Position numbers and translations under genes: made by a program. Shown here one piece after another: positions 1 through 64,000 of a DNA stretch of 64,000 bases (the first letter of the stretch is position 1; each line of letters opens with the position of its first letter). The stretch spans positions 930,001 through 994,000 of the forward strand of contig NZ_JAERQG010000001.1 in the NCBI RefSeq assembly GCF_016734805.1, given 5' to 3'. The stretch is from Marivirga atlantica. Lineage in GTDB: Bacteria; Bacteroidota; Bacteroidia; Cytophagales; Cyclobacteriaceae. The notes beneath the pieces were generated by a model. The model had not been told where the DNA came from and did no database searches. It worked only from the letters and a program-made list of their open reading frames with translations.

Positions 1-1118
1 ACGTCAAAAGCTCTGTCAGGCATTTCTTTCATCATGATATTCATTGATGAACCAGAAGGCATTGCTGGTGTAACGCCCACAATTTTGTCATTGTCTTTTG
101 CTAACTCTACCAAAGTTTCTCCAAACACCTGTTGGTATTTTGGTGCTTGAGGTTTGGTAACCGGCTTTTTCTGAATTTCGCCAGTGATTTTATCAAACTT
201 ACCAGGCGCATGCCATTTGGTCTGATCTTTCTCAGCAGGGGCAAAACCTTTACCTTTTGTGGTAATACAATGAAGCACTTTAGGCCCGGGAATATCTTTT
301 AAGTCATTTAGTACAGCGACTAAATGATTTACATCATGTCCATCAACAGGGCCGAAGTAACGCAGATTAAGTGATTCAAAAAGGTTACTCTGTTTAAGAA
401 GGAATGATTTAATGCTGTTTTCTAACTTGCCAACTACATCCTGAGCACTCTTACCGAAAGCACTTACTTTGCCTAGTAGCTTCCAGATGTCATCTCTCAT
501 TCTGTTGTAAGTATGAGAAGTTGTTATATCGGTAAGATACTCTTTCAGCGCACCTACATTAGGATCAATTGACATGCAATTATCATTTAAAATGATAATC
601 ATGTTGGCATCAGAGGCTCCGGCATGGTTCATGCCTTCAAAGGCAATTCCGCCTGTCATAGCACCATCACCAATTACTGCAATATGTTGTTTTTGAGTTT
701 CTCCTTTAATGTTGGAAGCTAAGGCCATACCTAGTGCAGCAGAGATGGAAGTTGAAGAGTGTCCAACTCCAAAAGCATCATATTCACTTTCCTTTCTTTT
801 AGGAAAGCCAGAAATGCCACCATAAACTCTGTTGGTATGGAAATCTTCTTTTCTGCCAGTAATTATTTTGTGTCCATAAGCCTGATGACCTACATCCCAA
901 ATAAGCTGATCTTCGGGTGTATTGAATACATAGTGAAGAGCAGTTGTTAATTCAACTACACCAAGGCTGGCTCCAAAATGGCCGCCATAAATGGAAACGT
1001 TATCTATGATGAACTGTCTTAACTCCTGGCTAAACTGAACTAACTGAGATTGATCTAATTTCTTTAAGTCTTCCGGGCTATTAATGTTGGCTAATAACTC
1101 CCCTGGCTGAATCAACAT
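1..1118 (-). CDS. dxs: 1-deoxy-D-xylulose-5-phosphate synthase, N-terminal part (runs off the window)
   Basis: Condenses pyruvate and glyceraldehyde 3-phosphate, using thiamine diphosphate, into DXP, the first step of the MEP isoprenoid pathway in the cytosol. About 372 codons are present; the C-terminal part lies beyond base 1. Near residues 43-50 there is a GGHFGAS segment with the conserved active-site histidine, and near residue 150 the diphosphate-binding motif GDGAMTGG. A TPAMPSGS segment starts the pyrimidine-binding domain close to the window edge. The ATG at 1116-1118 gives the usual family start (MLIQPGELLANINSPEDLKK). It is divergent from scpA across 175 bases. The call is firm; only the missing C-terminus limits it. 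Confidence 0.96.
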   Translation of the reverse strand, partial: MLIQPGELLANINSPEDLKKLDQSQLVQFSQELRQFIIDNVSIYGGHFGASLGVVELTTALHYVFNTPEDQLIWDVGHQAYGHKIITGRKEDFHTNRVYGGISGFPKRKESEYDAFGVGHSSTSISAALGMALASNIKGETQKQHIAVIGDGAMTGGIAFEGMNHAGASDANMIIILNDNCMSIDPNVGALKEYLTDITTSHTYNRMRDDIWKLLGKVSAFGKSAQDVVGKLENSIKSFLLKQSNLFESLNLRYFGPVDGHDVNHLVAVLNDLKDIPGPKVLHCITTKGKGFAPAEKDQTKWHAPGKFDKITGEIQKKPVTKPQAPKYQQVFGETLVELAKDNDKIVGVTPAMPSGSSMNIMMKEMPDRAFD

Positions 1119-1253
1119 ACGCTATTAATTTTACGAAAAAACAAAAACACATTGTAAATGTTTTCCAAGCTACAAATTACTGAATTTTTTAGCGGAAAAG
1201 TGTAATTATTTGATAAAATCAATCTCTCAATCCGCATTCTTTCTCAAAAAATA

Positions 1254-1261
1254 TATCTTTG
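1254..1261 (+). promoter_or_regulatory. Possible -7 promoter element upstream of scpA
   Basis: TATCTTTG matches the Bacteroidota -7 consensus TAnnTTTG and lies 32 bases before the scpA start. No TTTG is seen 19 bases upstream. By my rough estimate this 6-base pattern turns up about once per 2 kb per strand by chance in DNA this AT-rich, so position is the main support. Confidence 0.35.
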
Positions 1262-1293
1262 GAAAATATTTGAAATCAATTAATTACTAGCAT

Positions 1294-2040
1294 TTGAGTT
1301 TCGAAATCAAACTCCCACTTTTTGAAGGTCCTTTTGACTTACTTCTTTTCTTTATTGAAAGGGATGAGCTGGATATTTATGATATTCCTATTTCAAAAAT
1401 CACAAATGACTTTCTTGATTATTTAAAACATCTGGAAAGTCTGAATATTGAAGTGGCGAGTGAATTTATTTTGGTAGCATCAACCCTAATGCGCATTAAG
1501 GCAAAAATGTTGTTGCCCAGGCCTCAAATTGATGAAGAGGGTAATGAGATTGATCCGAGAGAAGAACTTGTTAAGCACCTCTTGGAATATAAAAAGTATA
1601 AATCCGTGCTGAATGAACTTTCTGCTATGGAAGGTGACATGATGCAAAAGGAGAAGCGAGGAAACGTTAACAAGGAAGTTAAGAGCCTTGCAGAAACCGT
1701 TAATGTTGAAGCAGAACTTCAAAATGTTGATTTATACAAACTCCTCAACGTATTTAGAAATGTAATGGCTAAATATGAATTGGAGCAAAATAAACCTAAA
1801 CATAGGGTAGTACAATATCCTTATACTATTGAGGGACAAAAGGATTACATCCTTGATAAGGTGGCATTTAATTCCAGGCTTCCTTTTACCGATTTGATTG
1901 CTGACAGACCCAATAAGGTGGCTGTAATCTTTAACTTCCTGGCTATCCTGGAGTTGCTTCAAAGCTCACTTATCTCTATAACTGTAGGAGAAGGTTTCAA
2001 TAATTTCTGGTTAGAAAAAGTTGAACAAGAGGCTGAATGA
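1294..2040 (+). CDS. scpA: Segregation and condensation protein A
   Basis: ScpA is the kleisin subunit of the SMC-ScpAB condensin complex that compacts and segregates the chromosome. The 248-residue protein begins with the family signature LPLFEGPFDLLLFFIERDELDIYDIPI, whose N-terminal helices bind the SMC neck. The middle is charged and helical, and the C-terminal winged helix (about residues 170-240) binds the SMC head. The start is a TTG at 1294; no in-frame ATG lies upstream and the N-terminal motif needs this start. The stop overlaps the next gene's ATG by four bases (ATGA), which suggests translational coupling. No scpB or smc is nearby. Confidence 0.93.
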   Translation: MSFEIKLPLFEGPFDLLLFFIERDELDIYDIPISKITNDFLDYLKHLESLNIEVASEFILVASTLMRIKAKMLLPRPQIDEEGNEIDPREELVKHLLEYKKYKSVLNELSAMEGDMMQKEKRGNVNKEVKSLAETVNVEAELQNVDLYKLLNVFRNVMAKYELEQNKPKHRVVQYPYTIEGQKDYILDKVAFNSRLPFTDLIADRPNKVAVIFNFLAILELLQSSLISITVGEGFNNFWLEKVEQEAE

Positions 2041-3095
2041 AAGTAGATAAAAAGAATGTATTAAAAACACTGAACCCTAACCGTGTTTGGATTCCTGTGC
2101 TGATAGGCGTAGCAATAGTAGCTTATTTGTTTTATCAGGATGATTCCGTAACGCTTGAAAACCTTTCTTTAATCTTTACAGCTCAGGTTGTTCCTGTAAC
2201 CCTGGCTTTTATAGTGCTTTTTGCAAGGGATGTAGGTTATGTTTATCGCATCAGAACCATTACAGGAGAACGGCTAAGCTGGAAAAGTAGCATTTATGTA
2301 ATCATACTTTGGGAATTTGCCTCAGCAGTAACCCCTTCTGTGGTTGGTGGTACAGCTGTGGCAGTTTTTATTTTAATGAAGGAGGGACTCAAATTGGGTA
2401 AAGCCTTGGCCTACACCATGATTACCGCCATTTTTGACAACCTTTATTTTGTGGTGATGGCACCAATAGTCTTTCTACTTGCTCAGGGTACGATTTTTCC
2501 AGAGAATGCAGGAGTAGAAACCCAATTAGGCAGAAGCTTACCCACACTTTTTTATATCAGCTACTCTTTAATTGCCGCTTATACATTGATAATGGCTTTT
2601 GCCGTTTTAATCAATCCAAGGTGGTTTAAATGGTTACTACTCAAAATTACCAGTATTAAGTGGTTAAGGAAGTGGAGGCCAGATGCCTATGAACAAGGTG
2701 AAGAAATAATGATAGCCTCAAGAGAACTGAGGGGTAAAAATGTGAGATATTGGCTTAAAATCTCGCTTTCAACATTCTTTATTTGGTCGGCCAGATATGC
2801 CATGCTCAATTGTGTGATTGAAGCTTTTACTGATCAAAATTTCCTTGAGCACATTACTATTTTTGCCAGACAGGTAGTGATATGGATTACCATGCTTATA
2901 TCTCCAACTCCAGGAAGTAGCGGAACAGCAGAGTTCATTTTTACACAGTTCTTTAAGGAAGACTTAGGATCGGTTACTTTTATCAGCAATATTTTCTGGA
3001 GATTAATGACTTACTATCCTTACCTGTTTTTAGGGGCAATTATTCTTCCGAGATGGATAAAAAGGGTTTTCTTTCATAAGAGAAAAAAGGCTTAA
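2037..3095 (+). CDS. Flippase-like integral membrane protein (LPG synthase TM region / UPF0104 type)
   Basis: A 352-residue polytopic membrane protein with about eight hydrophobic segments. Segments such as ARDVGYVYRIRTITGERLSWKSS and the EFASAVTPSVVGG stretch are typical of the lysylphosphatidylglycerol synthase transmembrane family, called AglD2 or YbhN-like. Members without the C-terminal aminoacyl-transfer domain, like this one, are thought to move lipids or lipid-linked substrates across the inner membrane, but the substrate here cannot be inferred. A PTPGSSGTAEF motif near residue 285 is the usual family signature in the last third. It overlaps scpA by four bases and is probably cotranscribed with it. 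Confidence 0.8.
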   Translation: MKVDKKNVLKTLNPNRVWIPVLIGVAIVAYLFYQDDSVTLENLSLIFTAQVVPVTLAFIVLFARDVGYVYRIRTITGERLSWKSSIYVIILWEFASAVTPSVVGGTAVAVFILMKEGLKLGKALAYTMITAIFDNLYFVVMAPIVFLLAQGTIFPENAGVETQLGRSLPTLFYISYSLIAAYTLIMAFAVLINPRWFKWLLLKITSIKWLRKWRPDAYEQGEEIMIASRELRGKNVRYWLKISLSTFFIWSARYAMLNCVIEAFTDQNFLEHITIFARQVVIWITMLISPTPGSSGTAEFIFTQFFKEDLGSVTFISNIFWRLMTYYPYLFLGAIILPRWIKRVFFHKRKKA

Positions 3096-3127
3096 ACATA
3101 TCCAAGATGCTTTTTGTATATTAATGC

Positions 3128-3523
3128 ATGGAGATCACTCAGATTAAGGAGACATGCTTTTATTCCACTCAGTTGGAGTTAATCAAAGAATTTTACCATA
3201 ATAAATTAGAACTTCCCATTATAACTGAAGTACCTGACAAACTCATTTTCTTTAGAGCGGGTAGTTCTGTTTTACTTTGCTTTAACCCTGAGTATTCAGA
3301 AAATCAGGAGGTGCCGCCACCACATTATGCTAAGGGTAAACCACACTTTGCCTTTGAGGTAAAAGCAACTCATTATGAGCATGCAAAGGAAGAGTTAGCT
3401 ACTAAACAGATAGAGATAACTTATGAACATACCTGGCCTAGCGGAAAAAAGTCAGCTTACTTTGAAGATCCGGAAGGGAATGTACTTGAAATTGTACCTT
3501 CAGGATTGTGGGATAAATTGTAG
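3128..3523 (+). CDS. VOC-superfamily (glyoxalase/dioxygenase-fold) protein
   Basis: A 131-residue single vicinal-oxygen-chelate module. The opening KETCFYSTQLELIKEFYHNKLEL follows the family pattern ETCLYVxDLxxAxxFY. Candidate metal ligands are the histidine in PHFAFEV and the glutamate in DPEGNVLEIV; the first ligand position carries cysteine, as in many members of this subgroup. VOC proteins include glyoxalases, extradiol dioxygenases and antibiotic-binding proteins, and the substrate cannot be told here. It lies 32 bases after the flippase-like gene on the same strand and ends one base before the convergent membrane protein. Confidence 0.82.
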   Translation: MEITQIKETCFYSTQLELIKEFYHNKLELPIITEVPDKLIFFRAGSSVLLCFNPEYSENQEVPPPHYAKGKPHFAFEVKATHYEHAKEELATKQIEITYEHTWPSGKKSAYFEDPEGNVLEIVPSGLWDKL

Positions 3524-4108
3524 TTAACTCTCCAGCTCTTTTATTATCTTTTTAAGTCTTCTCAATTTTCTACCATATAACAGATAGATAAAAAAGTATG
3601 CCAATGCAATAGAAATAATGGCTACTACTGACCAATAGTAAATATCCTCATTAAAGCTTTTTTGATCTATTACGCCAACATGGTTACCAAGCATAGTCTC
3701 TCCTAACTCGTAACCAGCATAAAGGCTAATAAGCAAAATGAAGATGGCTGCTAAATAGTAATGTAGAATAAACCTTTTAAGTGTGGCATAACTCTCCTTA
3801 AGATATTCATATACATTGAGTTCAATTCTGTGATTGTATAGTTTCTCAATTAGAAAATGATAATACAATAAAATAGGGATAAGCATTGCTGAAAGAATAA
3901 GGGCAAGCTTATAAACTTCCATCCAAACGCAAATGGCAACCAGCAGTGGACTTACAATCATATTAAAGATATGTTCAAACCGGACTGCTTTCGTTAGTTT
4001 CTCAACCAGATTTAATGATTTCTTGTTGATGATTTTCTCAACTTTTTCATCAGATATTTCCACAGGCTGACTGGCAGATTCCCATATGTTTTTTAGCTCA
4101 TCCTGCAT
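3524..4108 (-). CDS. Four-helix membrane protein, candidate anti-sigma partner
   Basis: A 194-residue protein with a soluble, charged N-terminus (about 40 residues, MQDELKNIWESASQPVEI...) followed by about four hydrophobic helices (near 48-65, 68-86, 115-133 and 158-178) and a basic tail. I do not recognise a named family. Its start overlaps the end of the ECF sigma gene by 11 bases and it is the only gene downstream, the usual layout for a membrane anti-sigma factor whose cytosolic N-terminus binds the sigma factor. That role is inferred from context; no zinc-binding anti-sigma motif is visible. Confidence 0.7.
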   Translation of the reverse strand: MQDELKNIWESASQPVEISDEKVEKIINKKSLNLVEKLTKAVRFEHIFNMIVSPLLVAICVWMEVYKLALILSAMLIPILLYYHFLIEKLYNHRIELNVYEYLKESYATLKRFILHYYLAAIFILLISLYAGYELGETMLGNHVGVIDQKSFNEDIYYWSVVAIISIALAYFFIYLLYGRKLRRLKKIIKELES

Positions 4109-4580
4109 ACATTTTACTTTTAAGTTCTTGCTTCAATCGGTTAATCTTAACTCCAATATTTGTTGTTGTAATACCTAATATGTTTGCCATCTCTTTATAG
4201 CTTTTATCTTCCAGATACAGCAGAATAATCGCTCTATCTGTTTTTTTGAGTGTTTTTATGGCTGCATATAAAGCATTAACGCGTTCCTGCTGATGATCAT
4301 CTACATCATCTGCTATGTCATAGTTGGGCTGATATTCATGAGTATCTACTCTTTTTTTCTCCTTTCTTAGTTCAGAAAGACAAACATTAAGAGCAATACG
4401 GTAAATCCATGTTGAAATTTTGGAGTGGCCTTTAAAGGAATCATATGCTTTCCAAATTTGGAGTGACACCTCCTGGAAGTAGTCCTGAAACTCTTCTTCA
4501 TCATTGGCATATGCTCGACAAATTTTGCCAATTATATTCTTATTTTCCTCTAAAAGTGTTTTAAAATCAACTTTTTTCAT
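4098..4580 (-). CDS. ECF-type RNA polymerase sigma factor
   Basis: A 160-residue sigma-70 family protein with only regions 2 and 4. Region 2 covers about residues 10-75 (EEFQDYFQEVSLQIWKAYDSF, then STWIYRIALNVCLSELRKEK, contacting core polymerase and the -10 element). Region 4 covers about 105-155, with the helix-turn-helix LYLEDKSYKEMANILGITTTNIGVKINRLK that reads the -35 element. It probably directs a small stimulus-responsive regulon, and the overlapping membrane gene downstream is its likely regulator. A perfect 8-base-arm palindrome lies six bases before the start. The class is certain, the regulon unknown. Confidence 0.92.
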   Translation of the reverse strand: MKKVDFKTLLEENKNIIGKICRAYANDEEEFQDYFQEVSLQIWKAYDSFKGHSKISTWIYRIALNVCLSELRKEKKRVDTHEYQPNYDIADDVDDHQQERVNALYAAIKTLKKTDRAIILLYLEDKSYKEMANILGITTTNIGVKINRLKQELKSKMYAG

Positions 4581-4586
4581 CAGGCT

Positions 4587-4604
4587 TAACCATGTGCATG
4601 GTTA
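4587..4604. promoter_or_regulatory. Palindrome just upstream of the ECF sigma gene
   Basis: TAACCATG and CATGGTTA form perfect inverted arms around a 2-base centre, six bases before the sigma ATG on the minus strand. The position fits an operator, an autoregulatory promoter part or a 5'-UTR hairpin. No function is proven. Confidence 0.45.
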
Positions 4605-4700
4605 GTTACAAAAGAGAGGTTTTTATTACAAAAAAGTTAAAAATATTTGTAATAAAATCTTTAGAGCTAGCACTTATTGGGTAAAACAACTTTAAAAACA

Positions 4701-5579
4701 ATGAAAAAATTAATCTCAAAGAAAATCGGATTTGTAATGTTCTTGCTATTGGTAGGAACCTCAGTAGTAAACGCACAGGTGCCTGAGGCAAAAGGTGTTT
4801 TATGGAGAGTATCAGGTAATGGTTTAGAAAAGGATTCTTATGTGTTCGGTACTATGCATTTAATATGTGAAGATGATTATTTTATGTCAGATGAGGCAAA
4901 AGCAGCCATTCAGCAAGCTGATGAAGTAGTACTAGAGCTAGACATGGACGACCCGCAAATGATGGTGAAAATGCAACAGCTTTCTGTTGATCCTAAAATG
5001 AGAAACATTAAGGATGATTTAACGGAAGAGGAAGTTGTTATTGTTGATAAATTCTTGAACGATAATTTTGGGCAGACTTTAGCACAAATAGGTATACTAA
5101 AGCCCTTTCCCTTAACATCAATGGTTTTAGTAAAGGCTTATGAATGTGAAAATACCAAACAGTATGAGGCTGAAATAATGAATTTAGCACATGAAGCTGG
5201 TTTAGATTTAAAAGGATTGGAAACTGTAGAATTTCAATTTGGTGCACTGGACAACTTCAGCCGTGATGAACAAATAGCTTCTTTTGTAAGACAGGTGAAG
5301 AATCCTGAAGCTGTTACTTTGCTGCTTGATAAAATGGTTGATACATACAAAAAACAGGACTTATCTGCGCTCTATAAGATAATGGAGGACTATGAAGAGT
5401 TTGAAAACTTCAATCAGATTATGCTAGCCGATAGAAATGCCAATTGGATACCTAAAATTGAAGAATATGCAAAAAAGGGTAGCGCTTTTATTGCAGTGGG
5501 TGCTGGTCATTTGGCAGGTGAAAAAGGAGTTATCGCACTGTTACGAGCAAAAGGCTATAAGGTAGAAGCAGTAAATTAG
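4701..5579 (+). CDS. TraB/GumN-family protein, secreted
   Basis: A 292-residue protein from the ATG at 4701, with a signal peptide (KKLISKKIGFVMFLLLVGTSVVNAQ) cleaved after AQ. A TTG at 4677 would add eight residues ahead of the signal and is less likely. The mature part carries family motifs: GVLWRVSGNGLEKDSYVFGTMH near the start, the ADEVVLELDM strand, and the C-terminal GSAFIAVGAGHLAGEKGVIALLRAKGYKVEAV. The conserved GTMH and GAGHLAG histidines recall the proposed metal-binding sites of the TraB/Tiki group, some of which are metalloproteases. Its cellular role is unknown. A shared terminator separates it from convergent map. Confidence 0.86.
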   Translation: MKKLISKKIGFVMFLLLVGTSVVNAQVPEAKGVLWRVSGNGLEKDSYVFGTMHLICEDDYFMSDEAKAAIQQADEVVLELDMDDPQMMVKMQQLSVDPKMRNIKDDLTEEEVVIVDKFLNDNFGQTLAQIGILKPFPLTSMVLVKAYECENTKQYEAEIMNLAHEAGLDLKGLETVEFQFGALDNFSRDEQIASFVRQVKNPEAVTLLLDKMVDTYKKQDLSALYKIMEDYEEFENFNQIMLADRNANWIPKIEEYAKKGSAFIAVGAGHLAGEKGVIALLRAKGYKVEAVN

Positions 5580-5600
5580 GTGATAAATAAGTGAAAAAGA

Positions 5601-5627
5601 AAGGCTGATTCTTTTAGGATCAGCCTT
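5601..5627. terminator. Bidirectional intrinsic terminator between the TraB-like gene and map
   Basis: AAGGCTGAT (5601-5609) and ATCAGCCTT (5619-5627) form a 9-bp stem. A/T-rich flanks give a usable U-tract on both strands, which suits the convergent genes on either side. Confidence 0.8.
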
Positions 5628-5634
5628 CTTTATT

Positions 5635-6426
5635 TTAATAAACTTCAATTCCCTTTTTAGCAAGTGCTTCTTCCACATAATCAAAAGTGGACAGTATATC
5701 GGGCTTGCCATCCACTATGGCAACATCATGTTCGAAATGTGCGGAGTATCTACCATCACCAGTTACTATAGACCAACCATCAGGTAATTGTCGGATAGCG
5801 CGAGTTCCCATGTTTACCATAGGTTCAATAGCTAGTACCATGCCCTCTTTTAGTTTAGGGCCTCGTCCTTGCTTTCCGAAATTTGGCACTTCAGGTGATT
5901 CATGCATTTCTCTACCTAAGCCGTGCCCCACTAATTCTCTTACTACTCCATAGCCATGCTTTTCGGCATGTTGTTGTATGGCATAACCTATATCACCAAT
6001 TCTTTTTCCTGCACTACATTGTTCAATACCTAAATAAAGTGACTCCTTAGTTACTTTTAAAAGTTGCTTTACTTCATCATTTACCTCACCAACGGCAAAA
6101 GTGTAAGCATGGTCACCGTAAAATCCATTCATTAGTACCCCACAATCAATTGAAATCACATCACCTTCTTTAAGAGGATCTTTTGAAGGGTAGCCATGAA
6201 CTACTTGCTCATTAGGGCTCATGCAAAGTGTATTAGGGAAATCATACATTCCTAAAAAGCCTGGAACTCCTCCATGATCACGGATAAATTCTTCAGCTTT
6301 TTTATCCATATCTAAAGTGGTAATTCCTGGTTCAAGCATTTCTGCCATTAGGCCTAAAGTTTTTGATACCAGCTGTGCGCTTTTACGCATCAACTCTATT
6401 TCTTCCCTGGTTTTAATATGAATCAT
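5635..6426 (-). CDS. map: Type I methionine aminopeptidase
   Basis: Removes the initiator methionine from nascent proteins in the cytosol. The 263 residues match the type I family (no insert domain). The five metal ligands are visible at about D94 and D105 (SIDCGVLMNGFYGDHAYTF), H168 (ELVGHGLGREMHE), E201 (LAIEPM) and E232 (HFEHDVAI), with the substrate-contacting histidine near H78. The start overlaps the upstream HAD-like gene by four bases, so it is the last gene of a four-gene minus-strand run starting near 7386. Unlike the common secY-map-infA layout, it is not among translation genes here. Confidence 0.96.
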   Translation of the reverse strand: MIHIKTREEIELMRKSAQLVSKTLGLMAEMLEPGITTLDMDKKAEEFIRDHGGVPGFLGMYDFPNTLCMSPNEQVVHGYPSKDPLKEGDVISIDCGVLMNGFYGDHAYTFAVGEVNDEVKQLLKVTKESLYLGIEQCSAGKRIGDIGYAIQQHAEKHGYGVVRELVGHGLGREMHESPEVPNFGKQGRGPKLKEGMVLAIEPMVNMGTRAIRQLPDGWSIVTGDGRYSAHFEHDVAIVDGKPDILSTFDYVEEALAKKGIEVY

Positions 6427-6824
6427 TTAAATAAATCTTTTAGCTTCTCCCAAAACGATTTTTTCGGAAGTGTATATTCAACCGGATTATCTCCTAAAAG
6501 TTCCCAGACTTTACTCCAGCCTATAAAACCGCCAATATTTCTGTCATCAATAAAGATGTCAGCATTTAATTTAGGGCTCTGGCCTTCTTCCAGCCTTTCT
6601 TCGGGGAAGTTTTTATTAACAGCATAAAACTCAATTCCCTGTTCTTTACAAAAAGTAACTGCTTCATTTAATCTTTCTCCCTCTCTAACAGTCCATAAAA
6701 TAAGCTGGTGTCTGTTTTTTTGTAAAGCCTGCAAGGTTTCGATGGCAAACAGTTGTGGTTTCCCAATTTCAGGATACCTATCTTCTACAATAGTACCATC
6801 AAAATCTACAGCAATTTTAAGCAT
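6423..6824 (-). CDS. Small HAD-like phosphohydrolase
   Basis: A 133-residue protein that opens with HAD motif I, VDFDGTIVED (nucleophile near D7, acid/base near D9), followed by a motif II-like ILWTVREGE and a C-terminal FIDDRNIGG acidic motif. It has no obvious cap domain, as in the compact BT0820-like group of Bacteroidota phosphatases. The substrate is unknown. It overlaps map by four bases and the upstream small gene by eight, so all are probably translated from one mRNA. Confidence 0.85.
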   Translation of the reverse strand: MLKIAVDFDGTIVEDRYPEIGKPQLFAIETLQALQKNRHQLILWTVREGERLNEAVTFCKEQGIEFYAVNKNFPEERLEEGQSPKLNADIFIDDRNIGGFIGWSKVWELLGDNPVEYTLPKKSFWEKLKDLFK

Positions 6825-7128
6825 CTTTGTTTTTGTAATGAGCTCTAATTTTAGCCTTGAGCATTAACCTGTCATAGATTAAACTCGCAATCTTTTCAGC
6901 GGGTTTTCCGGCATTATCAATCTGCAAAGTTAAGGCAAATTCTTTTTCTGGCACATCTATTCTGTACAATATCTGTAACAAACGGCTGAAATCATTGTCT
7001 AAGAGTTGAGCAATGAAAGGGCTAACATGCTCAATAAATGCTTCTTTTTTACTTACTTTTTCAGGCAGGAAGTTAAGCTCAGGTATTGTTTTTTGTGAAA
7101 GGACTTGAAGTGCATGGTTAACTTCCAT
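6817..7128 (-). CDS. Conserved-looking small protein of unknown function
   Basis: A 103-residue soluble, mostly helical protein (NHALQVLSQKTIPELNFLPEKV..., DVPEKEFALTLQIDNAGKP, basic C-terminus LKAKIRAHYKNKDA). I recognise no domain. Its end overlaps the HAD-like gene by eight bases in another frame, strong support for a real gene in the map operon. A role linked to the phosphatase or to translation would be a guess. Confidence 0.75.
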   Translation of the reverse strand: MEVNHALQVLSQKTIPELNFLPEKVSKKEAFIEHVSPFIAQLLDNDFSRLLQILYRIDVPEKEFALTLQIDNAGKPAEKIASLIYDRLMLKAKIRAHYKNKDA

Positions 7129-7158
7129 GCTACAAATGAACTAATTTATGCTGAAATT

Positions 7159-7386
7159 CTAAAAACTTGTTTCAAGCATATTACCACTTTTGTGGAATTG
7201 GAAATCGAACCAATAGTTATATTCCTGGTAATCCACGCAATCAGTCATGGTAATATTATTGATTGTTAATTGCTGAAGACTTGTTTCAGGAATCCAGTGC
7301 ATAAAAGCCTCCTGCTGTTCAATGGGAAGACTTGAAACTTGAATGAAACTAAGATTGGTACTGTAGTTAGGGCTTACTTTGAACAT
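7159..7386 (-). CDS. Short hypothetical protein, first gene of the map operon
   Basis: A 75-residue soluble protein rich in aromatic and polar residues (YQEYNYWFDFQFHKSGN near the C-terminus). No family is recognised. It is kept as real because it lies 30 bases before the next gene on the same strand and because a TAnnTTTG element stands 18 bases before its ATG. The small size and lack of homology evidence keep confidence moderate. Confidence 0.55.
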   Translation of the reverse strand: MFKVSPNYSTNLSFIQVSSLPIEQQEAFMHWIPETSLQQLTINNITMTDCVDYQEYNYWFDFQFHKSGNMLETSF

Positions 7387-7403
7387 TTCTTCAATATTTT
7401 CCT

Positions 7404-7411
7404 CAAAATTA
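7404..7411 (-). promoter_or_regulatory. Possible -7 promoter element for the map operon
   Basis: On the minus strand TAATTTTG fits TAnnTTTG and ends 17 bases before the ATG at 7386. No TTTG is seen at the expected -33 distance. Confidence 0.4.
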
Positions 7412-7524
7412 GGTAGTTAAGTATGAAGTTGTGTTAAGACGCTGTTAATCATTTATTATTGTTTCGTTCCTCAGTTAGTTATAGCATCACTCATTTTTAA
7501 CTGATAAATGAGGGCATTTCCGCT

Positions 7525-7532
7525 TAATTTTG
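7525..7532 (+). promoter_or_regulatory. Possible -7 promoter element for the acyltransferase gene
   Basis: TAATTTTG fits TAnnTTTG and ends 16 bases before the ATG at 7549. No clear -33 element is seen. Confidence 0.38.
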
Positions 7533-7548
7533 CTTATTTCGTAGCTTA

Positions 7549-8706
7549 ATGATTACTATGGAGTATCAGGAAGCATTCAATGACATAAGGCCATATCATG
7601 ATCATGAGGTAAATGAGGCGGTTAACAGGCTTGTTAAGCATCCTTATTTTAAGATGGTTACTAACAGAATATTCCCTGACTTGAGTTATGAGGGTCTGGT
7701 GGATGAACTCTCTTCAATCAGCTCCATAAAGGAATTTCAGTCTGTTATGATGTACCCTACTGCAAAAAGGGTATTAAATAATAGTGCTGAGGAAGTGAGT
7801 TTCTCAGGTTTCGATAGATTGACTGCTGACAAATCCTACTTATTTATATCCAATCATAGAGATATTGTGCTTGATTCAGCAATCCTGAATGTACTTTTAT
7901 ATGAACATGAGATGGATACTACAGAAGTTGCTATTGGTAATAATCTATTAGTAAACAACTGGATTGAAGATTTAGTAAAGCTGAATAAGAACTTTATTGT
8001 TAATAGAAATATACCACCTAGAGAGATGTACTCTTATTCGCAGACATTATCTGCTTACATAAGGTATACAATCACACAAAAGAATACATCAGTATGGATA
8101 GCCCAAAGAGAAGGTAGAACCAAAGACGGTAATGACCAAACCCAGCAGGGCTTGCTAAAGATGATTGGCTTGAGTGGAGAAAAGGATTTTTATGACAACT
8201 ATGCTCCTATGCGCATTACGCCTATGGCTATATCTTATGAATATGATCCTTGTGATGTTTTGAAAGCAAGGGAGTTGCATCAAAAGCTGAGTGGTCAGAA
8301 AGTAGATAAAACACCTGAAGATGATTTACAAAGTATGATTGCCGGTATTACAGGTGTGAAGGGCCGCGTACATTTAGCTTTGGGCAAAATCTTGGATGAG
8401 AAACTTCAGGACATTAAGCAGATAAAGAATAAAAACGACCAGATGCAGGCGCTGGCCGATTTGATTGATGAACGTATCCACAAAAATTATAAACTTTGGC
8501 CTACCAACTTTGTAGCCTACGATATGCTGCATGGTGAAAAGTTCACCGATAAATATTCACAAGGTGAGAAAAACGACTTCTTAGATTACCTGCACCGACA
8601 AGTAGATAGTGTAAAGGGCAATTTTGAACAGTTAAAAGAACCGCTACTCACTATGTATGCTAATCCGGTAGTTAATAAAATGAAAATCGAGGAAGCGGAG
8701 CTTTAA
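7549..8706 (+). CDS. Lysophospholipid/glycerophosphate acyltransferase-like protein
   Basis: A 385-residue protein of the PlsC/PlsB acyltransferase fold, likely esterifying an acyl group onto a glycerol-phosphate or lysolipid at the membrane. The catalytic block LFISNHRDIVLDS (H103, D109) is followed by NFIVNRNIPPREM and QREGRTKDGNDQTQQG, the equivalent of the EGTRS substrate-binding motif. The spacing is unusual: His and Asp are separated by five residues rather than the canonical four, although D105 is also nearby. It has no strong transmembrane helix. It has its own promoter and is convergent with the lipoprotein gene. The exact acceptor is not predictable. Confidence 0.82.
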   Translation: MITMEYQEAFNDIRPYHDHEVNEAVNRLVKHPYFKMVTNRIFPDLSYEGLVDELSSISSIKEFQSVMMYPTAKRVLNNSAEEVSFSGFDRLTADKSYLFISNHRDIVLDSAILNVLLYEHEMDTTEVAIGNNLLVNNWIEDLVKLNKNFIVNRNIPPREMYSYSQTLSAYIRYTITQKNTSVWIAQREGRTKDGNDQTQQGLLKMIGLSGEKDFYDNYAPMRITPMAISYEYDPCDVLKARELHQKLSGQKVDKTPEDDLQSMIAGITGVKGRVHLALGKILDEKLQDIKQIKNKNDQMQALADLIDERIHKNYKLWPTNFVAYDMLHGEKFTDKYSQGEKNDFLDYLHRQVDSVKGNFEQLKEPLLTMYANPVVNKMKIEEAEL

Positions 8707-8714
8707 TGAGTTAC

Positions 8715-9266
8715 TTAAAATAGCTCAGCACTTACACCAAATACCATTTCTGCATTTATATCAGTTTCGGAAGCAGTGGTTTCTCTAACCTCTATTTCAT
8801 ACCGTAAACTGAATTGATCTTCTACCACATAACTTTTAATATTTTCCCCAGTAGTTTCTAACATTAATGTTGAGCCTACATTTTGAGGGATATTAGTTCG
8901 TTCAGCCAACAGAATCTCACTTTCAGTATTTGTGCTTATGTAAATTTTAACACTGCTTAAAAATGAGAATGTTCTATCCGAAGGATTTGTAATAGATAAA
9001 TTCAGCTCATTCAAAATAACTTCATCAACTCTTTCAGCACTTGTATTATTATTTTCAAATTCTTCTTGTGAAGAACTCTGAATGCTTGGAGTTGGTAAAT
9101 TATCTAACACGCCTATCGGAGCAGAGCCGGGAATAGAAAAATTACTTTCTTCTGTGTATTCAAAAGTGATCGTATCGTTGATCTTGTCTTCAATATCGCA
9201 TGAACTGAAGATCATCATAACCCCTAAAAATAAAGCTGCTGTCGTGGTTTTAATTAAATATTTCAT
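8715..9266 (-). CDS. Lipoprotein of unknown function
   Basis: A 183-residue protein with a type II signal peptide (KYLIKTTTAALFLGVMMIFSSC; lipid-accepting Cys near residue 23) and a mature domain that looks all-beta, with alternating polar and hydrophobic strands. No domain is recognised. It follows the pseudouridine synthase gene by 20 bases on the same strand and may share its transcript, with no obvious functional tie. Probably anchored in the outer or inner membrane facing the periplasm. Confidence 0.8.
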   Translation of the reverse strand: MKYLIKTTTAALFLGVMMIFSSCDIEDKINDTITFEYTEESNFSIPGSAPIGVLDNLPTPSIQSSSQEEFENNNTSAERVDEVILNELNLSITNPSDRTFSFLSSVKIYISTNTESEILLAERTNIPQNVGSTLMLETTGENIKSYVVEDQFSLRYEIEVRETTASETDINAEMVFGVSAELF

Positions 9267-9286
9267 ACCATACTAACAGCGAAGTG

Positions 9287-10324
9287 CTAATGATGTTGTA
9301 TGTAATTTTCCCATCGTTCTATAACCTGTTGAAAGTCAGAAGGAAGTTCTGATTCAAATTGAACAGTTTTATTAGTAGTTGGGTGAATAAAACCTAGAGA
9401 TTTCGCATGGAGTGCTTGTCGTGGTAATACTTTGAAACAATTATCAACAAAGGCTTTATACTTGGTGAATTGAGTCCCTTTTAGAATTCTATCACCTCCG
9501 TAAGTAGCATCATTAAATAGAGGATGTCCCAGGTACTTCATGTGTGCTCTGATTTGATGTGTTCTTCCAGTTTCAAGGTTACATTTTATCAAAGTTACGT
9601 AGCGTAGCCTTTTTATTACTTCATAATGGGTAACGGCACGTTTGCCAAATTCACCTCCCGGAAAAGTATCAGTAACTCTTCTATCCTTTAAGCTTCTGCC
9701 CAAGTTTGCATCAATAGTACCATTGTCTTTTTCAACTTCACCCCAAACCAGCGCATAGTAAGTTCTTTCAATAGAGTGATCAAAGAATTGCTTAGCAAGT
9801 GCCGTCATCGATTGTTCGTTCTTGGCAATCACTAATAAGCCGGAAGTGTCTTTATCAATTCTGTGTACCAAGCCTGGTCGGCCTTCGTTACCTTCCATTT
9901 CAGGAAGATTCTGAAAGTGATAAGCCAGCGCATTTACGAGCGTACCAGTCCAATTCTGATGAGCAGGATGAACCACCATACCTGCTTCTTTATTAACAAT
10001 AAGCAGGTCTTTATCCTCATGAATGATGTTAAGTGGTATATCTTCAGGTTTAACCTCTGTATCTCTTGGAGGCTCAGGTAGGGCTATCACTATATCGTCT
10101 TCAGGATGAACTTTATAATTTGGCTTAATTGTTTCCTGATTCACCTTTACAAAACCATCTTTTATAGCTTTTTGTACCTTATTCCGGGTTACATTAGGCA
10201 ACCTATCCATCAAGAATTTATCAATTCTTAACAGTTCCTGCTTTTTGTCCACTTTTATTTGATAGTGTTCAAAAAGTTCATCCTCTTCATTTTCTAATTC
10301 CTGATGGGTACTATCTAAATTCAT
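9287..10324 (-). CDS. RluA/RluD-family 23S rRNA pseudouridine synthase
   Basis: Isomerises uridine to pseudouridine, most likely in helix 69 of 23S rRNA if it is the RluD orthologue. The 345 residues hold an S4 RNA-binding domain (about 28-90, LLRIDKFLMDRLPNVTRNKVQKAIKDGFVKVN) and a catalytic domain with GLVHRIDKDTSGLLV, where D157 is the catalytic aspartate. The family motif LETGRTHQIRAHM follows. The N-terminal acidic extension is common in Bacteroidota. I assign the family and not the exact paralogue. The likely -7 element ends only four bases before the ATG, suggesting a leaderless mRNA. Confidence 0.92.
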   Translation of the reverse strand: MNLDSTHQELENEEDELFEHYQIKVDKKQELLRIDKFLMDRLPNVTRNKVQKAIKDGFVKVNQETIKPNYKVHPEDDIVIALPEPPRDTEVKPEDIPLNIIHEDKDLLIVNKEAGMVVHPAHQNWTGTLVNALAYHFQNLPEMEGNEGRPGLVHRIDKDTSGLLVIAKNEQSMTALAKQFFDHSIERTYYALVWGEVEKDNGTIDANLGRSLKDRRVTDTFPGGEFGKRAVTHYEVIKRLRYVTLIKCNLETGRTHQIRAHMKYLGHPLFNDATYGGDRILKGTQFTKYKAFVDNCFKVLPRQALHAKSLGFIHPTTNKTVQFESELPSDFQQVIERWENYIQHH

Positions 10325-10328
10325 TCAG

Positions 10329-10336
10329 CAAAGATA
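10329..10336 (-). promoter_or_regulatory. -7 promoter element abutting the pseudouridine synthase start
   Basis: TATCTTTG on the minus strand is followed by CTGA and then the ATG at 10324. With a start site a few bases past this element the mRNA would begin at or near the ATG. No -33 TTTG is seen. Confidence 0.42.
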
Positions 10337-10430
10337 ATAAAAGTACTTGGTGAGCGTCATTCATATTAATGCCTTTATTTTGATGGGTAGTTTATTTATA
10401 GGATATTTATATAGGTGTTTTGAATAATTT

Positions 10431-11309
10431 ATGAAGATTTATACAACTTTAATTTTGTGGACGGCATTTATGCTGAATGGTTTTTCACAGCCTCCATCTG
10501 ATAAATTAAAGAAAAATCCTTACAAAAATTCACAGTGGTATATTGGCTTGGCAGCTGGAGTTAACTACAATACAGTTAATGTAATTAATGAATATAGTAT
10601 TATACATGCAACTAACAGGCTGGATGATGAACTGTATAGAAAAGATTATACTTTAACTAATAACATATCAGCTACGTATGGTTTGAAACTGATGTACCAG
10701 TTTGAACAAAGGTTTGTGCTAGGTTCAGGCTTGCTAATCAATGAGTTGCGTTTCAATTATAACCAAGAGCTGCCAGGAAATACGCGAACTGTAGTTTTTC
10801 AGCATGATCATCATTTAAGATATCTGGATTTACCCATATACTTTAGATTTATGATTAGGCAGGTTAATTCACGCATGTGGAATAGAAGCTGGAAAAAACC
10901 TGGAGTACCTCCAATCATTCCATTTGTACAAGGTGGCTTAAACTTCAGTTTTCTAATAAACGCCAATAAAGAAGTTAGCAGATCGGTTATAGAGAATGAT
11001 TTTGAGGTGCAAGACCTAAGTTTTTCTGAGGATGTCGGAGGCCTCTTACAATCAACAACTGTTGGCGCTTTTATTGGCTTTGGGGCTCGTTTTAAGCTGG
11101 GTAATGTTTATTTAACACCGCAGCTTAATATAAGAAGAGGTTTTTCGAACGTGACAAATGATGAAACACGCTACACCAACGACAACCTGACACAAAATGC
11201 TTATGATGTTTTTGATGATAAGAGCTTTACTTCTTTGGAAGCAGTCGTAAGTATTTTAATCCCGCTCAAGTATTTAAGCAAAAGAGAATTTATTCCTGTT
11301 GAAATATGA
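10431..11309 (+). CDS. Outer-membrane beta-barrel protein (PorT-like)
   Basis: A 292-residue protein with an N-terminal signal (KIYTTLILWTAFMLNGFSQ) and alternating strands typical of the 8-10 stranded barrels common in Bacteroidota (WYIGLAAGVNYNTV, ATYGLKLMYQF, VGAFIGFGARFKLG, LTPQLNIRRGF). Probably sits in the outer membrane; function unknown, with PorT-type T9SS accessory proteins as one distant comparison. It overlaps the downstream lipoprotein gene by four bases, so the two are probably made together and may act at the same surface. Confidence 0.78.
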   Translation: MKIYTTLILWTAFMLNGFSQPPSDKLKKNPYKNSQWYIGLAAGVNYNTVNVINEYSIIHATNRLDDELYRKDYTLTNNISATYGLKLMYQFEQRFVLGSGLLINELRFNYNQELPGNTRTVVFQHDHHLRYLDLPIYFRFMIRQVNSRMWNRSWKKPGVPPIIPFVQGGLNFSFLINANKEVSRSVIENDFEVQDLSFSEDVGGLLQSTTVGAFIGFGARFKLGNVYLTPQLNIRRGFSNVTNDETRYTNDNLTQNAYDVFDDKSFTSLEAVVSILIPLKYLSKREFIPVEI

Positions 11310-12466
11310 GAAGTTTGCTGATTATAGTACTCGTATTTTTACTTGTAGCCTGCTCAGACAAGCCTGAATCATTTCTGCCTAATGAGAAGTTTAACAGCAT
11401 TTTCGAGAATCCTTCAGAAGGAGTTAATTACGAGCCATTAGATATTATACAAACCGAAGATAACGGCTATCTCATATTGGCAGAATCGGCCTTGGATGCT
11501 GTTTTTATAATGAAAATTACTAGTCTGGGACAGTTAGCATGGAGTACAACAATGCCTGCAACTTTTGAAAACCCTGTAGCTGACTTAATATTTAATGAAG
11601 GTAAATATTACTTTATAGCTTCAACTCAAGCTGATCAAACGGCAACTTTGATAGAAGTTGATGACTTTAACCAATCTGTTACTCCAACTCAAAGAACTTA
11701 TGTAGGGTATAGAAACCCTCTGGCTTTTGGTAGAATGAATCCTGAGAATTTTCTGCTGCTGAACTATAATGATACAACCGGCCCTGTATTAAGTAAAATT
11801 CAGTCAGGTTTTGGTCAGGAATGGGCCAGAAGATATGATAGTACTGCCATTGAAATAGATGCAATTGATGAAATCAGAAATAATACATCAGCAAATTTCT
11901 TTGTAGGTGGTTTTGATAATGGTGAAAATACCTATTTCCATAGTTTAAGGACAAATGGTTATGCATTGACTTTTACTGATGAGCAGGGTATAGAGACGGG
12001 TAAAGTGAGTGGTACGAGTGAAGATAAAGTAATCTCTTATGCCTATTTGGGCAATCAGGCTGGGGCTATTAACTATGTTGTGAATGGGAATTCTTTTTTT
12101 CAACTGGCAATGCCTTTGCAAAACAATGATTCTATCTCTTTGAATCAAGTAGGAGGTGAAAGCTTGATTGATAAAACTGAAAATGATAATGCTCAAATTA
12201 TAAATACAGAGGTAGTTGCTACAGCGAATATTATCAACCTTTATGGTACTGTTGATGGCAGAATAAAATGGACGAACTATGCTGTTGGAAGTGGAAGTAT
12301 TCAACAAATTGATTATGTAGGAGGTAATGATCCTCTTAAAGTAAAAAAGGCTATTGGCACAAGAGACGGTGGCATTGCCATACTTGCTAAAATTACCATA
12401 GCTGGCTCTCGTGAGCGTATAGCAGTTCAAAAAATTCCGAGAGAAGAATTATTAGGAATCAACTAG
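11306..12466 (+). CDS. Large lipoprotein of unknown function
   Basis: A 386-residue protein with a lipoprotein signal (RSLLIIVLVFLLVAC, Cys16). The mature part is beta-rich with repeating blades that read like a propeller (EDNGYLILAESALDAVFIMKITSLGQLAWSTTMP and later DGGIAILAKITIAGSRERIAVQKI). That recalls the repeats seen in many Bacteroidota surface proteins, though I cannot name a domain. It starts within the upstream barrel gene (ATGA overlap). A joint role in the outer membrane is inferred from that coupling only. Confidence 0.75.
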   Translation: MRSLLIIVLVFLLVACSDKPESFLPNEKFNSIFENPSEGVNYEPLDIIQTEDNGYLILAESALDAVFIMKITSLGQLAWSTTMPATFENPVADLIFNEGKYYFIASTQADQTATLIEVDDFNQSVTPTQRTYVGYRNPLAFGRMNPENFLLLNYNDTTGPVLSKIQSGFGQEWARRYDSTAIEIDAIDEIRNNTSANFFVGGFDNGENTYFHSLRTNGYALTFTDEQGIETGKVSGTSEDKVISYAYLGNQAGAINYVVNGNSFFQLAMPLQNNDSISLNQVGGESLIDKTENDNAQIINTEVVATANIINLYGTVDGRIKWTNYAVGSGSIQQIDYVGGNDPLKVKKAIGTRDGGIAILAKITIAGSRERIAVQKIPREELLGIN

Positions 12467-12501
12467 CCAAACATCAATTATCGAATTTCGTTATAAGCCA
12501 C

Positions 12502-12990
12502 ATGTCAAGAAAATTTCTTTCCATATTACTTTTTATACTAATTATTTCTACGGGATCACTGGCCCAGTCAAATAAAGTGAAAGTTATTAAAGTGCCTGAA
12601 ATGGTGAAGCTCACCAAGGCTAAAGATGATCAAGTGAAGGTGATAAACTATTGGGCTACCTGGTGTAAACCTTGTATTAAAGAACTACCCTATTTCGTCC
12701 AGGCCGCCAAGCATTATCCAAATGTAGAATTCATTTTCATCAGCTTAGATTTTGCTGATCAAACCAAACGGGTAAATAGCTTTGCACAAAAAAAGGAATT
12801 AACTGTAGGTGAGTTATACTTAATTGATGATCTGGATTATAACTCATGGATTGATAAAATATCACCTGAATGGTCTGGTGCTATTCCGGCAACCATGATA
12901 ATAAATGGGGATCAGAAGAAATTTTATGAACAAGAGTTTCATGAAGGCGAATTGACCAAGATAATAGAAGAAACACTAAACAATAATTAA
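12502..12990 (+). CDS. TlpA/ResA-like periplasmic thioredoxin
   Basis: A 162-residue thioredoxin-fold protein with a signal peptide (LSILLFILIISTGSLAQ) and the active site NYWATWCKPCIKEL, Cys55 and Cys58, matching the WCxPC motif of TlpA-type disulfide reductases. The cis-proline loop SGAIPATMII follows the extended insertion. Probably reduces disulfides in the periplasm, for example in secreted or cytochrome precursor proteins. It is one base upstream of a second thioredoxin-fold gene on the same strand, and the two may act in relay. Confidence 0.87.
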   Translation: MSRKFLSILLFILIISTGSLAQSNKVKVIKVPEMVKLTKAKDDQVKVINYWATWCKPCIKELPYFVQAAKHYPNVEFIFISLDFADQTKRVNSFAQKKELTVGELYLIDDLDYNSWIDKISPEWSGAIPATMIINGDQKKFYEQEFHEGELTKIIEETLNNN

Positions 12991-12991
12991 T

Positions 12992-13588
12992 ATGAAAAAG
13001 TACGTTTTTTTGACTTTGATAAGTCTGTTCGCGCTGGCATTCACGCTAGATAAAGGCGGATATGAAGTTGGCGATAAGGCTTCTGATTTCTCATTAAAGA
13101 ATGTGGATGGAAAAATGGTTTCTTTAGCTTCTTATGAAGATGCTAAAGGTTATATAGTGGTTTTTACTTGTAACTCATGCCCCTACTCTGTTGCTTATGA
13201 AGATAGAATAATTGCTTTGCATGAGCAGTATGCGGATAAAGGCTATCCAGTAATTGCTATCAATCCTAATGATGAAGAGAAATCTCCCAAAGACTCTTAT
13301 GACCTGATGAAAGTTAGAGCAAAAGAAAAGAATTTCCCTTTTGCTTATGTTTATGACGAAACTCAGAGTATAACCAAATCTTACGGAGCTACCAATACAC
13401 CTCATGTTTATGTATTGGATAAAGACAGAACTGTTAAATATATTGGTGCAATTGATAACAACACAAGAGATGCATCAGCTGCCGATAAAAAATATGTTGA
13501 AGATGCTGTTGATGCTTTGATTAAAAGTAAAGAAGTACCTACCAAAAAAACTAAAGCTATAGGGTGCACCATAAAGTGGGCCTCATAA
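12992..13588 (+). CDS. Thioredoxin-fold (AhpC/TSA-like) secreted protein
   Basis: A 198-residue protein with a hydrophobic N-terminus (KKYVFLTLISLFALAFTL) and a peroxiredoxin-like layout: YEVGDKASDFSLKNVDGK, then VVFTCNSCPYSVAYEDR with Cys60 and Cys63, and the cis-proline TNTPHVYVL. The CxxCP motif fits the RedOx subgroup often annotated as thioredoxin family protein rather than a true 2-Cys peroxiredoxin. Likely periplasmic and redox-active. It directly follows the TlpA-like gene (one base gap) and ends before a good terminator. Confidence 0.85.
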   Translation: MKKYVFLTLISLFALAFTLDKGGYEVGDKASDFSLKNVDGKMVSLASYEDAKGYIVVFTCNSCPYSVAYEDRIIALHEQYADKGYPVIAINPNDEEKSPKDSYDLMKVRAKEKNFPFAYVYDETQSITKSYGATNTPHVYVLDKDRTVKYIGAIDNNTRDASAADKKYVEDAVDALIKSKEVPTKKTKAIGCTIKWAS

Positions 13589-13601
13589 GAAATAAATTAA
13601 T

Positions 13602-13643
13602 AAAGCCTTCTTGAATGCTCTTAATGACTTTTGAGAAGGCTTT
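13602..13643 (+). terminator. Intrinsic terminator after the thioredoxin pair
   Basis: AAAGCCTTCT (13602-13611) pairs with AGAAGGCTTT (13634-13643), a 10-bp stem with a 22-base loop, followed by more T's. The next gene starts 20 bases later. Confidence 0.78.
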
Positions 13644-13662
13644 TTATTTATAATTTAATACA

Positions 13663-14091
13663 TTGAGAAGACATAAAAACCTAATTGTATTAAGTAGGCA
13701 GCATCATCAGATGCTCGTACTGGCACAGGTGTTAAAAGCCGATGTGCCTGATTACAAAAACATGCCTAACACAGTGGAGGCAAAAGCAGGTTTCTTGAAT
13801 CAGAAACTAAAGGACCTCATTCTTCCTAACTTTAAAATCCATAAGAATAGCCTGTATCCTGCATTTATTGAATGGGGTTTCTCTGGTAGCAAACTGATGG
13901 ATGAAGTTACAATGCAAGAGCATGATCTTATTCAGGAAATTGTTGGTCCAGAGCAACATAATGAAGAATCGCTCAATGAAATTGGCTATGCCATAGAGCA
14001 ACTAGTTCGTAAAAAAGAAAGATATTTATACGAGGCTGTTCAGGAGGAGTGTAAAGAACAGCTCGATCAGTTTGAGCTTGAAGAAGTCTAG
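13663..14091 (+). CDS. Hemerythrin/HHE-domain protein
   Basis: A 142-residue helical-bundle protein. The N-terminal LSRQHHQMLVLAQ, mid-protein NFKIHKNSLYPAF and later QEHDLIQEIV with EEQHNEE-like acids supply the spaced His/Glu residues expected of a non-haem diiron hemerythrin-like site. It may bind oxygen, NO or metal, or sense redox state. Translation probably starts at TTG 13663; no suitable upstream ATG exists and the first internal Met falls inside helix 1. Its stop overlaps the convergent GH3 gene stop by four bases. Confidence 0.8.
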   Translation: MRRHKNLIVLSRQHHQMLVLAQVLKADVPDYKNMPNTVEAKAGFLNQKLKDLILPNFKIHKNSLYPAFIEWGFSGSKLMDEVTMQEHDLIQEIVGPEQHNEESLNEIGYAIEQLVRKKERYLYEAVQEECKEQLDQFELEEV

Positions 14092-15605
14092 TACATATGC
14101 TTCAGTAAATCTTCCACATATTCCCGGCTGTTTGATAAGCGAGGGACCTTATTTTGACCACCTAATTTACCTCTACTTCGCATCCAATTATAGAAAGTGC
14201 CTTTTGGTGCTTTGTGGATAATCAATCTGCCTAAAGCAATATCTTTTTGTCTTTTTGCATCATAATCAGAGTTCAATCTTCTTAACTCTTGGTCAAGCAG
14301 GTCAGCGAAAGCTTCCAGATCATCTGGCTCTTGAGCAAACTCAATTACCCACTCATGGGCGCCACTCTTACCATGCGAGAGGTATTTTGGAGCTGCCGTG
14401 AAATTATCAATAGTCACGTTGGTTTGCTCATTTACAATAGCAATGGCCTTCTCTGCATTTTCAATCATCAGTTCTTCACCGAAAGCATTGATAAAGTGCT
14501 TGGTTCGACCACTAATTTTTATGCGGAAAGGATTAAGCGAAGTAAATCGGATAGTGTCTCCAATTCTGTAACGCCATAAACCTGCATTAGTGCTAATTAC
14601 TACTTCATAAACCTGATCCAATTCAACCTGATCTAATAATAGTGTTTTTGGCTGTTCATTATCACTTTCCTCAATAGGGATGAATTCATAAAAAATACCG
14701 TAGTCAAGCATCAGCAACATTTCATCAGAATCAGATTGATCTTGAATGCCAAAGAAACCTTCAGATGCATTGTAGGTCTCCACATAATTCATTCGTGGTG
14801 ACTTTATTATATCCTCAAATAAATGTCTGTACGGAGTAAATGACACTGCTCCATGAATAAACAATTCAAGATTAGGCCAAACCTGGGAAATGTCTTTCTC
14901 TCCTGTTATCTCCAATATTCTTTGTAAAAGCACAATAGTCCAGGTAGGAACACCAGAAAGACTTGTAACATCTTCTTTAATGGTGGCCTGAGCCATAGCT
15001 TCAATCTTTCTTTCCCATTCATCCATTAAAGCAATTTCTAAACTTGGAGTTCGGATGATTTGTACCCAGAAAGGAAGGTTTTTCATGATTACGGCAGATA
15101 CATCACCGTAGTATGAATTAGAGTTATTATCAAATTGATTAACCTGCTGGCTACCACCTATACTCAAATTTTTACCAGTGAATAGACGTGATTCAGGATT
15201 GTTGTGGAGATAAATAGATAGTAAATCTTTACCTCCTTTGAAATGACAATCTTCAAGGGCTTCATCGGATACAGGTATAAATTTACTTCTGTCATTCGTG
15301 GTGCCTGACGACTTGGCAAACCACCTGATTTCTGTAGGCCATAGAATGTTCTGTTCTCCTTTGAGGAGCTGATCTATATAAGGATAGATTTCTTCATAAG
15401 AATGAAGAGGTACTCTATTCTTGAATTCGTTGTATGACTTGATTTCTTCAAAACCATACTCTTTACCAAATTTGGTGTTTCTTGCTCTGTAGGTGAGCCA
15501 TGGAAGCAATTCGTTCTGAACTTCATTAGGGTATTTGATGAAAAGCTCCACTTCGTGGATTCTCTTTTTCATCACCCATGTCATTATTGAGCTCAGAAAT
15601 TCCAT
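14088..15605 (-). CDS. GH3-family acyl-adenylating/amide-forming enzyme
   Basis: A 505-residue member of the GH3 branch of the ANL adenylating superfamily, named for plant auxin-amino acid synthetases. The ATP-binding signature is FAKSSGTTNDRSKFIPVS near residues 98-115, followed by ETYNASEGFFGIQ and LWRYRIGDTIRF. Plant members join amino acids to hormones; the bacterial substrate is not known. The gene abuts lptB with no spacing, a pairing common in Bacteroidota, which hints at a cell-envelope role, but that is inference. The family call is secure. Confidence 0.9.
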   Translation of the reverse strand: MEFLSSIMTWVMKKRIHEVELFIKYPNEVQNELLPWLTYRARNTKFGKEYGFEEIKSYNEFKNRVPLHSYEEIYPYIDQLLKGEQNILWPTEIRWFAKSSGTTNDRSKFIPVSDEALEDCHFKGGKDLLSIYLHNNPESRLFTGKNLSIGGSQQVNQFDNNSNSYYGDVSAVIMKNLPFWVQIIRTPSLEIALMDEWERKIEAMAQATIKEDVTSLSGVPTWTIVLLQRILEITGEKDISQVWPNLELFIHGAVSFTPYRHLFEDIIKSPRMNYVETYNASEGFFGIQDQSDSDEMLLMLDYGIFYEFIPIEESDNEQPKTLLLDQVELDQVYEVVISTNAGLWRYRIGDTIRFTSLNPFRIKISGRTKHFINAFGEELMIENAEKAIAIVNEQTNVTIDNFTAAPKYLSHGKSGAHEWVIEFAQEPDDLEAFADLLDQELRRLNSDYDAKRQKDIALGRLIIHKAPKGTFYNWMRSRGKLGGQNKVPRLSNSREYVEDLLKHMY

Positions 15606-16337
15606 TTATATCTTTCTTTTAAGTTCGAAGTGTTTACCTAAGTACACGCGCCTTACTTGCTCATCATTAGCAAGGTCTTCTGCTGTACCAGCTTTTAGCA
15701 ATTTACCTTCAAACATAAGATAAGCTCTGTCAGTAATGCTAAGGGTTTCATTTACATTATGGTCGGTAATGAGTATTCCAATATTTTTTTCTTTTAGTCG
15801 AGCCACAATGGTTTGAATTTCTTCCACTGCAATAGGGTCAACACCTGCAAAAGGCTCATCAAGCAAGACAAATTTTGGATCCATTGCCAAAGCACGTGCG
15901 ATTTCAGTTCTTCTTCTTTCACCACCGGAAAGTACCTGACCCTTATTTTTACGCACATGTGTCAAGCTGAATTCTTCCAGTAGAGATTCCATCTTTTCCT
16001 TACGCTCCGCATTGCTAATTTTACGCATTTCAAGAACAGCCATCAGGTTTTCTTCAACTGTTAATGTTCTGAAAACTGAAGCTTCTTGCGCTAAGTAGCC
16101 AACACCTCTTTTAGCACGTTTGAACATGGGTAATTTGGTGATGTTTTCGTCATCAAGGAAAATTTCACCATCGTTGGGCTTTACAAGGCCTACAATCATG
16201 TAAAATGAAGTTGTTTTACCGGCTCCGTTAGGACCTAATAAACCTACAATTTCACCTTGCTCAACGCTTACTGAAATATGATCAACTACTGTTCTTTTTT
16301 TATACTTCTTAACTAAGTTCTCAGCTCTTAAAATCAT
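15606..16337 (-). CDS. lptB: LPS export ABC transporter ATP-binding protein
   Basis: The 243-residue ATPase of the LptB2FG complex that extracts lipopolysaccharide from the inner membrane for transport to the surface. Walker A is [17 protein letters not shown], the signature motif is [15 protein letters not shown], and Walker B is [15 protein letters not shown], followed by the switch histidine in [10 protein letters not shown]. LptB is distinguished from other ABC ATPases by the high similarity of these blocks and by its length. No other lpt gene is next to it; the GH3 gene follows directly. The upstream 68 bases to recJ show no clear promoter. Confidence 0.94.
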
Positions 16338-16405
16338 CTGTTATGCTTCTGTTTGCCAGCTTTGCAGCAACAAACATACCTGAATTATCAAAGGAATAAA
16401 AATAA

Positions 16406-18115
16406 TTATATTCTGCGGATATCTTTTACAACAAGCTGTAAAGATTTTGTTCCATTAAACTCATTCATTTGGATAGTGAAGGCTATTTCAAAGTCATTTT
16501 GATTGTTTAAAATGGGTAAAGCGTCCCGCATGCCAAAAGCTAAAGCAGTGAATTCCACCTTGCCATGTTTATCTTTAACATTAAACTTAAGATGTTGTTC
16601 TTTTAAAATTTTCACCTCGCTGACCAATTCCAAATCTTTTGCTGCAAATACAGGCTGCATATTGTTAGGTCCGTAAGGATCCATTTGACTAAGAATACCG
16701 AAAAACTTATCAGTAATCTGATCCAGGGCTATGTAGCTGTCAACTTTTACTTTCGGGATAAGGTCTTCATCATTGATGGTTCGCGAAACTTCCTGCTCAA
16801 ATTTTTCTACAAAAGCGTTAATGTTTTCAATGGGCATTGTTAAACCTGCTGCATATTTATGTCCACCATATTGACTTAATAAATCTGCACAATTACTAAT
16901 GGCCTGGTGAATATCAAAACCATGTACAGAACGTGCAGAGCCTGTGGCCTGCCCATTAGATTCGGTTAGAATAATAGTAGGTCGGTAATACTTTTCAATA
17001 CAACGTGAGGCGACTATGCCAATCACCCCCTTATGCCAATTTTTTTGATACAGTACGGTAGTCTTAGCTTTTAAATTCTTTTCAGTACTTTCAATAATTT
17101 GAATTGCTTCTTTTGTGATGCCTTGGTCAAAATCCTTTCTTCGGTTATTCTTATCACCAACTTGCTGAGCTATTAACATAGCCTCTTCCTCATTTTTCGC
17201 AATGAGTAGTTTAACGGCTAAATGTGCATGATCAATTCTACCTGCAGCATTAATTCTGGGACTTACCTGAAATACCAGATGAGATATTTCGACTTTAGAC
17301 TTTACACCTCCTAAATGAAGCAATGCTTTAATGCCTGGTTTTGGGTTGAAATTTATTTTTTCTAAGCCGTAGAAAGCCAATGTTCTGTTTTCACCAGTAA
17401 CGGAGACGATATCAGCAGCAATGCTCACTGCCACTAAATCTAAATATTCATAAGCTACATATTCAGCTAAATTTAACTTAGTACATAGAGCTTGAATGAG
17501 CTTAAAACCAACTCCACAACCTGATAATTCTTTAAAAGGATATTTACAGTCTGTTTGCTTAGGGTCTAATACTGCTAAAGCGGGAGGTAGTTCCTTTCCT
17601 GGTAAATGGTGGTCGCAAATGATGACATCAATACCTAATTCTTTGGCATAGCGTATCAACTCCACCGCTTTAATACCGCAGTCGAGCGTAATTATTAAAC
17701 TTATGTTATTTTCTTTAGCGTAATCAATGCCTTGTTTTGATAGACCGTAACCTTCTAAGTATCTGTCAGGAATGTAATAGGTTAAATGAGTGTACTGAGA
17801 ATTTAAGAAACTATACATGCTGGCAACTGCGGTGGTGCCATCAACATCATAATCTCCATAGACCATTATGGATTCATTTTGGTCAAAAGCAGTCAGAATT
17901 CTTTCTACCGCCTTATCCATATCCTTCATTTTGAAAGGATCATGCAGTTCTTCCAATTGTGGTCTAAAGAATGCTTTGGCTTCATCAAAAGAGATTATTC
18001 CTCTTTGTACTAAAATTTTAGCTAAAGTAGGATTAACATTAATTGATTTTGATAGATCAGTTACCTGATTTTCATCAACCTCTTCAGCTAAAACCCATTT
18101 CTTTTCTACCTGCAT
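16406..18115 (-). CDS. recJ: Single-stranded-DNA-specific exonuclease RecJ
   Basis: A 5'-3' ssDNA exonuclease acting in recombinational and mismatch repair. The 569 residues contain DHH-family motif I VYGDYDVDGTTA (D88, D90, D92), motif II ITLDCGI, motif III ICDHHLPG (D168, H169, H170), and the DHHA1 signature GQATGSARSVHGFDI with GGHKYAAG. A C-terminal OB-fold region follows. Length matches the family. A TATCTTTG element ends four bases before the ATG, so the mRNA may be leaderless. Confidence 0.95.
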   Translation of the reverse strand: MQVEKKWVLAEEVDENQVTDLSKSINVNPTLAKILVQRGIISFDEAKAFFRPQLEELHDPFKMKDMDKAVERILTAFDQNESIMVYGDYDVDGTTAVASMYSFLNSQYTHLTYYIPDRYLEGYGLSKQGIDYAKENNISLIITLDCGIKAVELIRYAKELGIDVIICDHHLPGKELPPALAVLDPKQTDCKYPFKELSGCGVGFKLIQALCTKLNLAEYVAYEYLDLVAVSIAADIVSVTGENRTLAFYGLEKINFNPKPGIKALLHLGGVKSKVEISHLVFQVSPRINAAGRIDHAHLAVKLLIAKNEEEAMLIAQQVGDKNNRRKDFDQGITKEAIQIIESTEKNLKAKTTVLYQKNWHKGVIGIVASRCIEKYYRPTIILTESNGQATGSARSVHGFDIHQAISNCADLLSQYGGHKYAAGLTMPIENINAFVEKFEQEVSRTINDEDLIPKVKVDSYIALDQITDKFFGILSQMDPYGPNNMQPVFAAKDLELVSEVKILKEQHLKFNVKDKHGKVEFTALAFGMRDALPILNNQNDFEIAFTIQMNEFNGTKSLQLVVKDIRRI

Positions 18116-18119
18116 TTTG

Positions 18120-18127
18120 CAAAGATA
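18120..18127 (-). promoter_or_regulatory. -7 promoter element abutting the recJ start
   Basis: TATCTTTG on the minus strand is followed by CAAA and then the recJ ATG. The spacing is the same as in front of the pseudouridine synthase gene at 10329-10336. No TTTG lies at -33. Confidence 0.42.
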
Positions 18128-18180
18128 ATATGATCAACCGAGTTTAGTAGTTGGTTTGATGTACTTCTTAGTTGGTGAAG

Positions 18181-21100
18181 TTATTCACCGACCATAACAA
18201 AAGCACCCCAATAGAAAGGGTCTTTGTACTTATCTTTAGTGAAGTTTTGAGCCATTAAGAATGCCTCTTGTTTGGTCTTACCGCCTAACCAATGCTTGTA
18301 AAATTCTGTCATTAGTTCTTGAGTGGCGGCATCATCTACAGACCATAAACTCATAATGATTGCATCTGCACCTGCTACAAAGAAAGCTCTTCTTAGTCCG
18401 TAAACCCCTTCACCATTTTTTAAATCGCCCAAGCCTGTTTCACAGGCTGATAAGATGACTAGCTCTGTGGCATTTAAATTTAAATTCATGGCTTCATAAG
18501 CTGTTAAAATCCCATCTTGACCAGTCTCTTCATCTACTCCGGATGTTATAAATGAATTGGCTCCAGCTAAAATCATCCCGGACTTTAATAGAGGGTTTTG
18601 TGCATATTTATCATCAGCCGATTCAACTTCAGATTCAGCATCTTCCAAAAAGAAACCATGTGTAGCAATGTGAAGCACTTTAGGATTGTTAACCCGTTTT
18701 ACGGCTAATTCATCAGCCTCGTTAGCAAGGTTCACTTTAGGTGCATCATTGGTGAGTTCTTGATAAAGGATGTTAATTTTTTCAACCTCTTCTTTTGTGC
18801 CTGGTAGAGCAGTTACTAATGAATTTCCTCTAATGTAGCGCGATAAACTTCCTCTTAAACCTCTATCAAGACTTACGTTATTAGCGATTTCTGAGGCATC
18901 AACCTGCTGTGTTTCATCCTTATTATCCAATCCTTTGTTATAGTTAGGAAAACCGAATAAGGCCGATTTCCCTGCATCTGCATATTTCGAATTGTCAGGA
19001 TTTCTTAGGGCTATCAAATCTTTTGTGTTGGTGAGCAACTGGATATTCTGCTCTTCCAACACATATTTTTGTGTTTCATTATTATAAAGCGAGTTGATAC
19101 TTATCTGATTGTAGATACCATCTGGTGATAAATAGATCAAATTGTATTTACTGGTTTTGGCCGCTATAGGTTTCCAGTACTGGCTGTAGCTGTATTTGTC
19201 CTGAACTTTATATTTAATAGCATTTTTATAATTCTTGATATATTTATTTTCTAGATCAACTCCATTTTCAAACAGCACTAATTTGGGGTTTTTAACCTCT
19301 TTGTCTATAAGTAAAGCTGCATAGAAAACCTTGTCTACAAATTGCCCGCTGCTATCTGGGATAAATTTTCTAAATCGAATCATTTCAATGGCGGCTTCAC
19401 CCTCTTTCAATTCTTTTTGGATATCCTGCCAAACTAGCTTTTTATTATTGTATGCTTCCGAAAACTCGGCTGACTCTCTGCTTAGCTGCTTCTCTAAAGT
19501 ATTAGCTTTTTGCTGTAAAGAGTCTAGATTTAAGGGGTCTGTTTCTATTTCTTCAGCTGTTAATGAATAGAGCCTTGCAATTTGTTCTTTAGTACCGATC
19601 CAGCTTTCATAAACGCCAATAAGTGTTGAATCGCCACTATTGAAAATTTGGTCTCTTGCTTTTTCAGTAGCATACATAATCAGACCTTTAGTCGCCAGCT
19701 GATAATTATACATGTCAGAAAGCAATTCAGGTTTGTCTTTGTAGTTGTTGATTACAAAGCTGTTATATTCTTCAAAAGTTGGTCTTAAGGTGTTAGTATA
19801 GAAATTAGCCTTTTCTTGCTCGCTTAAGGCAGGGAAATAAGCCTCAATTTGTGCAAAGTAATTGTCGAACGTCTCTTCATAAAATGCCTGTGCTTCTTTG
19901 GTGTTGTTCTCAAACCAATTGAGTTCTGCAAGTTCTTTAGTTGCTTCAGCATACAGCGGATGCGTATTGACCAAGTACTTTTTCCTTATTTTGTAAGCTT
20001 CGTTTAAGTATTTTCGGGCCAGTTTAGCATCATTGGTTTTAAAGTAAATTTTGCCGAGGTTAAATTCATATTTTGAATATTCTGGAGAGCTTTTAGATTT
20101 TTCCAGTTGGAAAATTTTCTTGGCTTCTGTCAAGTCACTAATCGCTTGCTTAAAGTCACCTGTCGCTGCATAGATAGTGCTAGCCCTATTCTTGAGAAAC
20201 TCGGCCTTTTTTATTGGAATTTCTTCTAGCAGGGCTAACGCTTTATTGGAATACGTTTTGGCCGAGTCTATTTCTCCAATATTGAAGAGTATCAAAGCTT
20301 TATTTTGTAGTCTGTTGGCTTCGTTTATGGCCGAAGAAGCTTCAAAGTTGATCTCAGAGATAAGGGCTAATGCTTCATCATAAATTCCCATGCGCCAATA
20401 AAGCATTGCGAGGTTGTTTTTCATGATGTCTATTTGGCTTTCTAGACCGCCAATCTTTTTTGCTAATGCGGTAGCAGAGATATATGATTCTTCGGCCTGA
20501 CCATATTTTGATTTAAGAAAATATAAATCACCGAGGTAAATTGAAGCCTGTAAGTATTGAATGCTGGTTATTCCTAAGTTCTTTCCAATACTATAAGCCT
20601 TGTTAAAGTAGAGGTCCGCTTTGGAATAATTACCTAATTGTAAATAGGCATTTCCCAGTTCTTTATTGATTTCGAAGCTTACATTTTGATTTGGGCTATT
20701 TAGACTATTTAGTGTTGCGATTGCCTGTTTTTCTTTACCGGCATTTGAAAGTATTTTGCTGAGTTCAATTTTTGAAGAGGTAATAATTTCATCTTCAGGT
20801 TCCAGATTTTTTTCATAAAGACTAATGGCAAAGTTTATCTTTTCAATAGCCTTATTAGCTTCACCTAGCAAACTTAAATAGTAAGAAAGGTTATAACTGA
20901 GGTCTGCCATAATAAGAGGATCAGAGTTGGGTAAATCCTTTCTTAACTCAAGCTCTTCTTCCATTATAGTTAAACCCGCTTCGATTTGATCCATCGCTAG
21001 GTAAGCATCTCCTAAAAAATAAAGTAATTCTGCAGAGGTGCTATCTTGATTCTTTTCACTGTATGTTTTTATTTCAGTAGCACTGTTGATAATTTCTTCA

Positions 21101-21219
21101 AATTGTTGCGCATTGAAGAGGGTTTCAATGGCAGAAGGTAGTTCTGAGGACTGACCAACAGCAATTGAAGGACTTAGTGAAACAAGGTAAATAGTCAATA
21201 TGTAGTAAAAACCTTTCAT
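18181..21219 (-). CDS. Secreted TPR-CHAT protein (caspase-like peptidase)
   Basis: A 1012-residue protein with a signal peptide (YYILTIYLVSLSPSIAVGQ), an array of tetratricopeptide repeats over about residues 30-430 (for example KELGNAYLQLGNYSKADLYFNKAYSIGK), a helical linker, and a C-terminal CHAT domain (about 700-1012). The clan CD catalytic dyad is intact: His854 in LHIATHGFFLE and Cys926 in LVILSACETGLG, followed by GVYGLRRAFFVAGADAIIMSLW. CHAT proteins are caspase relatives related to separases and HetF. Export points to the periplasm or surface; the target is unknown. It is divergent from the giant LRR gene with 217 bases between. Confidence 0.9.
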   Translation of the reverse strand: MKGFYYILTIYLVSLSPSIAVGQSSELPSAIETLFNAQQFEEIINSATEIKTYSEKNQDSTSAELLYFLGDAYLAMDQIEAGLTIMEEELELRKDLPNSDPLIMADLSYNLSYYLSLLGEANKAIEKINFAISLYEKNLEPEDEIITSSKIELSKILSNAGKEKQAIATLNSLNSPNQNVSFEINKELGNAYLQLGNYSKADLYFNKAYSIGKNLGITSIQYLQASIYLGDLYFLKSKYGQAEESYISATALAKKIGGLESQIDIMKNNLAMLYWRMGIYDEALALISEINFEASSAINEANRLQNKALILFNIGEIDSAKTYSNKALALLEEIPIKKAEFLKNRASTIYAATGDFKQAISDLTEAKKIFQLEKSKSSPEYSKYEFNLGKIYFKTNDAKLARKYLNEAYKIRKKYLVNTHPLYAEATKELAELNWFENNTKEAQAFYEETFDNYFAQIEAYFPALSEQEKANFYTNTLRPTFEEYNSFVINNYKDKPELLSDMYNYQLATKGLIMYATEKARDQIFNSGDSTLIGVYESWIGTKEQIARLYSLTAEEIETDPLNLDSLQQKANTLEKQLSRESAEFSEAYNNKKLVWQDIQKELKEGEAAIEMIRFRKFIPDSSGQFVDKVFYAALLIDKEVKNPKLVLFENGVDLENKYIKNYKNAIKYKVQDKYSYSQYWKPIAAKTSKYNLIYLSPDGIYNQISINSLYNNETQKYVLEEQNIQLLTNTKDLIALRNPDNSKYADAGKSALFGFPNYNKGLDNKDETQQVDASEIANNVSLDRGLRGSLSRYIRGNSLVTALPGTKEEVEKINILYQELTNDAPKVNLANEADELAVKRVNNPKVLHIATHGFFLEDAESEVESADDKYAQNPLLKSGMILAGANSFITSGVDEETGQDGILTAYEAMNLNLNATELVILSACETGLGDLKNGEGVYGLRRAFFVAGADAIIMSLWSVDDAATQELMTEFYKHWLGGKTKQEAFLMAQNFTKDKYKDPFYWGAFVMVGE

Positions 21220-21375
21220 CTCTTTCGATTTTCCTTTTTCTAAATTAAGAGGTAATTCTCTTTAATTAAGCTAACCTTTTTAAATTAACTTATGAATAAT
21301 GTTAATTTAATTAAAATTTTCGATGAATAAAGTGCTTCAACCCATCAGGTTAACTCTTTATAAAAGTTGATTAGC

Positions 21376-21383
21376 TACCTTTG
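21376..21383 (+). promoter_or_regulatory. Possible -7 element for the LRR cargo gene
   Basis: TACCTTTG fits TAnnTTTG and lies 53 bases before the ATG at 21437, inside the 217-base divergent spacer. I see no TTTG at -33. Confidence 0.4.
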
Positions 21384-21436
21384 ATCTTACATTGTTTTTT
21401 ATTAAGTAGAAATATCATTTTTAGAATTTCAGTTAG

Positions 21437-24400
21437 ATGAAAAAATTTATACTTCTTCCACTAACCTTATTAATGTTTAGTAAGCTGTCTTGGGCACAAT
21501 GTCCCGTTGAAAACTCCTGGTCTTACGGTGCCAGCGGTGAAGCTGAATTTAGCCATACATATTACGAGGGTGAATCTGCCAACATTTTTGCTATTGGTTA
21601 TTTTGAAACGGAAATCACTTTAGGTGGTATTAATTATACCACACCAAATGCAGGTGAAATAGGAAAGTATGTCGCAATTCTAGACACCTTAGGTAATTTA
21701 ATTGATAGCTGGCAGATTATGCCGGGCTTCAATATTGTAGGCGGTGGGGCAAATCAAAGAGGGTATTTTGAGCCTGGCGCTTTTGTCAATAGCTCGGAAA
21801 TCTTTGTTCCAACGACTTATCAGGATGCTGATGGAAATTTTGTTTATGTAGTTGAATCATACGATTTGGCTGGTGGTCAGCAGTGGTCAAAAACTTTTCA
21901 AGGAGGACCAAATGAATATGGCAATTTCGGATTTGATGCTATTGCGATGGATGGTCTTGGAAATTTAATTCTGACCGGAGTTTTTCATGATAAACTTTCT
22001 TTTGACGGAGATCAGGGTGTTGAGGAGGTTGGCACCGATGGAAGTTCAACAGCCTTTATTATGAGTCTTTATGCATTTGATGGCTTTATTGATGTATTTG
22101 TACCTATCACAAGTAATGGCGATATGGAGTTGTTCGGTTTGGAAACGGATGAAAACGATGGTGTCTATGTAAGTGGTAATTCTTACGGAGCAACTTCAAT
22201 TGATATAGATGGAAACGTGACTAATTATACTGGTGGCAATTCAGGCTTTATTTTTAAGATGACTTTCGAATATGAGACTTTCACAGGTACGTTAGACTGG
22301 ATTAACATTTTAGAATCAGATATAGGAGTGGAAATTCCTGCTTTGAAATATGAATATGATCCTCTTGGTAGTTCAAGATTGCATTATGCTGCTGTTGATT
22401 ATCCTGATGATTCAGCGGATGGTACTATTGTAGATTCTAAAGTGGGAGCATTAAATGTGTTCGATGGAGCAACCATATGGCAGCACGAGATGGCTGTTCC
22501 TGGCTGGTATTATTTAACTTATACTTCCTGGTTGGATCCTCAACAACAATCAATATACTATCCTGTATGGGCGAAAAGCGGAGCTCAATTCCAGTCTGAA
22601 TTGTACATGGATGGAACTCTGTTGGAGGATAGCATCAGTAGTCTTGTTATTGTTCAGAAATTTAATACTTCAACGGGTACATCAGAGGTAGTTAGTCCGA
22701 CACTTTATTCTTTTATCGGAGATGTTGCAGTATTAGGTAGTGGAAGCGTTTATGCACAATCTAATTACACAACTGCAGGAGATAATGTTACACTTGGTCA
22801 ACTTAATCCAGCCTCTTACCCGTTTTTTTATGGTTATATTAATAACTCAGGTAGTTCTAATACTACTTTGGATGCCGTTTTAGAAGCTTCAACCAGTTCT
22901 AATGCTGGTACAGTGGTATATCAGTGGTACAAAGACGGTAATGCAATAGCGGGAGCAACTGATCCAACTTATATTCCTGTAGATACAGGTTTCTATAGTG
23001 TTGACATTATCAATACCATTGGTTGTAATTTTAAAACTAAGTCTATTAAAATTACTGAGCTTTCCGACAGGCAACTTGACTCCTTAGCACTTCTTGATTT
23101 CTATGAGATAACTAATGTAAATGATACTTCATGGACAAATACTAGCAACTGGCTTACAGGTACACTTGATAGCTGGTTTGGGGTTACATTGAGTGCTGAT
23201 GGTACCAGAGTTGAAAGTTTAGATTTAAATAATAATAACTTACATGGTAGTATTCCTGCCTCAATCGGAGATTTGACCGGACTTACACGCTTACATCTTT
23301 ATGGAAACAAATTGAGTGGAAATATTCCTATTGAGGTGGGTAATCTTGTAAATCTCCAAGAGTTGATTTTGCATACCAATCCACTTACGGGAAGTATTCC
23401 TGCTGAAATTGGCAATTTAACTAATCTCATCGATCTAAGGTTGTCAGCCACGGAGCTATCTGGAAGTATTCCAACGCAAATAGGTAACTTAACAAACTTG
23501 GAAATTCTTTATTTAGGTTTTTCTCAATATAACGGTGTAATCCCAGCGCAAATCGGTAGTTTGACTAAGCTTCGTGAGCTTGATCTTCAGACAAATCAAT
23601 TTGAAGGACTAATACCTACTGAATTAGGTAACCTAACTGCTCTCCAAACTTTGGTTGCACGCGATAATAACCTTAATGGTGAACTACCTGCCTCATTGGA
23701 GAATTTGAGCAACTTGACTTACATTGATATATCACAGAATAACTTTTCTGGTAATTTTCCTGATATCATCCACTTACCAAATATTGAAAGGATATATGTT
23801 TACGATAACCCATTATTGGTAACGGAAATCCCTACAGACCTAGATCAGTTGACTCAACTAAGGTCCTATCATATTGATTATACAGCAACTATAGGTGGAG
23901 AGCTACCTCAGGTAATATTTGATGCAACTTTTATGGAGTCTTATGGGCTTAGCGGAATGGGTTTTACTGGCAGCTTAACGGAAGCTAATGTGTCTCAATT
24001 AACAAACCTTAATTCACTATATATAAATGGGAATTTATTGACAGGAGATTTACCTCAAGCTTTTGTTGATTTAGCAAATTTAAATGCGCTTGATGTTTCT
24101 AATAACTATTTTACCAGTCTTCCTGATTTTAGTTCAAGTGCTACAATGCAGAGTTTAGTGGTTAATTCTAATCAACTTGATCTGGCAGATCTACTTCCTA
24201 ATGTACAAGGAGACATAGCAAACTTCGTATATGCTCCTCAAAGAAGGATAGGTAGTAATCAAGATGTTACACCAACTGTTGGAAGTGATGTAGCACTTTC
24301 AACAGCTATTGAAGATGTTAATGGAGCTAGTTACCAATGGTTGTTTAATAATGATACGCTTAGTGGCGCGAGTAATGCCAGTTATGATATAATAAATTTC

Positions 24401-26563
24401 AATTCGCTAAAGGCTGGTGCTTACGTACTGCAGGCATCACATCCTGATTTACCTGAATTGGTATTATTATCGGCCTTTATTAATGTGAAAGCCAATATTA
24501 ACGCTTCTCGATTTTATGTAGATAATGATGCTACACATACTGCAGATTTCAGAGATATTTATCAGGCAGTTTCTGCCACTAAAGAGGGTGATACCATTTA
24601 TGTAGCAGGCTCAGAAATATCTTATAACGAAGCTGCAGTTTTTAGTCCTCGCATTATTATAGGGCCAGGCTATTTCATTGAGGAAAATGCAAATACTCAA
24701 TTTAATAAGGAGAGTGCAAAAACGCCTTTTCTTAACATAACGAAAGATGCAAGTGGAACATATGTATATGGTATGGAGGTTGAGGCAATTTACCTTAATA
24801 ATCAATCATCAAGATTGCCTGATACGCTAAAAAATGTACATCTGGAAGGTAATAAGATTGACGTTATCTCTATGGGAGATAAGAATCAGAATATTGCCAT
24901 AACTAGGAATTTCATTAATCTACTTCAGATTAATTCCACAACTCTGTTGGGTGTTAACCGAACATATGATGACATATTTGTTTCAAATAATATAATTGAT
25001 ACGGTAACTACCCTTTTTGCTGAAATTAGTGCTGCAGAAAATGGTTTAAATAATTTCAATTTTGATTTCAATACCATCAAATATGTTTCTGATAGCATCA
25101 ATGATGTAGCTTTTAACAATAACATTATTGATGTTAACCTAAGCGGTAATTCAAGTGGAAGTGGAAATATCACTTTTGGTGAGGCCAACTTTACCAATGC
25201 GTCTGGAAGTCTTACTTTCGATAATGATTTTATCCCTCAGAATAATACCCTTAATAAAGGTGCTTTTGGTGGTGATTCCCCCTATATTCTTAGTGGGTTA
25301 CCTCCATTACCCCACGTTTACGATGTTGTAATAGGACCAAGGTTATCGGCAACTGTAAGTGCGGCTAATCAAAATGGAAATAATATAAGTTCAATAAGGT
25401 ATCTTTTCCGAAGAAATAATGTTAACTCTAACGCTTATAATGCTAGTGGTTTTGATGCAGGGCAGGATATTAGCATTCAATTTCTACCTAACAGAACTGA
25501 ATTAGAAGCAAATCAAAACTATGAGTTGGTTTTAGTCGCAATTGATAATGAAGGTAAGAGAAGTCATAGAACCTACGTGCCTTATGATGCTATCGCGGCC
25601 AACTTATCCGGAAGTGTAATAGACGTAAATGCTTCTGCAGTTAATAGTTCTACAGTAAGACTTTTCGAAATAAACCCTTATGCAGATAAGTATGATACAG
25701 CGGCTGTTCTGGTATTGGAGAATAATAATAATTTCCTTTTTGAGAACCTCATTCTCGGAGACTACATTATACTAGCAGATCCGGATCCTGAAAATCATCC
25801 TGATTTATTACCTACCTATTTGGGTAATACCATCGATTGGGAGCTTGCAGAAACATTGCTTCTGGAAACCAATACTTCAGGAGTAGTAATTGAGGTAGCT
25901 AGCGAACCAGAAGAATTCACTGAACCGGGTTCAACGATTTCTGGGATTATGTTCGAAGATTACGATGATGCTGATAGTTCATTGAGGGTGCTACCTAGAA
26001 GAAGGGTTAGTGGATCAAGTGTGACAATTAGAACTCGTTCCGGATCAGTAAGAGATGGTTCAAGCCTGAGGTTATTAGATGATGGTGATCTGGTAGCCTT
26101 TACCAAAACTGATGAAAATGGTGAGTTTATAATTCCTAATCTGCCTGCTGGTGAATACAGAATTCAGTGTGATTATCCTGGTGTGGAGGTAGATGAAACA
26201 ACTGATATTTTCTTTAGTGTGAGCGGTGATATAAATGAAGAGGTCACCGTTGAGGCAGTGGTTGAAGATGGCAAAATAACCGTTACTGAAACAGGAAGAG
26301 TGACTGCCAACAAACCTAAAGAGGCAACCACTTTCAAATTTTATCCAAACCCCGCCAACTCGTCAATATATTTACAGCTTGAGAATAGCTACAGCAAACA
26401 TAAAGTTCGTATACTAACTGTAAATGGCACTGTTGTGAAGGAAACTGTGATACCTGAAGGGATAAGCACTTTAGATATAAAAGAGTTGAATGCAGGTATT
26501 TATTTGATTCAACTTCAGGATGAAGCCGGTAATTACTTTATCTCTCGCTTAATAAAGGATTAA
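21437..26563 (+). CDS. Giant leucine-rich-repeat protein exported by the type IX system
   Basis: A 1708-residue secreted protein. In order: signal peptide (KFILLPLTLLMFSKLSWAQ); a beta-rich region with propeller-like repeats to about 460; an Ig-like segment near 475-540; plant-type LRRs over about 590-930 with units such as GSIPAEIGNLTNLIDLRL; a second Ig-like segment near 965-1020; a region resembling a parallel beta-helix (about 1040-1290); SdrD-type carboxypeptidase-like modules (about 1400-1620, with GEFIIPNLPAGEYRI); and a T9SS type A sorting domain from about 1631 (FKFYPNPANSSIYL ... GIYLIQL). Probably surface-attached and involved in adhesion or recognition. The function is inferred from domains alone. 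Confidence 0.9.
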   Translation: MKKFILLPLTLLMFSKLSWAQCPVENSWSYGASGEAEFSHTYYEGESANIFAIGYFETEITLGGINYTTPNAGEIGKYVAILDTLGNLIDSWQIMPGFNIVGGGANQRGYFEPGAFVNSSEIFVPTTYQDADGNFVYVVESYDLAGGQQWSKTFQGGPNEYGNFGFDAIAMDGLGNLILTGVFHDKLSFDGDQGVEEVGTDGSSTAFIMSLYAFDGFIDVFVPITSNGDMELFGLETDENDGVYVSGNSYGATSIDIDGNVTNYTGGNSGFIFKMTFEYETFTGTLDWINILESDIGVEIPALKYEYDPLGSSRLHYAAVDYPDDSADGTIVDSKVGALNVFDGATIWQHEMAVPGWYYLTYTSWLDPQQQSIYYPVWAKSGAQFQSELYMDGTLLEDSISSLVIVQKFNTSTGTSEVVSPTLYSFIGDVAVLGSGSVYAQSNYTTAGDNVTLGQLNPASYPFFYGYINNSGSSNTTLDAVLEASTSSNAGTVVYQWYKDGNAIAGATDPTYIPVDTGFYSVDIINTIGCNFKTKSIKITELSDRQLDSLALLDFYEITNVNDTSWTNTSNWLTGTLDSWFGVTLSADGTRVESLDLNNNNLHGSIPASIGDLTGLTRLHLYGNKLSGNIPIEVGNLVNLQELILHTNPLTGSIPAEIGNLTNLIDLRLSATELSGSIPTQIGNLTNLEILYLGFSQYNGVIPAQIGSLTKLRELDLQTNQFEGLIPTELGNLTALQTLVARDNNLNGELPASLENLSNLTYIDISQNNFSGNFPDIIHLPNIERIYVYDNPLLVTEIPTDLDQLTQLRSYHIDYTATIGGELPQVIFDATFMESYGLSGMGFTGSLTEANVSQLTNLNSLYINGNLLTGDLPQAFVDLANLNALDVSNNYFTSLPDFSSSATMQSLVVNSNQLDLADLLPNVQGDIANFVYAPQRRIGSNQDVTPTVGSDVALSTAIEDVNGASYQWLFNNDTLSGASNASYDIINFNSLKAGAYVLQASHPDLPELVLLSAFINVKANINASRFYVDNDATHTADFRDIYQAVSATKEGDTIYVAGSEISYNEAAVFSPRIIIGPGYFIEENANTQFNKESAKTPFLNITKDASGTYVYGMEVEAIYLNNQSSRLPDTLKNVHLEGNKIDVISMGDKNQNIAITRNFINLLQINSTTLLGVNRTYDDIFVSNNIIDTVTTLFAEISAAENGLNNFNFDFNTIKYVSDSINDVAFNNNIIDVNLSGNSSGSGNITFGEANFTNASGSLTFDNDFIPQNNTLNKGAFGGDSPYILSGLPPLPHVYDVVIGPRLSATVSAANQNGNNISSIRYLFRRNNVNSNAYNASGFDAGQDISIQFLPNRTELEANQNYELVLVAIDNEGKRSHRTYVPYDAIAANLSGSVIDVNASAVNSSTVRLFEINPYADKYDTAAVLVLENNNNFLFENLILGDYIILADPDPENHPDLLPTYLGNTIDWELAETLLLETNTSGVVIEVASEPEEFTEPGSTISGIMFEDYDDADSSLRVLPRRRVSGSSVTIRTRSGSVRDGSSLRLLDDGDLVAFTKTDENGEFIIPNLPAGEYRIQCDYPGVEVDETTDIFFSVSGDINEEVTVEAVVEDGKITVTETGRVTANKPKEATTFKFYPNPANSSIYLQLENSYSKHKVRILTVNGTVVKETVIPEGISTLDIKELNAGIYLIQLQDEAGNYFISRLIKD

Positions 26564-26564
26564 A

Positions 26565-27038
26565 TTAGAAGACGAACGAGAATGGAAAAAGATTAGTAGC
26601 ACTTTCCATAACAATAAAATTACCAGAGGCATCAGTAAAAAGAATTTCAAATTTTTGCTGATGCCTTTTTTCAAACTCTAACATTACCTGGCGGCAGCCA
26701 CCACATGGAGGGGCGCTTTGCAGAATATCTTCACCGGCTTTTGTAGCGCAAATTGCTAATCGCCTAAATTTAGTTCTTGGTGCATGTATGCCTGCTCTAT
26801 ACATAGCAGTACGTTCTGCACACAAACCGGCAGGGAAAGCCGCATTTTCCTGATTGGTACCAGTTATTACAGAACCATCTTCTAGTTCAATAGCGCAACC
26901 TACTGTAAATTTCGAATAGGGTGAATAGGATGATTTCCTGGCATTAAGTGCTTCATTCCATAGCCTCTGATAAACTTCAGGTAGCTCATTAAAATTACTG
27001 AAGCTTTTGTAGTTGATACTTAGCGATTCACTTTTCAA
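26565..27038 (-). CDS. cdd: Cytidine deaminase
   Basis: Deaminates cytidine and deoxycytidine to uridine forms in pyrimidine salvage. The 157-residue protein has the zinc-site motifs GLCAERTAMYRAG (Cys73 and catalytic Glu75) and PPCGGCRQVMLEF (Cys112, Cys115), the classic homotetrameric CDA arrangement. The short N-terminal extension is normal. It converges with the LRR gene, with stop codons one base apart, and is transcribed from the 116-base divergent region shared with the lipoprotein gene at 27155. Confidence 0.95.
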   Translation of the reverse strand: MKSESLSINYKSFSNFNELPEVYQRLWNEALNARKSSYSPYSKFTVGCAIELEDGSVITGTNQENAAFPAGLCAERTAMYRAGIHAPRTKFRRLAICATKAGEDILQSAPPCGGCRQVMLEFEKRHQQKFEILFTDASGNFIVMESATNLFPFSFVF

Positions 27039-27154
27039 TAGTCCGATTTTTAAAATTGGCCTCTAAATATACAATTACCTTACATATATCCACATATTTT
27101 TTCAATGATTAATTCCAAATGCAATATTTGTAGCTCAAGACGTTACGATACTGT

Positions 27155-27538
27155 ATGAAAAAGTTTGTTTTATATTGTTTGCTGTCCTTTCTGGTTTTCT
27201 CTTGTTCTAATAAGACACCGATGCAGTCTAATAACCAGAATCAAGGTCCTTCATCATTAAACCCTGGACAACCTACTGCGCGTAACTATGGAGCTAACCC
27301 AAATAAGAAAAGAAGCTTCTGGGATATATTTAAGAAGAAAGAGGTTAACTGGGGAGATCAGCTAGTTGCTGAGTACCATGAAAGAATGGAACAAAATGCA
27401 AAGGAAGCCAAAAAGAAGGCGAAGGAGATGGAGAAGCCTCAGTATTCTAACTTCAGATATTTTGGTCATAAGAAGAAGCCAAAGAAAAGACCTCCTGGTA
27501 AAATGAAATTCTGCGAAGAATGTGGTATTAAGCACTGA
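27155..27538 (+). CDS. Small basic lipoprotein of unknown function
   Basis: A 127-residue protein with a lipoprotein signal (KKFVLYCLLSFLVFSC, Cys17) followed by a low-complexity Asn/Gln/Pro linker and a very basic C-terminal half (EAKKKAKEMEK, GHKKKPKKRPPGKMKFCEECGIKH). The end holds a CxxC pair. No family is recognised. The basic tail could bind acidic polymers, for instance LPS or nucleic acid, but this is only a suggestion. It is divergent from cdd. Confidence 0.7.
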   Translation: MKKFVLYCLLSFLVFSCSNKTPMQSNNQNQGPSSLNPGQPTARNYGANPNKKRSFWDIFKKKEVNWGDQLVAEYHERMEQNAKEAKKKAKEMEKPQYSNFRYFGHKKKPKKRPPGKMKFCEECGIKH

Positions 27539-27557
27539 TATTTTTTTCGGAATACCT

Positions 27558-27565
27558 TATCTTTG
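27558..27565 (+). promoter_or_regulatory. Possible -7 element for the gene at 27584
   Basis: TATCTTTG fits TAnnTTTG and ends 18 bases before the ATG at 27584. No -33 match is seen. Confidence 0.38.
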
Positions 27566-27583
27566 TTAAAATTCTAATACTGC

Positions 27584-28087
27584 ATGCAAAGAAAGTTTTT
27601 TCCTTTTGACAAGAATTATCTACTAGAGCAAGCTCAGCTTGAAATGAAGCATGAACTTAGTTTGTACTTGGTTGAGCAGGTTAAGCAAACCTATTTATTG
27701 CGTTATAATCCTTTGGGTTTGATAGATAAGTCGATAGAAAAAATTGTTAACACCACTGAATATAGCCTTGTGGAAGTTGGTGAGCTCTATGAGGAAATGG
27801 CAGGAATATACCGCTACAAATTCAGCTCAAATCAATTAGAGTTGCTGTTTGATGGCAAAGATCATTTAGAAAAATATAAAGAAGACTGGACCATGGCTTT
27901 CAAAGAGTGGCTTTTTGAATTCGGTAAATCAAAGAATTTCTTAAAAGCAGTCTTAGAAGCTACTATCTTTTATCCTGAAGATAAGCAAGCGCAACTAGCC
28001 TACAGCCGATTAAGGAACTTCATTTCTGAACAATTTGGCTTAAAAGTTTACAAGTATAAGGGCATTATCCCTATGAAAATAGCTTAA
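27584..28087 (+). CDS. Conserved-looking cytosolic protein of unknown function
   Basis: A 167-residue soluble helical protein, aromatic- and lysine-rich (DKNYLLEQAQLEMKHELSLYLVE, EDWTMAFKEWLFEFGKSKNFLKAV). It has no signal peptide or membrane segment and no domain that I recognise. It ends by overlapping the convergent deoC stop by four bases. A promoter-like element precedes it, so it is probably an independent gene. Confidence 0.68.
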   Translation: MQRKFFPFDKNYLLEQAQLEMKHELSLYLVEQVKQTYLLRYNPLGLIDKSIEKIVNTTEYSLVEVGELYEEMAGIYRYKFSSNQLELLFDGKDHLEKYKEDWTMAFKEWLFEFGKSKNFLKAVLEATIFYPEDKQAQLAYSRLRNFISEQFGLKVYKYKGIIPMKIA

Positions 28088-28731
28088 GGATTTAGCAGTG
28101 CTGGTCCGTTGGAAGTCCCAATTCTATCGGCACCTGCCTCAATCATTCCTAGCGCTTGTTCGTAAGTTTTTATTCCCCCGCTAGCTTTAATGCCTACATG
28201 GTTTGGTAAAGTCTTACGCATCAACTTTATATCTTCCGCCTTAGCACCTGAAGAGGCAAAGCCAGTAGATGTTTTTACAAAATCGGCACCCGCATCTGCA
28301 CAGATTTTGCATAAATCGGTAATTTCATCATGGTCAAGATAGGCCGTTTCAATAATTACTTTTAGCAGTTTCTCATGTTCGTGAGCCATCTTACTAAACT
28401 TGGCAATTTCAATTTTAGGCCACATCATTTGGGCTTTATAAGCAGAGATATTCAGTACTAAATCCAGTTCATCAGCACCATCTTTTATGGCTTGATTCAT
28501 TTCGGCTTCTTTGGTTTGGCTCATTTGGTAACCTAATGGGAAACCTATGACTGTAACCAGCTTAATATCCGATCCAGATAATTCTCTTTTAGCTTTTTTC
28601 ACCCAAAATGGGGGAACGCACACTCCTAATAAATTATGTTTCTTTGCTTCAAGAATTACTTTTTCTACATCCACATCTTTAAGTGTTGGGTTAAGAACAG
28701 TATGTTCTATATAATTTTGTATATTTCTCAT
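28084..28731 (-). CDS. deoC: Deoxyribose-phosphate aldolase
   Basis: Cleaves 2-deoxyribose 5-phosphate into acetaldehyde and glyceraldehyde 3-phosphate in nucleoside catabolism. The 215-residue protein contains the Schiff-base lysine in DFVKTSTGFASSGAK (K153), the assisting lysine in GIKASGGI (K182), and the DELDLVLNISAYK segment of the TIM barrel. The first base of its ATG is 16 bases from the divergent aspartic-protease ATG, so promoters must overlap coding sequence. It lies near cdd, another nucleoside salvage gene, but on a separate transcript. Confidence 0.95.
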   Translation of the reverse strand: MRNIQNYIEHTVLNPTLKDVDVEKVILEAKKHNLLGVCVPPFWVKKAKRELSGSDIKLVTVIGFPLGYQMSQTKEAEMNQAIKDGADELDLVLNISAYKAQMMWPKIEIAKFSKMAHEHEKLLKVIIETAYLDHDEITDLCKICADAGADFVKTSTGFASSGAKAEDIKLMRKTLPNHVGIKASGGIKTYEQALGMIEAGADRIGTSNGPALLNP

Positions 28732-28747
28732 ATTGAGGTTTAGTTAT

Positions 28748-30007
28748 ATGCCTAAAGTTATCAAATCTTATTTACTGGTATTTCTATTAATAATTTGTTT
28801 TGAACAAAGTGCTTTATCTCAAAATCAACAAATGAAGTTTGGCTTTGAGATAAATGACCAAAAACGCTCAGTATCTATACCATTCAAGCTTATTAATAAT
28901 TTAATGGTGGTAGATGTTTTATTTCAAGGTGTAGTTCCTTTAAAATTTATCATTGACACTGGTGTTACCAATACAGTGCTCATCGAAAAAATTTATGCCG
29001 ATGTGCTGGATATTGAACCGGATAGAAAAATGACACTTGTTGGTGCGGCAGGAGGAAAGGAAGTTGAAGCTTTCATAGTAAATAGTGTTAACATCAACTT
29101 AAAGGGGATAACAGGAACACATATTCCTTTACTTGTTTTGGCAGATGATTATCTCAAACTGGAGGAATCAATGGGCATTAAAGTTCATGGCATTTTGGGT
29201 TATGATTTATTTAAGAACTTTATCGTTAAAATAGACTACCCAAATAGAACTATCACTTTTTTTAATCATAAAAGCTTTAATAAGAAATTATGGTGGTACA
29301 GATCAATACCACTCAAAGTTGAGAACACCAAGCCTTACATTTTTCAACAGGTGAAATTAAAGGATTCAACAACTATTAAGGCCAAACTAATGATTGATAC
29401 CGGAGCTTCCCACTCATTAATGCTTCACCAAAACAGAGATTCTTCTATAAATATCCCATTAAAAAATATCAGAGATATTTTGGGGGCAGGTATAGCCGGA
29501 TCAATCGAAGGACATGTAGGAAGAATTGATCATATGAATATACTAGATTATCAATTGGAAGAAGTAATTGCTCGTTTTCCTGATAAGGGCAGTTATAGTG
29601 AAGTGATTGAAAATACAGGCAGGCATGGTACTTTAGGAGGTGGAGTATTAAGGCGATTTAATATTTATCTTAATTATAGAGATGAAGTGCTCTATTTAAA
29701 GAAAAATAAATATTTCAAAGAGGCTTTCGATTATGATATGAGTGGTTTAAGCATCATTGCAAAAGGTGAGCTTTTCTTAAGGCCATATTATGAGGTAGAA
29801 GAGGTGCGTGAAAATACTCCGGCATCAAATGCAGGTGTTAAGGAAAAGGACGTGATAATTTCATTAAATGGTTATATGGGAGAGGATTTAGATTTATCTC
29901 GTATAAATGACATTCTAACAAGTAAAGAAGGGCGTAAAATTAGGCTTAAGGTTAGGCGTAACGAAGAAATTCTTCTATTCGAGTTTCGCCTCGAGAAGTT
30001 TATTTAG
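28748..30007 (+). CDS. Double-DTG aspartic protease with C-terminal PDZ domain
   Basis: From the ATG at 28748 the protein has 419 residues and a signal peptide (KSYLLVFLLIICFEQSALSQ). Two retropepsin-like active-site motifs lie in one chain: FIIDTGVTNTVL (D70) and LMIDTGASHSLML (D217), forming an intramolecular pair. A PDZ domain (about 325-415, NTPASNAGVKEKDVIISLNGY) ends the protein. Such proteins are probably periplasmic peptidases; the substrate is unknown. A TTG at 28733 would add five residues and is less likely because the signal begins well at the ATG. The stop overlaps the convergent receiver-like gene by eight bases. Confidence 0.84.
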   Translation: MPKVIKSYLLVFLLIICFEQSALSQNQQMKFGFEINDQKRSVSIPFKLINNLMVVDVLFQGVVPLKFIIDTGVTNTVLIEKIYADVLDIEPDRKMTLVGAAGGKEVEAFIVNSVNINLKGITGTHIPLLVLADDYLKLEESMGIKVHGILGYDLFKNFIVKIDYPNRTITFFNHKSFNKKLWWYRSIPLKVENTKPYIFQQVKLKDSTTIKAKLMIDTGASHSLMLHQNRDSSINIPLKNIRDILGAGIAGSIEGHVGRIDHMNILDYQLEEVIARFPDKGSYSEVIENTGRHGTLGGGVLRRFNIYLNYRDEVLYLKKNKYFKEAFDYDMSGLSIIAKGELFLRPYYEVEEVRENTPASNAGVKEKDVIISLNGYMGEDLDLSRINDILTSKEGRKIRLKVRRNEEILLFEFRLEKFI

Positions 30008-30455
30008 CTGAAAACTTGTCTTTCAAATAGGCTCTGGTTTTTCTAAACTTCAAGCCATTTTTCAAGCTGCTATATAATCTGTCGGCAGTAATGCTTTCTT
30101 TCATCAAGTATTCTTGAAAGCCAACGAGTAGTTCGGTGGTGTTTTTAGTTTTTAGCAGTGTTAATGAGGCAGAGTTATTTTTAACATTTTTTAAGCTGGT
30201 CATTAACTTCTTGATAGGACTGCTGCCGTAATTATCGTCAATCAAAATACAATTAGGCTTATGAGAGTTTACATAAGCTAAAGTTTCACGGTCATCAAAT
30301 GATATGTCAATTTTAGCAATTCTTTCCTTTAAAGACTTCAGCTGGTCATAAATTTTACTCATTTCTATTGGGTTATTACCAACAAGTAACACTTTCAAAC
30401 CTTGTGTTGAAACTGATTTGGAGGGTGATTTCTGAAGTGGAATAATAGCTTTCAT
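30000..30455 (-). CDS. Receiver-like (pseudo-response-regulator) protein
   Basis: A 151-residue protein from the ATG at 30455 (an upstream ATG at 30491 would add 12 residues). The fold reads as a CheY-like receiver: LKVLLVGNNPIEMSKIYDQL, PNCILIDDNYG with the phospho-acceptor-like Asp, and a KT-type lysine in LTLLKTKNT. The acidic pair that binds Mg2+ at the end of strand 1 is replaced by Asn-Asn, so phosphorylation is doubtful. There is no output domain. Its end overlaps the protease gene by eight bases. It could act as a scaffold or partner in signalling; function unknown. Confidence 0.62.
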   Translation of the reverse strand: MKAIIPLQKSPSKSVSTQGLKVLLVGNNPIEMSKIYDQLKSLKERIAKIDISFDDRETLAYVNSHKPNCILIDDNYGSSPIKKLMTSLKNVKNNSASLTLLKTKNTTELLVGFQEYLMKESITADRLYSSLKNGLKFRKTRAYLKDKFSAK

Positions 30456-30608
30456 AACTTTTGCTGTAATGATTATATCATATTCAATCATTGAATAGTT
30501 AAAATTAACGCTATATTTTACGATTTACTATTTAATAGTGTCAATTTTTTATGACTTTTCGATTAACGTTTGTTTTTAACATTTTAAGCTTCGTCTGGTT
30601 CTATTCTA

Positions 30609-32075
30609 ATGAAGATACTTTTGACAGGAGCTAATGGGTATATAGGTAGAAGGTTGTTGCCAATATTGGTAATGGAAGGCCATGATGTTACCTGTTTAGT
30701 ACGGGACAAAAGAAGGATAGACTTAGAAGAAGATATTCAAAACAAAGTATCTTTTGTCGAGGCAGACTTGCTTGATAGGCAAGCTCTTGAAAATATTCCA
30801 AAAGATGTTGATGCTGCCTACTATCTGGTTCATTCCATGGGCAGTTCATCTAAGAAATTTCATGAACTTGAAAAGGAAACATCCACAAATTTTGTAGAAG
30901 CTTTGAATAAAACCTGCTGCCAGCAGATTATCTATTTAAGCGGTATATCAAATGATGAAGAGCTTTCCAAACATTTAAAATCAAGGCGTAATGTTGAACA
31001 AATTCTTTCAGAGGCCGAAGCTTCTCTAACAGTTTTACGTGCAGCTATAATAATAGGCTCTGGTGGTGCATCATTTGAAATTATTCGAGATTTAGTAGAG
31101 AAACTTCCTGTAATGGTGGCTCCCAAATGGCTCAATACTAAATGTCAGCCAATAGCCATCAGAAATGTAATTTATTATATGTCACATGCATTGTTGAAAG
31201 AGGAATTATTTAACAAGACTTTTGACATTGGTGGACCAGATATTCTCACTTATAAAGAAATGCTGATGATTTTTGCCGAAAGTAGAGGGTTGAAAAGAAA
31301 AATTATTACTGTTCCTGTACTTACTCCAAGGTTAAGTTCATATTGGTTGCATTTCGTAACATCAACTTCATATAAAATTGCGAGTAGTCTAGTTGATAGC
31401 ATGAAAAATGAAGTAATCGTTAAGAATAATGATATTCAGAAAGTTATACCTCAAGAGCTTTTTAGCTATAAAGAAGCTGTAGAATTGGCTTTCGATAGAA
31501 TTGCCCAGAATGAGGTTGTTTCCAGTTGGAAAGATGCGCTGGCGAGTTCAAAAATCAATACAGCGTTGATGGACTTTGTGAAAGTACCAGTTCATGGTTG
31601 TTTCGTTGATAAGCGTAGTCATAATTTTGAACGATCTAAAGATGAAGTTTTAGATAATGTATGGAGGCTTGGTGGAGAGCGAGGCTGGTATTACTGGGAC
31701 TTTCTTTGGAAGGTAAGAGGTTGGATGGATAAAGCTGTTGGTGGTGTAGGCTTGAGGCGAGGCAGAAGAAGTCCTGATCAACTTGTGTCTGGTGATGCAC
31801 TTGACTTTTGGCGTGTATTGGTAGCTGATAAACAAGAAGGTAGGTTGCTGTTGTTTGCGGAGATGAAGTTGCCGGGTGAAGCCTGGCTTGAATTTAAGTA
31901 TAAAGAAAATGATGATGGCGTTCAAACCTTAACGCAAACTGCTACATTTAGGCCTCATGGATTGGCTGGCAGGCTATACTGGTACAGCATCTTTATTTTC
32001 CATGAGTTCATTTTTGATGGTATGCTTAAAAGAATCATTAATTATGATGTTGAAACTGCCAAAGCATCTGTCTGA
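30609..32075 (+). CDS. SDR-family NAD(P)-binding protein with DUF2867 domain
   Basis: A 488-residue two-domain protein. The N-terminal part (about 1-290) is an extended SDR/NmrA-like Rossmann domain starting KILLTGANGYIGRRLLP, with YYLVHSMGSS and a later LRAAIIIGSGGASFE. The C-terminal DUF2867 domain (about 320-480) includes RLGGERGWYYWDFLWKVRGWMDK. This architecture is widespread and annotated as SDR oxidoreductase; the substrate is unknown. The last 34 bases overlap the convergent glycosyltransferase gene, a longer overlap than usual. Confidence 0.86.
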   Translation: MKILLTGANGYIGRRLLPILVMEGHDVTCLVRDKRRIDLEEDIQNKVSFVEADLLDRQALENIPKDVDAAYYLVHSMGSSSKKFHELEKETSTNFVEALNKTCCQQIIYLSGISNDEELSKHLKSRRNVEQILSEAEASLTVLRAAIIIGSGGASFEIIRDLVEKLPVMVAPKWLNTKCQPIAIRNVIYYMSHALLKEELFNKTFDIGGPDILTYKEMLMIFAESRGLKRKIITVPVLTPRLSSYWLHFVTSTSYKIASSLVDSMKNEVIVKNNDIQKVIPQELFSYKEAVELAFDRIAQNEVVSSWKDALASSKINTALMDFVKVPVHGCFVDKRSHNFERSKDEVLDNVWRLGGERGWYYWDFLWKVRGWMDKAVGGVGLRRGRRSPDQLVSGDALDFWRVLVADKQEGRLLLFAEMKLPGEAWLEFKYKENDDGVQTLTQTATFRPHGLAGRLYWYSIFIFHEFIFDGMLKRIINYDVETAKASV

Positions 32076-33064
32076 CTTTTTATTGCATGGCTCATAACAA
32101 GATGATCTATAATATCAGCCGTCTGATCTTTATAACATACACTTACCTTTTGAGCATCGTGAACAAACTTATCAATAATAGGGATAGCTTTTTTGTTGAG
32201 TTTATTGATAACAGGAATTCCCATTTCTTTTAATCCTGCGGCATTACAATGTTGCTCATACTGTCCCCTCATGGGGATTGCTAATACTTTTTTACCCAAA
32301 AAGAGCGCTTCGGCAGGGCCTTCAAATCCGGCCCCGCATATGATACCTGCGCAACTGCTTAAACTTTCAGCAAAAGCAATATTGTTTACAGGTTGAATTT
32401 TAACATTATCTACTTCGTAAGGTGTTTTAGAATGTTTGCTAAAAACCTGCCATTCAACATGCATCTGTTTAAGAATCTTAATAATTTTGTTATCTCCTAA
32501 GGCAGGCAGATATACTGTATAATGCCCTTTGTTAGTTGGTCTTAATCTTCTTACCTCATTTCTGATTACTGGAGTGAAAATATTATCGGCAAATGACTGA
32601 AAATGAAACCCATATTTTACGGAAGTTGGCGCATAAAAGTGAAGTATGAAAGTGCCAAGCCAATCTTTCCTTTCAGGTTTAGGTGCATTAGGGTGAATAA
32701 CTGCTGCTTGATGACTAAGCCCTACAGAGAATTTACTTTTAACAAAGCAAGACCATGCTGTAACAGGTTCGAAATCATTAATAATCAAGTCATACTGATG
32801 AACAGGAAGTTGAAATATATTTTTTAAAAACCTAAGAAACTTTAATTGATAAATCGTCCTCAGTACATCTACTCCGCCCTTTTTACCGAATATAAAGCTG
32901 ATTCCCGAAAATTGATATTTTATTTCTTCCTCTAACCGAACATCCGCCTGGGTACCGCTTACCAAAATATCTACCTGCCCATATCGCTTTAGCTGAGGTA
33001 TAATGTCTCGGGCCCTACTTAAATGACCATTTCCTGTTCCTTGAACCGCGTATAGAATTTTCAT
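32042..33064 (-). CDS. GT-B fold glycosyltransferase-like protein
   Basis: From the ATG at 33064 (preferred over 33088) the 340-residue protein begins KILYAVQGTGNGHLSRARDI, a pattern typical of MurG/UGT-like and MJ1255-type glycosyltransferases. The donor-site region ICGAGFEGPAEALFLGKKVLAIPMRGQYEQHCNAAGLKEMG lies near residues 240-285. It may move a sugar onto a lipid or glycan at the cytosolic membrane face; donor and acceptor are not predictable. The C-terminal 34 bases overlap the SDR gene on the other strand. Confidence 0.83.
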   Translation of the reverse strand: MKILYAVQGTGNGHLSRARDIIPQLKRYGQVDILVSGTQADVRLEEEIKYQFSGISFIFGKKGGVDVLRTIYQLKFLRFLKNIFQLPVHQYDLIINDFEPVTAWSCFVKSKFSVGLSHQAAVIHPNAPKPERKDWLGTFILHFYAPTSVKYGFHFQSFADNIFTPVIRNEVRRLRPTNKGHYTVYLPALGDNKIIKILKQMHVEWQVFSKHSKTPYEVDNVKIQPVNNIAFAESLSSCAGIICGAGFEGPAEALFLGKKVLAIPMRGQYEQHCNAAGLKEMGIPVINKLNKKAIPIIDKFVHDAQKVSVCYKDQTADIIDHLVMSHAIKSQTDALAVSTS

Positions 33065-33199
33065 AGCAAGAGGCAATTTAGTTTTCAAATGTTTCTTGCT
33101 GATGAGTAGAAATTCATCTTAATGTTAAAAATGATATGATTATGACTGAATTGCTTATTTCTTTTCTAATTTAGGATAGTAAAAACAAACAATTGCTGC

Positions 33200-34879
33200 A
33201 TGTCTAAAACTTCAAAATCCCTTATGGGATTTAATTTTTCATATTTAAAAAATGACATACCAGCGGGTATTATAGTTTTCTTAGTAGCGGTTCCGCTATG
33301 TCTGGGGATTGCTTTAGCCTCGGGTGCACCCTTATTTTCAGGCATCATAGCAGGTATGGTTGGCGGTATAGTTGTTGGAGCAATTAGTGGCTCTAAGCTT
33401 GGGGTGAGTGGTCCAGCAGCAGGATTGGCAGTGATTGTGGCTGATGCGATAAGGCAATTGGGCACTAATGCTGAAGGAGATTTTAGCATGGAAATAGGTT
33501 TTCCATTGTTTCTCTCTGCTGTTGTGATAGGCGGAATAGTTCAAATTTTGTTAGCCTTTCTTCGAGCTGGCATTATTGGTTATTATTTTCCCAATTCAGT
33601 TATAAAAGGAATGCTGGCTGCAATAGGCATAATAATTTTTCTGAAGCAAATACCTCATGCGCTTGGTCATGATATCATTCCTGACGGTTTTGAATCTTTT
33701 TTTCAGAAAGATGGGGAGAATACCTTTTCAGAAATTTGGGTTGCCATGGGAGATATTAACCCAGCCGCAGTAATAATAAGTGTTATTTCAATTAGCATAC
33801 TCATTCTATGGGAGCAAAGGTTTATTAAAAAGATAAGGTTGTTTCAAATTATTCAGGGGCCTTTGATTGTGGTTGTAATTGGAATAATCATGAGCAACTT
33901 TTTCAATACAACAGAAGCCTTTACACTAGCTAAAGATGAAATGGTAAACCTGCCAATTGCTTCTGAGGAAGGTGGCTTTACTAAACTTTTCACAACACCT
34001 GATTGGAGTAGGGTTTTTAGCTCTAAAATAATAATTACAGGTATTACCATTGCTATTGTAGCAAGCTTAGAAACTTTACTTTGTGTGGAGGCTACTGATA
34101 AGATTGATCCTGAAAAGAGTATAACACCAACAAATAGAGAGTTAATTGCGCAGGGCGTAGGGAACGTATTTTCTGGCTTAATAGGAGGTTTGCCAATTAC
34201 TCAGGTAATTGTGCGAAGTTCTGCTAATATCCAGTCTGGTGGTAAAACGAAAGTTTCGGCAGTATTTCATGGTGTACTAATATTTGTGAGTGTTATGTTC
34301 GCTCCTCAGGTAATGAACATGATACCTCTTTCTAGTTTGGCGGCTATATTGTTTTTAGTAGGCTATAAATTGGCTAAGCCATCCTTATTCAGGCAAATGT
34401 CAGCACTCGGATGGGAGCAGTTTTTACCATTTATTATCACTATAGTAGGTATTGTGTTCACAGACTTATTGGTAGGTATAGGTATAGGGCTTGCCGTTGC
34501 ATTATTCTTAATCTTAAGGAAAAACTTTATTACACCTTTTAATTTTAGAAAGGAGAAGGAGGCAGGCCTTATAGAGATTAAGCTCTCTGAAAATGTAACC
34601 TTCCTAAATAAAGCAGGAATTTTACAGGCATTAAATGCTGTTCCTGCCAATAGTAAAGTACTAATAGATGGTACAGCTTCTGAATATATCCATCCTGATG
34701 TAATTGAAATAATAGAAGATTATAGCATAAACGCTAAAACCAGAAATATAGAGCTGGAAGTTAGAATGCCTGATTTAATTGATAAATCAGGTAAGGATAA
34801 AATCAAACTCTTTAAGAAAAAAGTTAGAAGTTCAGACTTCAAAGAAGACTCCTATTTTAAAACGGTTTTTAATTCTTGA
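33200..34879 (+). CDS. SulP-family inorganic anion transporter
   Basis: A 559-residue inner-membrane transporter with 12-14 hydrophobic helices. The SulP opening DIPAGIIVFLVAVPLCLGIALASGAPLFSGIIAG is clear, as are GVSGPAAGLAVIV and the late-helix block GLIGGLPITQVIVRSSANIQSGGKTK. A shortened STAS-like domain occupies about 460-559. Substrates of the family include sulfate, bicarbonate and other anions; no sulfate-assimilation or carbonic anhydrase gene is adjacent, so the ion is not defined. A strong palindromic terminator follows. Confidence 0.9.
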   Translation: MSKTSKSLMGFNFSYLKNDIPAGIIVFLVAVPLCLGIALASGAPLFSGIIAGMVGGIVVGAISGSKLGVSGPAAGLAVIVADAIRQLGTNAEGDFSMEIGFPLFLSAVVIGGIVQILLAFLRAGIIGYYFPNSVIKGMLAAIGIIIFLKQIPHALGHDIIPDGFESFFQKDGENTFSEIWVAMGDINPAAVIISVISISILILWEQRFIKKIRLFQIIQGPLIVVVIGIIMSNFFNTTEAFTLAKDEMVNLPIASEEGGFTKLFTTPDWSRVFSSKIIITGITIAIVASLETLLCVEATDKIDPEKSITPTNRELIAQGVGNVFSGLIGGLPITQVIVRSSANIQSGGKTKVSAVFHGVLIFVSVMFAPQVMNMIPLSSLAAILFLVGYKLAKPSLFRQMSALGWEQFLPFIITIVGIVFTDLLVGIGIGLAVALFLILRKNFITPFNFRKEKEAGLIEIKLSENVTFLNKAGILQALNAVPANSKVLIDGTASEYIHPDVIEIIEDYSINAKTRNIELEVRMPDLIDKSGKDKIKLFKKKVRSSDFKEDSYFKTVFNS

Positions 34880-34900
34880 AAAGTTGCAGCAGAGATATAA

Positions 34901-34928
34901 AAAAAGCCAGTCAATTGACTGGCTTTTT
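34901..34928. terminator. Bidirectional terminator between sulP-like gene and tRNA
   Basis: A perfect palindrome: AAAAAGCCAGTC and GACTGGCTTTTT around an AATT loop. The A and T runs at both ends provide U-tracts for both strands, so it can stop the transporter mRNA and the tRNA transcript. Confidence 0.88.
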
Positions 34929-34934
34929 ACTTAG

Positions 34935-35007
<73 letters not shown>

Positions 35008-35061
35008 ATCATAAACTCTTGATTTAAACATCTTTTGCTGATGTTTCCCTCAAAAGGATTA

Positions 35062-35092
35062 CAAAGGTAACTAAACATTCATAAAAATCAAG
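35062..35092 (-). promoter_or_regulatory. Promoter of the initiator tRNA
   Basis: On the minus strand a TACCTTTG -7 element (35062-35069) lies 19 bases from a CTTG at the -33 position (35089-35092; consensus TTTG). It stands 55 bases upstream of the mature tRNA 5' end. It faces away from the era element a few bases on. Confidence 0.5.
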
Positions 35093-35100
35093 TACCTTTG
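35093..35100 (+). promoter_or_regulatory. Possible -7 element for era
   Basis: TACCTTTG fits TAnnTTTG, 29 bases before the era ATG. No TTTG at -33. It sits next to the oppositely directed tRNA promoter. Confidence 0.42.
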
Positions 35101-35128
35101 CAAAGAAATTTTTTAAGAATCAGTATTA

Positions 35129-36013
35129 ATGGCAGGGAAACAACATAAAGCAGGTTTTGTAAGCATAGTAGGTAAACCTAATGTGGGTAAATCTACCTTG
35201 ATGAATGCGCTTGTTGGTGAACGACTGTCTATCATTACTTCAAAAGCACAAACCACTCGCCATCGTATTATGGGAGTGCTGAGTGGTGAAGATTTTCAAT
35301 TAATTTATTCTGATACTCCAGGAATTCTTAAACCGCAATATGAGCTCCATGAGTCTATGATGGGCTTTGTGAAAAGTTCTTTAGAAGATGCTGATGTTTT
35401 ATTGTTCGTTACTGATTTATATGAGAAGTACGAGGAGGAAGATCGGTTAATTGATCAGATCAAAAAGTATGATGTTCCCACTATACTGGTTTTGAATAAA
35501 ATTGATCAGGCCAAAGGAACACAGGCAGAAGATAAATTGAAGTATTGGGCTGATATTATTGAGCCCGATCATCAAATAATGATTTCTGCTTTAGAGGAGT
35601 TAAATATTGAAAAGCTGTTTAAGCTTATGCTTGATTTAACACCGGAGCATCCTGCGTATTTTCCTAAAGATCAGTTAACTGATAAGCCGGAGAAGTTTTT
35701 TGTAGAAGAAGTTGTTAGGGAAAAAATCTTCCAAAATTATAAAAAGGAAGTTCCTTACAGTTGCCAGGTGGTGGTTACGGAGTTTAAAGAGGATGAAACG
35801 ATCATTAGAATAAGAGCTGAAATTTATGTTGAGCGTAAATCGCAGAAAGGCATTATTATTGGTCAAAAAGGAGAAGCCATAAAAAAAATTGGTATTGAAT
35901 CACGTAAGGATTTGGAAGCATTTTTTGTAAAACAAATTCACTTGGAGACCTTTGTAAAGGTTGAACCTGACTGGCGTAAAAAAGAGCTCAAACTTAAACG
36001 CTTCGGATACTAA
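35129..36013 (+). CDS. era: GTPase Era (16S rRNA / 30S assembly)
   Basis: A 294-residue GTPase that binds the 3' end of 16S rRNA and checks 30S maturation. Motifs: G1 GKPNVGKST near residue 14, G3 DTPGI near residue 67, G4 NKID near residue 125, and a C-terminal KH domain with GIIIGQKGEAIKKIG. The domain order and size are those of standard Era. der follows 47 bases later on the same strand, so the two ribosome-assembly GTPases are probably cotranscribed. Confidence 0.97.
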   Translation: MAGKQHKAGFVSIVGKPNVGKSTLMNALVGERLSIITSKAQTTRHRIMGVLSGEDFQLIYSDTPGILKPQYELHESMMGFVKSSLEDADVLLFVTDLYEKYEEEDRLIDQIKKYDVPTILVLNKIDQAKGTQAEDKLKYWADIIEPDHQIMISALEELNIEKLFKLMLDLTPEHPAYFPKDQLTDKPEKFFVEEVVREKIFQNYKKEVPYSCQVVVTEFKEDETIIRIRAEIYVERKSQKGIIIGQKGEAIKKIGIESRKDLEAFFVKQIHLETFVKVEPDWRKKELKLKRFGY

Positions 36014-36060
36014 TTCCAGACAATTACTAATTAGTGATTGTTAATTAATAATTAAGAGAT

Positions 36061-37365
36061 ATGTCAAATATAGTAGCAATAGTTGGTCGTCCTAATGTTG
36101 GGAAATCTACTTTCTTTAATCGACTTGTAGAGAAAAAGCAAGCGATTATGGATAATGAATCCGGAGTAACAAGGGATAGGCAGTACGGAGAGGCGCAATG
36201 GAATGGAAAGAAATTTACTGTAATTGATACAGGAGGTTACGTGACTGGTTCAGAAGATATTTTTGAATCAGAAATACGTAAACAAGTTAAGGAAGCCCTC
36301 GGTGAGGCTTCTGTAATCCTATTTATGGTAGACTGCCATACAGGTTTAACTGATCTTGATAAAGATTTTGCCAATATTGTACGCGAGGTAAAGAAGCCGG
36401 TTTATGTGGTAGCCAACAAAGCTGATAATCCTGAGAAGAGCTTTATGGCTGGTGAATTCTATGCTTTAGGTTTTGATGAGGTTTTTACCATTTCATCAGC
36501 AAGCGGCTCAGGTACAGGGGAGATACTTGATGAAATAGTTAATCATTTAGAAGATGATCACGAAGATCAGTTTACTGGTATTCCGAAGATATCAATTCTA
36601 GGAAGGCCAAATGCTGGTAAATCTTCCTTTTTGAACGCTTTGCTTGGAAAGGAAAGAACAATAGTAACTGACTTAGCAGGTACAACCAGAGATTCAATTC
36701 ATACTCGTTATAAACTATACGGTAAGGACTTTATTCTTACAGATACAGCAGGTTTAAGAAAGAAAACCAAGCAAAAGGACGATATTGAGTTTTACTCTAC
36801 CATTAGGGCCATTCAGGCTTTACAAGATTCGGATGTTTGTATAATAATGATTGATGCCACTAGAGGTTTTGAGTCACAAGATATGCAGATTATATCACTG
36901 GCTCATAAATACAAAAAGGGCATCATGATTATGGTGAACAAGTGGGATTTGATTGAGAAGGATGGTAAAACTCATGATAAATTCAAAAAGGAAATAGTAG
37001 AAAAACTTGGCCCACTTAGTTATGTACCTATAATTTTCACTTCTGTGCTGCAGAAACAAAGAATTTTTCAGGCCATTGAAACTGCTATGAAAATTTATGA
37101 GCAGCGTTCTGAGAAGTTAAGTACTTCAGAATTGAATGATGTGATGTTAAAAGAGATAGAGCGCTATCCACCGCCTGCATTGAAGGGTAAGTATATTAAG
37201 ATAAAGTATGTAACGCAGTTACCAACCTATACGCCATGTTTTGCATTCTTTTGCAATTTGCCTCAATACATCAAGCCTCCTTACGAGAGATACCTCGAAA
37301 ATAAATTAAGGGAACATTTTGACTTTTCAGGGGTTCCTATTAAACTGGTTTTTAGAAAAAAATAG
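36061..37365 (+). CDS. der: GTPase Der (50S assembly), tandem G domains
   Basis: A 434-residue ribosome-assembly GTPase acting on the large subunit. It has two G domains in tandem: the first with GRPNVGKST, DTGGY and NKAD, the second with GRPNAGKSS, DTAGL and NKWD, followed by the KH-like C-terminal domain (ALKGKYIKIKYVTQLPTYTPCFAFF). This double arrangement is unique to Der/EngA. Only 47 bases separate it from era. Confidence 0.97.
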   Translation: MSNIVAIVGRPNVGKSTFFNRLVEKKQAIMDNESGVTRDRQYGEAQWNGKKFTVIDTGGYVTGSEDIFESEIRKQVKEALGEASVILFMVDCHTGLTDLDKDFANIVREVKKPVYVVANKADNPEKSFMAGEFYALGFDEVFTISSASGSGTGEILDEIVNHLEDDHEDQFTGIPKISILGRPNAGKSSFLNALLGKERTIVTDLAGTTRDSIHTRYKLYGKDFILTDTAGLRKKTKQKDDIEFYSTIRAIQALQDSDVCIIMIDATRGFESQDMQIISLAHKYKKGIMIMVNKWDLIEKDGKTHDKFKKEIVEKLGPLSYVPIIFTSVLQKQRIFQAIETAMKIYEQRSEKLSTSELNDVMLKEIERYPPPALKGKYIKIKYVTQLPTYTPCFAFFCNLPQYIKPPYERYLENKLREHFDFSGVPIKLVFRKK

Positions 37366-37434
37366 TACATGCGCTTTACTATGCGTATTTTTTTAAATAC
37401 ATTTAATGCTTGTAAAACCAAAATCTATTAAACT

Positions 37435-37710
37435 ATGAAAAAATTATTCACACTATTATTGCTAGCGGGTTTCTTTACAACCTTCGTAGCATGTGACAAC
37501 AAGAGCAACAAAGAAAAAGCTGAAGACAAAATGGAAGAAGCTGCTGATGACGTTCAAGACGGCATGGAAGATGCAGCTGAAGACGTAGAAGATGCAGTTG
37601 AAGAAACTGGTGAAGAAATCGAAGAAGGCGCTGAAGAAATGGGCGAAGAAATCGAAGAAGGTGCTGAGGAAGTAGAAGAAGGTGCTGAAGAAGTTAAAGA
37701 AGATATGTAA
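37435..37710 (+). CDS. Very acidic repetitive lipoprotein
   Basis: A 91-residue lipoprotein: signal KKLFTLLLLAGFFTTFVAC with Cys20, then a 72-residue mature part of which 35 residues are Glu or Asp (26 Glu, 9 Asp). The sequence repeats GEEIEEGAEEM-like units and should form a long amphipathic helix. Bacteroidota encode many such small Glu-rich lipoproteins; no function is known to me. Candidate roles are cation buffering or electrostatic contact at the envelope. A tandem repeat underlies the C-terminal half at DNA level. It ends at a strong shared terminator. Confidence 0.8.
   Translation: MKKLFTLLLLAGFFTTFVACDNKSNKEKAEDKMEEAADDVQDGMEDAAEDVEDAVEETGEEIEEGAEEMGEEIEEGAEEVEEGAEEVKEDM
37609..37674 (+). 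repeat. 33-base tandem repeat inside the acidic lipoprotein gene
   Basis: Two copies (37609-37641 and 37642-37674) encode GEEIEEGAEEM and GEEIEEGAEEV; a further partial copy follows. Copies differ at several bases, mostly synonymous. Confidence 0.7.
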
Positions 37711-37730
37711 TCTTTACTTTCTAGAAAATA

Positions 37731-37760
37731 AAAAAGCTGGACCAGACGGTTCAGCTTTTT
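37731..37760. terminator. Bidirectional terminator between the acidic lipoprotein and ilvA
   Basis: A 13-bp stem (37731-37743 with 37748-37760; arms begin AAAAAGCTG and end CAGCTTTTT, one G-U pair) around AGAC. The A and T runs allow termination from both sides. It ends directly at the ilvA stop codon. Confidence 0.85.
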
Positions 37761-39029
37761 TTATGTCAAAATATCGAGCAGTTCATGATTATTATTGATA
37801 TAGTCACCATAAAAGCCCAGAAATTTCATCCTTTGCAATAAGGGCTTATAATCATCTTTATGCTTTAACTCGATACCTACCACAGCGGAGCCTTTCTCTC
37901 GAGAATTCTTCTTGGTATACTCAAAATGGGTGATATCATCCGTTGCACCAAGTACCTCTACAACAAATTGCTTTAGCGCCCCTGCACGTTGAGGGAAATT
38001 CACTATGAAGTAATGCTTTAAGCCTTTATGAAGTAAAGCCCGCTCTTTTATTTCCTCAGTTCTGGTAATGTCATTATTACTGCCGCTAATAATACATACT
38101 ATATTTTTACCAGATATAGCTTCAGTATATTGTTCTAATACGGCAATTGATAAAGCCCCGGCAGGTTCCACCACGATAGCATCTTTGTTGTACATCTCAA
38201 GGATGATCTCACAGACTTTACCTTCAGCCACTGTAACTACTTCTTCTAAATTGTTACGACAAATTTCAAAGTTGAGATCACCTACTTTTTTTACAGCCGC
38301 TCCATCTACAAACTTCTCAATATGGGAAAGCTGCGTATTCTTACCTTTTTCGATAGAGTTTTTCATAGCAGGAGCGCCTTCCGGCTCCACTCCAATAATT
38401 TTAGTTTGCGGAGAGAGCAGTTTAAAAACAGAACTAACTCCAGCTGAAAGTCCACCGCCTCCCACTGGTAAAAATAAATAATCAATAGGCTTAATAGTTT
38501 GATTCAGGATTTCCAACCCTACTGTAGCCTGCCCTTCAATAACTTTTTCATCATCAAAAGGGTGAATGAATATACCTCCCTTTTCTTCACAGAAATGAAG
38601 GGCTTCATTATAAGAGTCATCGAAGGTGTCACCTACTAAAATAATATCTACAAACTCATCGCCAAACATGGCTACCTGCTCCACCTTCTGCTTTGGGGTT
38701 GGCGCAGGCATAAAAATAGTTCCTTTAACCTTTAACAATTGACAAGAATAGGCCACACCTTGGGCATGATTTCCTGCACTTGCACAAACAATTCCCTTTG
38801 TAAAATCATCTTCAGTTAAGCTGCTTATTTTATTATAAGCACCACGGATTTTGTAAGATCTCACCAACTGTAGATCTTCTCTTTTGAAGGAAATGTTTGC
38901 CTGATAATGTTTACTTAAGCGCAAGTTTTTAGTAAGTGGGGTGAGCGTACTCACTCCCTCTAGTTTCTTTGCTGCGGCTTTTACATTATCCAGCGTAGGT
39001 TTAAAATAGGTTGCTGAATCAGTTGGCAT
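37761..39029 (-). CDS. ilvA: Threonine dehydratase (biosynthetic)
   Basis: Deaminates threonine to 2-oxobutanoate, the committed step of isoleucine synthesis, using PLP. The PLP lysine is in VRSYKIRGAYN, followed by AGNHAQGVAYS and the phosphate-binding loop PVGGGGLSAGV. The C-terminal region (about 330-422, HYFIVNFPQRAGALKQF) is a single ACT-like regulatory domain. The 422-residue length matches the B. subtilis-type enzyme rather than the 514-residue, two-ACT E. coli form. It is the last gene of the leu-ilv run, four bases after ilvC. Confidence 0.95.
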   Translation of the reverse strand: MPTDSATYFKPTLDNVKAAAKKLEGVSTLTPLTKNLRLSKHYQANISFKREDLQLVRSYKIRGAYNKISSLTEDDFTKGIVCASAGNHAQGVAYSCQLLKVKGTIFMPAPTPKQKVEQVAMFGDEFVDIILVGDTFDDSYNEALHFCEEKGGIFIHPFDDEKVIEGQATVGLEILNQTIKPIDYLFLPVGGGGLSAGVSSVFKLLSPQTKIIGVEPEGAPAMKNSIEKGKNTQLSHIEKFVDGAAVKKVGDLNFEICRNNLEEVVTVAEGKVCEIILEMYNKDAIVVEPAGALSIAVLEQYTEAISGKNIVCIISGSNNDITRTEEIKERALLHKGLKHYFIVNFPQRAGALKQFVVEVLGATDDITHFEYTKKNSREKGSAVVGIELKHKDDYKPLLQRMKFLGFYGDYINNNHELLDILT

Positions 39030-39033
39030 TTTG

Positions 39034-40080
39034 CTATGCGTTTTCCGGTCTCAACTTACGAACTGCAGCACCAGCCTGCCATAATTCTGAATTTCTTAGC
39101 TCATCAAGTTCCTTTTCCAACTCTTTTCTATAATCAGCTTTTTCGTTAGCTGTAATGGTGAGTCTGGCTTCATTGCCGGTTTCAACACTTTCGTAAAGCT
39201 CTTCGAATACGGGTTTTACAGCATCTCTGAATTTTTTCCACCAATCTAATGCTCCACGTTGGGCAGTAGTTGAGCAGTTGGCATACATCCAGTCCATACC
39301 ATTTTCAGCCACTAATGGATATAGCGATTGAGTAGCTTCCTCTACCGTTTCGTTAAAAGCTTCAGAAGGAGAATGTCCTTTTGATCTTAGTAAATCGTAC
39401 TGTGCGGCAAATAATCCTTGAATGGCACCCATTAGGCTTCCTCTTTCACCTGTTAAATCACTGTAAACCTCTTTCTTGAAATTGGTTTCAAACAAATAGC
39501 CGGAGCCAACACCAATGCCAAGCGCTACACATCTGTCGTAGGCTTTACCAGTGGCATCCTGATGGATGGCATAACTGGAGTTAAGTCCCCTGCCAGCTAC
39601 AAAAAGCCTTCTTAAACTAGTGCCTGATCCTTTAGGAGCTACTAAAATTACATCAACATCTTTAGGTGGTTTAATGCCAGTTTGGTCGGAATAGGTGATG
39701 CCGAAACCGTGAGAAAAGTAAAGTGCTTTGCCTGGTGTAAGGTGCTTTTTAACCATTTCCCATTGGGCGATTTGACCAGCATCTGATAATAAATATTGTA
39801 AGATGGTTCCCTTTTCTGCGGCTTCTTCCAACTCAAAAAGTGTTTCGCCAGGAACCCAGCCATCCGCAACCGCTTTATCCCAGCTGCTTGAGCCTTTACG
39901 CTGACCTACAATTACAGGTATGCCATTATCTTTTAGGTTGAGTGCCTGGCCTGGGCCTTGTACTCCATAGCCTAAAACGGCTACAACTTCATCTTTTAAA
40001 ACCTCCTGAGCCTTTTTAAGAGGAAATTCCTCTCGCGTGACTACATTTTCTTCTACTGATCCAAATTTTAGTTTTGCCAT
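39034..40080 (-). CDS. ilvC: Ketol-acid reductoisomerase
   Basis: Isomerises and reduces acetolactate or acetohydroxybutyrate with NAD(P)H and Mg2+, step two of Val/Ile synthesis. The 348-residue protein has the Rossmann fingerprint AVLGYGVQGPGQALNLKDNG with nearby QRKGSSSW cofactor-selecting loop, and the acidic metal-binding residues in SDLTGERGSLMG and later helices. The size fits the short class I type. It is separated from ilvN by a 120-base AT-rich spacer with repeats, the longest gap within the ilv part of the cluster, and is tightly followed by ilvA. Confidence 0.95.
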   Translation of the reverse strand: MAKLKFGSVEENVVTREEFPLKKAQEVLKDEVVAVLGYGVQGPGQALNLKDNGIPVIVGQRKGSSSWDKAVADGWVPGETLFELEEAAEKGTILQYLLSDAGQIAQWEMVKKHLTPGKALYFSHGFGITYSDQTGIKPPKDVDVILVAPKGSGTSLRRLFVAGRGLNSSYAIHQDATGKAYDRCVALGIGVGSGYLFETNFKKEVYSDLTGERGSLMGAIQGLFAAQYDLLRSKGHSPSEAFNETVEEATQSLYPLVAENGMDWMYANCSTTAQRGALDWWKKFRDAVKPVFEELYESVETGNEARLTITANEKADYRKELEKELDELRNSELWQAGAAVRKLRPENA

Positions 40081-40100
40081 GTTGTTTAGATTTTTAGAGC

Positions 40101-40188
40101 CTAGAATCTAGGTTCTAGATTTGATGATTAATTATTTATTTTCTGTAATTTTATTTATGGGATAGTCTAGTTTCTATGTTCTAGACTC
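40101..40188. repeat. Imperfect repeat pair in the ilvN-ilvC spacer
   Basis: Two 22-base copies (40101-40122 and 40167-40188), both built round CTAG and GTTCTAGA, match at about 17 of 22 positions and are 66 bases apart. Each copy can also fold on itself (CTAGAATCTAG). This is the only spacer over 100 bases between ilv genes. Function unknown; could affect mRNA processing or stability. Confidence 0.5.
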
Positions 40189-40200
40189 TTTCATCTTATT

Positions 40201-40734
40201 TTAATGCTTCGAAGCTTTCTCCACTTCATGAAAATATTCCTGAAACTCCTTCATTGGTTTCGAAATGGAAATCCTTCCTGAGCGGACAAATTCCAAAATA
40301 CCATGCGGTTTGAGTTCTTCAAAAAGTGCCTGTGTTTCTTCTTTGAAGCCAGTTTTCTCAATAATGGTGAACTCTGGCTCGACAGCTAAAAGCCTTGCGT
40401 GATGTTGCCTAACAATTTTTTCTACTTCTTTACTTTCTGAAAGAACAGTAGTGGGCATTTTGTAAAGTGCCATTTCTTGAAAAACAATGTTCTCGTTTGG
40501 GTGATAAAAGGCTTTGAAAACGTCTATTTGCTTTTCAATTTGCTTAATAACATTCTTCACCTGCCATTCCTCTTCCGTTACCACAATTGTATATCGGTGA
40601 ATGCCATGAACCTCACTTTCAGAAGCTGTTATGCTTTCAATATTGATATGCCTACGTGTGAAAATGATGGTTACCCGATGGAGCAAACCGATCAGGTTTT
40701 CTGTATAAATCGATATGGTGAATTGTTTCTTCAT
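40201..40734 (-). CDS. ilvN: Acetolactate synthase small (regulatory) subunit
   Basis: The regulatory partner of IlvB that senses branched-chain amino acids. The 177 residues start FTISIYTENLIGLLHRVTIIFTRRHINIESITA, an ACT domain with the expected valine-binding loop, followed by the C-terminal domain with EFTIIEKTGFKEETQALFEEL. Length fits the short IlvH type. It lies 18 bases after ilvB, which supports the pairing, and is followed by the 120-base spacer. Confidence 0.94.
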   Translation of the reverse strand: MKKQFTISIYTENLIGLLHRVTIIFTRRHINIESITASESEVHGIHRYTIVVTEEEWQVKNVIKQIEKQIDVFKAFYHPNENIVFQEMALYKMPTTVLSESKEVEKIVRQHHARLLAVEPEFTIIEKTGFKEETQALFEELKPHGILEFVRSGRISISKPMKEFQEYFHEVEKASKH

Positions 40735-40752
40735 TGCCTTAAATCATTAAGA

Positions 40753-42483
40753 TTATGCTAATCTGATTTCAGATACTGATGCACCTGTAGGAATCATCGG
40801 GAAAATATTGTTTTCCTTCCCTACCATCACTTCTAATAGGAAGCTGCCTTTATGTGCTAGGAATTCTTCAATTCCGTTTTTTAGTTCATCTCTTTTCTGA
40901 ACTTTCATGGAAGAAATGCCATAACCCTTGGCGATAGTCTGGAAATCAGGGTTGATCATGTCCACCGATGAATATCGTTTCTCGAAAAACATATCCTGCC
41001 ATTGCCTCACCATGCCTAAGTACTCATTATTTAGGATCAGGATTTTCACATCAATTTTTGTTTGGAAGATGGTGCCCAGTTCCTGAATGGTCATCTGAAA
41101 ACCGCCATCACCAATTACAGCAATTACCGTTTTATCAGGGGCTGCGAACTTAGCTCCTATTGCAGCAGGAAGGGCAAAACCCATAGTTCCTAATCCACCG
41201 GAGGTTACATTACTTCTCCATAATTGATAGTTGAAGTAGCGCTGTGCTACCATCTGATGCTGCCCAACATCGGTTACAATAATGGCATTTCCTTTGGTGA
41301 CTTCTGAAATATGTTTGATCACTTCACCCATGCTGATTTGCTTATCTGGGGCAGGGGAAAGTTCATCTTTAATCACCTTATCAACTTCTTGCTTGGTGAG
41401 TTTTTGAAATTCCTCCAACCAGGAAGTGTGCGCATTTCTTTTTACCTCATCAAGTAACAGCTTCAGTGAATGCTTGCAATTACCAATGAGCGCTACATCA
41501 GCAGGAATATTTTTATTTACCTCTGCAGGATCAATTTCCAGATGGATAACCTTAGCCTGCCTGGCATAACGGCGGGTATCGCCTGTTACTCTATCATCGA
41601 AGCGCATACCAATGGCTATCAAAACGTCACACTCGTTAGTTAATAGGTTTGGAGCGTAGTTGCCATGCATTCCCAACATGCCCACATTTAAAGGATGATC
41701 TGTGGCTAAAGCTGAAAGTCCCATGATTGTCCATGCTGCTGGAATGCCTGTTTTTTCCACAAATGCTTTAAATTCTTCTTTGGCTTCTGCCAGCAAAATA
41801 CCATGACCAAATAGTATTAGTGGTTTTTTAGCCTGGTTGATTAATGCTGCAGCCTCTTTTACCGCTTCTAAATTCACTTTAGGATGAGGTACATAACTTC
41901 TCACATTTACACATGGCTCATAATTGTACTCAAAAGTCTGGAATTGTGCATCTTTTGTGATATCGATTAGTACCGGGCCGGGCTTTCCACTTTTAGCTAC
42001 AAAAAAGGCCTTAGCCAGCGCTGCCGGTATTTCTTCAGCTTTGGTAATTTGAATATTCCATTTGGTGACAGGCATGGAAATACCTACTACATCGGTTTCT
42101 TGAAAAGCATCAGTGCCGATCATCTGGCTGGCCACCTGACCTGTGATGCAAACCATTGGGGTTGAATCTAATTGCGCATCGGCCATGCCGGTTATGAGGT
42201 TGGTTGCCCCAGGGCCTGAAGTTGCCAGGCAAACTCCCACCTTACCGGAGATACGGGCATAACCCTGTGCGGCATGTGTTGCACCTTGCTCATGCCTGGT
42301 CATGATATGTTTTATTTCTTTTTGAAAATCATATAAGGCATCATAAACCGGCATGATGGCACCTCCGGGATAGCCAAAAATGGTATCCACACCTTCTGCT
42401 AATAAACATTGGACCACGGCCTGGGCTCCTGTTAGTGTTAGCTTTTTAGTCATCTTCTTTTGTTGTGCCTTAGTTGATTCCAT
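40753..42483 (-). CDS. ilvB: Acetolactate synthase large (catalytic) subunit
   Basis: Condenses pyruvate with pyruvate or 2-oxobutanoate (TPP, FAD, Mg2+) to start Val and Ile synthesis. The 576 residues show the TPP-activating glutamate in MTRHEQGATHAAQGYAR, the PSGPGATNLITG-type block (here ATSGPGATNL), and the diphosphate motif VIGDGGFQMTIQELGT ... NNEYLGM. It lies two bases after ilvD and 18 before ilvN, so stoichiometric co-expression is likely. Confidence 0.96.
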   Translation of the reverse strand: MESTKAQQKKMTKKLTLTGAQAVVQCLLAEGVDTIFGYPGGAIMPVYDALYDFQKEIKHIMTRHEQGATHAAQGYARISGKVGVCLATSGPGATNLITGMADAQLDSTPMVCITGQVASQMIGTDAFQETDVVGISMPVTKWNIQITKAEEIPAALAKAFFVAKSGKPGPVLIDITKDAQFQTFEYNYEPCVNVRSYVPHPKVNLEAVKEAAALINQAKKPLILFGHGILLAEAKEEFKAFVEKTGIPAAWTIMGLSALATDHPLNVGMLGMHGNYAPNLLTNECDVLIAIGMRFDDRVTGDTRRYARQAKVIHLEIDPAEVNKNIPADVALIGNCKHSLKLLLDEVKRNAHTSWLEEFQKLTKQEVDKVIKDELSPAPDKQISMGEVIKHISEVTKGNAIIVTDVGQHQMVAQRYFNYQLWRSNVTSGGLGTMGFALPAAIGAKFAAPDKTVIAVIGDGGFQMTIQELGTIFQTKIDVKILILNNEYLGMVRQWQDMFFEKRYSSVDMINPDFQTIAKGYGISSMKVQKRDELKNGIEEFLAHKGSFLLEVMVGKENNIFPMIPTGASVSEIRLA

Positions 42484-42485
42484 AA

Positions 42486-44165
42486 TTATTGGTCGGTTAT
42501 GCAGCCTAATGAAGCTGATGAAACAAGTTTTGCATACTTTTTAAGTGTGCCTTTTAGTATTTTGCCTGTCTTTGGTTGAAAATTGGCTTTTCGCTTTTCA
42601 AACTCTTCTTCACTGATTTTTAGCGTGATGCTGTTGTTGATGGCATCGATAGTAATAGTGTCACCATCCTGAACCAGCGCTAATGGTCCACCATCTTGTG
42701 CCTCGGGTGAAATGTGGCCTACAACGAAACCATGTGTGCCTCCGGAGAATCGGCCGTCCGTAATGAGCGCTACTTTTTTACCTAAACCTGCACCCATTAT
42801 GGCTGAAGTAGGTTTTAACATCTCAGGCATGCCTGGTCCACCTTTTGGGCCCTCATAGCGAATGACCACCACATCACCTTCCTGGATTTCATTTTTAGCA
42901 ATAGCGTCATTGGCAATAAACTCACCATCATACACGCGTGCAGTACCTTCAAAGAATTCACCTTCTTTCCCCGTAATTTTTGCTACAGCACCTTCCGGAG
43001 CCAGATTTCCTTTAAGGATTCGCAAATGGCCTGAGTTTTTCAGTGGCTTATCTACCGGATGAATAATTTCCTGATTGTCATCTAGTGGAGAAATATTATC
43101 CAGGTTTTCGGCTAGTGTTTTTCCTGTAACAGTCATACAACTGCCGTCTAATAAGTCATGCTCCAACATGAGCTTCATTACTCCCGGTATGCCGCCTTGT
43201 AGGTGTAAATCTTCCATCAGGAATTTTCCACTTGGTTTTAAATCTGCCAGGTAAGGTGTTTTTGCACTGATTCTGGCGAAATCCTCCAGAGACAAATCAA
43301 TATCGAAAGCATGAGCCACTGCTAATAAGTGTAGTACAGCATTGGTTGATCCACCTAGCACGGTGATAAGTGCAATGGCATTTTCAAAAGAAGCTTTCGT
43401 AACAATTTTCTTAGGAGTCAGGTCATTCTCAATTAGTTGTTTTATAGCTTTGCCTGCTTCCACACATTCATTGATTTTTTCCTTGCTATTTGCAGGGTTT
43501 GATGCACCAAATGGTAAACACAACCCTAAAGCTTCAATTGCTGACGCCATCGTATTGGCTGTATACATGCCACCACATGCGCCAGGACCGGGACAAGCAT
43601 TTGCTACTACTCCTTTAAAATCTTCCTCAGAAATATCATTAGCGTGCTTTTTACCGAGGGCTTCAAAAGCAGAAACTACATCTAGTTTTTCACCTTTGTA
43701 ACAGCCGGGAGCTATTGTTCCACCGTAAACAATAATACCGGGTCGGTCGAGTCTGCCCAATGCAATTAGTGCTCCAGGCATATTTTTGTCACAACCTGTA
43801 ACCGCAATTAAGCCATCATAAGCCTGTGCGTTTACAACTGTCTCCATTGAATCAGCAATGATGTCACGAGAAGGTAGGCTGTATCGCATACCGGGTGTTC
43901 CCATTGAAATACCATCACTCACACCAATGGTGTTAAATACCAATCCATTCCAATGATGCTGCCCTACACCTTTTTTGACTTGCTGAGCCAAATCGTTTAA
44001 GTGCATATTGCATGGGTTGCCTTCAAAACCTGTACTGGCAATTCCTACAAGCGGCTTTTTTAGATCATCATCAGATAAACCGATGGCATGAAGCATGGCC
44101 TGAGCTGCCGGCTGCGTAGGATCCTGTGTTACAACCTGACTATATTTATTGAGTAGCTCGGACAT
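42486..44165 (-). CDS. ilvD: Dihydroxy-acid dehydratase
   Basis: Dehydrates the dihydroxy acids to the Val and Ile keto acids using an Fe-S cluster. The 559-residue protein contains the cluster cysteines in [10 protein letters not shown] and [19 protein letters not shown], and the late [12 protein letters not shown] block. Spacing is three bases after ilvE and two before ilvB, so it sits inside the operon. Confidence 0.96.
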
Positions 44166-44168
44166 CTT

Positions 44169-45059
44169 TTATATGATGGTTTGGTTTTGTAAATCGTTAA
44201 ATAATACCTTCTGGCGATACATCTGATAAAGATTGTAGCCTAATGAATCTTCCCATTGCAAGGGGTAAATAGTTTTGTCAACGCTGCCAATTGGAGCAAT
44301 TTCAGCTGCGGTACCCGTGAAAAAAGCAGTGTCTGCATCAAGCAATTGTGATTTCGAAATAGGCTTTTCTGTAACTCTGATGCCCAAATCTCTGGATAAC
44401 TCTATCACTGTTGATCGGGTAATGCCTGGCAAAATATTTCCTCTTGATGGCGTAAAAAGCTCACCATTCTTTTCAATAAATATATTCGCTCCTGAGCCTT
44501 CGGACACATAGCCATCATGATCTAGAAGAATGGCTTCATCATAACCTGTTTTCTTTGCTTCTGTGGTGGCAAGGATGGAATTCGTATAATGACCTACTAC
44601 CTTGGCTTCCACATGTTGAGCAGCAGGATGAATCCTTTGATAGGAAGATATCTTTGCTTTTACAGGTTGCGTACCCAGATATTTCTCCCATTTCCATGCG
44701 CAGATGAACACGTTTACTTCATCTACAGGCTCGAGTGACATATTTGCACCTAAATAAACTAATGGCCTGATATAGGCATCAGTCAGGTTGTTTCTGTCCA
44801 ATAATTCATAGGTGATGCTTACGAGTTCTTCTACCGAATAAGGTAGGTCGATGTGCATGAGTTGGGCAGAATACAATAGACGCTGATAATGCTCATGCGC
44901 TTTAAATACATTGAAGCCTAATTCATTTTTGTAGGCTCTAATGCCTTCAAAAACTCCATTTCCATAATGCATGGTTTGGCTGTATAAACTTGCGTTGGCT
45001 TCTGATGCCGGAAGCCACTCTCCGTTAAGGAATACGAGTGTGTTGTCTTTGTAGTACAT
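44169..45059 (-). CDS. ilvE: Branched-chain amino acid aminotransferase
   Basis: Final step of Ile, Val and Leu synthesis, PLP-dependent fold type IV. From the ATG at 45059 (MYYKDNTLVFLNGEW) the protein has 296 residues. The PLP lysine is in EAKVVGHYTNSIL and the family block DGYVSEGSGANIFIE follows. A TTG at 45086 would add nine residues but starts inside the U-tract of the terminator; the ATG is preferred. It is the first ilv gene behind a leader peptide and attenuator. Confidence 0.94.
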   Translation of the reverse strand: MYYKDNTLVFLNGEWLPASEANASLYSQTMHYGNGVFEGIRAYKNELGFNVFKAHEHYQRLLYSAQLMHIDLPYSVEELVSITYELLDRNNLTDAYIRPLVYLGANMSLEPVDEVNVFICAWKWEKYLGTQPVKAKISSYQRIHPAAQHVEAKVVGHYTNSILATTEAKKTGYDEAILLDHDGYVSEGSGANIFIEKNGELFTPSRGNILPGITRSTVIELSRDLGIRVTEKPISKSQLLDADTAFFTGTAAEIAPIGSVDKTIYPLQWEDSLGYNLYQMYRQKVLFNDLQNQTII

Positions 45060-45087
45060 ATTGTTCAGGTTTTGATGATCCCTCAAT

Positions 45088-45120
45088 AAAAAACGCCATC
45101 TTTTTTAGGGATGGCGTTTT
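45088..45120 (-). terminator. Intrinsic terminator of the ilv attenuator
   Basis: On the minus strand AAAACGCCATC (45120-45110) pairs with GATGGCGTTTT (45100-45090), an 11-bp stem with a CCTAAAAAA loop, followed by a run of U's to 45088. It stops only 28 bases before the ilvE ATG, too close for another promoter to fit between. That position marks it as a leader terminator of ilvE and not merely the end of leuB. Confidence 0.88.
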
Positions 45121-45166
45121 ATCAATTTATGAATATGATAATCCGTCATCCTTTGTGTAAAAGGAT
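45109..45166 (-). promoter_or_regulatory. Transcription attenuator: competing RNA helices ahead of ilvE
   Basis: Segment 1 ATCCTTT (45166-45160) pairs with segment 2 AAAGGAT (45154-45148) round a TACAC loop. Segment 2 can instead pair with segment 3 (GGATGACG at 45151-45144 with CGCCATCC at 45116-45109, one mismatch). Segment 3 is the 5' arm of the terminator. Segment 1 covers the Ile-Leu-Leu codons of the leader peptide, so a ribosome stalled there frees segment 2 to form the antiterminator. The pairings are read from sequence; the regulatory logic is that of known amino acid attenuators. Confidence 0.85.
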
Positions 45167-45208
45167 AATGACTTTAATAATTTCAATATTTAAGACCGAT
45201 AGATTCAT
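45146..45208 (-). CDS. Branched-chain amino acid leader peptide (20 codons)
   Basis: The frame starts at ATG 45208, five bases after the leuB stop, and ends with TGA at 45146. Eleven of the 20 residues are Ile, Leu or Val, including the run IEIIKVIILL. The stop codon lies within segment 2 of the attenuator and the I-L-L codons within segment 1. This is the classic layout of the E. coli ilvGMEDA and ilvBN leaders, here between leuB and ilvE. The peptide itself probably has no function; its translation is the sensor. Confidence 0.87.
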   Translation of the reverse strand: MNLSVLNIEIIKVIILLHKG

Positions 45209-45213
45209 TTTGC

Positions 45214-46302
45214 TTAAGCACCTACGCTTGCTTTTTCTTTAATCAATTCTGCTATTCTGTCTCCAACTTCTGTTGTGGTTTTAGCTTTGCTTTCAGCTAC
45301 TATGTCCGGAGTTCCTAATTCTTCTTCTAGTGCATTAAAAACTGCATTTTCGATTGCCTCAGCCTCCTCATTCATGTCAAAAGCATAATTGAGTAGCATG
45401 GCGGCTGATAAAATTGCCCCGATTGGATTCGCTATATTTTGACCTGCCGCTTCAGGATAAGAACCATGAATAGGCTCAAATAAGCTACTGCTTGTACCCA
45501 AAGAGGCAGATGGCAACATACCCAATGAGCCTGCAATAACAGAAGCTTCATCAGTAATGATATCACCAAACATATTCTCGGTAAGCACCACATCAAAATG
45601 CTTTGGATTTTGTATGATTTTCATGGCTGCATTATCCACAAACATGAAATCAAGTGCCACATCAGGATAATCCTGTGCTATGTCTTTTACTGTTTCTCTC
45701 CACAACCTGGAAGTAGCCAGTACATTGGCCTTGTCAACCAAAGTGAGTTTTTTATTTCTAAGCTGAGCTGCCTCAAATGCTTTTCGTGATATTTGATTAA
45801 TTTCTTTCTTGGAATAAACACAGCTGTCAAAAGCAGTTTCTCCATTTTCGCTTCTTCCCCTAGGTTCACCAAAGTAAATACCTCCTGTAAGTTCTCTGAA
45901 TACTACAAAGTCAGTTCCTTTGATGTTAGCTTCTTTCAGAGGTGAGATGTGTAAAAGCTTATCATAACTTTTAACAGGACGCACATTAGCGAAAAGTCCT
46001 AAATTTTTACGCATACGCAGTAAGCCTTGCTCAGGTCTTACTTTGGCTGAAGGATCATTATCGTATTTAGGATCACCGATAGCACCAAAAAGTATTGCAT
46101 CGGCTTCTTTACAAATTTTTTCAGTTGCTGCCGGAAAAGGATCACCCGTTTCATCAATGGCCGCAGCACCAATTAATGCTTCCTGATAATTGAACTGATG
46201 TCCGAAACTATCAGCAACCGCATTTAAGCATTTTACTGCTTCTTTGGTTACTTCTGGGCCTATGCCGTCACCTGCTAATATGGCTATTTTCTTTTTGCTC
46301 AT
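45214..46302 (-). CDS. leuB: 3-isopropylmalate dehydrogenase
   Basis: Oxidises and decarboxylates 3-isopropylmalate to the leucine keto acid with NAD+. The 362-residue protein starts KIAILAGDGIGPEVTKEAVK and shows the LeuB substrate block LLRMRKNLGLFANVRPVK, the metal-binding aspartates in NMFGDIITDEAS, and HGSYPEAAGQNIANP for NAD+. It abuts leuD with no gap. The attenuator begins right after its stop, so transcripts reading into ilvE must pass it. Confidence 0.96.
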   Translation of the reverse strand: MSKKKIAILAGDGIGPEVTKEAVKCLNAVADSFGHQFNYQEALIGAAAIDETGDPFPAATEKICKEADAILFGAIGDPKYDNDPSAKVRPEQGLLRMRKNLGLFANVRPVKSYDKLLHISPLKEANIKGTDFVVFRELTGGIYFGEPRGRSENGETAFDSCVYSKKEINQISRKAFEAAQLRNKKLTLVDKANVLATSRLWRETVKDIAQDYPDVALDFMFVDNAAMKIIQNPKHFDVVLTENMFGDIITDEASVIAGSLGMLPSASLGTSSSLFEPIHGSYPEAAGQNIANPIGAILSAAMLLNYAFDMNEEAEAIENAVFNALEEELGTPDIVAESKAKTTTEVGDRIAELIKEKASVGA

Positions 46303-46911
46303 TTATGCGCTTACTGTTTTTGTATTATTTTTTCTTTTCTCGAATTGTTCTATTTCCTCCTTTTTGTTCAGCAAGAAATCGATGTCGTCAAATCCGTTAA
46401 GAAGGCAATATTTTTTATAGCTATTGATCTCAAAGGTTTCTTTTAAACCAATGCTTTCTATTTTAATGTATTGTTCCTGAAGGTTTACCTCTATTTCAAC
46501 ATTGCTATCTTCCTTAATAGCAGCAAATATTTTCTTCAGATTTTCTTCAGATACTTGTACAGGAAGCAAGCCATTATTCAAGGCGTTATTCTTAAAGATG
46601 TCAGCAAAGAAACTTGAAACCACTACCTTGATGCCATAGTCATATAGTGCCCATGCAGCATGCTCTCTGCTAGAACCACAACCAAAATTTCTACCGGCTA
46701 CCAATATTTGGTCTTCAATATCTGGCTGATTGAGTACAAAATCTGGATTAGGCTGGTCGCCTTCTACATATCTCCAATCCCTGAATAGGTTATCACCAAA
46801 GCCTTCTCTGCTAACCGCTTTGAGGAAGCGTGCAGGAATAATTTGGTCTGTATCGATATCTTCTACGGGAAGTGGAATGCCTTTGCTATAAAGTGTATTG
46901 AATTTCTCCAT
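46303..46911 (-). CDS. leuD: 3-isopropylmalate dehydratase small subunit
   Basis: The small subunit of the isopropylmalate isomerase. The 202 residues include [31 protein letters not shown] and [22 protein letters not shown], all standard LeuD blocks. It has no Fe-S cluster of its own and works with LeuC, encoded four bases upstream. The last residues ([20 protein letters not shown]) are a charged tail. Confidence 0.96.
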
Positions 46912-46915
46912 CTGC

Positions 46916-48307
46916 TTAGTTCTTTAAAAATTCACGTACATCAGTAATTTTCCCTGTTAGTGCGGCTGCAGCTGCAGTCAATGGACTGGCGAGCATTGTT
47001 CTTGCACCAGGACCTTGACGACCTTCGAAATTTCTGTTAGAAGTAGAAACACAATATTTTCCTTTAGGTACTTTATCTTCATTCATGCCTAAGCAAGCGG
47101 AACAACCCGGCTGGCGTAATTCGAAACCGGCTTCTTTTAAGATGACGTCCAATCCTTCGGCTTTAGCTTGTTCTTCTACCTGCTTTGAGCCTGGAACTAT
47201 CATGGCCTGAACGTGATCAGCTTTTTTCTTACCTTTTACCATTTCAGCTACCATGCGCAAATCTTCAATGCGTGAGTTGGTGCAGCTGCCAATGAATACG
47301 TAATCCACCTGATGCCCGATAAGCTGGCTACCACCTTGTAAATCCATGTATTGTAAAGATTTTGCCAATCCGCTACTTGCATCATTGGTTTCAGGGATAA
47401 GCTCTGCAATGCCAATGCCCATACCAGGATTGGTGCCATAGGTAATCATTGGGCTAATTTCTTCGGCTTTGAAGTAATATTCAGTATCAAAAACAGCATC
47501 TTCATCAGTTTTCAATTCCTGCCATTCCTTTAATTTAGCCGCCCAATCATCTCCTATAGGAGCAAATGTGCGTCCTTTGATATAGTCAAAAGTAGTCTGA
47601 TCTGGCGCTATCAAACCACCGCGAGCACCCATTTCAATACTCATATTGCATATGGTCATGCGTGCTTCCATGCTTAATTCTTCTATGGCAGATCCGCAGA
47701 ATTCAATGAAATGACCTGTGCCACCGCTGGCAGAAAGCTTGGAGATGATGTATAGTACAATATCTTTAGAAACAACTCCTTTATTGAGTTTACCATCAAC
47801 CTGAATTTTCATGGTTTTAGGCTTGCGCTGCAATACACATTGGGTGGCCATTACCTGCTCTACTTCACTGGTGCCAATTCCGAAAGCAATGTTGCCGAAA
47901 GCACCATGAGTGGAGGTATGACTATCACCACAAACAATGGTCATTCCTGGCTGTGTAATCCCTAGTTCAGGGCCAATGACGTGCACTATGCCCTGATAGG
48001 GATGTCCCAAACCATATAATTCAACTCCAAATTCTTTACAATTTTTGATCAGCGTATCCACCTGATGCTTTGAAAGTGCATCTTTTATAGGGAGATGCTG
48101 ATTTTCAGTAGGTACATTATGATCAGCAGTGGCAATAGTTTGCTCTGGTCTGAACAAACCTATGCCTCTATTTTTTAAGCCTGCGAATGCTTGTGGACTG
48201 GTCACCTCATGAATGAAATGCCTGTCAATATACACCACCTGTGGACCATCCTTAACGGCATGCACCACATGACTATCCCAAATTTTATCGAATAAAGTCT
48301 TTCCCAT
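46916..48307 (-). CDS. leuC: 3-isopropylmalate dehydratase large subunit
   Basis: Aconitase-fold subunit carrying the catalytic [4Fe-4S] cluster. The 463 residues include [28 protein letters not shown] (one ligand Cys) and [15 protein letters not shown] (two ligand Cys). Length and motifs are those of the bacterial two-subunit enzyme. It follows leuA by 12 bases. Confidence 0.96.
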
Positions 48308-48319
48308 CTGCTACTTCAA

Positions 48320-49483
48320 CTATTTTGAGAATACGTGATTATAATTTTTTACAAGGTGCTTGAGGTCGTCATCTTCCACCACATTGATTTCATCGGCCAT
48401 TGTTAAAAATTGCTGGTAAGTTTCTTCCAATTCATCTTTGGAAAGATTTACACCTATTTCAGCAAGGCGGAAATTCAGAGCAGCTCTACCACTTCGTGCA
48501 GTAAGGATAATGCTTGATTTGTTTACACCCACTTCGTAAGGATCAATGATTTCGTAGTTGTCTTTATTCTTGATTACTCCATCCTGATGGATGCCTGATG
48601 AATGTGAAAAAGCATTGGCACCAACTATAGCTTTATTAGGCTGAACAGGCATGTGCATAGTTTCTGAAACCATGCGGCTTATAGGATATAAAAGTTTTGA
48701 ATCGATTCCTGTTTCAAAACCCATCCATTCGTGTTTTTTCATGATCATTACTACTTCTTCAAGAGAAGTGTTTCCTGCGCGCTCACCTATACCGTTAATG
48801 GTACATTCAATCTGGCCTGCTCCATTTTTTATAGCAGCGATACTGTTAGCTGTAGCCAAACCTAAATCGTTATGACAATGTGCCGAAATGATGGCCTTAT
48901 CGATGTCTTTTACATTATCTTTTAAATACTTGATTTTTGCACCGTAAACTTCAGGCATGCAAAAACCAGTAGTATCAGGAATGTTTACCACTGTGGCACC
49001 GGCAGCAATGGCTGCTTCTACCACTTGCGCTAAGAATTCATTATCAGTTCTGCCTGCATCTTCTGCATAGAATTCTACATCATCCACAAAGTTTTTGGCA
49101 TATGTTACGCACTCTTTTGCTTTGGCAATTACTTCCTCATGCGTCATTTTAAGCTTTGTGAACACGTGTTGGTCAGATGTTCCTAAGCCTGTATGAATTC
49201 TTGGTCTTGCTGCTCCTTTGAGTGCTTCAGCTGCACATTCGATATCTTTTTTAACCGCTCTTGACAAGCCACAGATGGAAGCATCTTTAATTTCTTTAGC
49301 GAGTAACCTCACTGACTGGAAATCACCAGGACTTGAAATGGGAAAGCCGGCTTCGATAACATCTACACCAAGGGCTTCCAGGTGTTTGGCTAATTCAAGC
49401 TTCTTTGATTTGGTGAGTCCACAGCCCGGGACTTGCTCTCCATCTCTTAAAGTAGTATCAAAAATTTGAATGCGTTGCTGCAT
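48320..49483 (-). CDS. leuA: 2-isopropylmalate synthase, short form without regulatory domain
   Basis: Condenses acetyl-CoA with 2-oxoisovalerate, the first step of leucine synthesis. The catalytic TIM barrel is complete: [15 protein letters not shown] near the N-terminus, [13 protein letters not shown], and the HCHNDLGLA metal-binding motif, plus [16 protein letters not shown] in the linker. At 387 residues it stops after the first linker, whereas E. coli LeuA (523) and M. tuberculosis LeuA carry a C-terminal LeuA_dimer domain that binds leucine. Direct feedback inhibition is therefore doubtful. Related enzymes (citramalate, homocitrate synthases) cannot be wholly excluded, but the leuCDB neighbours favour LeuA. 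Confidence 0.93.
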
Positions 49484-49656
49484 GTCAATTGCTTTAATGG
49501 TTTGTTTGATGATTGATGCTTAAGCATCTGATAACTCTAAATTAGAGGGAATGCACAGGCTGTTGAATACCAGATATTTAAGTTGTTACGATTTCTAATT
49601 GGATAAAATCATTAGATTTACCATGAAATAGGTTGTTTTAATTATTTTTCATTACG

Positions 49657-51207
49657 ATGTCTAACCGTCACTCTGACCAATTATTTGTGCTGATAAAATC
49701 GCTTAAGCAAACTGAGAAGCGCTACTTTAATTTGTGGGTACAGAAAAACGGGGAATCGAATACTAAGTATTTTGAGCTTTTTGAACGGATAGCAAAACAA
49801 GATAGCTTTGATGATGAAGCTATTTTGAGAAAGTCAGAAAGTATAAAGGCCAGCCAGCTATCAAACTTAAAAGCACATCTTTATAAGCGCCTACTTCAGG
49901 CTTTGAGGCAGTTTGAGCAGGAAAAAACTGAGGAGATTCAATTGCGTGAGCAAATAGATTATGTGCAGGTTTTATACAACAGGGGTTTGTATAGGCAATG
50001 TGAAAACATGATTACGAAAGCTCATAAAAAGATTGAAAAAAGTGGTCATCTGGAGCTGAAGCTAGAATTACTCAAATGGGAAAAATTGGTACTGCGAAGA
50101 ACGCTAGGACAATCTTATCAGCAGAAGGTGCAGCGCATACTTAAGGAAGTTGCTGATACCAATGAAAAAATTAACCTCATTAATAGTGTAACAAATTTGG
50201 CTGTAGAACTTAACGCCATTTATCTAAAGTGGGGTTATATCAGAAATGACAAGCAGCTCAAAAGCGTTGTAAAACTGTTTAATAGGCAACTTCCAAAATA
50301 TAATGAAGCGGAACTTTCACTTTATGAAAAACTGAATCTTTACCGCACACTAGCCAACTATTATAGCTTTCTGGAAGAAAAAAGGGATGCTAATTTATAT
50401 GCCGGTAAGTGGCTTAAGCTCTATGATAAAAATCCTGATCTGGTATTGAGTCAGATGGATGATTACTTGCAAGCCATCAACCAATTAATGATTGTACAAT
50501 ATAAAATGTATGCTTATGATGCGTTTATGCAAAATAGCAGACGACTGCGAGACATTGGCAGACAGCACAGAAAACATAAAAACTTAAACATTAGGAACAG
50601 GATAGAGAAATACATTTATGTGCATGAATTTAACAGGATTTTCATGTTGGGTGATTTTGACATTGGGGTACGACTTCTGAGCAAAATAGGCGATGACCTG
50701 GAAGCTTTCATAGAACGCTCTGATGAGCACTCACGTGTGATTCTCTATTACAAAATAGCTTGTTTGTATGTTGGTAATAGTCAATATAGTGAGGCATTGG
50801 AATGGTTGAATAGAGTGCAGGATGAAACGCAGGAAGATTTACGAGAAGATGTGTTATCATTTGCCAGAATATTGAGCTTGATAGCCCATTACGAATTAGG
50901 CAACACTGAGGTGATGGAGTATTACATACGTTCCACTTATCGCTTCTTATTGAAGAAGGGTGACCTTAATCAATACCAGAAGTATATTTTAGCCTTTTTG
51001 AGAAAGCTAGCTTCAGGTTTCAAACAAGAGGATTTACTTCCGGAATTTAAGTTGTTGTTAGAAAAGCTTAAGCCACTTCAAGAGATAAGATATGAGCAAA
51101 GGGCTTTTATCTACTTCGATATTATTTCATGGCTGGAAAGCAAGCTTGAGAATAAGCAAGTAGGCGAGGTGATCAGGGAAAAGGCTTTAAGAAAGATAAA
51201 TAAATAG
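49657..51207 (+). CDS. Large helical protein of unknown function (TPR-like)
   Basis: A 516-residue soluble protein, almost entirely helical, basic and rich in Lys/Arg/Leu/Tyr. It begins SNRHSDQLFVLIKSLKQTEKRYFNLWVQKNGES, then has repeats such as LYNRGLYRQCENMITKAHKKIEKSG and SQYSEALEWLNRVQDETQEDL that resemble irregular TPRs. No enzymatic motif or signal peptide. I do not recognise a named family. It is divergent from leuA and stands just ahead of the REP/RAYT region. Its role may be scaffolding. Confidence 0.75.
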   Translation: MSNRHSDQLFVLIKSLKQTEKRYFNLWVQKNGESNTKYFELFERIAKQDSFDDEAILRKSESIKASQLSNLKAHLYKRLLQALRQFEQEKTEEIQLREQIDYVQVLYNRGLYRQCENMITKAHKKIEKSGHLELKLELLKWEKLVLRRTLGQSYQQKVQRILKEVADTNEKINLINSVTNLAVELNAIYLKWGYIRNDKQLKSVVKLFNRQLPKYNEAELSLYEKLNLYRTLANYYSFLEEKRDANLYAGKWLKLYDKNPDLVLSQMDDYLQAINQLMIVQYKMYAYDAFMQNSRRLRDIGRQHRKHKNLNIRNRIEKYIYVHEFNRIFMLGDFDIGVRLLSKIGDDLEAFIERSDEHSRVILYYKIACLYVGNSQYSEALEWLNRVQDETQEDLREDVLSFARILSLIAHYELGNTEVMEYYIRSTYRFLLKKGDLNQYQKYILAFLRKLASGFKQEDLLPEFKLLLEKLKPLQEIRYEQRAFIYFDIISWLESKLENKQVGEVIREKALRKINK

Positions 51208-51242
51208 TTGTGAGAAAAATTTTAAATATAGTTCTGCTCCCG

Positions 51243-51266
51243 AATGTTGGTGTTATCACCAACATT
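51243..51266. repeat. REP-like palindrome, copy 1
   Basis: A perfect 10-base-arm palindrome around TTAT (core TTGGTGTTATCACCAA), identical over 24 bases to copy 4 at 53127-53150. It lies 26 bases upstream of the RAYT gene start. Confidence 0.82.
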
Positions 51267-51291
51267 TACACAAAAAATATTAGATTATTAA

Positions 51292-51831
51292 GTGGAAAAT
51301 AGATTAGATGAACATATAAAGATATGCTTTCTGACAGCGACCATATTTGAGTGGAAGCCTTTATTAAAACCAGATAAATATAAAAAGCTTATTGTTGAAA
51401 GCTTTGATTTTTTAGTTAGTAATAATCGAGTTAAAATTTATGCTTTTGTCATAATGCCTAATCACATTCATCTACTTCTAAAAGTAATTCCACCTTGGAA
51501 GTTAGCTGATGTACAAAGGGATTTCATGAAGTTTACAGGGCAGCAGATCAAGTTTGATTTAATAAAACATCATCCGAAGGTATTGGAGTATTTTAGAGTT
51601 GACTTAAGAGATAGGCAGTATCAGTTTTGGCAAAGAAGCTCACTTGCTAAATTATTGGATGATAGAAAAATTATTGAAGAAAAGTTAGACTACATTCATA
51701 ATAACCCTGTTCAAAAGAAATGGCTATTGGCAGATAGTCCGGTTGAATACCATTTTTCTTCATACAGATTTTATGAAGAAGGTGAATCTGATTTTCAATT
51801 TTTGACCCATTATATGGAGTATTTTGAATAA
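51292..51831 (+). CDS. REP-associated tyrosine transposase (RAYT, Y1 HUH family)
   Basis: A 179-residue Y1 transposase-fold protein. The HUH metal-binding motif is in VIMPNHIHLLLK (H58, H60) and the catalytic tyrosine is most likely Y134 in KLDYIHNNPVQKKWLLADSPVEYHFSSYRFYEEGE, a block typical of RAYTs (TnpA_REP) rather than IS200/IS605 TnpA. Start is GTG at 51292. RAYTs are domesticated single-copy enzymes that cut and move REP palindromes; here four matching palindromes lie within 2 kb. No second transposon ORF is present. Confidence 0.9.
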   Translation: MENRLDEHIKICFLTATIFEWKPLLKPDKYKKLIVESFDFLVSNNRVKIYAFVIMPNHIHLLLKVIPPWKLADVQRDFMKFTGQQIKFDLIKHHPKVLEYFRVDLRDRQYQFWQRSSLAKLLDDRKIIEEKLDYIHNNPVQKKWLLADSPVEYHFSSYRFYEEGESDFQFLTHYMEYFE

Positions 51832-51836
51832 TATGG

Positions 51837-51860
51837 CTTGTTGGTGATAACACCAACAAG
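51837..51860. repeat. REP-like palindrome, copy 2 (inverted)
   Basis: Perfect palindrome with core TTGGTGATAACACCAA, the reverse complement of copy 1's core, and outer arms CTTG/CAAG. It begins six bases after the RAYT stop codon. Confidence 0.82.
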
Positions 51861-51908
51861 AGGAGGGAGAATAAACAAGTAGTGGAGGTGAAAAGGAAAA
51901 ATGCACTA

Positions 51909-53066
51909 ATGAGACTAAAAATAGTTTTGAGAATTAGTATTAAAATAACCACTATAATTTCTTTTCTGGTACTTCTAGTTAATTGCCAGCAAAAAAATGA
52001 AGTAGGAAAAGAAAAATTGGATTTTTCAGTAGCTCATCATATTATGAAAGATTCCGTCAACCAAAACATAGCTGGGCGTCTGGAAAATTTCCTAATTACA
52101 AAAAATCAAAGCCCTACTGATAACCAATATTGGTTACCTTCAGATTTTGACGAATACCTTTTTCCATATGTCGATTTATATAAAATTGAAAAAGATAGCT
52201 CAGCTAATTACAAAGTTGAATTATTAGAAATCATAGATATCGAACTTGATTCGGTAAAGCTGGTCAAGTTTGCTTGCTTTAAAGAAATGAACGATGTAAC
52301 CTCTTTAATGAATATTTATAATGTATTAGCGGTTAAATCAGAGGGTCAATATTTTTTCAGTCGATCACTTCAATATAACACGAGGAATTGGACAACATAC
52401 CAGCATGAAGATTTTACTTATGTAGTTTCTCCCGAGAGGAATTTTAATATTGAGGAAGCAAAGAAGCAACAAGTTTTCAAGGATTCACTGATGCAGTTTT
52501 TCGGGCTTGACATCCCACCTATTACTTACTATTCCTGCATTTCGCCAGTAGAACTATTTGAAATTAAAGGATATGATTATGTAGCAAATATGTACATGAG
52601 CAAAAGTGGTGGACTTGCTGAGGTATTCTCAGGAATTATTTTTTCAGGAAATGATTCTGAACGATATGACCATGAATTGGTCCATTTCTTTACCAGAGCA
52701 TTATTTCAGCATGATATGATTCCCCTATTTCATGAAGGGATAGCCACTTATTTAGGAGGTAGTGGAGATTATTCCTTTACCAAGCTGAAAGTGAAGCTTA
52801 GGCAGTACTTAAAAAATCATCCAAATATGGAATTGGCAACTATGATCAAACCTTACGACAGAAAGCATCTTTTAGAAGATCAATTAGATGCAGTCTATGT
52901 CGTTGGTGCACTTGTTTGTGAATATGTAGTGAATGAATACGGGAAGGAACAACTAATAAGTTTGCTCGATACTTCAGGTAATCAGGATTTATGGATAGCA
53001 CTTGAAAAGGTGAATTTGAATAAGGAAAATTTCTCTAAAAAGCTCTTGCTCTACTTAAATAGTTAA
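51909..53066 (+). CDS. Lipoprotein with zinc-metallopeptidase-like domain
   Basis: From ATG 51909 the 385-residue protein has a lipoprotein signal (IKITTIISFLVLLVNC) and a C-terminal half carrying HELVH (H255, E256, H259) followed 16 residues later by HEGIATYLGG (H275, E276), the pattern of a gluzincin of the peptidase MA-like kind. GTG codons at 51882 and 51888 would lengthen the N-terminus but place extra basic residues ahead of the signal. The first half has no recognised domain. Probably a periplasmic or surface hydrolase. It lies between REP copies 2 and 3, so it may be an accessory passenger of that region. Confidence 0.78.
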   Translation: MRLKIVLRISIKITTIISFLVLLVNCQQKNEVGKEKLDFSVAHHIMKDSVNQNIAGRLENFLITKNQSPTDNQYWLPSDFDEYLFPYVDLYKIEKDSSANYKVELLEIIDIELDSVKLVKFACFKEMNDVTSLMNIYNVLAVKSEGQYFFSRSLQYNTRNWTTYQHEDFTYVVSPERNFNIEEAKKQQVFKDSLMQFFGLDIPPITYYSCISPVELFEIKGYDYVANMYMSKSGGLAEVFSGIIFSGNDSERYDHELVHFFTRALFQHDMIPLFHEGIATYLGGSGDYSFTKLKVKLRQYLKNHPNMELATMIKPYDRKHLLEDQLDAVYVVGALVCEYVVNEYGKEQLISLLDTSGNQDLWIALEKVNLNKENFSKKLLLYLNS

Positions 53067-53069
53067 AAG

Positions 53070-53090
53070 CTTGTTGGTGATAACAACAAG
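53070..53090. repeat. REP-like palindrome, copy 3 (degenerate)
   Basis: CTTGTTGGTGATAACAACAAG matches copy 2 except for a 3-base loss in the right arm. It lies just after the metallopeptidase gene and has the same orientation as copy 2. Confidence 0.7.
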
Positions 53091-53126
53091 TGGATTTATG
53101 GTATAACTGGTTGTAAAATGCTTCCC

Positions 53127-53150
53127 AATGTTGGTGTTATCACCAACATT
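53127..53150. repeat. REP-like palindrome, copy 4
   Basis: Identical to copy 1 over the 24-base palindrome (core TTGGTGTTATCACCAA), same orientation. It lies 28 bases beyond the thrC stop, where it could also act as an mRNA end structure. Confidence 0.82.
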
Positions 53151-53177
53151 TTACTCTCAAACATTCCAAAACAACAC

Positions 53178-54461
53178 TCATCTCAACAAAAACTGCTTAA
53201 ACTGCTCATAGTCAGCTTTCATTTTGATACTGCTTTTCTGCTTTTGCATAAGTGCTTTCGCTTCTTCAGGGTATATGTCTTCTTTGGTTACCTTATTAAC
53301 CACATCTATAAATTTGCAAGGATGTGCGGTTTCCAAAAGGAGCCCGAAATCATATTCATTTTTTTGTTCATGAGCTTTTAGAGCTGCATAGCCCACTGCT
53401 CCATGCGGATCGAGCAGGTATTCTTCATTCTTGAAAACTGATTGCATAGTATCCAAAGTTTCTTCATCAGAGAATGAATAACCTTTAATAAGCTGTTGCA
53501 TTTCTTCCAGACTAAACATGTCTTTCATGCGCAAGAAATTGCTTGGGATGCTTACATCCATGGCATTAGAATAGGTCGCAACTGTGGGGTGAGGCTCAAA
53601 AATACCATTAAGCAAATAACGTGGCACGGTATCATTTTTATTCGCTGCTGCAACAAACTGATGAATGGGCAAACCCATTTGCTTGGCAAAAAGCCCTGCT
53701 GTAAGGTTTCCATAATTACCGCTAGGCACGGAGAAAGCAATTTTATCTTTATGGCTGAAGTACTGATAGGGCAGAAAGTAATAAATAGATTGTGGTAAAA
53801 ATCGTGCTACATTGATAGAATTAGCAGAGCTTATCATTTTCTGTTTACGGAGCTCTTCATCCAGAAAGGCTGATTTTACTAATCGCTGGCAGTCATCAAA
53901 ATCACCATCAATTTCAAGTGCTGTTACATTCTTTTCAAAGGTTGTGAGCTGCTTTTCCTGCAGTTCGCTCACTTTTCCTGACGGGTACAGAATAACTACT
54001 TCAATATTATCTGTTTCAGCGAAAGCAGAAGCTACCGCTCCGCCTGTATCTCCTGAAGTAGCAACCAAAATGGTACACTTTTCATCCTGATCTTTGTAAA
54101 AGTAGTCGAGGCAAAATGCCAGAAAACGAGCCCCTACATCTTTAAAGGCATAACTTGGGCCATGATACAATTCAAGTGCAAACTTCTTATCATCTATCTG
54201 AACCAGCGGAAATTCAAAAATGAATGTTTTGTTAATAATCTTCCATAATTCTTCTTCAGGAATACTGTCGCCCACAAAATTGGCTAAGACCAAATGAGCT
54301 ATTTCTGAAATATTGAGATTGGGTAATTCCTTAAAAAATTCATCAATCAATTGAGGGATTTGCTGAGGCATAAACAAGCCATTGTCGGCTGGTAATCCTT
54401 GAATTACTGCTTCTTTGAAGGAAACGGAGGTGTTTTTATTGTTGGTGCTATAGTAGTTCAT
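53178..54461 (-). CDS. thrC: Threonine synthase
   Basis: Converts O-phosphohomoserine to threonine with PLP. The 427-residue protein has the PLP lysine in GPSYAFKDVGARFLA, the ATSGDTGGAVASAF phosphate-binding loop and SVPSGNYGNLTAGL. The C-terminal HPCKFIDVV fits the long class. It is four bases downstream of thrB in a three-gene operon. Confidence 0.96.
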   Translation of the reverse strand: MNYYSTNNKNTSVSFKEAVIQGLPADNGLFMPQQIPQLIDEFFKELPNLNISEIAHLVLANFVGDSIPEEELWKIINKTFIFEFPLVQIDDKKFALELYHGPSYAFKDVGARFLAFCLDYFYKDQDEKCTILVATSGDTGGAVASAFAETDNIEVVILYPSGKVSELQEKQLTTFEKNVTALEIDGDFDDCQRLVKSAFLDEELRKQKMISSANSINVARFLPQSIYYFLPYQYFSHKDKIAFSVPSGNYGNLTAGLFAKQMGLPIHQFVAAANKNDTVPRYLLNGIFEPHPTVATYSNAMDVSIPSNFLRMKDMFSLEEMQQLIKGYSFSDEETLDTMQSVFKNEEYLLDPHGAVGYAALKAHEQKNEYDFGLLLETAHPCKFIDVVNKVTKEDIYPEEAKALMQKQKSSIKMKADYEQFKQFLLR

Positions 54462-54464
54462 GTC

Positions 54465-55400
54465 TTAATCTTTCAATACTTTACAACCTTCACCATTGAT
54501 TAGGGAAGTGTATGTTTTTGTCGGGATCTGATGCTTATCATAAAGAGCTTCCCATACTTCACAGATCAAATTAGCCTCGCTTTCGGTTTTGGTAAAAGCA
54601 AAAATTGATGGCCCTGAACCTGAAATACTGCAAGCAATGGCATTATTTTTCAAAGCTGTTGCTTTCGCTTCCTCATAAGCAGGGATCAGCTGCGCGCGTT
54701 TTGGTTCTGCTATCAAATCTTGCATACTGGCTTTAATCAATTCATAGTTTTTGGTAGTCATGCCGGCAATCATGCCTGCAATATTTCCGCCTTGTTTGGT
54801 ATGATCTTCCAACGTAACCCGATCAGGTAAAAGCTTTCGCGCTTCTGAGGTTTTGACTTCCACCTGTGGGTGTACCACGGCAATATGCATTTCTTCCGGA
54901 AAAGGAATCTTAAAAACTTCCAATGGCTGATAGCCTTTTACGATGGTAAATCCACCCATAAGGGCAGGAGCTACATTGTCGGCATGGGCTTTACCAGCTA
55001 GAGCGGCTTCTCCTTGCATGGCAAAATCGATTAATTCTAGTTGACTGAATTTATTATTAAGCAATTGATTAAGACCAAATGCAACTCCAGCCGCACTAGA
55101 TCCGCTAGAACCCAGTCCGCTGCCTGGCATCACATTCTTACTTATAGTAATGCGTAGGCCACGACTTTCATTTACCTGATTGAGCATTTTTTGTGCTACA
55201 ATGCTCGCAATATTTTTTTCAGGGTCAAGTGGAATATCTGGAAAACCAGCTATTGGAGCAATCTCAATGCGGTTATTTTCTACCCAATTCAATTCAATAG
55301 TATCACCTATTCCATGTAAGGCTAATCCAAAAATATCGTAGCCCGGACCAATGTTTGAGATTGTCGCAGGAGCAAAAATTTTTATACTGTTTTTATTCAT
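54465..55400 (-). CDS. thrB: Homoserine kinase
   Basis: GHMP-family kinase that phosphorylates homoserine. The ATP loop VMPGSGLGSSGSSAAGVAFGL is near residues 90-110 and the N-terminal APATISNIGPGYDIFGLAL matches the family start; the C-terminal SISGSGPSIFAFT completes the three GHMP motifs. 311 residues, usual size. It lies 43 bases after thrA and three before thrC. Confidence 0.96.
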   Translation of the reverse strand: MNKNSIKIFAPATISNIGPGYDIFGLALHGIGDTIELNWVENNRIEIAPIAGFPDIPLDPEKNIASIVAQKMLNQVNESRGLRITISKNVMPGSGLGSSGSSAAGVAFGLNQLLNNKFSQLELIDFAMQGEAALAGKAHADNVAPALMGGFTIVKGYQPLEVFKIPFPEEMHIAVVHPQVEVKTSEARKLLPDRVTLEDHTKQGGNIAGMIAGMTTKNYELIKASMQDLIAEPKRAQLIPAYEEAKATALKNNAIACSISGSGPSIFAFTKTESEANLICEVWEALYDKHQIPTKTYTSLINGEGCKVLKD

Positions 55401-55443
55401 GACTCAATAGTGTGGTCTCACCCTTTCAGTGTGCTGACCTGAT

Positions 55444-57897
55444 TTAAAAAGTATTAGCAATTCGCATGATATCTCCGAATATTCCTGAAGCTGTAACTTC
55501 TGCACCAGCTCCGGCTCCCTTTACCACTAATGGCTGATCAGGATATCTTTTGGTCGTAAAAAGCACTATATTGTCTTTCCCTTCCAGGTTATAAAGTGGA
55601 GTACCGGGTGCAATTTGTTGAAGACCGGTTTGTGCTTTTCCGTCCTTAAATCTGGCAACATATTTAAGTTTCTTTCCAGCTGCTTTGGCCTCATTAATCA
55701 TTTGTTTAAAATGAGCCTCATGCTTACTTACCAATTTAAAAAAGTCATCAACAGAAGGAGCATCCATGCATTCTTTTGGTATAAAAGGCACAGATTCAAT
55801 ATCATCCATTTCAGTTTCTAAACCACTTTCACGCAATAAAATCAAAATTTTTCTCATTACATCGCTGCCACTCAAGTCTAAGCGAGGATCTGGTTCTGTG
55901 TAGCCTTCTTCTTTTGCCTGAGCAATAATTTCTGCGAATGACTTCGATTGTCCATCATAATTATTAAAAATAAAATTGAGGCTACCGGAGAGTACAGCTT
56001 CAATTTCCAATATCTCATCACCACTTTTTATTAAATCGTTCAGTGTATTAATGATGGGCAAGCCAGCGCCTACATTGGTTTCAAAAAGGAAATTACTTTT
56101 GAAGCGCAAGGCAGTGTTTTTAAGCTTTTTGTATTGAGTAAATGGGCCTGTGCACGCGATTTTATTAGGTGTAACGACTGATATGGTATTAGCCAGAATT
56201 TTTTGATAAGTGTTGGCAATCACCTTATGCGCAGTGTTATCAATAAAAATGCTGTTACGGAGGTTCATGGAAACCATTTCATCAATGAAACTATCTATAT
56301 GCATGGTTTTTTCTGATGATAGCAACTTGTCCATCGGCTTATTGATGTCAAGGCCTTCTTCATCAAAGTACATCCTTTTAGAGTTGGCAATCCCAGTAAT
56401 TCTTAAATCGATATGATGTTTTTCATTAAGAAAAGTTTGCTGTTTTTTAAGCTGTTGTAACAAAGCTTTTCCAACATTCCCGGTACCCGCAATAAAGAGG
56501 TTTACCCGCTTATTATCTGACAGGAAGAAACTTTCGTGAAGGGCATTCAACGATTTCTTAATTTGCTTTTTCTCAATAACTACAGAAATGTTCTTTTCCG
56601 AAGAGCCCTGAGCAATAGCTTTAATATTTACGCCATTGCTGCCTAAAATACTCAACATTTTTCCACTGGTACCAATCTGATTTTTCATATTAGCACCCAC
56701 AAGTGCTACTATGGATAAATCTTTTTCCACCTCCAGCGGATTGATGAGCTGTTGACTTAATTCGTGTTGAAAATGTTCTTCTACAGCTGCTTTGGCTACT
56801 TCTACATCCTCCTGACTGATAGCCACGCAAATAGAATGCTCAGATGAGGCTTGCGTGATTAATATAACACTCACTTTGGCATCAGAGAGTGTTTCGAAAA
56901 GACGATGCGAAAAATATGGAATACCTACCATTCCGCTTCCGTTAAGGTTGAGTAGCGCAATATCTTCAATACATGATAATCCGCTGATCATCTGCTCATT
57001 TGAAACTGATTTTTCGGCAATTCGCGTTCCCTTGTCCTCTTTTTTCAGCGTGTTTTTGATTAAGATGGGAATTCCTTTTTTAAGCACAGGTTGAATTGAT
57101 GGCGGGTATAGCACCTTTGCGCCAAAGTGCGTTAGCTCCATAGCTTCGTCATAACCTATTTCTTCAATGGTATAAGCATTTTTCACATAGGAAGGATTGG
57201 CAGTCATCATACCACTAACATCAGTCCATATTTCTAATTCGGGTGCATCAAGAGCAGCTGCTAATATGGCTGCGGTATAATCTGATCCACCCCGACCAAG
57301 TGTGGTTGTCCTTCCTGATGCATTGGCTGCCAGAAAGCCCGGACAAACACTGATTTTGAATGAATTGCTAATGTTTTCTGCAATCAGCTGGTTGGTCAGA
57401 TTGAAATTAACATTGGCGCGCCCGAACAAGCTGTCAGTTTTAATAAAATCTTTGGGGTTCAACAAAAAAGTAGATTTTTCAGATTGCCTGAAATAGGTAC
57501 TTATTATTTCTGCGGAAAGCACTTCGCCAAAGCAGCTTATTCTATCCATTGTTTGAACAGAAACTTCTTTAATGAGGAATACGCCTCTTAAAATGTCTTC
57601 CAACTCATTCAGTAATGATTTTAGACTGGTATTTAGAGCCGGTTGCGCATCACCTGATAATAATTTTTTGGCAGTTTGTAAGTGTTGGTTTTTAATTTCA
57701 GTTAATAGCTGCTCGTAGTCCGAATTGCCGCTGGCAGCAAGTTTACCACAATCAATCAACTTGGAGGTGATACCTCTAAAAGCTGAGACCACAACAATTA
57801 CCTGATCTTTTTGAGCTTTCTCAAATACTATTTCTTTAACAATTTGAATATTTTCTGGGGTACCTACGGATGTACCTCCAAATTTTAAAACCTGCAT
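55444..57897 (-). CDS. thrA: Bifunctional aspartokinase / homoserine dehydrogenase I
   Basis: Fusion enzyme catalysing the first and third steps toward threonine. The aspartokinase part (about 1-300) starts VLKFGGTSVG and has TTLGRGGSDYTAAILA; two ACT domains follow (about 310-460, with IKAIAQGSSEKNISVVI). The homoserine dehydrogenase part (about 465-817) begins FIAGTGNVGKALLQQL and includes VVTPNKIACTGPF and the C-terminal VKGAGAGAEVTASGIFGDIMRIA. 817 residues matches E. coli ThrA (820). It is preceded by a Thr/Ile-rich leader peptide. Confidence 0.97.
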   Translation of the reverse strand: MQVLKFGGTSVGTPENIQIVKEIVFEKAQKDQVIVVVSAFRGITSKLIDCGKLAASGNSDYEQLLTEIKNQHLQTAKKLLSGDAQPALNTSLKSLLNELEDILRGVFLIKEVSVQTMDRISCFGEVLSAEIISTYFRQSEKSTFLLNPKDFIKTDSLFGRANVNFNLTNQLIAENISNSFKISVCPGFLAANASGRTTTLGRGGSDYTAAILAAALDAPELEIWTDVSGMMTANPSYVKNAYTIEEIGYDEAMELTHFGAKVLYPPSIQPVLKKGIPILIKNTLKKEDKGTRIAEKSVSNEQMISGLSCIEDIALLNLNGSGMVGIPYFSHRLFETLSDAKVSVILITQASSEHSICVAISQEDVEVAKAAVEEHFQHELSQQLINPLEVEKDLSIVALVGANMKNQIGTSGKMLSILGSNGVNIKAIAQGSSEKNISVVIEKKQIKKSLNALHESFFLSDNKRVNLFIAGTGNVGKALLQQLKKQQTFLNEKHHIDLRITGIANSKRMYFDEEGLDINKPMDKLLSSEKTMHIDSFIDEMVSMNLRNSIFIDNTAHKVIANTYQKILANTISVVTPNKIACTGPFTQYKKLKNTALRFKSNFLFETNVGAGLPIINTLNDLIKSGDEILEIEAVLSGSLNFIFNNYDGQSKSFAEIIAQAKEEGYTEPDPRLDLSGSDVMRKILILLRESGLETEMDDIESVPFIPKECMDAPSVDDFFKLVSKHEAHFKQMINEAKAAGKKLKYVARFKDGKAQTGLQQIAPGTPLYNLEGKDNIVLFTTKRYPDQPLVVKGAGAGAEVTASGIFGDIMRIANTF

Positions 57898-57973
57898 AGC
57901 GCTTTAAATTAAAAGTGAGAATAATTTTAATGAGTTGAAGCTTCCTCGCTTCTTGTGGCGATATGATGAAATG

Positions 57974-57990
57974 AACCCCGTTAAGGGGTT
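57974..57990 (-). promoter_or_regulatory. Hairpin overlapping the thr leader stop codon
   Basis: AACCCC (57990-57985) and GGGGTT (57979-57974) pair round TTAAC; the leader's last Thr-Pro codons and stop lie in the 5' arm. A U-tract does not follow, so this is not an ordinary terminator. A pausing or antiterminator helix is possible. Confidence 0.55.
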
Positions 57991-58088
57991 GTAATGGTTG
58001 TGGTAATAATAGCCGTAAACGCAGCAATCCTATTAAGGCCTGTGCCTTGAATTTGCGTAAAACGATATGAAAAATTATTGGCTATCAT
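57981..58088 (-). CDS. thr operon leader peptide (thrL-like, 35 codons)
   Basis: Starts at ATG 58088, stops with TAA at 57981, 83 bases before thrA. The last residues read TAIITTTITTP: six Thr and three Ile in ten codons, much like the Thr/Ile run of E. coli ThrL. Clustered Thr and Ile codons just before the stop match a ribosome-stalling leader that senses both threonine and isoleucine. The peptide has no known product role. The first half (IANNFSYRFTQIQGTGLNR) is ordinary. Not homologous in overall sequence to ThrL as far as I can see, so possibly convergent. Confidence 0.83.
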   Translation of the reverse strand: MIANNFSYRFTQIQGTGLNRIAAFTAIITTTITTP

Positions 58089-58163
58089 CTGTTTAATGAC
58101 TGAAAGCAAGACATAATTTGAGAAGAATGCAAAAATTATGTTGATTTTTTACAATCCAAAACT

Positions 58164-60149
58164 TTATTCCTGATAGAAAATAGCCATTGAAATTGCAGGT
58201 ATTTTTACCTTTCCATTGATATGCTTAGTACTCGAAAAATTAAACTGATCACCTAGTAAAGCCACTTTCCACTCACCCTTCAGTTGATAATTAACAGCCT
58301 CATTTTGGGCATTATAAATCACATAAATATTTTTCCAGGTGTCACCATTTGCGTTCTCGCTAATTTGGTAGCTAACCAAACCATCCTTTACTGTTTTAAA
58401 CGTCAAATGATTTCTTAAGCTTTCTGAAGTTGGCATCCAAAAAGCTGGGTGAGCCTTCCTTAACTTGATTAGATTTTTGTAATAATCTACCACATCAGCA
58501 TATTTTGCTTTTCGGTTCCAGTCTATTTGGTTAATAGAATCTGGCTTGTTGTAAGAATTATGTTCACCAAATTTGGTGCGCAACATTTCAGCTCCGGCAT
58601 GTAGAAATGGTACTCCCTGGCTTGTTAGCACAATGCCATTTGCCAGTTTATCCATTGCAATAATTTCCTCTTTGGAAGCATCAGGCATTGAGATTTTTAA
58701 CTTATCGAAAATGGTGTGATTATCATGACAGGAAACATAGGAAATAGCTTCCCATGGCTCTGAAGCCCAGGCAGTATCTGAATAATTAACAGATTTATAG
58801 TCAATCTGAGGATGAGTAGTGGCACCAACTACTCCGAATTTTATGCTTTCTTCAGTTCCTTCTTGGCCGCTTACAAATCCTCTGTCATGCTCATCAAAAA
58901 CAGATCCTTTTAAAGCATCGCGAATATCATCACTAAAGGCACTTACCAAAGGCATCTGTGCTGTATGTGCCTTCAAAGCTCTTTTCTCAACCGGAAGAGG
59001 TGAATCTCCTGCTGTCCAGCCTTCTCCATAAACAAAAATGTTAGGGTTGATTGCTTTTAAAGAACTGGCTACTTCATTCATGGTGGTGATGTCATGGATG
59101 CCCATCAGGTCAAACCTAAAGCCATCCAAATGATATTCTTTCGCCCAATAAGCTACTGACTCAACTATAAATTTGCGCATCATGGCTCTTTCAGAAGCGG
59201 TTTCATTGCCACAGGCCGAGGCATTTGAGAGCTTACCATCTTCCCAATGTCTGTAATAGTAACCCGGCACTTCCAGGTTAAAATTGGAATTTTCTGTTCT
59301 TCCTGTATGGTTATAAACAACGTCTAAAATGACACCTATGCCAGCATCATGAAATGACTGTACCATTTGCTTAAATTCTTTAATGCGTACCTCAGCTTTG
59401 TAAGGATCTGTAGAGAATGAACCCTCAGGTACATTGTAATTTCGCGGATCGTATCCCCAGTTGAATTGAGGACTATCCAGTTTGGCTTCATTAATCGAGT
59501 AATGATCAAAGGTTGGTAACAAATGCACATGCGTGATGCCCATTTCTTTCATGTGATCGAAACCAGTAGAAATATCCTCTGGCCCTTTTGTTCCCTCTTC
59601 TACCAAACCGAGATACTTACCTGGATGATTTGAGCCGGACGCAGGATGGATCGTCATGTCACGAATGTGCAATTCGTAAATGATGGCTTCATTTGGTTTG
59701 TTAATTTTGGGTCCTTGATCTTTTTTCCATCCTTCAGGATTAGTTGTTTCCATATCAAGTACCATGGCTCTTTGTCCGTTAACACCAACTGCGTTTGCAT
59801 AAATGCCTGGTGTTTCATCAAGCCATTTGCCCTCTGTTTTTACCTGAAAGGTATAGTAGGTGCCTTTGAGGTCACCTGAAATAGTCTTCTCCCAAAGCCC
59901 GTTATCATTTACCTCAAGCTGATGCTCTTCGAATGATTTTCCTCCTTCACCATTTTTATAGAATTTTACCTTTACCTCTTCTGCTATTGGAGACCAAAGC
60001 TTAAAAGTTGTAGACTTCGGGCTATAATCTAGCCATAAGTCTTCATCAGAAGTAGGATAATCATCGTAAGCTGAATAATTAGGCACTTCTCTTTGTTTGG
60101 TGCAGGCAAAAACAACCGACAACAGTAAAATGAATGTAATAGCTTTCAT
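58164..60149 (-). CDS. pulA: Type I pullulanase, lipoprotein
   Basis: A 661-residue GH13 enzyme that hydrolyses alpha-1,6 links of pullulan and branched starch or glycogen. It has a lipoprotein signal (KAITFILLLSVVFAC, Cys16), a CBM48-like N-domain (STTFKLWSPIAEEVKVKFYKNG), and the type I motif FNWGYDP. GH13 conserved regions: DVVYNHTG, GFRFDLMG (nucleophile Asp), YGEGW (acid Glu) and SCHDNHT. The lipid anchor suggests surface or periplasmic polysaccharide use. It stands alone, with no SusCD pair nearby. Confidence 0.93.
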   Translation of the reverse strand: MKAITFILLLSVVFACTKQREVPNYSAYDDYPTSDEDLWLDYSPKSTTFKLWSPIAEEVKVKFYKNGEGGKSFEEHQLEVNDNGLWEKTISGDLKGTYYTFQVKTEGKWLDETPGIYANAVGVNGQRAMVLDMETTNPEGWKKDQGPKINKPNEAIIYELHIRDMTIHPASGSNHPGKYLGLVEEGTKGPEDISTGFDHMKEMGITHVHLLPTFDHYSINEAKLDSPQFNWGYDPRNYNVPEGSFSTDPYKAEVRIKEFKQMVQSFHDAGIGVILDVVYNHTGRTENSNFNLEVPGYYYRHWEDGKLSNASACGNETASERAMMRKFIVESVAYWAKEYHLDGFRFDLMGIHDITTMNEVASSLKAINPNIFVYGEGWTAGDSPLPVEKRALKAHTAQMPLVSAFSDDIRDALKGSVFDEHDRGFVSGQEGTEESIKFGVVGATTHPQIDYKSVNYSDTAWASEPWEAISYVSCHDNHTIFDKLKISMPDASKEEIIAMDKLANGIVLTSQGVPFLHAGAEMLRTKFGEHNSYNKPDSINQIDWNRKAKYADVVDYYKNLIKLRKAHPAFWMPTSESLRNHLTFKTVKDGLVSYQISENANGDTWKNIYVIYNAQNEAVNYQLKGEWKVALLGDQFNFSSTKHINGKVKIPAISMAIFYQE

Positions 60150-60203
60150 AGCGGCAGAATTAAGAAATTTCTAGATTGAATATCCTGCTTTGAAAGTAAT
60201 AAG

Positions 60204-60211
60204 CAAAGCTA
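60204..60211 (-). promoter_or_regulatory. Possible -7 element for pulA
   Basis: TAGCTTTG on the minus strand, 54 bases before the pulA ATG, fits TAnnTTTG. No TTTG at -33. Confidence 0.35.
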
Positions 60212-60230
60212 TCTATGCCATTTATTTATT

Positions 60231-61286
60231 TTAGCTAAATAATTCTTTATTCATCTCTCTCAACTCCTGCCAGCTTTTAGTTTCTTTGGTTGAGCTGATT
60301 TGTTCATAGCAACTTCTAAAAAAGCTGATGCAAATTTCCTGAAATCTTAAAGGAGGAATACTTGACGCATAAATAGGCCTGTCAACAGGGCTGGAATAAC
60401 GCTCTTTTTTGGAGAGTTTTTTTCCTTTCAATCGCAAAATAGGGGCCGTATCGGTAAAGTGCTCTGCATCCCATTTGTAATCAGATGCTTCTTCACTATT
60501 GAGTTGCTCAACCAGTGGCTTAAGATCAACTCGTGGGAAATGCTCTCTGGTAGTTTGTACCCAGGTGGTGTATTTGTATTCGAGCTCATATCTATTATTG
60601 TTATAGATGCTAATTACTACATCGCTATTCTGGCTTTCAGCATACAAACAATAATAATGCAATGGATTCTCTGCTTCCACTACCTGCAGCCTGATGTCAT
60701 TATATTCTGTTCGGAAAGGTGTCGAATTAAGCTGATTGATAACCAGTTCATATTCTTTGGTTGTAGGAATTTCCTTCTTTCCGGTTAAATAGCTTTCAAA
60801 AACATCAAGAAAATAATGATATTTAGGAACACATGCTTCCATTTCTTTTTCAGCTATTTCAGGAGCACCAAAAGGAGGATAAAATTTTTCTGCTTCCACT
60901 TCATTGAGCCAGCAAACCAATTTCAGGGCTTTTTCCCATTCACGGTACTCAAAGTTAATTTCTCTGAAATCAGCTATTTGAGCTATCTCCACAAGTAAGC
61001 TTCTATATTCCTGTGCTAAGTGTTGGTTAAAAACAGACCATACGCCTAAAAAACCATCGATATCATAGTGATTATTGGTGACGAAGGTTTTTTCTAATTC
61101 AGGTAGTTTATGATCAATGGCATTAAGTACAATCTCCGTGCTGGTGTCAGCCTCACAGCCTTCCGGTATGGGTGCACCTCGCCAATGGGATAAATCAAAA
61201 CCCTGCGGGTGATGCGCATCAACAACGAGCACATCACCAACATGATTTTTAACTTCATAGAACGGAATGAAGGTTTTTTGAGTCAT
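60231..61286 (-). CDS. Unknown 351-residue protein in the TPP-riboswitch operon
   Basis: A soluble protein with no signal peptide and no family I can name with confidence. Notable segments are VVDAHHPQGFDLSHWRGAPIPEGCE (residues 21-45) and TNNHYDIDGFLGVW (70-83), whose H-x-D-x-D-G resembles motif I of DHH phosphoesterases; the matching DHH motif is not obvious. It begins three bases after the TonB receptor gene ends and so belongs to the same thiamine-regulated transcript. A role in thiamine uptake or salvage is a context inference. Confidence 0.8.
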   Translation of the reverse strand: MTQKTFIPFYEVKNHVGDVLVVDAHHPQGFDLSHWRGAPIPEGCEADTSTEIVLNAIDHKLPELEKTFVTNNHYDIDGFLGVWSVFNQHLAQEYRSLLVEIAQIADFREINFEYREWEKALKLVCWLNEVEAEKFYPPFGAPEIAEKEMEACVPKYHYFLDVFESYLTGKKEIPTTKEYELVINQLNSTPFRTEYNDIRLQVVEAENPLHYYCLYAESQNSDVVISIYNNNRYELEYKYTTWVQTTREHFPRVDLKPLVEQLNSEEASDYKWDAEHFTDTAPILRLKGKKLSKKERYSSPVDRPIYASSIPPLRFQEICISFFRSCYEQISSTKETKSWQELREMNKELFS

Positions 61287-61289
61287 TAT

Positions 61290-63758
61290 TTAAAACCTAA
61301 GATTTAAACCCAAAAGGAAATTGGTTCCTGCCTGTGGGTAATAATAATTCTCTCTTATTTTGGTTGCTCCTGCGTTATACCCAAAAGTATAACCATTAGA
61401 AGTATACATTTTATTAAATATATTGTTTACCATTAACTTAACTTCAGCTCTTTTAATAAAAGAGAATCCAAAAGAATAGCTGGCCACAAAATCAGAAACG
61501 AAATATGGTGAAATTGCTCGTTCATCATTAGAAGTATTGTCCAGATACTGCTTACCTACATATTTCCCCAGAATTGTTAGTTGTAAAGGTTTGATTGGTG
61601 TTAAGATCAATTGACCGCCACCTATCACATTAGGTGAAAAGGAAATATCAGTATTGGCAAAATCCTTTCTGATCTCATTGTACTCGTCAAAATTGGTACC
61701 ATAGTCATAAATAACCTCAGTAAAGTTCTCAATCTTGTTTTGGCTAAGCGTCAGGTTAGCTCCTAATTGTAAGAATGAAAATGGCCGGTAATTACCAATA
61801 AGCTCAATACCTGTTCTGTAGCTGTTTTCAACATTGGTTCGTATGTTAGATCCAACATCATTTACAGCCCCTGTTAGCACCAACTGATCAGTATAATCCA
61901 TGTAGTATGCTACAAAGTCTAAGTTATAATTCCTGCCATCGGCTCTATATCCCAGCTCATAATCAGTTAACTGTTCATGTTTGGGAGTTTGTCCATTTGG
62001 GGCGTCTACAAAGTCGTTTCTTACTGGCTCTCTATTAGATCGAGCTACTGATAAGTATACTAGGCTATTGTCTTCTAACTGATAGGTGGCTCCAAATTTA
62101 GGGTTAAAGAATGAAAACTTTCCCCCTGTGTTAATGAACTGCTGATCAGCATCTATACCTTTGGTTTTATAGTTGATATTTCTGAGCTGCAAGTCTCCAT
62201 ATAAGGAAAGGTTATTTGTTAGTTGAGCATTCACCTTTAGATAGGTGTTAAAGTCAAACTTGTTTCCAAAGTTGTCATAATATCTGTCTCTTATTTCGGT
62301 ATTTCCTGCAAATCTGGCCCATATTATTTCGCCAAAATGACCTCCATAATACTCATTATATGCGCCTCCAAAAGTCGCGTCAATCTTGTTGCCGGCATAA
62401 CTTAAGCTGTATGTGAAACCATAGAAATCATTATCAAGCCATCTTCTTCTTACCAAATCGGTAGAGGTGATCGTGCTATCACCTATAGTTAGATTTGGTA
62501 AACTATAATCAGCAAAGTCATCATTTTCACGGTATTGTTCATAATAACCTCGGCCGTTAGTGTAATGTAAGGCTGCATTGGCTAACCATTTACTATCAAA
62601 TTCATGTGAAAAATGGAGTTGATAATGATCTTGTTGATAGTTGTCTGTTTCATTTTCATATAAGTAATAATTAAATGTTCGTCCTGAATTCAACAGGTTT
62701 TCGGCTTGTTCATCAGTATATCCATTAAAAGAGATAACTTCTTGCATGCCTTCAATATCATTTTCTAGCCTTGCTTGAGGTGTGCCCCACCAAGACTGAT
62801 AAGTTTTCTCTTTGCCACCAAATACAATGGCTTTTATAATAGTTTTTTCACCATAATAACCACCTGATAAAAAGTAAGATTGAAGATCAGAGCTGGCTCT
62901 ATCAATGTAGCCATCAGAATGAATAGAGGATAATCTTCCTTCAAAGTTCCAATTTGTGCCCAGTTTACCTGTGTTGAATATCACATTATGCCTTCTGGTA
63001 TTGAATGAGCCAAAAGAATTATTTACCTCACCGAAGGCTTCCTGAGAAGGGGCACCTGTAAGCATATTGATTGAGGCACCAAAGGCAGCGGCTCCATTAG
63101 TGGAAGTGCCTACACCTCTTTGAATTTGGATATTATTAGTTGAAGAGGCTAAGTCTGGCATATTCACCCAAAAAGTGCCATGTGATTCCGCATCGTTAAT
63201 AGGGACTCCATTGATGGTTACATTTATTCTAGTTGCATCACTACCTCTTATTCTAATACCAGTATAACCTACGCCTGCACCGGCATCTGATGTGGTAACT
63301 ACAGAAGGTGTATAGTTTAATAAAATAGGTAAATCTTGTCCTAAATTCTGCTTTTCAATTTCTTTCTTTTTAACATTTGTGAATGTGGTGGGAGTTTTTC
63401 TTGATGCCCTTGTAGCACTCACTATTACCTCCTCGGGCAGTAAATCATCTTTTGTTAAAGAAAAGTTAATTTCCTGGTCTGCTTCAAGTGTTATTGATCT
63501 TTCTTCAGAAACGTACCCCACATAACTCACCTTAAGAGTGTAGTCTCCAGAGCTAATATTATTGATTTTGAAATCTCCTTCTGTATCAGTCACAGTACCT
63601 TTTTTTGTAGGTAATAGAAGAACATTGGCACCAACCAGTGCCTCATTTTGATCATTTCTGACTTTTCCTGAAAGCTTAAATGATTGTGCGTTAGCATTAA
63701 ACTGGGTTAATGCAAACAGCGCAGCTACTAAAATGTAGCGTAAACTAGCGTTAAACAT
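61290..63758 (-). CDS. TonB-dependent outer-membrane receptor (thiamine-regulated)
   Basis: An 822-residue outer-membrane transporter. Signal peptide (RYILVAALFALTQFNANAQ), a CarboxypepD_reg-like domain (about 28-112, LSGKVRNDQNEALVGANVLL), a plug (about 118-230, with TGIRIRGSDATRINVTINGVPIND) and a 22-strand barrel ending FLLGLNLRF. A TPP riboswitch lies upstream, so thiamine or a precursor is the likely ligand, as known for TPP-controlled TonB receptors in Bacteroidota. No SusD partner. Followed after three bases by the unknown gene. Confidence 0.92.
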   Translation of the reverse strand: MFNASLRYILVAALFALTQFNANAQSFKLSGKVRNDQNEALVGANVLLLPTKKGTVTDTEGDFKINNISSGDYTLKVSYVGYVSEERSITLEADQEINFSLTKDDLLPEEVIVSATRASRKTPTTFTNVKKKEIEKQNLGQDLPILLNYTPSVVTTSDAGAGVGYTGIRIRGSDATRINVTINGVPINDAESHGTFWVNMPDLASSTNNIQIQRGVGTSTNGAAAFGASINMLTGAPSQEAFGEVNNSFGSFNTRRHNVIFNTGKLGTNWNFEGRLSSIHSDGYIDRASSDLQSYFLSGGYYGEKTIIKAIVFGGKEKTYQSWWGTPQARLENDIEGMQEVISFNGYTDEQAENLLNSGRTFNYYLYENETDNYQQDHYQLHFSHEFDSKWLANAALHYTNGRGYYEQYRENDDFADYSLPNLTIGDSTITSTDLVRRRWLDNDFYGFTYSLSYAGNKIDATFGGAYNEYYGGHFGEIIWARFAGNTEIRDRYYDNFGNKFDFNTYLKVNAQLTNNLSLYGDLQLRNINYKTKGIDADQQFINTGGKFSFFNPKFGATYQLEDNSLVYLSVARSNREPVRNDFVDAPNGQTPKHEQLTDYELGYRADGRNYNLDFVAYYMDYTDQLVLTGAVNDVGSNIRTNVENSYRTGIELIGNYRPFSFLQLGANLTLSQNKIENFTEVIYDYGTNFDEYNEIRKDFANTDISFSPNVIGGGQLILTPIKPLQLTILGKYVGKQYLDNTSNDERAISPYFVSDFVASYSFGFSFIKRAEVKLMVNNIFNKMYTSNGYTFGYNAGATKIRENYYYPQAGTNFLLGLNLRF

Positions 63759-63784
63759 GTTGAAAATTTTGTAATTAAAAATCT

Positions 63785-63808
63785 GAGAAGTGGGGTATCG
63801 TACTTCTC
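63785..63808 (-). terminator. Terminator of the TPP riboswitch expression platform
   Basis: On the minus strand GAGAAGT (63808-63802) pairs with ACTTCTC (63791-63785), then AGATTTTT. It sits between the aptamer and the receptor gene, so TPP binding can favour premature termination. The antiterminator pairing was not worked out. Confidence 0.72.
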
Positions 63809-63823
63809 TTAATTTTCCTTAAC

Positions 63824-63897
63824 TCTCCCTGCGCCCGCATTACCGGTATCAGGTTCGTTGGGTATAATCTCAGCCCGTAATTGTAAGGCACCCCTTT
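63824..63897 (-). ncRNA. TPP riboswitch (THI element)
   Basis: The aptamer is read on the minus strand. It has the 5' P1 side AAAGGGGTGCC, the P2/J core GGGCTGAGATTATACCC, the conserved GAACCTGATACCGGTAATG (TPP pyrimidine- and diphosphate-sensing helices), and the 3' closing GCGCAGGGAGAG. All THI-box landmarks are in order. A perfect Bacteroidota promoter is upstream and a terminator hairpin downstream, so control is probably transcriptional, off at high TPP. Confidence 0.95.
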
Positions 63898-63906
63898 ATT
63901 ATACTA

Positions 63907-63937
63907 CAAAGGTAGAGGCATATTTCGTTCCATCAAA
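63907..63937 (-). promoter_or_regulatory. Promoter of the TPP-riboswitch operon
   Basis: On the minus strand TTTG (63937-63934), exactly 19 bases, then TACCTTTG (63914-63907): a full match to the Bacteroidota -33/-7 promoter. The start site should fall near 63902, just before the aptamer. Confidence 0.85.
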
Positions 63938-64000
63938 TATTGATTGATTTAATTTTCAGAAGCTATTACTCAATAAAAGTCCTTAATAATTGATTACTTT

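Follow-up and report, generated by a model that had tools for sequence, protein, structure and literature searches.

The window analyzed here is a stretch of 64,000 nucleotides from Marivirga atlantica, the source assembly of which totals 4.19 Mb. Pfam assignments on the minus strand of the window give the gene order leuA-leuC-leuD-leuB-spacer-ilvE-ilvD-ilvB-ilvN-ilvC-ilvA. The genes leuA, leuC, and leuD occupy positions 46303..49483. They are followed by leuB (45214..46302 in the list of open reading frames; 362 amino acids; Pfam PF00180, E=5e-131), which ends in a TAA stop codon at 45216-45214. The branched-chain aminotransferase gene ilvE (44169..45059; Pfam PF01063) is the first gene on the other side of the spacer, and ilvD, ilvB, ilvN, ilvC, and ilvA take up positions 37761..44165. 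LeuA (48320-49483) is short, at 387 amino acids; Pfam assigned it catalytic and post-catalytic domains, and at E ≤ 0.001 detected no C-terminal regulatory domain.

The original prediction placed a leader-peptide attenuator in the leuB-ilvE spacer, consisting of a 20-codon open reading frame (ORF) just past the leuB stop and of RNA segments able to fold in 2 alternative ways. Both components were recovered on the minus strand. The leader ORF, MNLSVLNIEIIKVIILLHKG (45146..45208, with ATG at 45208 and TGA at 45146), has 20 codons, 11 of them for Ile, Leu, or Val, and its ATG lies 5 nt past the leuB stop. Segment 1 (45160..45173, minus strand) was thought to cover Ile-Leu-Leu codons; folding and stall simulation placed it instead over codons 13-16, making Val13-Ile14-Ile15-Leu16 the control codons. 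Segment 2 (45136..45154, minus strand) includes the leader stop codon and pairs either with segment 1 or, as GGAUG.CG..UUAUCA, with segment 3. The 3' half of the latter helix, the antiterminator, is UGAUAA..CG.CAUCC (45109..45124, minus strand) and overlaps the 5' arm of an intrinsic terminator formed by segments 3 and 4 and a U-tract (45085..45119, minus strand). The terminator has a 10-bp stem, its hairpin extends from 45119 to 45091, and the distance from the stem to the ilvE ATG (45059) is 31 nt. The 1:2 hairpin alone was calculated at -10.4 kcal/mol and the 2:3 antiterminator at -14.1 kcal/mol; the latter pairs before segment 4 is made, and an inner UUAUCA/UGAUAA helix makes it longer than had been claimed. 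Folding of the spacer region compared to shuffled sequences gave z = -3.3 and was equalled by 2 of 200 shuffles.

General searches returned little at this site. A simple sigma-70/terminator scan, which was limited to loops of 8 nt and used a promoter type other than that of Bacteroidota, missed the terminator because its 9-nt loop exceeds the limit. Comparison of window positions 36000-54000 to Rfam 15 at E values up to 10 yielded 10 chance-level matches and no T-box or amino-acid leader family, and the spacer used as a DNA query against its own genome matched itself only.

Conservation was assessed by means of a purpose-built detector, designed after inspection of 22 upstream regions. Of 390 Cytophagales genomes searched for IlvE, 79 had a match at E ≤ 1e-70, indicating that the window-type IlvE is present in a minority of Cytophagales; together with nine further close relatives, these genomes gave 88 ilvE loci. 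The detector calls for an ORF that begins with ATG, has 10-45 codons with at least 6 Ile/Leu/Val in ten, and stops 10-45 nt before a terminator, as well as for a duplex of -10 kcal/mol or better between the stop region and the terminator arm. A loose setting accepted 77 of the 88 loci, including the implausible-looking L101, L121, and L123, and for that reason counts were made with a strict setting, the limits of which were fixed after the loose results on all 88 loci were known. Under the strict setting, leader ORF, terminator, and antiterminator were conserved before ilvE in 72 of the 88 loci, spanning 28 of 35 genera. None of the 440 dinucleotide shuffles and none of the 88 reverse complements used as controls passed this setting, and 342 other same-strand windows gave a single hit. 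The 16 loci that were missed are L066, L068, L082, L099, L101, L109, L110, L121, L123, L124, L129, L130, L137, L138, L139, and L145, among which L099 is a fused leu-ilv locus. On both strands of the 64-kb window, the detector, at a slightly different setting, returned the leu-ilv site alone. Upstream of leuA, none of 18 regions passed the strict setting, the weak candidates L063 and L141 falling short.

A collection of named loci, which partly overlaps the order set (L164 is the contig of L102), extended these results beyond Cytophagales. Twenty-eight of 39 loci taken as Bacteroidota passed the strict detector, including loci from Flavobacteriales, Sphingobacteriales, and Chitinophagales, compared to 0 of 27 others. 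The 39 come from the 41 loci L152-L192, without L176 (almost no upstream sequence) and L190 (start unmatched), and the 27 come from the 39 loci L193-L231. Loci were assigned to Bacteroidota by record title and by the similarity of their IlvE; L153 and L164 are titled as members of other phyla, apparently through binning errors. Tandem double ilv attenuators, each with its own leader and terminator, were seen before ilvE in L079, L083, L096, L097, L118, and L119, and in L156, L159, and L177 of the named set.

Covariation of the antiterminator was assessed by exchanging terminator arms among genera. Earlier versions of this swap test were discarded because their candidates had been preselected for strong 2:3 pairing, which introduced a bias, and the test was rerun on 74 of the 88 loci, from 28 genera, whose candidates were picked irrespective of pairing, using one leader per genus. 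Segment 2 paired with its own terminator arm at -13.5 to -14.2 kcal/mol and with the arms of other genera at -8.9 to -9.4 kcal/mol (five draws), and 0 of 2000 permutations reached the pairing of the native combinations in each of 20 draws. A control segment 45 nt further upstream had no pairing effect (1124-1855 of 2000 permutations, ten draws). Covariation was weaker for helix 1:2, for which a median of 8.5 and a maximum of 45 of 2000 permutations reached the native value. The MAFFT alignment (A3) was too divergent for column-wise counts of base pairs; by eye, a compensatory change was found in the inner antiterminator helix between the Marivirga genomes G003 and G004.

The Ile, Leu, and Val codons peaked at a set distance before segment 2. 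In 75 leaders selected for Ile/Leu/Val content and 2:3 pairing, and not for codon register, the fraction of these residues was 0.76-0.89 at 7-11 codons and 0.83-0.95 at 4-6 codons before segment 2, then fell to 0.51 at 3 codons and 0.15 at 1-2 codons. Position 5 was Ile in 55% and Val in 33% of leaders, and position 6 was Val in 55%. The peak at 4-6 codons falls at the spacing at which a stalled ribosome would free segment 2. The conserved leader ORF and terminator, along with the covarying antiterminator, support the proposal that the site follows the logic of enterobacterial attenuators; a lack of such conservation was one of the outcomes that the original prediction had named as refuting it.

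A ribosome footprint model of the window leader gave a sequestered fraction of segment 3 of 0.72 with the A site at codons 13-16, compared to 0.02 with the ribosome at the stop codon. Values of 0.55-0.71 were also obtained while the ribosome occupied codons 2-11, which means that in this model hairpin 1:2 by itself would not exclude the antiterminator; segments 2 and 3 paired even with segment 1 free and the -10.4 kcal/mol hairpin available. At equilibrium, the terminator prevailed in the complete window RNA wherever the ribosome was stalled (P 0.85-0.93), and the same preference was found in 5 of 6 simulated leaders, L142 being the exception. Attenuators are usually assumed to be under kinetic control, and these equilibrium values mean that the decision to antiterminate must be kinetic here.

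The location of the attenuator inside a gene cluster, which had been called unusual, turned out to be shared. A leuB or leuA gene stands directly upstream of ilvE in 18 of the 88 loci, in five genera, and an attenuator passing the strict setting separates the two in 17 of the 18, with L099 as a weaker candidate. The same order was found in named Chitinophagales and Fulvivirga loci. An attenuator between leu and ilv genes thus recurs, both in four further Cytophagales genera of the set and elsewhere in Bacteroidota, and is not peculiar to this genome.

What sets Marivirga apart is the junction of the leader with leuB. Counted from the leuB stop, the leader ATG lies at +5 nt in the window, at -1 nt in four species, and at -4 nt in another; these make up 6 of the 7 Marivirga genomes that carry the operon, and the five species with overlapping codons join stop and start as TAATG, TGATG, or ATGATG. 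Since the leader start abuts or overlaps the leuB stop, the leader is probably translated by ribosomes that re-initiate after leuB. The seventh species, M. tractuosa (G005), has a detached leader, +67 nt from the leuB stop. In 10 other fused loci, the leader begins 77-178 nt after the leu gene, and among the 72 loci, only the 6 coupled Marivirga have a leader 30 nt or less from the stop codon of a preceding ORF (same strand, at least 100 codons). A tree of five concatenated proteins placed M. tractuosa among the coupled species, with 38-79% support at the inner nodes and 100 for a clade of five species. With inner nodes this weak, a plausible but unproven history is that the promoter was lost within the genus and later replaced in M. 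tractuosa. In M. tractuosa (L143), a second ORF, MKKMNKIVWFIQLIDSIFVIKYKTCTKQALP, was seen by eye to overlap the leuB stop and to end inside the leader in another frame. In three of the 10 genomes of the genus (G001, G006, and G009), leuB was without a match at E ≤ 1e-60 and all IlvE-like matches were distant; these are possibly branched-chain auxotrophs, and G001 is only 86% complete.

The absence of a promoter between leuB and the leader had been proposed as well. According to the available text of one study, promoters of Bacteroidota follow the consensus TAnnTTTG with an upstream TTTG; for F. johnsoniae, the text states that no such upstream motif turned up (PMC7366714). We scored promoter-like sites as TTG plus TAnnTTTG (maximum 9/9) at 5-40 nt before the leader, a range picked after the results of a 200-nt scan were known. 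Scores of at least 8/9 occurred in 26 of 55 ilvE-first loci, compared to 3.9% of 2982 control positions. Such scores were also reached by 6 of the 10 other fused loci (a single genus contributes four of these) and by 7 of 9 named fused loci, or 13 of 19 when the two were pooled; the 9 were scored out of 13 named fused loci, leaving out L190 as well as L158, L187, and L192, which have no strict attenuator. In contrast, all six coupled Marivirga loci scored 6/9, the commonest control value, while M. tractuosa has a 9/9 site in this range. The contrast was weaker in the 200-nt scan, in which 9 of 17 fused loci and 32 of 55 ilvE-first loci scored at least 8/9.

Within the window, the best promoter-like match in the leuB-ilvE spacer was 7/9 and fell within the leader itself. 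No match above 6/9 begins in the 31-nt gap between terminator and ilvE, which is too short for a promoter of this type, and ilvE must therefore be reached by read-through. Judged by motif, the classical succession of promoter and leader is absent, as leuB adjoins the leader and the best score before it is 6/9. The claim of a missing promoter thus stood by motif and by contrast with relatives, subject to one caveat, a 9/9 promoter-like site inside leuB, TTG-N19-TATGTTTG (45567..45596, minus strand), which lies over the sequence encoding FDVVLTENMFG.

These results allow more than one scenario. The attenuator could be real but be served by a promoter of its own, such as the leuB-internal site (45596-45567), in which case leuACDB and the ilv genes would mostly be separate units. 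A 9/9 site inside leuB is found in 5 of 7 Marivirga, the window included, at 379-388 nt before the leader (450 nt in M. tractuosa), promoter-like sites close to the leader are common among the other fused loci, and the 200-nt scan located 8/9 sites 115 and 179 nt upstream in the coupled loci L062 and L064. However, the leuB site matches, by eye, the coding motif FDVV-TENMFG, does not reach 9/9 in two coupled species (G004 and G008), and is located approximately 390 nt upstream, whereas the strong sites in fused relatives end 15-21 nt before the leader. Sites scoring 9/9 occur inside 6 of the 20 leuB genes in the set, and the one in Marivirga is probably a by-product of the coding motif. We regard a separate promoter as unlikely.

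Alternatively, the attenuator could be a relic left by fusion to leuB, with the trailing leuB ribosome blocking the terminator and the ilv genes being read through constitutively. The available text of PMC4824070 describes repression by trailing ribosomes of E. coli terminators that lie just behind genes. This effect gives the coupled form mechanistic interest and underlies the relic scenario, and the coupled state does appear to be derived. Arguing against a relic, all six coupled species retain a leader, terminator, and antiterminator that satisfy the strict detector, a compensatory change distinguishes the inner antiterminator helix of G003 from that of G004, and the terminator stem begins approximately 94 nt past the leuB stop. 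A relic is accordingly improbable in our estimation. A constitutive leu terminator accompanied by an incidental Ile/Leu/Val-rich ORF would account for a good intrinsic terminator directly after leuB, but it would leave only 31 nt without a promoter motif before ilvE, and ORF, codon register, and covarying antiterminator are kept even where no leu gene precedes; this explanation is largely refuted and was rejected as very improbable. A functional hydrophobic micropeptide with secondary RNA structures would suit the hydrophobic composition of leader peptides, but was rejected as the least credible, since peptide sequences vary from genus to genus in all but the Ile/Leu/Val content, which keeps a constant distance from segment 2.

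Taken together, these data make it highly probable that the spacer holds a ribosome-mediated transcription attenuator of ilvEDBNCA, positioned in line inside a leuACDB-ilvEDBNCA operon. In the predicted regulation, transcripts begun upstream of leuA would run through leuB into the leader, there being presumably no promoter between leuA and ilvE. When charged tRNA-Ile, -Val, and -Leu are ample, the leader ribosome would reach the stop codon and cover segment 2, the 3:4 terminator would form, and termination at approximately 45088 would leave a leuACDB message. A stall at codons 13-16 would instead allow segments 2 and 3 to pair and polymerase to continue into ilvEDBNCA. The genes leuA, leuC, and leuD are predicted to be transcribed whatever the state of the attenuator, and with 0 of 18 regions upstream of leuA having an attenuator, transcription of leuACDB as a whole should not depend on one. 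The ilvEDBNCA block should be read solely when charging of Ile-, Val-, or Leu-tRNA is short. The separate second toll that the original prediction imposed on leuA-derived transcripts before the ilv block would follow from this arrangement. Because no regulatory domain was detected in LeuA, a limiting supply of the ilv-derived leucine precursor may also restrain the leucine branch.

The position of the leader suggests an in-line attenuator that is fed by both transcription and translation of leuB. In Marivirga, a promoter belonging to the leader itself appears to have been lost, and we give even chances to the scenario in which a 5' attenuator became in-line and coupled in this genus, its promoter lost, its start fused to the leuB stop, and the ribosome finishing leuB turned into the sensor. 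If the coupled reading is true, expression of the ilv block needs translation of leuB as well as a shortage of Ile, Val, or Leu, and leuACDB escapes the attenuator. M. tractuosa, with its detached leader and promoter-like site, is a natural counter-example inside the genus. Such an attenuator could leave the first half of an operon always on and make the second conditional, and the coupled form raises the question of whether attenuation can use a re-initiating ribosome as its sensor. Near relatives with coupled and promoter-bearing versions provide a natural comparison.

Leader-peptide attenuation is indicated as common before window-type ilvE in Bacteroidota, and the literature matches listed contained little about it. 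Among these matches, most subscription journals being outside their coverage, none described an ilv attenuator of Cytophagales, and none an attenuation leader that is coupled to a structural gene preceding it. A related case in the phylum is Flavobacterium psychrophilum, in which attenuation by leader peptides was inferred in 5' regions of amino-acid operons; the available text differs from the present case in referring to 5' regions and does not mention ilv, internal position, or coupling (PMC9723704). Leader-like small ORFs are described in B. thetaiotaomicron in the available text of PMC7366714, and that of PMC4833913 cites a 2010 comparative study by Lopatovskaya and colleagues. Outside the phylum, Corynebacterium ilvBNC is likewise a non-Proteobacterial case of branched-chain control, by leader-peptide attenuation or an upstream ORF; as far as the available texts go, it differs in that the control region is upstream of ilvBNC and the gene order is another (PMC11857589, PMC10272879).

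Other leaders were noted in the M. atlantica genome. Upstream of a chorismate-binding (trpE-like) gene, contig C6 carries two tandem Trp leaders, MTLTNTNNNWWWASKF and MIIQNKNIWWWLYNSSQTG (L241:630-680 and L241:750-809), with a terminator behind each of them, and leader-peptide attenuation is therefore probably in wider use in this genome. A His-rich short ORF ending in HAAHPFHHSSF was seen by eye just upstream of hisG (L239, approximately 1107-1226); the detector gave no terminator-linked leader in that region.

In enterobacteria, ilvGMEDA, ilvBN, and leuABCD are controlled by leader-peptide attenuators that are 5' leaders behind the operon promoter. The Marivirga element resembles them in its Ile/Leu/Val-rich leader, its segments 1-4, and a ribosome position that would pick terminator or antiterminator, but its leader is an internal cistron after leuB. 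The pheM-pheST attenuator of E. coli is a parallel in location. It lies within the thrS-infC-rpmI-rplT cluster, and like the Marivirga element, it is a leader-peptide attenuator between cluster genes that is reached by upstream transcription; unlike in Marivirga, pheST has its own promoter and the pheM leader is not known to be coupled to the stop of the upstream gene. In the fused clusters of other Bacteroidota (L073, L075, L081, L086, L149, L152, L170, and others), leu genes, an attenuator of the same kind, and ilvE follow one another. These differ from the coupled Marivirga loci in their detached leaders and, for the most part, in a strong promoter-like site before the leader. The mechanism itself is classical, and it is the internal, promoterless, stop-start-coupled form that we predict to be new.
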